From: Pseudorhodoferax aquiterrae
GTDB lineage: Bacteria > Pseudomonadota > Gammaproteobacteria > Burkholderiales > Burkholderiaceae_C
Direction: 5' to 3'
Assembly (NCBI RefSeq): GCF_014652235.1
Contig: NZ_BMYK01000044.1
Location: 1-34,168, forward strand
Length of the DNA stretch: 34,168 nt
Of the stretch, positions 1 through 34,168 are shown one piece after another. The notes beneath the pieces were generated by a model. That model was not told the DNA's origin. It ran no database searches and saw nothing but the letters and a program-made list of their open reading frames with translations. Numbering within the stretch: the stretch's first letter is position 1; each line of letters starts with the position of its first letter. A program made the position numbers and the translations under genes.

Positions 1-50
1 GTGCTAGCTTTGCGTACCGTCACTTATTGCACTGAAAACGAGGAGACCCC
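1..50 (-). mobile_element. IS1071-type terminal inverted repeat, left copy
   Basis: These 50 bases are the exact reverse complement of the last 50 bases of the window. Read on the minus strand the repeat starts GGGGTCTCCTCG, which has the GGGG tip typical of Tn3-family inverted repeats and matches my memory of the IS1071 end. The tip lies at base 50, so the body of the element runs leftward out of the window. IS1071 has longer repeats (about 110 bp), so only part is seen here. The base-for-base identity is observed. The IS1071 name is recalled and was not searched. Confidence 0.75.
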
Positions 51-72
51 TTCGACAGCTGGACTGACCTGC

Positions 73-786
73 TCAATGCAGGTCGGCAGCCGCGCCGCAA
101 CACTTCTTGAATTTCTTCCCGCTTCCACATGGGCAGGGCTCATTGCGGCCTACCTTGGGTTGCATCGACTTGGCCAGTTCGCGCTCGTAGACGGCGCGCC
201 TGAGCGGCAGCCAGTGGGCATGCATGTCCAGCACGGCCTGCGGAATCTGAAGTGCCAGCGCCGCCCTCATGGCGGGCGTCCTGGTGAGCGCGTCCTGGTC
301 CGGGCCAAAGTCATCTTCCCCGAGCAGACCGATGGGTCTGAACCAGGCCTGCCCCTGCGCCGTCTGCAGCAGGGGTTGCCAGTCATTCCAGCACAGTCGC
401 ATTCCCTCCACGAAGCCATGCGCCCAAGACTCCGCGTCGTCGTACTGCTGCTGGTCGCCAGGGTAGCTCGCCGTGGACCAGCAAGGACTGATTTCCCGCG
501 GCTCGCCTTCCAGACCGGAGATGACGCTGTTGAAGTGGCGCATGACCAGTCCCAGGATGTGGTTCACCTGGGCAACCGAATCCATCGGGGGCATCATTTC
601 CTTGGTGCCCCAGATCTTGGGAAGCCAATGCGTCGGCTGGATGGTCACAGGTCCTATCGCGATGGCATGCATGAACCCATCCACCATGTCCAGCGTCATC
701 ACCTCGTCCGTGTCGACTTCGTAGAGAAGGAACTGGTCGAGCTCGTCGAACTCTTCATCGCTCAATGGGGAAAACGGGGTGGACAT
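73..786 (-). CDS. UPF0149/YecA-like protein with C-terminal SEC-C zinc motif
   Basis: This 237-aa protein has an acidic N-terminal helical region ([12 protein letters not shown]) followed by the [14 protein letters not shown] segment typical of the YecA/UPF0149 family. It ends in [20 protein letters not shown], a canonical SEC-C motif whose CxC...CC cysteine set binds zinc and which resembles the SecA tail. The family often has metal-binding or chaperone-like roles, but its exact function is not known. I chose the ATG at 784-786 because the longer frame up to 912 adds 42 residues unlike the family. No strong ribosome site is visible. The gene ends 22 bp from the IS1071 tip and looks complete. 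Confidence 0.8.
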
Positions 787-1037
787 CGACGGTTTCGGCT
801 GTGGACGCCGCCATTGTCCCGCACAGTCATCGGCGGCCCGTCGGCCGATGTCCTGGATGGCCCAATGCAGGGTCAGTCCTTGTGCCGACCAAAAGGCGGA
901 ACGCGAAGCCATTCACGCCGGGCCAAGACGCGACAAGGCTCGCGCAGGCGAGCGTCCGCATGCTCTAGCAAGTACGCGGAGCCGAGGACCTGTCTCGAAC
1001 GAGCCACCTGGCGCGCATCGCACGACATGATCCGGCC

Positions 1038-1358
1038 CTACAGCGATGCGATGCGCCGAATGGATGAGAGCTTCTCATCGGCCAGACCGGCAAGATGCTC
1101 CTCCTGCATGCGGCCTTCTCGAAGCAGTTGAGCGAAGAGCAGGATCAACCGCGAGTATCGAAAATCGTACTTTGCTTCGATCTCGCGCCGCTTGTGATGC
1201 AGATGCTGCTCAATGGACCACATGTCGTCCGGCTCCGCCGCGGCAGCAGCCCTCGCTTTGAACTCCGCCATGATGTCCGCCAGCTCGGCCTTCAGGGCAA
1301 GCTCGAACACCCGGCGCGCGAGCCTCTTCTCGGCGTCAGACCACTTGAAGTCGTACAC
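1038..1358 (-). CDS. Hypothetical 106-aa helical protein (GTG start)
   Basis: The protein begins VYDFKWSDAEKRLARRVFEL and is rich in charged helices throughout, ending EKLSSIRRIASL. No signal peptide or membrane segment is visible. I do not recognise a named domain, though I believe similar small proteins occur widely in Burkholderiales. The frame stays open upstream to 1607, but the GTG at 1356-1358 is preceded by AGGAGG five bases away, the best ribosome site nearby, and the residues upstream of it look like non-coding translation. The gene lies on the same strand as the SEC-C gene and the methyltransferase-like gene, with gaps of about 250 bp on each side. Confidence 0.6.
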   Translation of the reverse strand: MYDFKWSDAEKRLARRVFELALKAELADIMAEFKARAAAAAEPDDMWSIEQHLHHKRREIEAKYDFRYSRLILLFAQLLREGRMQEEHLAGLADEKLSSIRRIASL

Positions 1359-1617
1359 GGGCCCTCCTGATGTTCCAGCCTGAGATTGAGCAAGTGGTGA
1401 AGGCAATTCGCTCGCATCGACAAAGGGATATCCTCGGTTACTGCACATTGTGCGGAACCCCGTACCGCCCCTTGTAAGGTCCATCTGAGGTGAGGACTGC
1501 GCCGGTCGATTCCGGGCCACATGGCGGCCGTTCCATGTGCGAACAGCGACGAGTTCAAGACCTTGTACCTGATGGCTCAGGTCAACTCGCCGCTGGCGGA
1601 CATCCACGGCTTATTTC

Positions 1618-2271
1618 CTACCTCACCGCCTTCGACCACACGGCAATGAACTCCGGCGTGCCGTTCATCGCACGCGAGTAGAGCCACTCCGGTGCGATGC
1701 GCTCGTGCGCGAGCGCCCAGATCGGCTTTGCCGCGTGGACTTGCTGGTTGCCGATGAAGATGTATTCGTTGCAGGCTGCGACGACTTCTGCCTCGTCCAC
1801 GCCAGTGTTGCTGCCGCCACGCTCTGGGGCCGACGGGTCGAAGCGGTGGGTGACCCAGCACGCGATCACGACCTCGGGCTTGTACTTCGCGATCGCGGCC
1901 GCAGCATCGAGCTTTTCGACGTTGTCGCCATAGGACACGGTTGGCTGGCCAAGGCGTTGGTAGTACGCCTTCAGCTCGGGCTCTTCCTGTTGCCGGTTGT
2001 CCGTTGCGGGGATGCCCAAGGCCTCGGCGAGAACGCCGTTGCCAGCGCCGATCTCGATCGCGCGCCGACCGGCAATGCGGGCAATCAGGTAGTCGCACAG
2101 CTCTTCGGTGGGGAAGCCGTAGACGCCATGGCGCACGCCGAACAGCATGCGCTCATCGGGAGTGGTCGATGCGAGCATGCTCGCTGGAACGACCCGAACC
2201 CGACCTCGGGCGTCGAGCATGGCGGGAGCGATGTCCCGGACGGTTTTCGGATCAAGCGCAAACGTTCCCAC
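1618..2271 (-). CDS. Class I SAM-dependent methyltransferase-like protein
   Basis: This 217-aa protein carries AIEIGAGNGVLAEALGI at about residues 70-86. That is the glycine-rich motif I of the Rossmann methyltransferase fold, which binds S-adenosylmethionine. An acidic strand end (KPEVVIACWVTHRFDP) follows about 60 residues later. The substrate cannot be told. The start is GTG at 2269-2271. An ATG eight bases upstream is in another frame, and the ribosome site is weak. The HU gene ends 48 bp upstream on the same strand, so the two could be co-transcribed. It could also be a non-catalytic relative, since no clear catalytic motif such as NPPY is present. Confidence 0.6.
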   Translation of the reverse strand: MGTFALDPKTVRDIAPAMLDARGRVRVVPASMLASTTPDERMLFGVRHGVYGFPTEELCDYLIARIAGRRAIEIGAGNGVLAEALGIPATDNRQQEEPELKAYYQRLGQPTVSYGDNVEKLDAAAAIAKYKPEVVIACWVTHRFDPSAPERGGSNTGVDEAEVVAACNEYIFIGNQQVHAAKPIWALAHERIAPEWLYSRAMNGTPEFIAVWSKAVR

Positions 2272-2319
2272 GTGCGCATTCTAAGAACGGCACCGCGAGA
2301 TGCGATGCCGTTGCAGGAC

Positions 2320-2784
2320 TTACAGCGCTGCGTCCTTGAGCTTCTTCAGCGAGCGGACCTTCACGCGCACCGTGGCGGGCTTGGCCGCGAATTCGCGCTC
2401 GACCTTGGTGAACGGGTCGATGCCGCGGCGCTTCTTCTTCGCGGGAATGGCAACCGCGGTGACCTTGAGCAGGCCAGGGAGCGTGAACTCGCCCAGGCCC
2501 TTCTTGTTCAACGATGCGACCATCGTGGCTTCGAGTGCGGCCAGCACAGCCTTCACAGCCTTGGGCTCGACTCCGGTCGTATCGGCAAGATGCGCTTGCA
2601 GGGTGGATTTGTTGAAGGCCGTCTTGATTGGCTTGAGTGCGGCGGGCGCCGCCCCAGTCTTCTTGGCAGGTGCTGTTTTCGTTGCAGCAGCCTTCTTGGC
2701 TGCGGGCGCCGTCTTCGTCGTAGCAGCCTTCTTGGTTGCGGGTGCCGCCGTCTTCGCGGCGGTGGTCTTCTTGGCAGTTGCCAT
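2320..2784 (-). CDS. HU-family DNA-binding protein with Ala/Lys-rich N-terminal tail
   Basis: The 154-aa protein has two parts. Residues 1-50 are a low-complexity Ala/Lys/Thr/Pro tail (MATAKKTTAAKTAAPATKK) like eukaryotic histone H1 or bacterial H1-like tails. Residues 52-150 are an HU/IHF fold, with NKSTLQAHLADTTGV at its start, the GLGEFTLPGLLKV beta-arm region, and a C-terminal AKPATVRVKVRSLKKLKDA. HU proteins bend and compact DNA as dimers in the nucleoid. The tail probably adds non-specific DNA contacts. The ATG lies at 2782-2784 with AGGA about ten bases upstream. Such tailed HU proteins are common in Burkholderiales, so this may be a second, accessory HU. Confidence 0.85.
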   Translation of the reverse strand: MATAKKTTAAKTAAPATKKAATTKTAPAAKKAAATKTAPAKKTGAAPAALKPIKTAFNKSTLQAHLADTTGVEPKAVKAVLAALEATMVASLNKKGLGEFTLPGLLKVTAVAIPAKKKRRGIDPFTKVEREFAAKPATVRVKVRSLKKLKDAAL

Positions 2785-2948
2785 GTTGGAATCGTCCTTC
2801 TTCTATGAGATGCGCGGTGTCGCGCATCAAGATTCTAAGAAGGCAAGTCTGGCCGTAGAAGGAGCTGCGGCCCGCGTGCCGCGATCGGCGTGGCAAAGGT
2901 TGGCCATGACGCACCTCCGGTGCTGTTTCCTCCGTGAGGCCAAGCTCA

Positions 2949-3441
2949 TCACGCGCCACTGCCAAGGTTGCCATCGACCTTGCCCAGCAGCGCGGTCAGC
3001 TGCTTGCGTTCGTCTGCGGACAAGTTGGCGAACAGGCTTGCAGCCCAGCGGCCATGCTGCTCGACTACCGTCTTGGCGAGACGCTTGCCCTTGTCGGTAA
3101 GTTGAACGCGCCGCGCACGACGGTCGTTGGCATCGGCACGTCGTTCGATCAGCTCTTCGCGCTCAAGGCCGTCGAGCAGTCCCGAAACGGTTCCACGCGT
3201 CCACTCCCGCTTGCTCTGCCAGCGCATTGGGTGCCAGTCCGTAGGTCGAGGCATCGAGCAGCGCCAACAGCACGAAGCGCCCCTCGGACAAGCCATGCGG
3301 CTCCAGCAAGGCAACGCAGCCGCGGTCGATGCCCGCGGCGACGGAGAGCGTCTGGAAACACAGGCGCGCGCCTTCCACGTCGGGAAGACCGCGTCGCTCC
3401 GCCTCCGCAAATAGCGCAAGATACTTCTGTTCTAGGTTCAT
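2949..3441 (-). pseudogene. MarR-family regulator split by a one-base insertion
   Basis: Two overlapping minus-strand frames together make one MarR protein of about 163 aa. The first runs from the ATG at 3439-3441 (MNLEQKYLALFAEAERRGL) to LAEQAGV. The second continues with TRGTVSGLLDGLEREELIER, the winged-helix recognition part, and RADANDRRARRVQLTDKGK, the MarR wing. The frames join perfectly if one C is removed from the CC at 3201-3202 (minus strand GTGGACGCG read as GTGACGCG). The frame as it stands stops at 3163 and lacks the wing and the C-terminal dimer helix. It is either a true pseudogene or a sequencing error. The target gene is not evident. Confidence 0.8.
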
Positions 3442-3696
3442 GGTGCTGCCCTACGTTCTGGCGCCGAACTCTAGCCACCCGCTTGTCGTGGAGAAAACCA
3501 CGCGCCGGCAGTTGCACGACAGCGTCGACCCGATGCCAGGTCGCACGGGTCAGATCGACGTGCGTCCCGGCGCCGACCAGCAGGGCATGGCTCGGCGTTA
3601 CTAGGCCTGCGCACATTCGAAGCCAAGGGCACGGTGCAGGCAGGACGCGGGCGAGGGTGACGCCCGCACGGCGAACACCATCAGCACACCTGCCGA

Positions 3697-3906
3697 TCAG
3701 TCGCTTGGCGCCTGCCGCAGTTTGGCAAGCACTGCGAGCTCGTGCCGCAGTTCCTCCAGGTGCCGAGCAGCCTCTCGGTGAAGCTCCGTTGCACGGCCAG
3801 GCAGCGGCTCGCCCGAAGGCACGCAGCCCGACTCCACTGAGTCGCGCAGGATGTTGACGGCGGCCTGCAGCGCTGTGTCGAGGTCAATGTCCATCGTCAA
3901 ACTCAA
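3697..3906 (-). CDS. Hypothetical 69-aa acidic helical protein
   Basis: This short protein (MDIDLDTALQAAVNILRDS and onward) is helical and soluble in appearance, with a proline/glycine loop in the middle and no recognised domain. Its TTG start at 3904-3906 overlaps the TGA of the upstream membrane gene as TTGA, which suggests translational coupling. An in-frame ATG at 3892-3894 is an alternative start four codons later. Gene order and overlap support a two-gene operon. Function is unknown. Confidence 0.55.
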   Translation of the reverse strand: MSLTMDIDLDTALQAAVNILRDSVESGCVPSGEPLPGRATELHREAARHLEELRHELAVLAKLRQAPSD

Positions 3907-4166
3907 TGCCGAAGCATAAACGCCGCCACCAGCAGCAGCGTGCCGGCTGCGATCCAGCAGGCCGCATAATGCCCGTAGGGCGGCGGCTTCACCTGCGCGA
4001 GGAACTCAGCGAGTTGCCGATCCTGGAACAGCACGTCGCGGCGACGACTCAGCGCAGCGCGCGTCAAAGCGTGTTCCACACCTCGTACGAAACAGCCGGC
4101 GGCGCAGAACAACACGAGCGGGAAAACCCACCACAGGACCGACGACAGGGATTCGACTTCTTGCAT
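3903..4166 (-). CDS. Small membrane protein with two transmembrane segments
   Basis: The 87-aa protein has a hydrophobic stretch near residues 8-27 (LSSVLWWVFPLVLFCAAGCF). A charged cytoplasmic-looking loop follows (RAALSRRRDVLFQDRQLAEFL), and a second hydrophobic segment ends the protein (YAACWIAAGTLLLVAAFML). This predicts a hairpin in the inner membrane. The ATG lies at 4164-4166 with GAGG upstream. The stop overlaps the next gene. I recognise no family. The plus-strand ICE fragment starts just beyond its upstream side, so this gene probably marks the end of the left flanking segment. Confidence 0.6.
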   Translation of the reverse strand: MQEVESLSSVLWWVFPLVLFCAAGCFVRGVEHALTRAALSRRRDVLFQDRQLAEFLAQVKPPPYGHYAACWIAAGTLLLVAAFMLRH

Positions 4167-4405
4167 GGGCGGGCCTCAGGTGCAGGGCTCAGGCTCGGGT
4201 TTGGAACCGCGAGCACGCACAGCATTGTCGCCGTGCTCAGAAGGCCCCCTTCAGGGCTTCGCGATTCCGCAGGCACGTAGGCCTTCGTCATCGCGGTGCG
4301 TTGGCGTCCCAGGTGGGCAGTCCTGTGCGTCGTTCTCGCGTGGCAGCCCGGCCCACGCAAAGTTCGGGGCCACGGCGCTGCGTGGCCGTCACGTGTCAAC
4401 TTCAT

Positions 4406-4435
4406 TTGACTGCGGCAGAACCAGTTTGCTAGATT
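4406..4435 (+). promoter_or_regulatory. Candidate sigma-70 promoter for the DUF3577 gene
   Basis: TTGACT at 4406-4411 and TAGATT at 4430-4435 are separated by 18 bases. They fit a sigma-70 promoter with one mismatch in the -35 box and a reasonable -10 box. The site lies in the 455-bp gap between the minus-strand membrane gene and DUF3577, which would give a leader of about 180 nt. Transcription from here would enter the plus-strand ICE cluster. This rests on pattern match only. Confidence 0.4.
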
Positions 4436-4541
4436 GCGCTTCGTGAACTGCCGAAAGGCAAACACGCGGCGCCTCGGTTCTTGAAAGGCGCACGGCTCGA
4501 CCCCCAAGGTCGGGCCCAGAACACATCTGTCACTGCAACCC

Positions 4542-4565
4542 GGACGGGGATCAGCTTCCCCGTCC
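4542..4565 (+). promoter_or_regulatory. Leader hairpin upstream of DUF3577
   Basis: GGACGGGG at 4542-4549 pairs perfectly with CCCCGTCC at 4558-4565 around an eight-base loop, about 57 bases before the start codon. It follows a CAACCC sequence, as the last hairpin of the repeated leaders further along the cluster does. The rest of the 4167-4621 gap holds the candidate promoter and no gene I can support. Confidence 0.45.
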
Positions 4566-4621
4566 AGACCTTGCGGTCAGGCTCGGGTATGCCGGTCTCT
4601 TTCCATTTTTTGGAGATCACC

Positions 4622-5260
4622 ATGGCAAACCAAGCTCAAGCGCAATCCGAGTACTTCAACCTCCACGTCTCCGGCGTTGGCTACCTCAGCCGCGTCCGCT
4701 GGGTCGGCAACAACAGCCGCAGCGGCGGCCGTCGATCCGAACCGTTCCTGAGCTGCGCCATCAACGCGCTCCGGGGAAACAGCGACGATCCGCAGTACAC
4801 CTACTTCGACCTCAAGGTCAACGGAAGTGACGCGATCGAAATCATCCGCAACCTGGAGAAGGCTGCAAACGAGGGCCGCAAGGTCGTCGTGTCGTTCAAG
4901 GCCGGAGATATCTATGTCCACCAGTACGACCGGCAAGTGCGGGATGCCCAGGGCGGGCAGTCCAACAAGACCGAGAAGGCAGCGCTCGTCAAGGGACGCC
5001 TGATCCTCATCAACACCGCCAAGGTGGATGGGGAACTGGTGTACCGCCGCGAGAGCGAAGAGCCCGGTGCAGGTGGCGAGGACGGCGATTCGCAGGCCAC
5101 TTCGCACGCCGGCCCGGACCAGGAAGAACCTGCCCGCGTCCAGCGGGAGGATCGCTACGAGGACCGCGAAGAGGACCGCCACCAAGGCCGTCCGCAGTCG
5201 CGCAACTTCGTCAGCGAACCGAGGCGCGAGCGCCGCTGGTCGCGGTCTACCCGCGGCTGA
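4622..5260 (+). CDS. DUF3577 / STY4534-family ICE protein
   Basis: The 212-aa protein has a globular N-terminal half of about 145 residues (SEYFNLHVSGVGYLSRVRWV, FLSCAINALRG, YTYFDLKVNGSDAIEIIRNL) typical of DUF3577. NCBI-type annotation calls this family an STY4534-family ICE replication protein. The C-terminal third is acidic and then arginine-rich and probably disordered. The fold region resembles a single-strand-binding type beta protein, which is inference. The ATG is at 4622, preceded by TTTGGAG. In SPI-7/PAPI-1-like ICEs this gene sits near ssb, topoisomerase and DUF3275. Only DUF3275 follows here, so the upstream ICE replication block is missing. Confidence 0.75.
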   Translation: MANQAQAQSEYFNLHVSGVGYLSRVRWVGNNSRSGGRRSEPFLSCAINALRGNSDDPQYTYFDLKVNGSDAIEIIRNLEKAANEGRKVVVSFKAGDIYVHQYDRQVRDAQGGQSNKTEKAALVKGRLILINTAKVDGELVYRRESEEPGAGGEDGDSQATSHAGPDQEEPARVQREDRYEDREEDRHQGRPQSRNFVSEPRRERRWSRSTRG

Positions 5261-5275
5261 TGTGAGCCGTTGAAG

Positions 5276-5306
5276 CACCCCGATCCGCATGGATCGGGGT
5301 GTTCTC
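5276..5306 (+). terminator. Rho-independent terminator after DUF3577
   Basis: CACCCCGATCC at 5276-5286 pairs with GGATCGGGGTG at 5291-5301 around a GCAT loop, giving an 11-bp perfect stem. It is followed by TTCTCT and starts 15 bases after the stop codon. The U tract is interrupted, so termination may be partial. Confidence 0.7.
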
Positions 5307-5763
5307 TTCGCCTTCGGCGCGAGCGCTGATTCAGCGCCAATGAGTCTTAGAATTGCTCGAAAATTGCACGGTCAATAGGGCAAAAACTGTGCGATTCGTG
5401 TTTACTTTCTGGTAATCTTGACAGGTTCCCGAGTGTTTTCTGGTGTCACTACAAACCAGGTGCCGGTCTTCCGGCTGCAGCATCTCAACCCCCGAACGGT
5501 GCACGTCGAAAGACCGGGGTACAAGTCCAAGGCGCTATCTCGCTGATCCGCAAACTTCGTCGTTGCGCTTAATCTCTGTCGGGCTGGAAACCTGCCAGTA
5601 GATCAGAGCCCATTGCGCCAACCTGCCACCCCGGTACGTTGGCGCAATCCATTTTCAGCAGTCTTGTCGCCGTGGCCACGCCACGACGACACATCCCGAC
5701 GGGACACCGATCCCGTCGCGGGCTTGCGTGCTTCCGTTTCCATCCCCCCAAACGGAGCACATC
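5307..5763 (+). other. 457-bp leader region of the DUF3275 gene with three hairpins
   Basis: No gene can be supported here. Three inverted repeats stand out. CCGGTCTT at 5463-5470 pairs with AAGACCGG at 5510-5517. ATTGCGCCAAC at 5612-5622 pairs with GTTGGCGCAAT at 5638-5648. GACGGG at 5698-5703 pairs with CCCGTC at 5712-5717, about 45 bases before the start codon. The 5340-5450 part is AT-richer than its surroundings and holds a TTGACA at about 5418, but no good -10 box at the right distance. Confidence 0.5.
5612..5648 (+). repeat. 11-bp perfect inverted repeat upstream of DUF3275
   Basis: The arms at 5612-5622 and 5638-5648 are perfectly complementary over 11 bp and separated by 15 bases. 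It could be an RNA hairpin in the DUF3275 leader or a dyad operator for a dimeric regulator. No regulator gene lies next to it, and there is no U tract for a terminator. Confidence 0.55.
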
Positions 5764-6429
5764 ATGATCAAGATCGAGCGCACCACGCTGCGCGTCAAGA
5801 AGATCCAACAAAGCAAGAACGGCCCCTTTGCGGTCGCCAATCTCTTCACCGAGATCGGCGAGTTCAAGGTGAAGGACTCGCTGCTGGACCAGTTCGATGA
5901 AGGCGAATACCAGGCCACGGTGTGGATCTCCGAGATCTACCTGGGCCAGTACGTTGCCTACGGCAGGGCCGTGGCGGAAGTCAGGGCCAAGCTGCACGAC
6001 ATCCGCGTCGAGTCCGCGTCCGAGCTCGATGAGGCCCCAGAGCCTCCCGAGCCGGACCCGATTGACGAAATCGAAGCACCGCGGGCAACGCGCAGGCCGG
6101 AGAAGCCTTCGAGGCAGCCGGCCACGCCGCCAACGACGCAGCCGCAGAAGGATGTCGACAGAGCCGGCTCCACTGGCGATCTGTCCGACCTGAAGTCCGC
6201 GCTGCAAGGTATCGGCCGCAAGGCCAAGCCTGAACTGCAGGCCAAGTCGCCGATCAATCTTGCCGAGCTCTTCGGCGTAGAACTTTGCGTGCGCATTCGG
6301 CAACGCGAGCCGGTCAAGCTCGACTCCACGGTCGACCGCGCCTTGTTCCGCCGCCAGGCGGCCACACTGCGCGAAGAGCTGGGCTACGAGTTCGATCCGA
6401 TGCAACAGACGTTCAACCCGGTCAACTGA
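5764..6429 (+). CDS. DUF3275 family ICE protein
   Basis: The 221-aa protein starts MIKIERTTLRVKKIQQSKNG and has a compact beta-rich N-terminal domain of about 85 residues (GPFAVANLFTEIGEFKVKDS, YQATVWISEIYLGQYVAYGR). A proline-rich, low-complexity linker covers about residues 88-140. A C-terminal domain of about 70 residues includes LAELFGVELCVRIRQREPVK and ends GYEFDPMQQTFNPVN. This is the usual DUF3275 layout. The family is found almost only in ICEs and genomic islands and has no assigned reaction. The ATG is at 5764 with CGGAG upstream. A short GC-rich hairpin lies just after the stop. Confidence 0.75.
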   Translation: MIKIERTTLRVKKIQQSKNGPFAVANLFTEIGEFKVKDSLLDQFDEGEYQATVWISEIYLGQYVAYGRAVAEVRAKLHDIRVESASELDEAPEPPEPDPIDEIEAPRATRRPEKPSRQPATPPTTQPQKDVDRAGSTGDLSDLKSALQGIGRKAKPELQAKSPINLAELFGVELCVRIRQREPVKLDSTVDRALFRRQAATLREELGYEFDPMQQTFNPVN

Positions 6430-6439
6430 CCAAACACAC

Positions 6440-6456
6440 AACCCGCGCTGCGGGTT
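6440..6456 (+). terminator. Terminator-like hairpin after DUF3275
   Basis: AACCCGC at 6440-6446 pairs with GCGGGTT at 6450-6456 around a three-base loop, ten bases after the DUF3275 stop. It has no U tract, so it may only stabilise the 3' end or act with Rho. The following stretch up to about 6690 holds no gene I can support. Confidence 0.45.
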
Positions 6457-6689
6457 GTTCCATGCGCCCGAGGTGGACGCATCGAACGGCCCGCAGAGCG
6501 AAGACTCTCAGCCTGGGTGGCGGCAGCCTGATGTGCCGCGGCCATTGCGATTGAGGGTGCCCGGGTCAAAGCCACGCCCGCGCACCACTCACGCGCCATT
6601 CCTTGGCCACCAGGGCCCCGCACCGGTGGCCGGCATGCATGGCAAGTCCCATGCAGCCAGGGGCAGCGTTCAACCAGATCTCAAAACGA

Positions 6690-6856
6690 GGAAGCCGATG
6701 GATTCCCGCAGCGCCTGGCCAGGGCAGGGCGCTGCGGGAAACCATCTCTCCAACCGACGATGGATTCAGGCGCGCTCAGCCATGCAAGCGCGCAGCCGGC
6801 ACTGCCGGCCAGGCACATCTCTCATCAACCCCGACGGGCGCACGCCCGTCGGGGTG
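6690..6856 (+). ncRNA. Repeated structured leader, copy A (upstream of radC)
   Basis: P1 pairs GATGG (6697-6701) with CCATC (6742-6746). P2 pairs 6705-6715 with 6728-6738, an 11-bp GC-rich perfect stem. P3 pairs GCGCGCT (6770-6776) with AGCGCGC (6787-6793). P4 pairs GCCGGC (6795-6800) with GCCGGC (6804-6809). P5 pairs 6829-6839 with 6844-6854, an 11-bp stem ending 28 bases before the radC start. An alternative stem joins 6738-6746 to 6759-6767 (GAAACCATC with GATGGATTC, one mismatch) and would exclude P1. The position upstream of radC matches the described radC RNA motif. Identity with that family is inference. Confidence 0.75.
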
Positions 6857-6882
6857 GCTCCCGTTCCCATCAGGAGCTCACC

Positions 6883-7407
6883 ATGAAGACACCCGTCACG
6901 TTCTCGACTTCCGACGCAACGTCGCACGCGCCGTTGATCGTGCGCGACCGCAACGGCGAATACTTCTCGGCGCAGCCCGAGGACATCCTGCAGGCCGCAC
7001 GTGCGCTGCTGGAACGCAAGCTACAGGGCCAGGTCTTCCTCGACCGGCCAGAGACCGTCCAGGACTACCTGCGCACGCGCATAGGCCACCTGGACCACGA
7101 GGTGTTCGGCGTCGTCCACCTGGACGCGCAGCACCGCATGATCAAGGCCGAAGAGATGTTTCGCGGCTCCATTTCGCAGACGTCGGTCTACCCGCGCGAA
7201 GTCGTCAAGGACTGCCTGCTCTCCAACAGTGCTGCCGTCATCCTGTACCACAACCACCCGAGCGGCTCGCCAGAGCCTTCCAGGGCCGACGAAGCGTTGA
7301 CGCAGCAGCTCAAGGCTGCCTTGAGTCTCGTCGATGTGCGCGTGCTGGACCACATCGTGGTCACGAGCACCACGACGATGAGCTTCGCCCAGCGTGGACT
7401 GATCTGA
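6883..7407 (+). CDS. radC: RadC-family JAB/JAMM domain protein of the ICE type
   Basis: The 174-aa protein has the RadC C-terminal domain with a complete JAMM metal-binding set: E91 in AEEMFRGS, then H123-N-H125-P-S-G, S133 and D136 in HNHPSGSPEPSRAD. This matches HxHx7SxxD. JAMM proteins are zinc hydrolases or non-catalytic relatives. RadC itself has no proven DNA repair role, and ICE and plasmid copies are often called antirestriction-associated. The helix-hairpin-helix half of chromosomal RadC is missing, as is usual for island versions. The ATG at 6883 has CAGGAG seven bases upstream. The next gene starts one base after the stop, so the two form an operon. Confidence 0.9.
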   Translation: MKTPVTFSTSDATSHAPLIVRDRNGEYFSAQPEDILQAARALLERKLQGQVFLDRPETVQDYLRTRIGHLDHEVFGVVHLDAQHRMIKAEEMFRGSISQTSVYPREVVKDCLLSNSAAVILYHNHPSGSPEPSRADEALTQQLKAALSLVDVRVLDHIVVTSTTTMSFAQRGLI

Positions 7408-7408
7408 C

Positions 7409-7765
7409 ATGGCCATGGCCCTCTTCAACATCCAGCTCGCCGACGGCTCCGTCATGACCACCACCTGCCGGCGCGTTCGCGCGACGGTCGATGGCAAGGC
7501 CTTCTGGTTCGCGATCCATCAGTTCCCGGGCAGGGTGCCCAAGTCGATCTCGCACATCGCCAGCGGCAAGCGCGTCTGCGACCTTCCAACAGGGGTCGCG
7601 TTCGCGATGCACCGGCGGCCGGACGAGCGGGAGATGGCGATGGAGGCGCTGGCGGCGGTTGCGCAGCGTGTGGGTCCCGCCCGCATGCGCGAGACCTTGG
7701 AGGCCGCAGAACGTGAGCCGCGCAGCTGCGCAGGCACACCACATGGAAGTCAGCCGCAAGGCTGA
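7409..7765 (+). CDS. Hypothetical ICE protein, 118 aa
   Basis: This protein follows radC by one base (TGA c ATG) and is very probably translated with it. The N-terminal half looks globular (LFNIQLADGSVMTTTCRRVR, ATVDGKAFWFAIHQFPG). The second half is helical (EMAMEALAAVAQRVGPARMR) with a low-complexity tail that may run past the natural end. I recognise no domain. An alternative ATG lies two codons downstream. Its conserved place behind radC suggests a partner or accessory role, which is inference. Confidence 0.65.
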   Translation: MAMALFNIQLADGSVMTTTCRRVRATVDGKAFWFAIHQFPGRVPKSISHIASGKRVCDLPTGVAFAMHRRPDEREMAMEALAAVAQRVGPARMRETLEAAEREPRSCAGTPHGSQPQG

Positions 7766-7778
7766 ACTTCCAAGGAAC

Positions 7779-7935
7779 CCGATGGGTTCCTCCAGCGCCT
7801 GCACCGCGGGCGCTGCAGGAAACCATCCACCAACACCATGGTTTCAGGCGCGCTCAGCCTTGCAAGCGCGCACGGCGGCAACGCCGAGGCACATCTCATC
7901 ATCACCAACCCGACAGGTTGCCGCCTGTCCGGGCG
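7779..7935 (+). ncRNA. Repeated structured leader, copy B
   Basis: P1 pairs GATGG (7781-7785) with CCATC (7823-7827). P2 continues with TTCCTCCAGCGCC against GGCGCTGCAGGAA with one mismatch. P3 pairs GCGCGCT (7848-7854) with AGCGCGC (7865-7871). P4 pairs CGGCG (7873-7877) with CGCCG (7882-7886) around GCAA. P5 pairs CCCGACAGG (7909-7917) with CCTGTCCGGG (7924-7933) with one bulge. The alternative stem is GAAACCAT (7819-7826) with ATGGTTTC (7838-7845), eight perfect pairs. The order of parts is the same as in copy A, but the P4 and P5 sequences differ while pairing is kept. Confidence 0.75.
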
Positions 7936-7962
7936 GCCTCCTGTCACAACCCAGGAGTTTCG

Positions 7963-8220
7963 ATGTTCATGCATTCACACCCGGCAGCTCCGCAAGAGAC
8001 GGCCACGGCCGCGCCACCCGCGCACGGTGTTCTCGCAGCCGCCTGCGGCAGGTCTGATCTGAAGCTGACGGTGCTGCAAAGCGCCGCGGGCTTCTACCTC
8101 GGCACCTTCTGCCCAGCAGAAGGCCCCTTCACGCGGGAATCCGTCGAGTACTTCCCGACCCGCTTGCTGGCGGACGGCGCGCTTAGCAGCGGCCGTTGGA
8201 CGCAACGCGCGCACCTCTGA
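7963..8220 (+). CDS. Hypothetical small ICE protein, 85 aa
   Basis: The ATG at 7963 follows CCAGGAG at a good distance and comes directly after leader copy B. The N-terminal 25 residues are Ala/Pro-rich and probably disordered. The rest (DLKLTVLQSAAGFYLGTFCP, EGPFTRESVEYFPTRLLADG) looks like a small globular protein that senses or contacts a ligand. I recognise no family. A truncated leader copy follows the stop. Confidence 0.6.
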   Translation: MFMHSHPAAPQETATAAPPAHGVLAAACGRSDLKLTVLQSAAGFYLGTFCPAEGPFTRESVEYFPTRLLADGALSSGRWTQRAHL

Positions 8221-8221
8221 T

Positions 8222-8275
8222 CCCTGGCCAGCAGGCCACTTTTCCTCAACCGCAGGACTGCAAGCCCTGCGGGGC
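8222..8275 (+). ncRNA. Truncated copy of the structured leader (P4 and P5 only)
   Basis: TGGCC (8225-8229) pairs with GGCCA (8234-8238) around AGCA, like P4. CCGCAGG (8250-8256) pairs with CCTGCGG (8266-8272), like P5, and is preceded by CTCAA as in the full copies. The P1-P3 part is absent because the preceding gene ends at 8220. It lies 28 bases before the next start codon. Confidence 0.5.
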
Positions 8276-8299
8276 CTGCATCCACCCATGGAGATCCAC

Positions 8300-8611
8300 A
8301 TGTCATTTGTTCGCTCGCAGGAGCTGCCTGCCTATTCGACCGACCGTACGGCCGCTCGCACGGCCGAGGGCTTGCCGATCTGGACCGGTGCCGAGCCTGT
8401 GCCCGCCATCGGGGACGACGTTCACATTCGCGTCAACGGCATCGGCAACGCGAAGGTTGTCGGCTACGGCATCCAGGAGGACTATCTCGGCGTCATGGTC
8501 TACCCGCTCGACCCGCCCCAGTGGTGGATTGATCAGAACGGCCAGCCGTCGCCAGACAAGCCAGCGCTTGCCTTCGGAGCAGAAATTCGCTGCATCACGA
8601 AGGGAGCATGA
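8300..8611 (+). CDS. Hypothetical ICE protein, 103 aa
   Basis: The protein MSFVRSQELPAYSTDRTAAR continues into a beta-rich core (VPAIGDDVHIRVNGIGNAKV, VGYGIQEDYLGVMVYPLDPP), which suggests a small SH3-like or KOW-like barrel. The function is unknown. I chose the ATG at 8300 over the one at 8288 because the first ATG lies inside the GGAG ribosome site of the second. The stop is one base before the methyltransferase start, so the two are co-transcribed and probably act in the same process. Confidence 0.65.
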   Translation: MSFVRSQELPAYSTDRTAARTAEGLPIWTGAEPVPAIGDDVHIRVNGIGNAKVVGYGIQEDYLGVMVYPLDPPQWWIDQNGQPSPDKPALAFGAEIRCITKGA

Positions 8612-8612
8612 G

Positions 8613-9749
8613 ATGGCACTGATGTTCGCGCGCCTGGCGCACAACTTCATCAAGAACGGGTACTACCCGACCGACGAGGTCACCATGCAGCGCATCGTTC
8701 AGATGCTGCGCTGCGCCGGCACCGCATCGCATCGCATGCTCGATCCCTGCTGCGGCGAGGGCGCTGCTCTGGCGGACGTTCGGCATAGCCTGCTGGAAGC
8801 GGCGGCTGCGCAGGACCCGGGCGCGAAGATCGCCATCGAAGCCCTGGGCATCGAGTTCGATCAGGAGCGTGCCTGGCACGCCAAGCAGTGCCTTGACCGC
8901 GTGATCCATGCCGACTTCCACGACGTGGTGGTCAAGCCTCGGTCGATCGGGCTGCTGTTCTTGAATCCGCCCTATGGCTTCGGTGTTTCGGACAAGGCCA
9001 GCGCCAACGCTCGCACGGTGGACGCAGAGAAGGCCGAGCGCCTCGAACGCACGTTCCTGTTCAAGTGCACGCCGCTGCTCGCGCAGCACGGTGTTCTGGT
9101 GTTCCTCCTCCCGCACTATGCGCTGGACGAGGACATGCGGGCACACCTGGCGCGCAACTACCAGAACGTGCAGGCCTTCATGGCCCCCGAGCAGCGCTTC
9201 CGGCAGTGCGTGATCGTCGCAGCCCGCCGCAAGTCCGGCAACGCCAGCAAGCAGGTGATGGAGATGCTTGCGCAGGTGCAGACCGGCGAGGGTGTCCAGG
9301 AGCTGCCGGAAGAATGGGTGTCAGAGCCCTACGTCGTGCCGGCCGTTGTCGATGGCGAGTTCAACTTCCACGCGGTGCGCATCGATGCGCCCCAGCTCGG
9401 CGACGAGCTGGATCGTTACCGTCAACACCTGCTGTGGGAAGGGTTCGATGCCCACTTCCACCGCGCGTCCTATGTCTGCCGGCCCACGCTGCGCGAGATG
9501 ACGCCATGGCATCTGGCTCTGTCTCTGGCTGCCGGCCAGGTCACGGGGCACTTTCGTTCGGTGCAGGGACGCGAGTTCTTGCTCAAAGGCGACACGTTCA
9601 AGCACAAGCAGCGGACGGTCACGAGCGAAGTGAACGAGAAGGGCGAGGCCAGCCAGGTCATCACCATGCTCGACCGCTTCGTGCCGGTCATCAACGCGAT
9701 CGAGTTCACGCCGGACCACCGGCTGGGCCAGATCGTCAAGGTGGCGTGA
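8613..9749 (+). CDS. N6-adenine-type DNA methyltransferase, DUF6094-like
   Basis: The 378-aa protein has SAM-binding motif I (LDPCCGEGAAL, about residues 43-53) and catalytic motif IV NPPY at 118-121 in LLFLNPPYGFG, the order of group gamma N6-adenine methyltransferases. The C-terminal half (about 230-378) has no clear match and may recognise DNA. It resembles the DUF6094 proteins found in ICEs, usually beside RadC and a large SNF2 helicase. It would be expected to methylate adenine in DNA, either protecting the element or as part of an antiviral set. No restriction nuclease is visible nearby. The ATG at 8613 is one base after the previous stop, with GGGAG upstream. Confidence 0.8.
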   Translation: MALMFARLAHNFIKNGYYPTDEVTMQRIVQMLRCAGTASHRMLDPCCGEGAALADVRHSLLEAAAAQDPGAKIAIEALGIEFDQERAWHAKQCLDRVIHADFHDVVVKPRSIGLLFLNPPYGFGVSDKASANARTVDAEKAERLERTFLFKCTPLLAQHGVLVFLLPHYALDEDMRAHLARNYQNVQAFMAPEQRFRQCVIVAARRKSGNASKQVMEMLAQVQTGEGVQELPEEWVSEPYVVPAVVDGEFNFHAVRIDAPQLGDELDRYRQHLLWEGFDAHFHRASYVCRPTLREMTPWHLALSLAAGQVTGHFRSVQGREFLLKGDTFKHKQRTVTSEVNEKGEASQVITMLDRFVPVINAIEFTPDHRLGQIVKVA

Positions 9750-9751
9750 CC

Positions 9752-10042
9752 ATGGGAAATGGCACAGCCCCGCTCTTCGAGCTTGGCAGCATCGTGATGA
9801 CGCGGGGTGTCGACGCGCTCGTCCAGGCGGGCGTGTTCGACTCTCCGCTGCTCTACGTCCTGCTGCATGTCGTGGGCGAGTGGTCCGAGATGAGCTCCGA
9901 CGACCGCAGGCGCAACCTGCAGGCCGTCCTGGACGGAGAGCGCATCGTCTCCGCCTTCCAGGTCACGGACACCGTGAAGATCTACGTGATCACCGAGCAG
10001 GATCGCAGCGTGACGACGCTGCTCCTTCCTTCGGAGTACTGA
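9752..10042 (+). CDS. Plasmid/ICE-associated hypothetical protein, 96 aa
   Basis: The protein contains LFELGSIVMTRGVDALVQAG, SSDDRRRNLQAVLDGERIVS and a closing ITEQDRSVTTLLLPSEY. I know this as a recurring small protein of ICEs and broad-host plasmids without a named function. Its start is two bases after the methyltransferase stop, so it is the last gene of the 8300-10042 unit. It is soluble, with no metal or nucleic-acid motif. It is followed by leader copy C. Confidence 0.7.
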   Translation: MGNGTAPLFELGSIVMTRGVDALVQAGVFDSPLLYVLLHVVGEWSEMSSDDRRRNLQAVLDGERIVSAFQVTDTVKIYVITEQDRSVTTLLLPSEY

Positions 10043-10050
10043 TCCACACA

Positions 10051-10234
10051 AGGGAAGCGACGGCTTCCCGCTGCATCTGGCTTCATCGAGTCCGGGTGCA
10101 GCGGGAAACCGTCAACCGACACCAAGCGGTTTCCAGGGCGCGCTCAGCCCTTCGAGCGCGCCTGCCACATCCGTGGCTGGGCAAGGTGGCACTTCGGTGC
10201 CTTATCACCAACCCGTGCGGGGCCAAGCCCCGCT
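10051..10234 (+). ncRNA. Repeated structured leader, copy C
   Basis: P1 pairs GACGG (10059-10063) with CCGTC (10109-10113), a compensatory change from GATGG/CCATC in copies A, B and D. P2 pairs TTCCCGCTGCA (10065-10075) with TGCAGCGGGAA (10097-10107). P3 pairs GCGCGCT (10138-10144) with AGCGCGC (10155-10161). P4 pairs GCCAC (10164-10168) with GTGGC (10173-10177). An extra hairpin pairs GGCAC (10188-10192) with GTGCC (10197-10201) around TTCG. P5 pairs GCGGGGC (10217-10223) with GCCCCGC (10227-10233). The alternative stem is GAAACCG (10105-10111) with CGGTTTC (10127-10133). It precedes the gene at 10268. Confidence 0.8.
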
Positions 10235-10267
10235 GGGGCGGAGCCTTGCGCATTTCTGGAGTTTTCC

Positions 10268-10657
10268 ATGATCGAGTTCGATACCGCCATCTGCAAGCGG
10301 GACGGCAACTGGCATGCCCAGTCCACGATGATGATCGACGACACGAACCGCGAGTTGAAGATCGTCACCATGAAGCACCACGATGGCGTTGTCCGCACGC
10401 GGGCAAGCGTCCACCGGCTCGTGGGCACCGAAAGGCGCTTCACGGTGGGCTTCGGCATCAACGGCGACTTTTCGGCGCCGATGATGGCGATGCGCTACCA
10501 GCGTGTCACGGAGAAGACCGTCAGCACGCAACACGCCACGTGTCTGGCCCAAGCAGAGAGCGTCCTGTTTCAGGTGCGCGATCACTATGCCAAGCAGAAG
10601 GCCGCCGCCGAGCCGGTGGAGGCCACGGTCGACGGCGATGCCGAGGTAACGGCTTGA
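10268..10657 (+). CDS. Hypothetical ICE protein, 129 aa
   Basis: The protein MIEFDTAICKRDGNWHAQST has an antiparallel beta-looking core (MMIDDTNRELKIVTMKHHDG, RFTVGFGINGDFSAPMMAMR), then a helical tail (ATCLAQAESVLFQVRDHYAK) and an acidic end. No domain is recognised. The ATG at 10268 follows CTGGAG at good spacing, directly after leader copy C. Its stop overlaps the next gene's TTG start (TTGA), so the two are translationally coupled. Confidence 0.65.
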   Translation: MIEFDTAICKRDGNWHAQSTMMIDDTNRELKIVTMKHHDGVVRTRASVHRLVGTERRFTVGFGINGDFSAPMMAMRYQRVTEKTVSTQHATCLAQAESVLFQVRDHYAKQKAAAEPVEATVDGDAEVTA

Positions 10658-10914
10658 GCGCGGCGGCGCGGCTGACGAACGAGGAGTTCGTCGCCGAGCT
10701 GATGCAGTTCAGCTACTTCGGTGCGTTGAGCCAGGTGTTCGTCATCGAGGCGATCCGCCGCTATGCCGACCAGGTGGCGGCGGCCCAGCCCTCCGAGGTC
10801 GACACGCCGTTCCTGAGCGGTCCGGTCTGGATCGGCGTTGCCAAGGAGATCCAGGCCAAGGTGTACAACCAGTACGACGTCGACGCCGACATGGTGGTCC
10901 AGAAGCCCGACTAG
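10654..10914 (+). CDS. Hypothetical ICE protein, 86 aa (TTG start)
   Basis: The protein LTNEEFVAELMQFSYFGALS, followed by QVFVIEAIRRYADQVAAAQP, is a helical soluble protein. I know similar small proteins in ICE clusters but no function. The TTG at 10654 overlaps the previous stop as TTGA and has GAGG seven bases upstream. No ATG or GTG start is available at this end. It is soluble and acidic, has no membrane segment, and is followed by leader copy D. Confidence 0.65.
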   Translation: MSAAARLTNEEFVAELMQFSYFGALSQVFVIEAIRRYADQVAAAQPSEVDTPFLSGPVWIGVAKEIQAKVYNQYDVDADMVVQKPD

Positions 10915-11007
10915 GGTTGTCGCTGCCCGGCACTGCGCATCTGCGCGGTGCCGGGCCAGTGATTCTCTGGACGGCGGCCCGCGTCGATGCCACACTTCGA
11001 ACCCGAA

Positions 11008-11209
11008 CCCTGATGGGTTCCCACAGCGCCCTGCTGGCCAGGGCGCTTCGGGAAACCATCCTTCCATCCACGATGGTTTCAGGCGCGCTCGGCCTTGCAA
11101 GCGCGCCGGCTGGAGACAGCCAGGCATTTCTTCATCAACCCTTGTGGGATCACGCATCCCGCATGGGCACGTGACCCGCTCTTCAACCCTCTGGGGACAA
11201 CCGGTCCCC
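11008..11209 (+). ncRNA. Repeated structured leader, copy D
   Basis: P1 pairs GATGG (11012-11016) with CCATC (11056-11060). P2 includes AGCGCCCTG against CAGGGCGCT with an internal mismatch before GGGAA. P3 pairs GCGCGCT (11083-11089) with AGCGCGC (11100-11106). P4 pairs GGCTG (11108-11112) with CAGCC (11117-11121) around GAGA. Two P5-like hairpins follow, one at about 11144-11162 and one pairing GGGGAC (11193-11198) with GTCCCC (11204-11209). The alternative stem GAAACCATC (11052-11060) with GATGGTTTC (11072-11080) is a perfect 9-bp match. The 10915-11245 gap holds only this element. Confidence 0.8.
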
Positions 11210-11245
11210 GCTGGGCTCGGTCGTCCCTGCAACCTGGAGACGACC

Positions 11246-11529
11246 TTGTTTGAATCCCTGAACGACGACCAGCGCAGGCTGTTCCACGCGGCCCTGGCCG
11301 ACTGGCTGCTTGCGCCGGCGAAGCCGATTTCGAGGCCATCGAAGCCCTGCGCGAAGAGATCGCGCCTGGCGAGGTGTGCTCGATGCTCAGGCTGATCCGG
11401 ACGTGTTTTGCGCGTCCTGAACTTCAAGCGCGTGTGCCGGCTGCGCTGGTGGCACTGCTACGAGAACGGAATTTGCTGCGGCCCGCCGCTGCCTTGACCG
11501 TGCTCGCAACTGCGGCAGGGCGTCCTTGA
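11246..11529 (+). pseudogene. Small ICE gene broken by a one-base deletion
   Basis: The TTG at 11246 with GGAG eight bases upstream starts LFESLNDDQRRLFHAALADW. Near 11311-11318 the coding frame shifts. The other frame then reads naturally as AGEADFEAIEALREEIAPGE and continues to the TGA at 11527-11529. The span is 284 bases, one short of a multiple of three, so a single lost base explains it, and the restored protein would be about 94 aa. It has no recognised domain and is mostly helical. It is either a true frameshift or a sequencing error. It is preceded by leader copy D and followed by leader copy E. Confidence 0.65.
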
Positions 11530-11650
11530 CGTCCAACTCCTCCAGCAGCACGGACCAGTCCGGCTGCTGAGGGGGAGTGCCTGCCACGAGTTCGAGGTGC
11601 GGTTTGCGGTGCATGTGCGCAGTGTCGCACCTCTGGTCGCCCCTGCGCAC

Positions 11651-11824
11651 GGCAGCGGCTTCCGCTTGCACCTGGTCACGTCGGATGCAAGGGGAAACCG
11701 TCAACCAACCACAAACGGTTTCTCGGGTGCGCTCAGCCCTTCGAGCGCGCCAGCCACATCCGTGGCTGGGCACAACGGCACCTCGGTGCCAACTTCATCA
11801 ACCCATGCGGGGCCGCGCCCCGCA
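11651..11824 (+). ncRNA. Repeated structured leader, copy E
   Basis: P1/P2 pair CGG and TTCCGCTTGCA (11656-11670) with TGCAAGGGGAAACCG (11686-11700), with one mismatch and a bulge. P3 pairs GTGCGCT (11727-11733) with AGCGCGC (11744-11750) through one G-U pair. P4 pairs AGCCAC (11752-11757) with GTGGCT (11762-11767). An extra hairpin pairs GGCAC (11777-11781) with GTGCC (11786-11790). P5 pairs GCGGGGC (11807-11813) with GCCCCGC (11817-11823). The alternative stem is GAAACCG (11694-11700) with CGGTTTC (11716-11722). It is closest to copy C. The 11530-11650 part upstream holds no supported gene. Confidence 0.75.
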
Positions 11825-11856
11825 AGGGGTGCGCCCGCGCCTTTCAGGAGCGGACC

Positions 11857-12249
11857 ATGCGAATCCAACTCGAAAGCACCAGCTGCGGCTGGTCGGCCGA
11901 GACACTTATCGAGCTCGATCAGCAACGCGTGCTGGTCATCCGGACTGCTCGCGCGTCGGGAAACCAGGCCAACCTGGTGACGCGCGCGACGGTTTCTACC
12001 CGTCTCGAAGATGGAGAACTGATCTACGACATCGGTGGCGATGCGCGCCAGGGCGACTTCGACCAGCTCATGGTGTCCACGCCATGCATGCAGAACAGCC
12101 ACATCACCAAGGTGCTCGTGCGCGAGCAGCACGACAAGGTGCTGGGCACGCTGCCAGATCTCCGCTCGCGAATCACGCAGCACTACCGGCACGTTCCGCC
12201 CTTGGACTGCTCGGCGTGCCGCGAGGAACCAGGGGCACACCATGGCTGA
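11857..12249 (+). CDS. Hypothetical ICE protein, 130 aa
   Basis: The protein MRIQLESTSCGWSAETLIEL has a beta-rich start (QQRVLVIRTARASGNQANLV) and a C-terminal region with CSAC near the end, too short for a zinc finger on its own. No family is recognised. The ATG at 11857 follows CAGGAG at seven bases, directly after leader copy E. The stop lies inside the next gene, with an 8-base overlap, which points to an operon of three overlapping genes (11857, 12242, 12510). Confidence 0.65.
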   Translation: MRIQLESTSCGWSAETLIELDQQRVLVIRTARASGNQANLVTRATVSTRLEDGELIYDIGGDARQGDFDQLMVSTPCMQNSHITKVLVREQHDKVLGTLPDLRSRITQHYRHVPPLDCSACREEPGAHHG

Positions 12250-12517
12250 GATCGAACGACTTGCCCAGGAGGTCGTCAATCGGTGGGAGAAGGGAGATCT
12301 GGCCGAAGCGGTCAGGGCGCTGTCACAGCACCTTGAATCGTTGAAGTCCGAGCGCCTGGCCTGCCGCCACCACATCGCCGCCGCGGAGCAGCTCCATTGC
12401 GATGAGGACGTGCAGGTCGATGACGATGCAACGGTGTCCCCAACGGACGACGGATGCTGGGTCAGCGCCTGGTTGAAGGTACGCGACGAGGATGTGCAGG
12501 AGCCAGAGCATGGCTGA
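12242..12517 (+). CDS. Hypothetical small acidic ICE protein, 91 aa
   Basis: The protein MAEIERLAQEVVNRWEKGDL starts with two amphipathic helices that could form a coiled coil (AVRALSQHLESLKSERLACR) and ends in an acidic tail. There is no catalytic motif. It overlaps its upstream neighbour by 8 bases and its downstream neighbour by 8 bases, so the three are probably made together. Function is unknown. Confidence 0.6.
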   Translation: MAEIERLAQEVVNRWEKGDLAEAVRALSQHLESLKSERLACRHHIAAAEQLHCDEDVQVDDDATVSPTDDGCWVSAWLKVRDEDVQEPEHG

Positions 12518-13130
12518 CACCCTGTACCGCGTTCAAGAGTTCCCGGAGGTCTTCGTCGATGCTTGCCTGCGGGACAGCAGCGGCACCATGAAGTTCCTGT
12601 CGGTCTACGGCCGCGACGGCTCGCTGATGCAGTTCGAGGCAGCGATGCAGCTGGGTCACAAGGAGGGCGGCGTCAGCCGATTTCAACTGGTGGCCGATGG
12701 CGCGCGCCATGCAGTCGACGTTGGCAATGCCAACGGGCTGACCACGTTCTCGGGGCGTCTGCCGCGGCAGAACGTGTTCGGCCCGCTGTCGCAGGTGTGG
12801 ATGTACGACAAGGCATTCACCACGTTGGACCGGCCCAACCGGATCGGCTGGGTGATGCACCGGGCTGGCACCGGGCAGGGGGCGCAGGATCGCTTGCGCG
12901 GCCTGCTGGACCAGGCCTGGGAGCTGACCCGTCAGCTGTCTCCGGTCGCGCTGCTCGACGCCTGGCGTCCCGAGTTGCAGGCCTGGTGCATGGAGAAGCT
13001 GGCCTACCAGCGCCTCGGTGACGCCCTGTACCCGCCTCTCGGCCAGGTGGACGCCATGCGCGTCAGCATTTCTGACCACTTCCTTCGCTTCGTCAGCGAC
13101 CAAGTCCGCCAGAGGGTGTTCGTCCTCTAG
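12510..13130 (+). CDS. Hypothetical ICE protein, 206 aa
   Basis: The protein MADTLYRVQEFPEVFVDACL has a beta-type N-terminal half (GTMKFLSVYGRDGSLMQFEA) and a central segment RLPRQNVFGPLSQVWMYDKA. The C-terminal half is helical (LDAWRPELQAWCMEKLAYQR). I do not recognise a domain. The ATG at 12510 is preceded by GCAGGAG and lies inside the end of the previous gene. The SNF2 helicase follows after 112 bp that contain a strong hairpin. The constant place before the helicase suggests it belongs to the same functional set, which is inference. Confidence 0.65.
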   Translation: MADTLYRVQEFPEVFVDACLRDSSGTMKFLSVYGRDGSLMQFEAAMQLGHKEGGVSRFQLVADGARHAVDVGNANGLTTFSGRLPRQNVFGPLSQVWMYDKAFTTLDRPNRIGWVMHRAGTGQGAQDRLRGLLDQAWELTRQLSPVALLDAWRPELQAWCMEKLAYQRLGDALYPPLGQVDAMRVSISDHFLRFVSDQVRQRVFVL

Positions 13131-13138
13131 CCCCACGC

Positions 13139-13161
13139 CCGCCGGCCTCATCCGCCGGCGG
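13139..13161 (+). promoter_or_regulatory. GC-rich hairpin between the 206-aa gene and the helicase
   Basis: CCGCCGGC at 13139-13146 pairs perfectly with GCCGGCGG at 13154-13161 around a seven-base loop, eight bases after the upstream stop and about 80 before the helicase start. There is no U tract. It may be a processing or attenuation site, or a remnant of the leader family seen elsewhere in the cluster. Confidence 0.45.
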
Positions 13162-13242
13162 CGCATCCCAAGCTGCGCGTCAGGCCCATCGGGGGTCGGC
13201 GCGCATTTCGTTCTTCACTACCTCACCCACAAGGAGAGATCC

Positions 13243-15654
13243 ATGCAAACCACCAACGACCTCGCGGTCATCGACAGTCCCGACGCGGCGGCCGTGGCCA
13301 TGCCGGACCAGCAGCAGGATGCGGCCATCTCCGCCGAGACGCTGCAAGAGCAACCCGATGTGGCCGAGCGTGCCGACATCATGGATGGCGTCATCAGCGA
13401 GACCATCGCCCTGGGCGATTTCATGCGAAGCTTCGGCGCCAGCATGCTGGAGCAGGTCAAGGCGAGCAACCCGCCCGTCTACCAGCCAGCGCTGGACCAG
13501 CATCTGCCGGTCTGGCAGGCGCGGCGAGCCGTGATGGCGTCGCTGCGGCGCAGGCCGTTTCCGGCGCAATCCGAGGCCGTGCAAGCCGTGTGCAAGCTCT
13601 TGCTGGACCGTGGCGAACCCGCTGCGGTCCTGAACGCCGAGATGGGTTCGGGCAAGACCATGATGGCGATCTGCGCGGCCGCGGTGCTCCAACAGGAGCA
13701 TCCGCGCACTCTGGTGATCAGCCCGCCCCACCTGGTCTACAAGTGGCGACGGGAGATCATGGAGACGGTGCCAGGGGCCAAGGTCTGGGTGCTCAACGGT
13801 CCCGACACGCTGCGCAAGCTGCTGCAGGTGCGCGCGACGCTGGGGTTGAAGAGTCGTCATCCCGAGTTCTACGTGCTCGGCCGTGTGCGCATGCGCATGG
13901 GTTTCCACTGGAGGCCGGCTTTCATCACACGCCGCCTGCGGGACGAAGGGCAGACCCATACGGTCGCTTGCTGTCCGCAGTGCATGGCTCCGCTCGACCG
14001 CATGGACCCGGACGGTCCGCGCGCCTGGCTGTCGGCAGAACTGGCCGCGGCCGTGCTGAGCGGCATGCGCATGCAGTGCACCGTCAAGTCCTGCAGGAGC
14101 CCGCTGTGGACGCTGATCCGGCCGGGCACCGCGAAGCAGTCGCTTCGCGACCTGGTTGGTGCGGCCATGCAGCAGCTGCCCACGATCGGCCCCGTCGCCT
14201 CCAAGCGGCTGCTGGACATGTTCGGCGAGTCGCTGCTGGGCTCGATGCTGGAGGACAACGTCTATGAGTTCATCAACCTCATGGACGAGAACGGCGACAT
14301 GGTCTTCAGCGACCGGCAGGCGCGCAGGCTGGAGCGGTCCATGGCGAGCTTCGAGTTCTCGATCGGACAAGGTGGCTACCAGGCCACCGAGTTCATCAAG
14401 CGCTATCTGCCGAAGAACTACTTCGGCCTGCTGGTCGTCGATGAAGGCCACGAGTACAAGAACGAGGGATCGGCCCAGGGCCAGGCCATGGGCGTGCTGG
14501 CCAGCCAGTGTCGCAAGACGCTGCTGCTGACCGGTACGCTGATGGGCGGCTACGCCGACGACCTGTTCCACCTGCTGTGGCGGCTGAACCCCGCCGTGAT
14601 GGTGGCCGACGGTTTCAAGCCCAGCGAGCGGGGCTCGTTCCACGGTGCCAACATGGCGTTCATGCGCGAGCATGGGGTGCTCAAGGAGGTGTACCGGGAA
14701 ACCGGTGCATCGTCGCATCGCACGGCCAAGGCCAAGAGCCTGACGGTCCGCACCAGCAAGGCGCCGGGCTTCGGCCCTGTCGGCATCCTGCGCTATGTGT
14801 TGCCCATCACGGTGTTCCTGAAGCTCCGGGAGATCGACGCGAAGGCGCTACCGCACTACGAGGAGGTCTTCGAGCCGGTGGAGATGGACGATGCGCAGGG
14901 TGCGGCGTACGCGCTCATGGCCTCCACGCTCGTGCGCATCCTGAAACAGGCGCTGGCCTTGAAGGACAGCACCTTGCTGGGTGTCGTGATGAACGTGCTG
15001 CTGGCTTGGCCAGACTGCTGCTTCCGGCCGGAAACGGTCCGCCATCCACGAACGCGCGCATTGCTGCACAAGCAGCCCGCCATGTTCGACGACACCACGC
15101 TGATGCCCAAGGAGGCCAGGCTGGTGGAGATCTGCAAGCAGGAGAAGGCGGCCGGGCGTCGGGTGCTCGCGTACACGATCTATTCGGGTACGCGGGACAC
15201 GACCGCCAGGCTGCGCAACCAGCTCGAGGTCCGCGGCTTCAAGGTCGCTGTTCTGCGCGCGAGCGTGGATGCGTCCAAGCGCGAGGACTGGGTGGCAGAC
15301 CAGGTCGAGCGCGGCGTCGACGTCGTGCTGTGCAACCCCGAACTCGTGAAAACGGGTCTCGATCTATTGGAGTTCCCGACCATCGTCTTCATGCAGTCTG
15401 GCTTCAATGTCTACACCGTCCAGCAAGCCGCAAGGCGCAGCTGGCGGATCGGGCAGCGCAAGTCGGTCAAGGTGTACTACCTTGGCTATGCGCTCACCAC
15501 GCAGATGGACTGCCTGCGGCTCATGGGCAAGAAGATCGCGGTGTCGCAGTCGACCTCGGGCGACATGCCGGAATCCGGTCTCGACGTCCTGAACGACTCC
15601 CAGGGTGACAGCCTGGAAGTGACGCTGGCGAAGGAACTGCTGGCCGCCGCGTGA
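13243..15654 (+). CDS. SNF2/SF2-type DNA helicase with a cysteine insert (ICE type)
   Basis: The 803-aa protein has Walker A AEMGSGKT at 132-139, DEGH (motif II) at 400-403, TGT at about 430-432 (motif III) and QQAARRSWRIGQ at 727-738 (motif VI, the SNF2/ERCC signature). Between the N-terminal motifs and motif II there is an insert of about 240 residues with C244-P-Q-C247 and C279/C284, a likely zinc site. SNF2 ATPases move along double-stranded DNA and remodel or strip bound proteins. This one fits the large helicase often found with DUF6094 methyltransferases in ICEs. The start ATG has AAGGAG upstream. No nuclease domain is visible. A terminator follows. Confidence 0.85.
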   Translation: MQTTNDLAVIDSPDAAAVAMPDQQQDAAISAETLQEQPDVAERADIMDGVISETIALGDFMRSFGASMLEQVKASNPPVYQPALDQHLPVWQARRAVMASLRRRPFPAQSEAVQAVCKLLLDRGEPAAVLNAEMGSGKTMMAICAAAVLQQEHPRTLVISPPHLVYKWRREIMETVPGAKVWVLNGPDTLRKLLQVRATLGLKSRHPEFYVLGRVRMRMGFHWRPAFITRRLRDEGQTHTVACCPQCMAPLDRMDPDGPRAWLSAELAAAVLSGMRMQCTVKSCRSPLWTLIRPGTAKQSLRDLVGAAMQQLPTIGPVASKRLLDMFGESLLGSMLEDNVYEFINLMDENGDMVFSDRQARRLERSMASFEFSIGQGGYQATEFIKRYLPKNYFGLLVVDEGHEYKNEGSAQGQAMGVLASQCRKTLLLTGTLMGGYADDLFHLLWRLNPAVMVADGFKPSERGSFHGANMAFMREHGVLKEVYRETGASSHRTAKAKSLTVRTSKAPGFGPVGILRYVLPITVFLKLREIDAKALPHYEEVFEPVEMDDAQGAAYALMASTLVRILKQALALKDSTLLGVVMNVLLAWPDCCFRPETVRHPRTRALLHKQPAMFDDTTLMPKEARLVEICKQEKAAGRRVLAYTIYSGTRDTTARLRNQLEVRGFKVAVLRASVDASKREDWVADQVERGVDVVLCNPELVKTGLDLLEFPTIVFMQSGFNVYTVQQAARRSWRIGQRKSVKVYYLGYALTTQMDCLRLMGKKIAVSQSTSGDMPESGLDVLNDSQGDSLEVTLAKELLAAA

Positions 15655-15677
15655 ACATACGCGGTACACGCGAGGCA

Positions 15678-15706
15678 CCCATCTCGGTTCGCCGAGGTGG
15701 GGCTTT
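15678..15706 (+). terminator. Terminator-like hairpin after the helicase
   Basis: CCCATCTCGG (15678-15687) pairs with CCGAGGTGGG (15692-15701) around TTCG, with one T-G pair, followed by GCTTT. A stable UUCG-type loop and position 24 bases after the stop support a terminator, although the U tract is short. It marks the probable right end of the ICE fragment. Confidence 0.6.
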
Positions 15707-15860
15707 CGCCTCCGTCGGGTCGGTGGTGGCGGACTGAGCGTCGACTTTCCGACGGAAGCGGGACGGCTGGTCAATGCCCTCTCATCGGGTCGCGGCGCTG
15801 TCCCACGCTGCGGCGCCCATCGTCCGAGACACTGGGGACCCAAGTCAAACAGGAGTCAAC

Positions 15861-16310
15861 ATGGGAATTCTGAGCGACATTCTCGGCAAGATCTTTCCCT
15901 CTTCCCACGCAGCGAATCCGTCGGCTACGCCTGCCGCGGTCCCGCCAACAGCAGGACCAGCAGGTGCTGCCTCTGCGGCACCGGTCGCTCCGCCTCCCGC
16001 GTCGCAGCCGACGGGTGGTGGTATGGGTGCAACAGCGCCCCAGCCGATGACGCAGGTCGACGTCGAGCAGATGCTCAACGAAATGGCGGCCAGATCCAGC
16101 GAGAAGCTGAACTGGAGGACATCCATCGTCGACCTCATGAAGCTGCTCGGTTTGGACAGCTCACTTGGCGCGCGAAAGGAGTTGGCCCAGGAGCTCCATT
16201 ACACCGGTGACACCAACGACTCCGCAGCCATGAACGTATGGCTTCACCGGCAGGTCATGAACAAGGTGGCAGCCAACGGTGGTAAAGTGCCAGCCGACCT
16301 ACGCGACTGA
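15861..16310 (+). CDS. DUF3597 family protein
   Basis: The 149-aa protein starts MGILSDILGKIFPSSHAANP and has a Pro/Ala-rich linker of about 50 residues. A conserved C-terminal domain contains KLNWRTSIVDLMKLLGLDSS, ARKELAQELHYTGD and NVWLHRQVMNKVAANGGKVP. This is the standard DUF3597 layout. DUF3597 resembles a LysM-adjacent peptidoglycan-associated or stress protein family, and its role is not settled. There is no signal peptide. The ATG at 15861 has CAGGAG upstream. It is not a typical ICE gene, so the ICE fragment ends between the helicase and this gene. Confidence 0.85.
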   Translation: MGILSDILGKIFPSSHAANPSATPAAVPPTAGPAGAASAAPVAPPPASQPTGGGMGATAPQPMTQVDVEQMLNEMAARSSEKLNWRTSIVDLMKLLGLDSSLGARKELAQELHYTGDTNDSAAMNVWLHRQVMNKVAANGGKVPADLRD

Positions 16311-16349
16311 GATTCGGGATGGGTTCCGGCCGGAGGAGTGAATTCGCGC

Positions 16350-17623
16350 TCAGCTTTGCGGAACAAATCCGCTCTGCACCTGGTTGCGGCCTCGCTCCTT
16401 CGCAGCGTAAAGGGCCGCGTCGCTTGCCGCAATCAGTTCGGTCGGGTTGCTTTGCGCGTCAGGGACGAGCGCCGCGACGCCCAGGCTGACCGTCACGACG
16501 CCCATCGTCGATCCAGCATGTGGGATGGCCAGCTCCTTGACGGCGCGACGAGCCGCCTCTGCGACCGCAGTTGCGCCCTCGACGCCGGCCCGCGCAAGAG
16601 GATGACCATCTCCTCGCCTCCGTAGCGTGCGACAAAATCTTCAGGGCGACGTACCACGGCTCGCAGGGCGGCGGCAACGCGGGTCAGGCAGTTGTCGCCC
16701 TTGACGTGGCCGTAGGTGTCGTTGAACTGCTTGAAGAAGTCCACGTCGACCATGACCAATGCGAGCGCCGTCCCGTCACGTTGCGCTTGTTTGAAGGCTC
16801 TGGCCAGACGTCGATCAAAGTACCCGCGGTTCGGCAGTCCAGTGAGTCCGTCGAGCTGTGCCATTTTCTGCAGGCGGGCGTTGGCGACGGCAAGCGCGTT
16901 GTGCGCCTCGCGAAGCTCCTTCTCTGCGCGGACGCGTTGGCGCAGCGCACGTCGGATGACGCGTACTCCGCCGAGCAGCGCCGCGCACAGAAGGAGAACC
17001 CAAAGGGTCTGCAGCCAGGACGAAACGCGCCAGGCGGAAAGGACCTCGTCATGCGACGAGGAGGCGATGACGACGAGCGGATAGCTCCTGCCACGTTCAA
17101 AGCTGTAGAACCGTTGGATGCCGTCGATCGGAGAGCGTGCATCACCGAAGCCAGCGTTGGCGCTTCCCAGAACCCGCTCCAGCGCATCTGCGGACTTGCC
17201 GATGTCGGAAGCGATCAGTGGATGCCTGGCGGCGAAGTGGCCGGCGACGACCAGGGTCAGCGCGCCTTCGCCCACGTCGAATCGCTCAAGCACACGGCGC
17301 AGGTGCTCCAAGCTCAAGGTTGCCAGCACGACGCCCGCGAACCTGCCTTCCGCATCGTTCATCCGACGAGAAATAGGGACGACCCATTGGCTCGAAGAGT
17401 GGCTGATGATCGGTGCTCCCACCAACGCGGTGCCGCTCGGATTGCTGCGGTGGTGGCTGAAGTAGGAGCGGTCTGCATTGTTGAGAGTGGATTCCCAACG
17501 GGACTCCGATGTCGCGATCCAGGTCCCCGCGGCGTTGTACAAGAAGAGCCCCTGGAGCTGCTCCGTTCTCGCCACATGGTTCACCAGGACCGGTTGCAGA
17601 TCCATGAGCATGTCGTTCGTCAT
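16350..17623 (-). pseudogene. Diguanylate cyclase with Cache-like sensor, truncated and frameshifted
   Basis: The minus-strand frame encodes an extracellular sensor part (LQGLFLYNAAGTWIATSESR), a transmembrane helix (WLQTLWVLLLCAALLGGVRV) and a GGDEF domain with I-site RPED and active-site GGEEM. Near 16588-16594 the frame changes. The other frame continues naturally as AGVEGATAVAEAARRAVKEL and ends DAALYAAKERGRNQV with a stop at 16350-16352, consistent with one lost base. The 5' end is also missing. Homologous-looking coding continues upstream of 17623 to about 17695 without a start codon or first membrane helix, then meets an in-frame stop. The gene is probably inactive unless the shift is a sequencing error. 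Confidence 0.75.
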
Positions 17624-17951
17624 CTCACTGCGCTCAAGGGTCTGAACCAGGCTGTCGAGGATTTGCTCATGGAGGCCATCTACCGTTCGGCGGAGCTCGG
17701 CCGACCTGTGCGCATTCCTTCACCCCATACGTCCGAAGGCAAGGCATGAACGTCAGCGACCACCTCATCGAACGTCTGCTTCGCCACCGGAAACAAACAC
17801 AACACGAAAGAAGTTGACATCCCCGGGCATTCGCACCCAAAGTGAGCCTGCCGCCGCACCCCTACTGCGGCGTGCCGGAATGATGAAGTTGACGTAGTCC
17901 CTGTACGGCTGGAGTTGGGGCGGCTCTGGCATTGGAATCAAGGACGGTTCG
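17624..17951. other. 328-bp gap between divergent GGDEF genes
   Basis: The first 70 bases read on the minus strand as the lost upstream coding part of the truncated cyclase. The rest holds no supported gene. A hairpin of GCCGC with GCGGC lies around 17850-17872, and TTGACA occurs near 17815 without a matching -10 box. This is probably the junction of two unrelated segments. Confidence 0.4.
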
Positions 17952-19625
17952 ATGAAGGACGCCCTGTTGCGCGCCATGGGTGTGGCGATGGATGGCCTTG
18001 ACGTCGGGTTGTGCGCGTTCGACGGGGAGGAGCGCGCGCGCTGTTGGAACACGGCTTTCCTGGAATTTTTTCCGGAGCAGCTCGGGAACATCCAGATTGG
18101 CGACACCGCCCGCGACATCCTTCGACGCTTTTACGAGCGCAGGCTGGGCAAGCTCAGTGCGTCTTCCATGGAGCGGCTCGTCGACGAAGGGCTGCAAAGA
18201 TACAGGTCCCAGAGGACTCCGTACGAGTTTGACCATGGAGGCTTTCGGCTGCGCGTCGTTTCCATCGACGCGGCTGTTTTGGGCCGCATCCGTCTATGGA
18301 AGAAGGTGAGCACTCTTTCCAATGGTGTTGCCGCACCGCTGCCGCCTGCGGCGAACAGCGTGACCGTCGACGCGACCAACATCCTTGATCGCCTGGCAGA
18401 TGGTGTGGCGGTCGTCGACCCCAGCGACACGATCGTGTGGGCAAACGCTGCCTTTCTTGGCCTGTACGGGTTCGGCACGTCCGCGCAGGCGATCGGACGG
18501 CGAATGCAGCAGATCCTCGAGTCCGCGTGGGGTGGAAACGCAGACGACGGTGCGCTGGGCGAAGGTTTGAAGCTGCTCAACGACCGGCGTCATTTTGTCG
18601 GTTTTCCTTTCGAGCTCCAGCTGCCACACGGGCGATGTGTCCGTGTTGTCGAGCAGCGCGCTGAGGGCGAGGGCCTGAGCTATCTCATCCACGCCGATGT
18701 CACCAGCTTCAGGCAGCAGCAGGCATCCTTGGCCAGGACCGAGGAACGCTACCGTCTGCTTGCCGAGTACTCGCAGGACATCATCCTCTATGTGGTCGGC
18801 GCAACCGTCACCTATGCTTCACCTGCGCTGAGGGACTTCCTTGGCTGGAACGACGAGGACGTCGTCGGCAAGCCTGTGGCGGACTTTTGCCACTCCGAGG
18901 ATGCACTGCAGGTCGCCAAACAGCTGCACGCACTTGGAGAGCGCCAGGAGGTGGACTACCGGGCACGTGCCCTTCACCGCGACGGAAGCTACGTCTGGAT
19001 CGAGGCACGGGCGCGCAAGCTTCCAGACGATCGAACGGGACTTCCGCGTTTCGTGATCAACGCACGGGCGATCAATGCGCGCAAAGCCATCGAGGACGAA
19101 CTCGAGTGTGCCAAGCATCGTCTGCTGGAACTCGCGATGACCGACGGCCTGACCGGGCTGGCCAACCGCCGAAAGCTCGACGAGGCGCTCGAACTGGAGT
19201 TTCGTCGGTCGCAGAGGGAAGGGGTCCCATTGGCCGTGATGATCCTGGACATCGATCATTTCAAGATGCTCAACGATGCGCATGGCCACCAGGTGGGCGA
19301 CGCGGTCCTGAAGAGGATGGCGGAAATCCTGACGACGTTTCCGAATCGAGCAGGCGACCTCGCTGCCCGCATGGGAGGTGAGGAGTTCGTGCTCCTGTTG
19401 CCAGGGGCGAACTACCAGCAGGCCCTGAGCATGGCCGAACGGGTAAGAGAAACGGTGCAGCACACCGCGTTCGATCCACCCGTCAACGTGTCGGTGACCG
19501 TCAGCATCGGTGTGGCTGCTGTGGATTCACACGCCACTGACTCTGGAGAGCAACTGGTCAGCCTTGCTGATGGCGCCTTGTACGTCGCCAAGCGTTCTGG
19601 ACGCAACCGGGTCGTGTCCGCCTGA
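17952..19625 (+). CDS. Soluble PAS-PAS-PAS-GGDEF diguanylate cyclase
   Basis: The 557-aa protein has three PAS-type regions at about 5-120 (PAS_7-like, DVGLCAFDGEERARCWNTAF), 140-255 (DGVAVVDPSDTIVWANAAFL) and 265-385 (EERYRLLAEYSQDIILYVVG). A GGDEF domain covers about 395-557. The catalytic GGEEF is at 475-479 and the product-inhibition I-site RAGD at 466-469, five residues upstream, so the enzyme should make c-di-GMP from GTP and be feedback-inhibited. It has no signal peptide or membrane helix. PAS domains suggest sensing of redox state, oxygen or a small ligand in the cytoplasm. The ATG at 17952 has GGACGG upstream. It is the only intact cyclase in this region. Confidence 0.9.
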   Translation: MKDALLRAMGVAMDGLDVGLCAFDGEERARCWNTAFLEFFPEQLGNIQIGDTARDILRRFYERRLGKLSASSMERLVDEGLQRYRSQRTPYEFDHGGFRLRVVSIDAAVLGRIRLWKKVSTLSNGVAAPLPPAANSVTVDATNILDRLADGVAVVDPSDTIVWANAAFLGLYGFGTSAQAIGRRMQQILESAWGGNADDGALGEGLKLLNDRRHFVGFPFELQLPHGRCVRVVEQRAEGEGLSYLIHADVTSFRQQQASLARTEERYRLLAEYSQDIILYVVGATVTYASPALRDFLGWNDEDVVGKPVADFCHSEDALQVAKQLHALGERQEVDYRARALHRDGSYVWIEARARKLPDDRTGLPRFVINARAINARKAIEDELECAKHRLLELAMTDGLTGLANRRKLDEALELEFRRSQREGVPLAVMILDIDHFKMLNDAHGHQVGDAVLKRMAEILTTFPNRAGDLAARMGGEEFVLLLPGANYQQALSMAERVRETVQHTAFDPPVNVSVTVSIGVAAVDSHATDSGEQLVSLADGALYVAKRSGRNRVVSA

Positions 19626-19793
19626 GTCAAGTGAGTTGAGGTCAGGCGTGAGCCGGGCCGTCAAACAGCGGATGCTGCAGCGACCTCGGTTTTGAAGAGG
19701 TCCGAAGCGCCGGCATGAATGTTGGTGCCGTGCGAAAGGCGTCGCGGACGGCGTCGGGAAGGGGTGCAAAACGAACGCCGTTGGGAGTGTGCA

Positions 19794-20192
19794 GTGAACA
19801 TTCTGGTTCGACCCATTCGGGTTCCATGGCGCCTCGTGATCAGCGTACTGGCCTTCGGCGGCGCAACGTTGTTGCTCGCAGGCCTTGTTCTTCATCAGGC
19901 TGAGCGCTGGAGCCAGGGTGCCGCGGTGGAAGCTTTGCGTGTCACAGTGCGTCTTGGCGCGCACAGCATGGATCAATGGATTGCAGAACGGTTCGCTGAC
20001 GCTGATGTGCTTGCGGCCAACACGTTGGTCATGCAGTCACATCCGGCAGGCAAGCCGGACCCGGAGAACGCCGTAATCGCCAATGTCCAACAGCATTTGG
20101 ATGCCATCAGGCGGCGGTACAACTACAGATCGGTCAGATCCTCCGGCATGCGATGTGGCCTGTCGTGCCCTGACCCGCTTCCAGCTGAGTGA
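19794..20192 (+). pseudogene. 5' fragment of a membrane sensor gene, cut at the ligD end
   Basis: The GTG at 19794 with GGAG upstream starts a 132-codon frame. It has a membrane helix (LVISVLAFGGATLLLAGLVL) followed by an extracellular Cache-like start (GAHSMDQWIAERFADADVLA, then DAIRRRYNYRSV). After about 20135 the sequence no longer looks like a Cache domain and soon stops at 20192, one base before the minus-strand ligD stop. The remaining sensor and any output domain are missing. This looks like the N-terminus of a sensor kinase or cyclase truncated by a recombination event at the ligD boundary. Confidence 0.65.
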
Positions 20193-23100
20193 TCAATCGC
20201 GAGCGGTCGACTTTCGTGTTCCTGGCGACGCTCCGAGGATCCTCGCTGCGCTGGTCAGGGTTTGACGGGTCCTCCAGTAGTCCGCCCAGGGGTCTTCCTG
20301 CTGAAAGCTGAGGTACTCCCTAGCCGTCGCAATCGTCCACTGAGACCCGCTCTTGAGCTCCGCCAGCTGTTCCCAGGCGAGCGGCATCGACACGCCCAGT
20401 CCCGGGCGCGACCTGGCCGAGAAGGCCGCGGCGGTGGTGGCCCCATGGCCGTTGCGCAGATAGTCCACGAAAAGCTTGCCCACCCGGTTCTTGGGACCGC
20501 TTTTGGCTACGAAGCGCGACGGAATGGTGCGGGCAAGGTGCTGGACCACTGCTTGGGAGAAATTCTTGACCGTGTCGTAATCCAGTCGCGGGCTCAGCGG
20601 CACGACCACGTGCAGGCCCTTTCCGCCGGAGGTCTTCAGCCAGGACTGCATCCCTAACTGTTCCAGCATGGCGCGCACGAGGATGGCCGCCTCCTGTACG
20701 TGCTCCCACGGCGTGCCCTCGCCAGGGTCCAGGTCGAAGACGATGCGGTCGGGCTTGTCGATGTTCTTGGCCAGAGAGTTCCAGGTGTGGAACTCAATGA
20801 CGTTCATCTGCGCGCACGCGATGAGCGCCTTGGCATCGGCGACCTCTAGCAGCTCGGCATGACCCGGCCACAGGTGCGCGGGAAGGTTGCGCACGTGCGG
20901 GATGGACAACTTGTCGTCGTGCTTCTGGAAAAACAGTTCGCCCGTGATACCGCTGGGCCCGCGCACCAAGGAGACCGGCCGCCCCTTCAGGTGCGGCAGC
21001 ATCCAGTCAGCGACGCTCTCGTAGTAGTGCACGAGGTCGACTTTGCGCAGGCCGGTCGACGGGTCGATGACCCGCTCCGGGTTGGTGACCTTGATGGTCG
21101 ATTTGGCGGGAGGTGAGGAAGGGGCGCTGGCTTTGCCACCTGCAGCCTTCGGCCGCTCCCGGATGATGTGGTTCGGCGGCTTGTCGGTGCGCACGCCCCG
21201 GAAGACCGGATGCCGGATGCGACCATCCGGTGTCCATTCGGAGAAGGTAACTTCCACGACCATCTTGGGCTGGACCCAGCGTTCCTCGCCCGCGCGCCGC
21301 TTGGACCAGCGACCGGGCTTGGCTTCCTCGGTATCGACGGTCGGCGCGTCCACGGCCAGCTTGGACAGGGCCTGCTTCAACTCCCGGCCCTTGGCGGACC
21401 CCCAGCCCGTGCCGACGGAGCCCGCGAACCGCAACTCGCCTCCTTCGTGAAAGCCAAGCAGCAGGCTGCCCACTTCACCAGGGGCGCCGGCGCGGTCGGT
21501 GTAGCCAACCACCACGAACTCCTGCCGGTTCTGGCATTTGAGCTTGAGCCAGGTCTCCGTGCGACCGGAAACGTACGGCGCGTCCGCCTTCTTGACCATG
21601 ACCCCTTCCATGCCCATCCGGCAGGCGGCGTTGAGCAGGTCGCCCGGGACCACGTCGAAGGCCTGGCTGAAATGCAGGATGCTGCTTTGGTTTCTCTCAA
21701 GGAGCTCTTGCAGGGCCGCGCGCCGGCTCGCCAAGGCCACCTCGCGAATGTCCTTGCCGCCCAGGAATGGCACGTCGAACAGGAACATCTCCACGTTTGC
21801 CGTCCGCGTGTTGTCGATGGCGTTCTGCAAGAGGTTGAAGTCCGGGATGCCCGCCTCGTTCAGCACCACTATCTCGCCGTCCAGCCAGGCGCTGTCCAAG
21901 CCCAGTTCGGCCAGGGCGTCGGCGATGGGCTGCAGCTTGTCGGTCCAGTCATGGCGGTTGCGGGTGAACAGCCTCGCCCGACCTCCCTCGATGCGGGCCA
22001 GCATCCGGTAGCCATCGAACTTGCCTTCAACCACCCAGTCGCCAGGGGGCACAGAAGACACCAGCGTTGCCAGCTGCGGCTGCAATTTGGCGGGCAAGGC
22101 CGCGTCCGCGCCCCGTTGGATGTGCTGCGCCGCCTCGGCAGGGGAGGGGCGCGAGGCACGAGGACGTTCGCGGGGCTCGCGCTCCTCGACCAAGCCGAGT
22201 GGCTTGGCCACGACGCTGTCCGGCAGCGCCGTGATGACGTTGTACTCGGTGCTCGGCCGGGCCCAGGCGTCGCCGCGCTTCTTGAGAAACAGCCACTGCT
22301 CTTGCTTCTTCTCGCCAGGCTTGGAGATGCGCACCAGCTCCCACAGCCCGGCGAGCTTCTCGCCGTGCAGCTTGAAGATGAGCTTGCCCTTGGCCATCGC
22401 CTCCTGCGGGTCGCCGACGGGCTCCCAGGTCCCTCGGTCCCAGACGATGACCGTGCCCCCGCCATATTCGCCTTTGGGAATCTCGCCCTCGAAGGCGTTG
22501 TAGCTGATGGGGTGGTCCTCGACATGGATGGCCATCTGCTTGAGGGCTGGGTCATAGGAGGGGCCCTTGGGGACGGCCCAGGACACCATGACGCCGCCCA
22601 GCTCCAGGCGCAGGTCGTAGTGCAGGCGCGAAGCCCAGTGCTTCTGGATGACGAACGCCAGCTGCTTGCGCTTGCCGGTCTGCCTGCCGCGTGGCGTGGT
22701 GCCGCTAGGCTCCGCCGTCTTGGTGAAGTCGCGCTTGGCGTTGTAACGCGCGAGAGGCTCTGCTGGCGGCGGGTCTTCGGCGGGACTCGCGCGCTTGGGG
22801 GCAGTGGTCGCTGCAGCGGACGTTGCGCGCCTCGTCTGCCGCTTGGGCGATGCCTGCTGAACTTCAGCCCATACGGGAGCGTGGTCGCTTGCGCCTTCAC
22901 GGCCCCGCTCGTCGCGGTCCACGCCAGCATCTACGACCTTCAGCGCTGCGCCGACCAGGATGTGGTCAATGCGCAGCCCGGCGTTGCGTTCCCAGCGCTT
23001 GCGGCGGTAGTCCCAGAAACTGAACTGCTTGCCACCCGGATGCACGCTCTCGAGCGCATCGGTCCAGCCCTGGGAAAGGATGCTGGCGAACGCCTTGCGT

Positions 23101-23618
23101 GGCTCGGGCTGCAGCAACGCATCGTCGCGCCAGGTGTCGGGCTTGTAGATGTCGTTATCGGTTGGCACGACGTTCCAGTCGCCCAGGAGGACGACCGGCT
23201 GGCCCGAGTCCCAAAGCTCCTGTGCTCGCATGCGCATGCGCTCGAACCAGCGCAGCTTGTAGTCGAACTTGGGCCCTGGTTGCGGATTGCCGTTGGGCAA
23301 GTACAGGCAGGCATAGAGCACGCCATTGATGGCCGCCTCACAGTAGCGCGCTTCCCTGTCGCTGGGGTCGCCAGGAAGTGCGGTCACCACCGGCAGCGGT
23401 TCGTGGCCCCGAGCCAGGAGCGCGACGCCGTTCCAAGTGCGCTGCCCGACGACGAGGGCTTCGTAGCCCAAAACCCGAAGCTCCTCAACGGGAAAACTGG
23501 CGGTGGGGGTTTTGAGCTCCTGCAACGCCACCACGTCGGGCCGCGTGCGCGCCAGCCAGGCGCAGAGCAGGTCGATGCGCTTGACGACGTTGTTGATGTT
23601 CCAAGTGGCGACGCGCAT
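20193..23618 (-). CDS. ligD: DNA ligase D with N-terminal exonuclease III domain (ExoIII-PE-LIG-POL)
   Basis: The 1141-aa frame holds four enzymes for end joining. Residues 1-255 are an exonuclease III/AP endonuclease domain with N7, E34, Y106, D147, N149, D218 and H246 in the expected order. After a 35-residue Pro/Ala/Lys linker, residues 290-480 are the LigD 3'-phosphoesterase with H327, H333, D335, R337, H369 and Y373 at Pseudomonas LigD spacing. Residues 500-810 are an ATP-dependent ligase with EGKFDG (nucleotidyl lysine K533), EGVMVKK and WLKLK. Residues 845-1130 are the primase-polymerase with FDLDPGEG and KTSGGKGLH. Classical LigD starts near LARYNAKRDFTKT, so the ExoIII part is an in-frame addition. 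It partners Ku, encoded at 26904-27839. Confidence 0.92.
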   Translation of the reverse strand: MRVATWNINNVVKRIDLLCAWLARTRPDVVALQELKTPTASFPVEELRVLGYEALVVGQRTWNGVALLARGHEPLPVVTALPGDPSDREARYCEAAINGVLYACLYLPNGNPQPGPKFDYKLRWFERMRMRAQELWDSGQPVVLLGDWNVVPTDNDIYKPDTWRDDALLQPEPRKAFASILSQGWTDALESVHPGGKQFSFWDYRRKRWERNAGLRIDHILVGAALKVVDAGVDRDERGREGASDHAPVWAEVQQASPKRQTRRATSAAATTAPKRASPAEDPPPAEPLARYNAKRDFTKTAEPSGTTPRGRQTGKRKQLAFVIQKHWASRLHYDLRLELGGVMVSWAVPKGPSYDPALKQMAIHVEDHPISYNAFEGEIPKGEYGGGTVIVWDRGTWEPVGDPQEAMAKGKLIFKLHGEKLAGLWELVRISKPGEKKQEQWLFLKKRGDAWARPSTEYNVITALPDSVVAKPLGLVEEREPRERPRASRPSPAEAAQHIQRGADAALPAKLQPQLATLVSSVPPGDWVVEGKFDGYRMLARIEGGRARLFTRNRHDWTDKLQPIADALAELGLDSAWLDGEIVVLNEAGIPDFNLLQNAIDNTRTANVEMFLFDVPFLGGKDIREVALASRRAALQELLERNQSSILHFSQAFDVVPGDLLNAACRMGMEGVMVKKADAPYVSGRTETWLKLKCQNRQEFVVVGYTDRAGAPGEVGSLLLGFHEGGELRFAGSVGTGWGSAKGRELKQALSKLAVDAPTVDTEEAKPGRWSKRRAGEERWVQPKMVVEVTFSEWTPDGRIRHPVFRGVRTDKPPNHIIRERPKAAGGKASAPSSPPAKSTIKVTNPERVIDPSTGLRKVDLVHYYESVADWMLPHLKGRPVSLVRGPSGITGELFFQKHDDKLSIPHVRNLPAHLWPGHAELLEVADAKALIACAQMNVIEFHTWNSLAKNIDKPDRIVFDLDPGEGTPWEHVQEAAILVRAMLEQLGMQSWLKTSGGKGLHVVVPLSPRLDYDTVKNFSQAVVQHLARTIPSRFVAKSGPKNRVGKLFVDYLRNGHGATTAAAFSARSRPGLGVSMPLAWEQLAELKSGSQWTIATAREYLSFQQEDPWADYWRTRQTLTSAARILGASPGTRKSTARD

Positions 23619-23650
23619 GGCGTCTGTTCAGGTCGCTCCTACGGCCCGGG

Positions 23651-23758
23651 CTAGAGGCGGCCGTACTTGCCGTGACTGCTGGCGGACCTACCGACGTGAC
23701 GCGCCTGGAGCTTCTTCCAAAGGAAGCCGGCGACAGCCATGAAAATCATCTTGCGCAT
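23651..23758 (-). CDS. Small 35-aa cationic protein upstream of ligD
   Basis: The protein MRKMIFMAVAGFLWKKLQAR has a short hydrophobic N-terminal helix followed by a basic tail ending HGKYGRL. The ATG at 23756-23758 is preceded by GCGGAGG, a strong ribosome site, which supports real translation. It lies 33 bp upstream of ligD on the same strand and may share its transcript. No family is recognised. It could be a small membrane-associated protein. Confidence 0.55.
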   Translation of the reverse strand: MRKMIFMAVAGFLWKKLQARHVGRSASSHGKYGRL

Positions 23759-23961
23759 AGAGTCCTCCGCATTCGCGCTTTGATGCTGCATGCTTGAGGT
23801 GGCGGTGGAAGTCAGCGTCTGGCACGAAGTGCCGTCGGCCGTGGCCGTCGGCTCTGGACGGTCAGCGTTTTCCGGCTCGCAAAGTGGAAGGCGTCTAGTG
23901 GTGGACGATGTGGGCCACGGGCATGCTCTTCCTAACCTGTCCATTCAAGTTGGAGAACACC

Positions 23962-24147
23962 ATGGCTGACGACAAGACCAAGTCCGGCGGTTCCGACCGC
24001 ACCCGCATCAACGTAAACGAGGACTACGAACTGCGGGACTGGGCCAGCAAGTTGAGCGTGACTCCTGAACGACTGAAAGAGGCGGTCCAAGCGGTTGGGA
24101 GCAGCGCCGATAAGGTCGAGCAGTACCTCAGGGACGCGAAGCGCTGA
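23962..24147 (+). CDS. DUF3606 family small protein
   Basis: The 61-aa protein has a disordered N-terminus and the DUF3606 core NVNEDYELRDWASKLSVTPE followed by LKEAVQAVGSSADKVEQYL. DUF3606 proteins are small, helical and often found near stress genes, with no known reaction. The ATG at 23962 has TTGGAG upstream. Its 3' two-thirds overlaps the 3' end of the opposite-strand GYF_2 gene. Confidence 0.8.
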   Translation: MADDKTKSGGSDRTRINVNEDYELRDWASKLSVTPERLKEAVQAVGSSADKVEQYLRDAKR

Positions 24148-24395
24148 AGCGGACCGCGTTCAAGCGACCAGTTCGCGCTGACGTCCTCGGCTATCCCTCC
24201 GCGCGCGTAATGGCCGATGGCCAGTCCCAGCGGCAGCCACGCGGAAACGGATGCCTGACCGCTGCGCCAGACGAGGGTGTCATAGGTGACCTGGCCCGTG
24301 GCGAGGAGCTGAAGGAGCCGCTCGGTGCTGACAGGGCCTTGCTTGCGCTCTGCCAAGTACCACCACAAGGCGTCCGGTGCGTCGATGTACGTCAT
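24024..24395 (-). CDS. GYF_2 (DUF4339) domain protein
   Basis: Residues 8-60 contain ALWWYLAERKQGPVSTERLL and VTYDTLVWRSGQASVSAWLP, the pattern of GYF_2 domains, which bind proline-rich peptides and often lie at the N-terminus of membrane proteins. The C-terminal part (about 70-123) looks non-native and runs antisense through the DUF3606 gene, so the true gene may have ended near 24150 and be truncated. I chose the ATG at 24393-24395; a GTG at 24426-24428 is an alternative. The ribosome site is weak. Confidence 0.5.
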   Translation of the reverse strand: MTYIDAPDALWWYLAERKQGPVSTERLLQLLATGQVTYDTLVWRSGQASVSAWLPLGLAIGHYARGGIAEDVSANWSLERGPLQRFASLRYCSTLSALLPTAWTASFSRSGVTLNLLAQSRSS

Positions 24396-24562
24396 GTGGC
24401 CAACGTAGCAAAGCCGCGGCTCTTCCACAATCGGCCGGAAGCTCCTATCGACAGTGAAAATTCACGAGCATGCAGCGCAGGCCTTACGGGTGCGCAGGGC
24501 GGCCCACAGCAGCGCCCAGCAGCGTGACCTGCGCTGGAGGTCGCATACCAATTACCTGCACC

Positions 24563-24937
24563 TCAGGGCCGAGAGCTCGCCAGCTCACCTACAGCATCGA
24601 ACAGCGCGTCGAGTTCCACTGACTTGTCGAACAGAGCATCGACGCCCACTTCCGCGCAACGGGTGCGCATGTCCGCCGTCGCATAGTTTGTCACCACAAA
24701 CAGGCGCCTGGGCGGTCCGCGCGACTTAAAAGCGCGTGCGACACCCAACCCCGAGCCTTGCTTCAGAAACAGGTCGACCAATGCCAAATCCCACTCGAGG
24801 GGCTGCATCGCGACGATGGCCTCCGTCTCCCCCTCTGCGAAGCCGACAATCTCCACACTGAAGAGGTCGGACAAGGTTTCGGTGAGGCTCTCCCGAATCA
24901 CGGGGTTGTCTTCAACGAGGAATATGCGAACAGGCAT
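24563..24937 (-). CDS. Single-domain response regulator (CheY-like)
   Basis: The 124-aa protein is a receiver domain alone. It has E9-D10, phospho-acceptor D55 in LALVDLFLKQG, T83 in VVTNYAT and K105 in LFDKSVE. It has no DNA-binding or enzyme output domain, so it acts by protein contact or as a phosphate shuttle. No kinase gene is adjacent. The hybrid histidine kinase 3 kb away is a possible partner by proximity only. The ATG is at 24935-24937. The 24396-24562 gap upstream of the GYF_2 gene holds nothing recognisable. Confidence 0.85.
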   Translation of the reverse strand: MPVRIFLVEDNPVIRESLTETLSDLFSVEIVGFAEGETEAIVAMQPLEWDLALVDLFLKQGSGLGVARAFKSRGPPRRLFVVTNYATADMRTRCAEVGVDALFDKSVELDALFDAVGELASSRP

Positions 24938-24994
24938 GTCGATGTGCCAGACGCAGCTTCATTCTTGGGCATGGTGCCAAGGCTGGCACGTCCC

Positions 24995-25279
24995 TCAGCT
25001 GCTGGTCGTAGGACGGCCTTCCATGAGCAGCGCTGGGCTGCTCGTACCTTCGCCGACAGCGGCGCGCAGCTGTGCGACGTCATGCTCCAAATCGGGAATC
25101 AGCGACAGTGAGTCCGAAGCCAACAGAAGAACTTCGCGGTTAAGGCGTCCGTCGTCGTAAAGGCTCAGCAGCTTGAGCACGAGCTCATTGGCCAGCGCGC
25201 GCATCTCATCGCTCGCTTCTGCGTCAACGAGCGTGTTGCTGCACTGCTCAAGAAGTTGCCGTGGAAAAACTTGGTGCAT
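24995..25279 (-). CDS. Hypothetical helical protein, 94 aa
   Basis: The protein MHQVFPRQLLEQCSNTLVDA is helical throughout (EMRALANELVLKLLSLYDDG, LNREVLLLASDSLSLIPDLE) and soluble. I recognise no domain. It lies on the same strand as the receiver gene with a 57-bp gap, so they may be co-transcribed. I chose the ATG at 25277-25279; a GTG at 25307-25309 would add ten residues. The C-terminal ten residues look like run-on. Confidence 0.5.
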   Translation of the reverse strand: MHQVFPRQLLEQCSNTLVDAEASDEMRALANELVLKLLSLYDDGRLNREVLLLASDSLSLIPDLEHDVAQLRAAVGEGTSSPALLMEGRPTTSS

Positions 25280-25337
25280 CAGGACGGGAGCCGGTGAGAG
25301 CGGCCGCACGTGTCAGCGGTGGCTTGGGTCACCGCTT

Positions 25338-25547
25338 TCACCGTGCCGAGCAAGCCCGCGCGACGCGCGCAGAGAAGGACACGAAGTTACGCAGCTTCTC
25401 CGATGCATCAAGGCGAAGCTGCTCGGCGTGACGGCGCTGCAAGTCGTCTGGCTGCCCGTGCACAGCCTGCCGAAAGAACGTCATTTCCGCTGCCTGCGCG
25501 GCCCGATGGGCGTCTGCCCAAGCGCTGAAAGCTTGATGGAACTCCAT
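25338..25547 (-). CDS. Hypothetical small helical protein, 69 aa
   Basis: The protein MEFHQAFSAWADAHRAAQAA continues with EMTFFRQAVHGQPDDLQRRH and a further amphipathic helix. It has no domain that I know. The ATG at 25545-25547 has AAGG upstream. It lies upstream of the helical 94-aa gene on the same strand, and the three minus-strand genes from 24563 may form a unit. Function is unknown. Confidence 0.5.
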   Translation of the reverse strand: MEFHQAFSAWADAHRAAQAAEMTFFRQAVHGQPDDLQRRHAEQLRLDASEKLRNFVSFSARVARACSAR

Positions 25548-25726
25548 GGCACACCTTCGATGGTGCGCTTGCGGGTGACTCGGCAGTCAGGGCACGAAGG
25601 AGACTGCGACTGCAGTGTCCCTGTGAACCGGCGATGTGTCGATGTCGCGTGTTGTAGGACAACGCGCCAGAAACATTTCATTGCGCGTCGAGCAATCCGG
25701 TTGCCGTGTGAGCGCGTATTGGGACC

Positions 25727-25957
25727 ATGGAACTGCAGGTCGACGTCGCATTCCGGGAAGGGTGCAGCGATGCGCTGTCGGGCCGGCCGCGCTCGATGAA
25801 TCCCTACAGCGCGCCCAGCTCGTCGCTGGAGGACATGCGGTCGATGGCCTGGACCTTGGGATGGCTACGGGGTGCGCACAGCCTCGCAAAGTGGGCGCGA
25901 GAGCCCCGCGGTGACACGCCGCAAACAAGGAACTCTGCCCAGCACCCCTGGCGGTAG
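25727..25957 (+). CDS. RMF/CrpP-like small protein, 76 aa
   Basis: The protein has VAFREGCSDALSGRPRSMNP, then Y, and after a gap AWTLGWLRG. This spacing, a small EG-x-A-x-x-G segment followed by an NPY and a W-x-x-G-W/F-x-x-G segment, is what ribosome modulation factor and CrpP relatives share. RMF dimerises ribosomes in stationary phase. CrpP was reported as a quinolone-modifying protein, a claim that has been disputed. Assignment rests on pattern only. The ATG is at 25727 with a weak GGGA ribosome site. About 180 bases on its left and 74 on its right hold nothing I can support. Confidence 0.5.
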   Translation: MELQVDVAFREGCSDALSGRPRSMNPYSAPSSSLEDMRSMAWTLGWLRGAHSLAKWAREPRGDTPQTRNSAQHPWR

Positions 25958-26031
25958 AGCGGCTATATGGAGCTGCTCGCATCTGTGTCAGCCGGTAGGA
26001 GCCACTGTCTCACATGCGCTGAAACAGCGGG

Positions 26032-26907
26032 CTACGGAGGCGCACTTTCCACTTCCCTGGATAGGCGGCGGTAGGCATTCAAGTGCCGCAGCGCTCCGCG
26101 CTCGTCACCCAACTGCCGCCGGAGCATCCCAGCGTTGAAGTGCGCATCGGCGAATTGCGGGTCCAGCCGAATCGCCTCATCGTAGGCACGCAACGCCTCC
26201 TCCGGTTGGTCCAGGTCTTCGAGGACCACGCCGTGGTTGAAGCACAGCAACGGATGCTGCGCCCCGTCCCGCCGCGCAGCTTCGAACACCTTCAGTGCTG
26301 CTTCGCATTGCCGCTCCTCGCAGAGCAGGGCGCCCAGGTTGATGGCAGCATGCGTGTGCGCTGGCTCGCGGGCAAGTGCGTCCCGGTAGGCCGTGGCGGC
26401 CGCGGCGCGGTCGATGTCCTCCAACAGTTCACCGCGTCGAAATGCCAGTTCCGCCAGCGAAGGACCTTCCACGCCGTTCGGTTCCACTCTCGGCACGGTG
26501 GTCTCCCGCACTATGAGCTCCTCCTGCTCGTCCGGGACCAGTTGGAAGTCCAGCATCAGCTGGTCGCTCACGGCGTCACGCGGGACCTGGTCGTCCCAAA
26601 CCACCACGTTGCCGCCATCGGCCGTGATGCGCAAGCCCGTCAGGGGCAGCGAGGACGGCAGCTCTGCGCGAAGCTTGCCCAGAGCGCGAAGAATGGTTCT
26701 GGGCGGCACCTGGGCGCTTCGCAGCCCATGGGCAGTGCGCAGCAGCACCAGGTCGCGGAACGAGAACTGGAACGCGTTGCGCGCGCCCCGGGTGGGGGAC
26801 ACGAAGCCTTCGGCCATGAGGCCTGTGACGATGCGCCGGGACAGCCGCAGCTTCTGTTCCACCTTGCGCAGGGACCAGTTCAGTTCCGGCTCTGCCGTCG
26901 TGCTCAC
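26032..26907 (-). CDS. MerR-type HTH plus TPR protein coupled to ku
   Basis: The 291-aa protein has an N-terminal MerR-like winged-helix (WSLRKVEQKLRLSRRIVTGL, then FSFRDLVLLRTAHGLRSAQV) at about 10-80. A middle region follows, and then a TPR array covers about 150-280 (AAINLGALLCEERQCEAALK, CFNHGVVLEDLDQPEEALRA, DAHFNAGMLRRQLGDERGAL). The first domain should bind DNA and the repeats bind a protein. Its GTG start at 26905-26907 overlaps the Ku TGA as GTGA, so it is translationally coupled downstream of ku. It is a candidate regulator of the ku transcript or of Ku-dependent repair, which is inference from position. Confidence 0.75.
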   Translation of the reverse strand: MSTTAEPELNWSLRKVEQKLRLSRRIVTGLMAEGFVSPTRGARNAFQFSFRDLVLLRTAHGLRSAQVPPRTILRALGKLRAELPSSLPLTGLRITADGGNVVVWDDQVPRDAVSDQLMLDFQLVPDEQEELIVRETTVPRVEPNGVEGPSLAELAFRRGELLEDIDRAAAATAYRDALAREPAHTHAAINLGALLCEERQCEAALKVFEAARRDGAQHPLLCFNHGVVLEDLDQPEEALRAYDEAIRLDPQFADAHFNAGMLRRQLGDERGALRHLNAYRRLSREVESAPP

Positions 26908-27839
26908 TTGCGGACCCTCGTGCGTGCAGGCGCTGGCGCTGCGGGCACCGACTTCGGCGCACGCTTGACGGTCTTGCGTGACTTTGCATCGTCCATGGCG
27001 GTGACATTCGACGGCGCGGCGGCGCGCTTGCCTGCCGTGCCCTTGTCAGACGGCTTTGTCTTGCCCAGGCTCGCTTGCAGCATCGCCATGAGGTCAATGA
27101 CCTGGCCGCCTGCGCCGGTGGCATCTTCCGGATGGGACGAGGCGACCACCTGCTTGCCCGCAATCTTCTGGTCAATGGCGGCGAGCACACGCTGCTTCTC
27201 CTCGTCCTGGAACTGTGCAGGGTCGTAGCTGTCCTGCGCGATTTGGTCGATGAGCTGCAGTGCCAACTGCAGTTCGCTGCCGTTGATGTCGGCCTTCTCG
27301 ATGCCCAGGGCACTGGGCATGCGCACTTCGTCGGCGTAGCGCAACTGCTGCAGCACCAATCCATCCTCGGCCGGGCGAATCTGGACGACATACTGCTTGG
27401 CCTTCCACGCCCACTTGGCCAGGGCGCAACGGCCGCTCTTGCGCATGGCTGCCATCAGCAGATGGTAGGGTTTGCCGCCGCGCTTGTCCGGAGCCAGCAG
27501 GTAGGCCCTGTCGTAGTACAGCGGGTCGACGGTCTTCTCGGGGATGAAGGCCACGATGTCGATGACATGGCTGCTGGCTTCCTCAAGCGCTTTCAGCTCG
27601 TCCTGGCTGAACAGGACGAAGTGGTCGCGCTCGACCTCGTAGCCCTTGACCATCTCGGCGCGCGGCACGACTTTCTGGGTCTTTTCGGACACGTACTGCT
27701 GTTTCAGGCGCGAGCCGTCCTTGCCCAAGAGGTTGAAGCGGATGTCGGAGCCGCTTTCCGCTGCGGAGTACAGCCGGACCGGGATGTTGACCAGGCCGAA
27801 GCTCAGGGTGAGCGAGGCGATGGAACGGGCGGTGGCCAT
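26904..27839 (-). CDS. ku: Ku protein, non-homologous end joining
   Basis: The 311-aa protein starts MATARSIASLTLSFGLVNIP and contains the bacterial Ku core: IRFNLLGKDGSRLKQQYVSE, YYDRAYLLAPDKRGGKPYHL and the following strands. Its C-terminal tail is Lys/Arg/Ala-rich (KTVKRAPKSVPAAPAPARTR), the part that usually contacts LigD and DNA. It forms a homodimeric ring around broken DNA ends and recruits LigD. The length is normal. I chose the ATG at 27837-27839 with CAGGAG upstream; the frame runs further to 27914. LigD lies about 3.3 kb away on the same strand, with other genes between. The next gene overlaps its stop codon. Confidence 0.95.
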   Translation of the reverse strand: MATARSIASLTLSFGLVNIPVRLYSAAESGSDIRFNLLGKDGSRLKQQYVSEKTQKVVPRAEMVKGYEVERDHFVLFSQDELKALEEASSHVIDIVAFIPEKTVDPLYYDRAYLLAPDKRGGKPYHLLMAAMRKSGRCALAKWAWKAKQYVVQIRPAEDGLVLQQLRYADEVRMPSALGIEKADINGSELQLALQLIDQIAQDSYDPAQFQDEEKQRVLAAIDQKIAGKQVVASSHPEDATGAGGQVIDLMAMLQASLGKTKPSDKGTAGKRAAAPSNVTAMDDAKSRKTVKRAPKSVPAAPAPARTRVRK

Positions 27840-28069
27840 GGAGCGCTCCTGGGTCGCGAAGTGCCCCAGCTTACGAACCCGATGAGCACGTGGCAGCTCA
27901 CAGCGTGCGGGCACGCCTGTAGGACAACAGCGCCAGATGCAGTGAACCGAGCCCGCGGGCCGACACGGCAGTCAGCAGGGCCACAGTTGCGGCAAACTTC
28001 AACGTTCTGATGAACGGCTCAGGGCGATGCCTGCGAGCAGGACTCTCCGTGCCGACCAGGACGAACCGC

Positions 28070-30928
28070 ATGGCACAGTCACCGTCAACGCGCACCACAC
28101 AACCAAGGTTTCTTTCGGGGAATGGCCCCATGGCCGAGCGCATCCGGTCGTTCGACTGGGCCTCGACCTCGCTCGGTGCGCCCGAGGCCTGGCCTGTCAG
28201 CCTGCGCACGACCGTGGCCATGATGCTCCGCACGCGGCACCCGGTGTTCATCTTCTGGGGGCCGGAGCTGCTGTGCCTCTACAACGATGCCTATAGCCGC
28301 TCCCTTGGTCCTGAGAAGCACCCCGGCATTCTGGGACGGCTAGGTCGGGAGGCGTTTCCCGAGCTGTGGCACATCATTGGACCGGACATCGAGCAGGTCC
28401 AGGCGGGTGGCCCCGCGACCTGGCACGAGGACAAGCTAGTGCCCTCATACCGGCACGGCAAGCTCGATGAGGTGTACTGGACGTACTCGTACGGCGGCAT
28501 TGACGACGAGGACGCTCCCAACGGCGTCGGCGGTGTTCTGGTGCTGTGCAACGAAACCACCACCAAGGTTCTGGAGAGCCGACGCGTCACGTCCAACTTC
28601 GAGCGCATGGCCGAGCTGTTCGAACGCGCCCCCGTGTTCATCGCCACCCTCACGGGGCCCGAGCACCGCTTCGAGTTCGTGAACCCCGCCTACCGGCAGC
28701 TCGTGGGTCAGCGGGAGGTTGTCGGCATGCCTGTGCGTGAGGCCTTGCCGGAACTCCAGGGGCAAGGCTTTCTACCGCGCCTCGACGAGGTGCTCGCCAC
28801 TGGGCAGGCCTACCGCGCGAGCGCCGCGCGCATCCTGCTCGCCCGAGGCCCCGATGCAGCACTTGAGGAGCGGCGGCTGGACTTTGTCTACCAGCCCACG
28901 TTCGATGCCGATGGAACCCCGAGAGGCGTCATGGCGGTAGGCGTCGATGTCACCGAGCGCGTGCTTGCCGAACAGGCGCTGGCCTTCCGGGAGGAGCAGG
29001 TCCGCCTCGCCGCGGAGGCCGGCGAGGTAGGCTTTTGGGACGTCGACACGGTGGCGGGGACGCTGTACTGGCCGCCCAACGTGCGCGCGATGTTCGGCAT
29101 CTTCACCGAGGGACCGGTGACCGTGGAGAAGGACTTCTACGAGGCGCTGCATCCAGACGACCGAGCGGCAACCTTCGCAGCCTACCAAGCAGCCATCGAC
29201 CCCGCGCAGCGCAGCCTCTACGACGTCGAGTACCGCACGGTCGGCCGGGACGACGGCGTCATTCGCTGGGTCGCGGCAAAGGGGCATGGCACCTTCGACG
29301 CCAACGGCCGTTGCGTGCGGGTGCTGGGCACGGCCATGGACATCACCCTCCGCAAGCGCAACGATGAACGCCTGCGCGAGCTCAACGAAGCTCTGGGTCA
29401 GCGCCTGGAGAGCTACCTCGCGGAACGCAAGATTCTGGTCGATGTCGTGGAGGGGACTGATGCGCTCATCCAGGTCATCGACACCGACTTTAAAGTGCTC
29501 GCCAGCAACCGTGGCAATGTTGCGGAGTTTGAGAACATCTACGGCGTCAAGCCCAAGGTCGGCGACAACCTGATGGGGCTGCTGGCGCACCTGCCCAGCT
29601 CGCAAGAGGACGCCCGTCGGGTATGGCAGCGCGCCCTGGCCGGCGAGTCGTTCGTGGTCGAGGCGGAATTCGGCGACCCGCATCTCTCGCGCCGCTGGTA
29701 CGAGCTGCATTTCCAGCCCCTGTACGCTGCGGATGGCCGTCTCGCCGGCGCCTTCCAGTTCGGCTATGAGGTAACCGCGCGTCGGCAGTCCGAGGCGCGG
29801 GTTGCCCAAGCCGAAGAGGTACTGCAGCAGGCCCGACGCATGGAGTCCATCGGCCTGCTGACCGGTGGTGTGGCCCATGACTTCAACAACGTCCTGCAGG
29901 CGCTGAATGCGAAGTTCGAGCTAATGCGGCGCCGCGCAGACCACGCCGACAGCGTGCGTGCGTGGGCCGGGAGCGGCATCGAGCTGACCCGCAAGGCCTC
30001 GCGCGTCACGGCCCAGCTGCTGGCGTTCTCCAGGCGTCAACCGGTCGGCGAGCAGTCCTTGCGCTTGCGCGAGCTGCTCGACAACATGCACGACCTCCTG
30101 CGCACCACGCTTGGAGCGACTGTGCGCCTGCAGGTCGACTGTGAGGACGTGTCGGTTCTCGCGGAGACGACGCAGCTGGAGATGGGCCTGCTGAACCTGG
30201 CGGTCAATGCACGCGACGCGATGCCCAACGGGGGCGACGTGGTCATCGTTGGCCGGGCGATTGGCGAGGCCGTGGAACTGTCCGTGACGGACAGCGGCAC
30301 GGGCATGAGCCCGGAGCTCATTGGCAAAGCGTTCGCACCGTTCTTCACCACGAAACCACTTGGCAAGGGCAGCGGGCTGGGCCTGGCCCAGGTCTACGCC
30401 ATGGCCACCCGAGTCGGCGGCTCCGTCCGCATTGAGAGCGATGGACGCTCGGGAACCACGGTCGTTATCACCTTGCAACGCGCGGAGAAGGATGCAGGCT
30501 CGTCGGCCCATGCGCCGCTCAGGGCAGATGCTTCGACCGCTGCTCAATCCCGCATGCTGGTCGTCGACGACGACAACGCTGTCCGCGGACCGCTCGTCGA
30601 GCTGCTCCGGACCCTAGGTCATGATGTGGTGGAGGCAAGCTCGGGCGAGGATGCGCTCGTCGTCCTAGAGAAGGAGCGGATGGACATCCTGCTGACCGAC
30701 TTCGCCATGCCCGGCATGAACGGCGTGGCGCTGGCCAACCTCGCCCGCACCGTCGACCCGACCATGCAGGTCATTTTCATGAGCGGCTACGCCGATGGAG
30801 ATGAGCTTCGCGATGCCATCGGACAGCGTGGCCTCCTGCTGCGCAAGCCCTTCGACATCGACGCAGTCGAGCTTGCGATTCGTCGTGCCCAAGGCCGTCT
30901 GGCCCGTGCCGGGTCGAAGACCGTGTGA
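28070..30928 (+). CDS. Hybrid histidine kinase with several PAS domains and a receiver
   Basis: The 952-aa protein is soluble. It has an N-terminal PAS-like domain (about 15-165, SFDWASTSLGAPEAWP), two or three further PAS domains (about 170-560), a dimerisation domain with phospho-histidine H603 in GGVAHDFNN, an ATPase domain with TDSGTGMS and KGSGLGLAQVYAMA, and a receiver with D877 in LLTDFAMPGMNG. This is the blue-light or stress-type cytoplasmic hybrid kinase layout common in Burkholderiales. It could phosphorylate the single-domain receiver at 24563 or a distant regulator. I chose the ATG at 28070 with GGACGA upstream, because family members begin shortly before FLSGNGPM. It diverges from ku. 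Confidence 0.85.
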   Translation: MAQSPSTRTTQPRFLSGNGPMAERIRSFDWASTSLGAPEAWPVSLRTTVAMMLRTRHPVFIFWGPELLCLYNDAYSRSLGPEKHPGILGRLGREAFPELWHIIGPDIEQVQAGGPATWHEDKLVPSYRHGKLDEVYWTYSYGGIDDEDAPNGVGGVLVLCNETTTKVLESRRVTSNFERMAELFERAPVFIATLTGPEHRFEFVNPAYRQLVGQREVVGMPVREALPELQGQGFLPRLDEVLATGQAYRASAARILLARGPDAALEERRLDFVYQPTFDADGTPRGVMAVGVDVTERVLAEQALAFREEQVRLAAEAGEVGFWDVDTVAGTLYWPPNVRAMFGIFTEGPVTVEKDFYEALHPDDRAATFAAYQAAIDPAQRSLYDVEYRTVGRDDGVIRWVAAKGHGTFDANGRCVRVLGTAMDITLRKRNDERLRELNEALGQRLESYLAERKILVDVVEGTDALIQVIDTDFKVLASNRGNVAEFENIYGVKPKVGDNLMGLLAHLPSSQEDARRVWQRALAGESFVVEAEFGDPHLSRRWYELHFQPLYAADGRLAGAFQFGYEVTARRQSEARVAQAEEVLQQARRMESIGLLTGGVAHDFNNVLQALNAKFELMRRRADHADSVRAWAGSGIELTRKASRVTAQLLAFSRRQPVGEQSLRLRELLDNMHDLLRTTLGATVRLQVDCEDVSVLAETTQLEMGLLNLAVNARDAMPNGGDVVIVGRAIGEAVELSVTDSGTGMSPELIGKAFAPFFTTKPLGKGSGLGLAQVYAMATRVGGSVRIESDGRSGTTVVITLQRAEKDAGSSAHAPLRADASTAAQSRMLVVDDDNAVRGPLVELLRTLGHDVVEASSGEDALVVLEKERMDILLTDFAMPGMNGVALANLARTVDPTMQVIFMSGYADGDELRDAIGQRGLLLRKPFDIDAVELAIRRAQGRLARAGSKTV

Positions 30929-30930
30929 CC

Positions 30931-31140
30931 TCAGAAGAAGACGACCGCCAGGAAAACCAGCGCTGTCATCGCCATCCAACCGAAGAACACCAACCAGCTG
31001 AGAGCGCTACGCTCCGCCGCACGTTCGGCCTGGTCGCGCGCACGCCAACTGGTTTGTGCATCCCATGTCTCGTCGCGAGCGTTGTCACTCAACGCCTTGG
31101 ACGACGCCTCCTTGCGGACGGGCGCAGCCGTCAGGTCCAT
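30931..31140 (-). CDS. Small membrane protein with C-terminal anchor, 69 aa
   Basis: The protein MDLTAAPVRKEASSKALSDN has a charged helical N-terminal part and a single C-terminal membrane helix (SALSWLVFFGWMAMTALVFL and beyond). The ATG at 31138-31140 has TTGGAG upstream. It is convergent with the histidine kinase, two bases apart. No family is recognised. It is probably a tail-anchored inner-membrane protein, possibly stress-related by its setting. Confidence 0.6.
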   Translation of the reverse strand: MDLTAAPVRKEASSKALSDNARDETWDAQTSWRARDQAERAAERSALSWLVFFGWMAMTALVFLAVVFF

Positions 31141-31184
31141 GCCAATCTCCAAGCATTGAAGGGGCGGGCGGGCAGCAGCGCCTC

Positions 31185-32069
31185 TCAGATGAGAGGCACG
31201 CCCCCCGTCACGGCCACTGTGGCGCCCGACATGTACGAAGCACCTTCGGACGCTAGCATCACATACGCTGCAGCGAGCTCTGCGGGCTGGGCGGGTCGCT
31301 TGAACGGTACCTGCTCGCCGAACTTGGAGGCCTTCTCCGCGTCCATGGTGCTGGGAATGAGGGGCGTCCAGACCGGCCCGGGCGCAACACAATTCACGCG
31401 GATGCCCTTCTCGGCTAGCAACTGTGCCAGCCCTCCCGTCAGGTTCTGCAGCGCTCCCTTGGTCGCAGCATAGGCCACCAAGGTGGCGTTGGGCTTGTCC
31501 GCGTTGATGGATGCCGTGTTGATGACGCTGCTGCCCGGCGCCATGTGCGGCGCTGCGGCCTGCGTCAGGAAGAAGGTCGCGAACACGTTGGTCCGGAAGG
31601 TGCGCTCCAGTTCCTGGGCCGAGAAGTCCTGCAGGTCTTTGTGCGACATCTGGAACGCGGCGTTGTTGACCAGGATGTCGACGCCGCCCAGCTCATCGAC
31701 GGCGCGCTGGACGATTGCCTGGCAATGCACCTGCTCCTGGATGTCGCCCGAGACGAGGACACACCGGCGGCCTGCGTCGCGCACGATCTGCGCCGTGGAC
31801 TCGGCGTCGTCGTGCTCGTCCAGGTAAGAGATGAGGACGTCGGCTCCCTCGCGCGCGTAGGCGATGGCCACAGCACGGCCGATGCCGCTGTCGCCGCCGG
31901 TGATGACGGCCCTGCGTCCCGTCAACTTTCCAGACCCGACATAGCTGTCCTCGCCGCAGTCAGGCACAGGTTGCATCGCGCTTTGCCTGCCCGGCACATC
32001 CTGGTGCTGCTTGGGAAACGGGGGCACCGGATACTTCGTTCGCGGGTCTTGCAAAAGGGTTTCAGCCAT
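31185..32069 (-). CDS. Short-chain dehydrogenase, general-stress (YhdF/YdaD-like) type
   Basis: The 294-aa protein has NAD(P)-binding TGGDSGIG at 57-64, NNAA at 135-138, catalytic S187 and Y200-x3-K204 (YAATK), the standard classical SDR set. The N-terminal extension PRTKYPVPPFPKQHQDVPG is typical of the stress-linked YhdF/YdaD group, members of which are induced by general stress in Bacillus. The physiological substrate is unknown. The ATG at 32067-32069 has CGGAG upstream. It lies 44 bp upstream of the tail-anchored protein gene and may share its transcript. Confidence 0.9.
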   Translation of the reverse strand: MAETLLQDPRTKYPVPPFPKQHQDVPGRQSAMQPVPDCGEDSYVGSGKLTGRRAVITGGDSGIGRAVAIAYAREGADVLISYLDEHDDAESTAQIVRDAGRRCVLVSGDIQEQVHCQAIVQRAVDELGGVDILVNNAAFQMSHKDLQDFSAQELERTFRTNVFATFFLTQAAAPHMAPGSSVINTASINADKPNATLVAYAATKGALQNLTGGLAQLLAEKGIRVNCVAPGPVWTPLIPSTMDAEKASKFGEQVPFKRPAQPAELAAAYVMLASEGASYMSGATVAVTGGVPLI

Positions 32070-32275
32070 AGGCGTGCTCCGAATGAGGCTTGCAGCGGGC
32101 CGCATGGCGCTGCGGGAAGTGGTTCCTCAACATTGAGGTAGCCTCCATGGTGGCGTTGTCACGCGGGACCAGGCGAGCGCCGAAGACGACGCGCAACGTC
32201 GGCCAAGGTGCCGTGGCGGTGAAGCGAAAATGTGAAGCCACCAGCGGTTCGGCCGTGCGAGGCTGATCCGCACCG

Positions 32276-32833
32276 TCAAGCGCAGGCGTCGCCGCGATCC
32301 ATCGCCTTGTTCCCGACAGTAGCGGCGACAACCACGCGATTACGCCCCTCGCGCTTGGCCTGGTAGAGCGCCGCGTCGGCCTGCTGGACCAGAAGCTCGC
32401 CAGTGGCGACGTTGCAAGATTTCCAGCTGGAAGTCTTCATGAAGGTCGCTTCTTCGTTGAGAGCGCGTGACACCATCGGCTCGATCTGGTCCCACGCTTC
32501 CGACCAGATGACGGCGAACGGCTGGCCGAAGCCTGGCGGCTTGTTGCCCAGGATGGGAACGAAGGCATCGTTGTGGATCGTGGTCAGCGCTGGTCCCCAG
32601 CACAAGGCCGCCGCGAAGCGCGAGCACATGATCTGTTCGACGATCACGCGCAAGGCGAGCGGCCAGCCCTCTATAGGACCGAGTGGCGTCGTGTGCCACG
32701 GACGGCGCCGCAACTGAGCGCCCATCACCCCACCTCCAGCGACGAATGCCGAGGCCGTGGAAGCGCCGGTGGTGGCGACTGGAGGCCAGACCAGTTGCAG
32801 ATCGTCAACAGACCGCGCCTGCGGCCCTTGCAT
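32276..32833 (-). pseudogene. PAS-GGDEF gene with internal deletion and frameshift
   Basis: The frame starts near 32831-32833 with a PAS-type N-terminal half (TPLGPIEGWPLALRVIVEQI, FAAALCWGPALTTIHNDAFV, PILGNKPPGFGQPFAVIWSE). Near 32435 one base seems lost, since the other frame reads HEDFQLEILQRRH, the normal continuation of such a domain. Soon after it jumps to LLVQQADAALYQAKREGRNR, the C-terminal end of a GGDEF domain. The middle of the protein, including the catalytic GGDEF motif, is gone. This is a decayed sensor-cyclase. The 32070-32275 stretch before the SDR holds no supported gene. Confidence 0.7.
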
Positions 32834-32840
32834 ATTCCAT

Positions 32841-33101
32841 TCAGCCGCCGGTCGCCGGCGGCTCCTGGTTGGTCTGAGCGTGCTGGTTGCCGTGGAGCCC
32901 CAGCGGGACGGAGTCATCGTGCTCAGCAGCTTGCGCATCCGCCCGCTTGTCCTGCATCCTTTCCGGGTTGGCCGGACCCACGTTTGGTTCGCCGGTCGCG
33001 GCACGGCCGACGTCGAGCTTGCCGCCTGCGCCGATGTTGGCGACCGTTCCGTCCGTCGTCGGTCGCGAGCCCTCACCGCTGGTGCTGGGGGTGTCTGCCA
33101 T
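32841..33101 (-). CDS. Hypothetical disordered protein, 86 aa
   Basis: The protein MADTPSTSGEGSRPTTDGTV is low in hydrophobic residues and rich in Gly, Asp, Thr and Gln, so it is probably disordered, like stress or desiccation proteins. The ATG at 33099-33101 is preceded by AAGGAG at good spacing, which supports expression. No domain is recognised. It precedes the deleted PAS-GGDEF remnant on the same strand. Confidence 0.55.
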   Translation of the reverse strand: MADTPSTSGEGSRPTTDGTVANIGAGGKLDVGRAATGEPNVGPANPERMQDKRADAQAAEHDDSVPLGLHGNQHAQTNQEPPATGG

Positions 33102-33119
33102 GAATGCTCCTTCGATGGG

Positions 33120-33389
33120 CTAGTGGTGGTCCCGGTGGTCCAGGCGCCGCAGCGCTGCTTCCTTGAGCTGACCGATCTTGAACCAGCACATGCGCATGCG
33201 CGCATAGGCTTGCAGCAAGGTGCCCGGCACCTCGACTGGCGACTGTTTGCGTTGCGCTTCGAACTCGTTGCGTGAGGCGATCCAGTCTTCAGCCAGGTCT
33301 GCGAAGCCGCTGTCGCGCAAAGCTTTGCAGGTGGCAGTGGGCTCGTGCGCCTGCATCTCGGACAGTCGCTGCGTTTCTGCCTTGTCCAT
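33120..33389 (-). CDS. Hypothetical helical protein, 89 aa
   Basis: The protein MDKAETQRLSEMQAHEPTAT is mostly helical (KALRDSGFADLAEDWIASRN, LLQAYARMRMCWFKIGQLKE) and ends in a His/Asp-rich tail LDHRDHH that could bind metal. The ATG at 33387-33389 has GGAGAA upstream. The following gene starts 18 bp on, so the two may form an operon. No family is recognised. Confidence 0.55.
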   Translation of the reverse strand: MDKAETQRLSEMQAHEPTATCKALRDSGFADLAEDWIASRNEFEAQRKQSPVEVPGTLLQAYARMRMCWFKIGQLKEAALRRLDHRDHH

Positions 33390-33629
33390 GTCGTTCTCCA
33401 GCAGTCAGCCTTGTTGCCAAAGTACGAGCAGCGCCATCACTGCGATGTAGGCCGACGGCCCGACAGCTCAATCTCTTCTGCCTGCACGTTGCTACGGCAA
33501 TGGCGCGCCGCTCCAGTGCAGCTGGCGAAGGCGGGCCATTTCCTCACACGGCGTCGCGAACTAAGACTCCCTTGACCGAACCGGCCAAGCCGCCCACTGG
33601 CAGCTCCCATCCACCTACCAGGAACTCAC

Positions 33630-33884
33630 ATGGCTTCAAGCTATCCCTCTGCTATCGGCTACCCGACCAGCGCGGCACCCCGAATCTTCAATCCGGTTGA
33701 CTATGTGGCTCTGCTGCTTCTGATCGTGGGGGGCCTGAACTGGGGCCTCGTCGGTGTCTTCAATTTCGACTTGGTCGCTGCCATCTTTGGCACCATGACG
33801 ACCGCATCGCGCATCGTCTATGCGCTTGTAGGCGTGTCGGCTCTCTACAGCATCTCTTTGCTGTTCCGCCGGTCTCGCGGCTGA
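33630..33884 (+). CDS. DUF378 family small membrane protein
   Basis: The 84-aa protein has a soluble N-terminus with NPVDYVALLLLIVGGLNWGL, then VGVFNFDLVAAIF and a second membrane segment (SRIVYALVGVSALYSISLLF). The GGLNWGL signature and the two-helix layout are those of DUF378, a small inner-membrane family without known function, often seen with stress genes. The ATG at 33630 has CAGGAA upstream. The 33390-33629 gap upstream holds nothing I can support. Confidence 0.85.
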   Translation: MASSYPSAIGYPTSAAPRIFNPVDYVALLLLIVGGLNWGLVGVFNFDLVAAIFGTMTTASRIVYALVGVSALYSISLLFRRSRG

Positions 33885-33940
33885 CCGAGTTCGGCTCCCC
33901 TGGGGGCCGTCGCTGTGCCACCTCAAGACAGGAGTACATC

Positions 33941-34165
33941 ATGAACGACGGAGAAGGCAAGACAGGCCATGGGCCAGGCACCGCTGCAACGCCCTCAAAG
34001 AAGGAGGCCACGCTGAGGCGCGCACAAGCCGACCAGGCAGTCAAAGGTCAACCCACCAGCGGCGTGGACGACTCGCGCGACGAACCAGCCGCTGATGCGG
34101 ACCCCAAGCCGCAAGGTCGGGGTCTCCTCGTTTTCAGTGCAATAAGTGACGGTACGCAAAGCTAG
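33941..34165 (+). pseudogene. Hypothetical disordered protein truncated by the right IS1071 end
   Basis: The ATG at 33941 with ACAGGAG upstream starts a charged, low-complexity protein (MNDGEGKTGHGPGTAATPSK, then TLRRAQADQAVKGQPTSGVD). The reading frame enters the IS1071 repeat at 34119, so residues from about 60 on (LLVFSAISDGTQS) are encoded by the insertion sequence and are not native. The true 3' end is missing. It sits 56 bp after the DUF378 gene on the same strand. Function is unknown. Confidence 0.7.
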
Positions 34166-34168
34166 CAC
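34119..34168 (+). mobile_element. IS1071-type terminal inverted repeat, right copy
   Basis: The 50 bases from the GGGG tip at 34119 to the window end are the exact reverse complement of bases 1-50. The tip faces the cargo and the element body runs rightward out of the window. The insertion interrupts the gene that starts at 33941. The five bases just inside the two tips (ttcga on the left, aggtc on the right) do not match, as expected, since target duplications would flank each element on opposite sides. Confidence 0.75.

Follow-up and report, generated by a model that had tools for sequence, protein, structure and literature searches.

radC RNA is found upstream of genes such as radC and methyltransferases, and in terminator/antiterminator riboswitch leaders a single arm has competing near and far pairings. 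Previous work on radC RNA (RF01754) rated it a certain RNA that is probably cis-regulatory, with its status as a switch given as unknown (Weinberg et al., 2010). Its architecture comprises hairpin 1, a CAGG linker, hairpin 2, an adjacent hairpin 3, and a pseudoknot strand. In the conjugative element ICEclc, a 27-bp motif, described as a promoter motif, is present in eight of nine bimodal promoters of transfer competence (PMC9286271).

We analyzed a 34,168-nt stretch of DNA from Pseudorhodoferax aquiterrae (contig NZ_BMYK01000044.1; hereafter, the window), in which five full copies (A–E) of a structured leader each lie 5' of genes in a DUF3577-DUF3275-RadC-DUF6094-helicase module (Table 1). As with radC RNA, the genes that follow include radC and a methyltransferase-like gene, and a comparison by eye showed hairpin 1, CCCAGG, hairpin 2 (with a loop of ~11 nt), and an adjoining hairpin 3 in the same order. 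The leaders share with terminator/antiterminator riboswitches a predicted near/far competition for one arm, and a run of at least five T's in a minority of copies (9/39); unlike them, the window leaders lack the T-run, possess an extra predicted 5' strand exchange, and belong to one leader type that repeats before several genes of one element. Set side by side on its description, ICEclc likewise has a common cis element before several operons of one conjugative element, which is described there as a promoter motif (PMC9286271). A search of the open-access literature, covering titles and abstract openings, returned no description of the present family. In architecture, the leaders are a diverged relative of radC RNA that Rfam does not detect, and they are probably cis-regulatory.

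Leader copies and their distribution

A preliminary description of this DNA had placed stems P1–P5, in that order, in five full copies, and we found them there. It had also assigned P4 and P5 to a region from 8222, which proved to have a P5-type hairpin and otherwise just a short hairpin, listed by our terminator scan. Its broader claim, a single kind of structured leader ahead of several genes in a mobile module, was borne out; the leaders have the sense orientation, and we infer that the leaders may coordinate regulation of the module's genes. The label of integrative conjugative element rests not on the window itself but on two plasmids with the same module: one from Comamonas is typed non-mobilizable yet has genes for a conjugative pilus, and one from Paraburkholderia is typed conjugative. 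Absent from that description are strand 0 with its hairpin (P0), the pseudoknot, the predicted change of P5 partner, another full copy (the sixth, on contig C52 of the same genome), and the frameshift in the gene 3' of copy D. Within 6400–12,300, a scan for sigma-70-like promoters found none on the sense strand, and terminator-like sites (5 vs. 3.2 expected) showed no clear excess.

Table 1. Positions of leaders, structural elements, and module genes within the window.
Feature	Position	Strand	Remarks
Leader copy A	6690..6882	+	Before radC (ATG 6883); R2 match 6697-6832, E 1e-30; start-codon end set by reading
Leader copy B	7774..7962	+	Before short ORF (ATG 7963); R2 match 7781-7912; P0 8/8 pairs
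Leader copy C	10052..10267	+	Before ORF 10268-10657; R2 match 10059-10215
Leader copy D	11005..11245	+	Two P5-type hairpins; before frameshifted gene; R2 match 11012-11142
Leader copy E	11647..11856	+	5' arm partly degenerate in its outer part; ORF 11857-12249 follows; R2 match 11654-11805
P5-type hairpin alone (sixth region of the preliminary description)	8247..8299	+	Growing-prefix folding predicts partner change once far strand is added
Hairpin P0 of copy A (strands 0 and 1)	6690..6706	+	6/8 pairs
P1 hairpin, copy A (strands 1 and 2 plus apical stem)	6697..6746	+	Covariation, pairing check
Strand 3, copy A (pairs with strand 2 in the alternative fold)	6759..6767	+	
Alternative hairpin 2:3 of copy D	11051..11080	+	9 bp, perfect
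Pseudoknotted core, copy A (hairpins 2 and 3 plus pseudoknot strand)	6768..6817	+	
Pseudoknotted core, copy B	7846..7893	+	
Pseudoknotted core, copy C	10136..10185	+	
Pseudoknotted core, copy D	11081..11128	+	
Pseudoknotted core, copy E	11725..11774	+	
P5 region, copy C (approximate limits; near hairpin, N, or far hairpin, F)	10206..10254	+	5' arm pairs far strand at 6/6 positions
radC (RadC-like JAB domain)	6883..7407	+	Pfam PF04002, 3e-44
DUF6094 methyltransferase-like gene	8613..9749	+	Pfam PF19587, 5.8e-20
DUF3577 gene of module	4481..5260	+	Pfam PF12101, 4.9e-40
DUF3275 gene of module	5728..6429	+	Pfam PF11679, 9.8e-30
SNF2/DEAD-type helicase gene, last of module	13018..15654	+	Pfam SNF2-rel_dom and Helicase_C

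Covariance models recovered 44 leader copies from 11 genomes, of which 42 are distinct; two more, not used to build the model, lie on a Comamonas aquatica plasmid (E 1.3e-18 and 4.2e-15). A ribosome-binding site and an ORF of at least 50 codons lie 3' of 38 of the 42 copies, with the ORF starting 48–124 nt past the pseudoknot strand. Among 399 genomes sampled from the order, model R2 matched in P. aquiterrae's own genome only; blastn of copy A against plasmids gave no match, and a TIGR03743 search of the own genome gave none above its cut-off. Alignment A3, which was fitted to P1, hairpin 2, and hairpin 3, excludes antisense matches and those with E > 1e-10 (among them L022, L024, L030, L081, L029:8828, L079:6893, and L078:2771). 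A core alignment with divergent loci (A4) set their loop one base off, and no third model was made. R2 matches in genome G252 (L081), where a P1-like hairpin is followed by a dissimilar 3' portion, and apparently unrelated R1/R2 matches in G007 (L084) were not counted.

Covariation and competing pairings

The preliminary description had proposed covariance models and a covariation test. Across the 42 distinct copies, the 35-pair structure had 92.7% standard cells vs. 78.2% after shuffling and 221 double-change cells vs. 58, neither value being reached in 500 shuffles. Against a tree-based null made for this analysis, covariation in each of six helices, the alternative stem included, was likewise not reached in 500 trials. 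Cells with G.U outnumbered those with A.C by 16 to 1 in hairpin 2 plus the pseudoknot, by 10 to 7 in hairpin 3, and by 29 to 22 in P1; the excess in hairpin 2 and the pseudoknot is the pattern of a sense-strand RNA. P1 changes in sequence while staying paired, as had been claimed, over up to 18 positions (e.g., T-A/C-G at column 3 and A-T/T-A at column 14). These compensatory changes are accompanied by some mismatches in each of copies B, D, and E, and one correction concerns the outer 5' end of copy E, which is AGCGG rather than GACGG.

Strand 0, located 5' of P1, pairs with the 5' arm of P1 (strand 1) to form hairpin P0. Column 6 of P1 is a standard pair in just 2 of 42 copies within P1 but in 38 of 42 within P0; strand 0 accounts for this position, which P1 leaves unpaired in 40 copies. 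At least seven of eight P0 pairs formed in 23 of 42 copies, as compared to a mean of 2.4 (maximum 7) over 200 rounds with shuffled upstream sequence; the P0 register was picked for best pairing, and the shuffled control was handled alike. By reading, the loop of P0 varies between ~1 and 10 nt in length, with its pairing conserved.

On its other side, P1 competes with the alternative stem between strands 2 and 3. That stem had been described for all full copies and is a perfect 9 bp in copy D; in copy A, the strand reads GATGGATTC and leaves one A.A mismatch. The conservation of two exclusive folds was upheld, since the alternative stem covaries beyond both the tree-based null and shuffles (89.9% paired vs. 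85.8% shuffled, 19 double-change cells vs. 8.3; 0/500), while its number of pair types was not unusual (reached in 175 of 500 shuffles). Its A.C cells (19, with 16 at the outermost pair) exceed its G.U cells (13), a count that does not single out one strand for this stem. Column 71 is A in 25 copies, in which strands 1 and 3 each carry T, and G in 10 copies, in which they each carry C; the remaining seven copies have lost the alternative pair. Since strands are shared, the folds 0:1+2:3 and 1:2 are predicted in silico to compete, and their energies differ by a median of 2.35 kcal/mol (at most 5 in 28 of 42 copies), a figure without a control.

Downstream, the loop of hairpin 2 forms a covarying pseudoknot with a strand 3' of hairpin 3. 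Of five pairs tested, three were present in 42/42 copies, one in 40/42, and the outermost in 5/42; one pair varies between G-C (27 copies) and A-T (15), and two of five measures were not unusual against shuffles. The same pairing occurs in the divergent loci L021–L025 and L030, while core searches in L026, L027, L028, and L081 gave nothing convincing.

Adding the far strand is predicted to change the partner of the 5' arm of P5 in 26/39 copies vs. 5.3 expected. Among the 13 regions without a change, four have a T-run of at least five; of the nine copies with such a run after the P5 region, five show the predicted change. In the window, T-runs after F are at most three, and copy A shows no partner change. 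Discarded P5 analyses, in which hairpins were mis-segmented, gave p < 0.05 in the far-strand test for 9/41 window-type and 0/6 radC-type copies. By reading, CAACCC lies ~10–30 nt 3' of the pseudoknot strand.

A candidate mechanism

We propose, with confidence that is about evenly balanced, that the copies act in cis as 5' leader RNAs within a regulon of a mobile element and that their architecture is related to radC RNA. Once transcribed, as we infer it to be, the leader would use four mutually complementary strands (0–3) to form either two short hairpins (0:1 and 2:3, with the P1 apical stem kept) or the long P1 (1:2), followed by the pseudoknotted core, a linker ending in CAACCC, and the P5 hairpin. 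The 5' arm of P5 would pair with either the near strand N or the far strand F, the latter lying immediately 5' of the ribosome-binding site. The core might be read by a trans-acting factor or ligand that would bias the 5' strands, which may in turn be coupled to P5. The choice of N or F would then set expression, by termination where a T-run follows F and, in members without one, including those of the window, by another route such as Rho, RNA decay, or ribosome access.

A bolder version, which we advance tentatively and regard as somewhat unlikely, has a whole conjugative-element regulon run by one RNA device, in which four related strands exchange partners (0:1+2:3 vs. 1:2) and, via a pseudoknot whose letters vary among elements, set a downstream gate at a terminator or the ribosome. 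In that case, radC RNA and the present family would represent two branches within a single large class of switches on mobile elements, and a factor encoded by the element would read them. A second family that has the radC core and lies beside homologous genes, with a well-supported pseudoknot and conserved alternative pairings of two sets of strands, provides concrete predictions for what such RNAs do and a way to ask how conjugative elements might use RNA to coordinate their genes. Annotation that relies on Rfam overlooks these leaders.

Relation to radC RNA and other explanations

The copy preceding radC had been taken to match the context of the described radC RNA motif, a claim that the sequence model did not support: at a gathering score of 40 bits, RF01754 gave no hit in the window, in the own genome, or in L018–L024, and over 6000–13,000 it gave none at E ≤ 10. 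Conversely, R2 matched none of nine radC loci (L009–L017) at E ≤ 1, and other Rfam searches, at gathering and looser limits, returned nothing relevant. Without a radC-model match, the link to radC RNA rests on context and topology, not sequence. These results make it unlikely that the copies are ordinary members of RF01754, as do the absence of the further ~60-nt 3' domain of radC RNA (model positions ~85–149) and the extra P0 and P1. Membership is favored by the common hairpin order with CAGG, adjacent hairpin 3, and pseudoknot strand, a similar 3' side of the loop (UUCGA/UGCAA vs. UUCAA), the occurrence of multiple copies per element (in most genomes hit), and a P5 region with a predicted partner change in five of six radC copies examined. 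Moreover, homologues of the DUF3577, DUF3275, and DUF6094 genes lie beside radC copies in L086 and L087 (the latter also with the helicase), and RadC in L085. By a fixed rule, at least four pseudoknot pairs formed in 17 of 20 radC copies vs. 11.9 with swapped partners and at least five in 12 vs. 4.4, with neither count reached in 1000 swaps; inspection by eye would add L017 and L090 (mis-segmented by the rule) and not L016. This rule, for both hairpins, replaced one that placed hairpin 2 in 16/20 copies, with pairing in ~9. A TTGAC box lies 22–29 nt upstream of 9/11 radC copies in five genomes of one other family, and could be their -35 box, leaving little room for P0/P1.

The leaders might instead be 5' UTRs with a constitutive structure that serves to protect or insulate the mRNA, their alternative folds being by-products of related strands without switching. 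The hairpins are very stable, no regulator is known, the window copies lack a T-run, and strands that resemble one another cross-pair to some extent automatically. We nevertheless consider this rather unlikely, since column 71 is compensated by position in both folds, strand 0 meets the column 6 mismatch in 38/42 copies, and P5 partner change is about five times the shuffled expectation. Folded single-stranded (Frpo-like) promoters exist on plasmids, and the elements might act as DNA, either in this way after conjugative entry or as operators of a palindrome-binding protein; P0 is palindromic, and the RadC and methyltransferase genes resemble establishment genes. This is very unlikely given the variable P0 loop, an ordered leader of ~190–240 nt ending at the ribosome site, unlike an operator, and the G.U excess in hairpin 2 and the pseudoknot on the coding strand, which a transferred template strand would reverse. 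It is extremely unlikely that the copies are untranscribed recombination sites or repeats that arose by recent duplication, although C and E agree at ~85% across 109 nt in a separate comparison. The copies more closely resemble their counterparts in the Variovorax boronicumulans record L018 (similarity: A, 0.88; B, 0.91; C, 0.87; D, 0.88; E, 0.86) than one another (≤0.80), compensatory change keeps their structure, and 38/42 stand just before an ORF.

Distribution of the leader copies and their genes

The window, which is contig C44 in a 7.11 Mb genome, carries five full copies (A to E) of one leader type, as the preliminary description had proposed, and the sequence of their stem P1 (GATGG or GACGG...TTCC with GGAAACC(A/G)TC) indeed varies between copies with pairing retained. 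A covariance model built from these copies (R1) recovered all five, along with a sixth full copy located elsewhere in the genome, on contig C52. It matched six of 60 genomes, our own among them; G007 was subsequently dropped from this count. A second model (R2), built on 31 matches (27 distinct), matched 11 of 399 genomes sampled from the family, including our own and G252, which was dropped, and one of 399 sampled from the order, namely our own. The working alignment comprised 44 matches (42 distinct) in 11 genomes, i.e., the ten remaining family genomes (our own and G384 with two contigs each) and a Hydrogenophaga MAG, and excluded antisense matches and those weaker than 1e-10. Every window copy was nearer to a counterpart in another element than to any other window copy, showing that the copies are not recent duplicates.

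Coordinates of leader copies and neighboring features
Feature	Sequence	Position	Observation
Copy A	window	6697 (start)	precedes radC
Copy B	window	7781 (start)	
Short hairpin	window	8225-8238	followed by CTTTTCC (terminator scan); shortly before the lone P5-type hairpin
Lone P5-type hairpin	window	8247	
Copy C	window	10059 (start)	
Copy D	window	11012 (start)	
Gene after copy D	window	11246-11526	frameshifted; an intact relative (94 aa) occurs at L018
Copy E	window	11654 (start)	
Genes past the helicase	window	15774-33205	chromosomal-looking: DUF3597, GGDEF proteins, LigD, PAS histidine kinase, SDR
Second, partial module	own genome, C52 (L083)	10700-15141	by reading, B-type leader immediately after the apparent 3' half of an A-type leader
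Four leaders of another cluster	G252, C2 (L081)	4907-15074	P1-like hairpin kept, middle different, P5-type hairpin in most

Downstream of 38 of the 42 copies lay a ribosome site and an ORF no shorter than 50 codons, the ORF starting 48-124 nt past the pseudoknot strand. The remaining four were L020:11199, L080:9502, L075:11215, and copy D, whose frameshifted gene was split by tblastn against its L018 relative into segments lying in two different frames (86% and 79%). The window's module encodes DUF3577, DUF3275, RadC, a DUF6094 methyltransferase, and a helicase; relatives share most of these genes, RadC being missing from some. Most module genes also occur on a Comamonas aquatica plasmid, together with two further leader copies, and on Paraburkholderia and Nitrogeniibacter plasmids, on which no confident leader copies were found. 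In the partial module on C52, DUF3275, RadC, and the next gene were without match. Since the genes downstream of the window's helicase look chromosomal, this region could hold an element border at around 15.7 kb.

Conserved and competing pairings

P1, hairpins 2 and 3, and a pseudoknot joining the hairpin 2 loop to the strand after hairpin 3 (35 pairs in total) had 92.7% standard cells in the working alignment, compared with 78.2% in shuffled alignments, and 221 double-change cells compared with 58; none of 500 shuffles reached either value, and sliding the structure lowered standard cells to 37-42%. Three pseudoknot pairs were present in 42/42 copies, one in 40/42, and the outermost fifth in only 5/42. 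No shuffle (0/500) reached the pseudoknot's covariation score or its counts of paired and double-change cells, whereas 320/500 and 500/500 did so for the numbers of covarying pairs and pair types, respectively. Inspection, in part visual, detected this pairing in six divergent loci as well (L021-L025 and L030, titled Rhizobacter, Dechloromonas, Burkholderiales, Niveibacterium, Betaproteobacteria, and Aromatoleum), with a loop of about CARYYCCUGMA.

The proposal that the 3' strand of P1 (strand 2) can instead pair downstream (strand 3) also held, with 89.9% of cells paired and 19 double-change cells compared with 8.3 in shuffles. Where column 71 was G (10 copies), both strand 1 and strand 3 had C, and where it was A (25 copies), both had T; the alternative pair was absent from the other seven. 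Against our own tree-based null (FastTree tree, parsimony changes placed at random on branches), covariation of outer and apical P1, the alternative stem, hairpins 2 and 3, and the four inner pseudoknot pairs was reached in 0/500 rounds, and percent paired in 3/500 for the alternative stem, 2/500 for the pseudoknot, and none for other helices. Independent changes were sparse, at two to five per column in the nine columns inspected. On the sense strand, G.U outnumbered A.C cells 16 to 1 in hairpin 2 and the pseudoknot, a sequence pattern that favors RNA; for hairpin 3, P1, and the alternative stem, with ratios of 10 to 7, 29 to 22, and 13 to 19, respectively, the pattern is indecisive.

Column 6 of P1, which faces a near-invariant A, formed a standard pair in only 2/42 copies. 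Immediately upstream of P1 lies strand 0 (GGAACCC or GGGAAGC in many copies), which pairs with strand 1 as hairpin P0. With the best-pairing register selected likewise in data and control, at least seven of eight P0 pairs formed in 23/42 copies, whereas 200 shuffles of the upstream sequence averaged 2.4 such copies and never exceeded 7. Column 6 was paired within P0 in 38/42 (C-G 25, G-C 10, T-G 2, A-T 1); being mismatched in P1 but paired in P0, it indicates that 0:1 and 2:3 match where 1:2 fails. Summed segment energies, calculated for the 42 copies themselves, favored long P1 over the two-hairpin state by a median of 2.35 kcal/mol; the two states differed by at most 5 kcal/mol in 28/42 copies, and the two-hairpin state was favored in 11/42. 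In the minimum-energy fold of L079:14884, strand 0 also pairs with strand 3, around P1.

Relation to radC RNA

The preliminary description had likened the context of the leader before radC to that of the radC RNA motif, yet RF01754 matched none of the window copies, and a search of radC copies with R2 gave no match. Of 40 genomes near the window, two had RF01754 matches (four and five copies), as did 5/398 sampled from the phylum (one to four copies each). Its structure line has the hairpin order of the window-type leaders and no annotated pseudoknot. Under a fixed rule, the loop of hairpin 2 formed at least four pairs with the strand following hairpin 3 in 17/20 radC copies and at least five in 12/20, compared with 11.9 and 4.4 when strands were exchanged among copies and 7.6 and 2.1 when shuffled. 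Rivas (2020; PMC7657543) lists radC among the alignments in which covarying pairs are proposed beyond those in the databases; this pseudoknot may thus already be one of the predictions of that study. A term search of PMC11109978 and PMC8632094 returned no match.

Homologues of module genes are present in the radC clusters of G003 and G019. We conclude that the two leader types share a common architecture, and probably descent, and that window-type leaders fall outside RF01754 as defined. Both are present in G003, where RF01754 copies (C8) and window-type copies (C11) lie on separate contigs, next to versions of module genes in each case. In another family (L088-L098), TTGAC, which could be a -35 box, lies 22-29 nt upstream of the motif in 9/11 radC copies; it occurs within -70 to -8 of 5/42 window-type copies. 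The L081 leaders are possibly a third type.

Partner change of P5 and a possible mechanism

P5 lies downstream of a conserved CAACCC. In minimum-energy folding, its 5' arm pairs first with the near strand and, once the far strand is added, moves to it in 26 of the 39 copies that could be segmented (three could not), compared with 5.3 expected when the far part is shuffled; in the window, every full copy except A changes partner. A T-run of at least five preceded the ribosome site in 9/39 copies, a set including several close relatives (L020, L075, and L029; L077 and L078), and five of these nine were among the 26; the longest T-run in window copies was three.

The competing pairings are conserved, and the leaders are sense-oriented and placed before genes. 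If transcribed, the leader could switch between its folds, with the 5' strands coupled to P5, and might be read by a trans-acting factor. All four copies at L076 have the loop ACTC and all four at L077/L078 have ACCC with GGGT; this uniformity would fit either an element-specific partner or concerted change. Other elements, including the window's, mix two or more loop versions.

A like P5 partner change was predicted in five of six radC-type copies (three of the nine supplied were skipped), and the lone P5-type hairpin in the window likewise changed partner.
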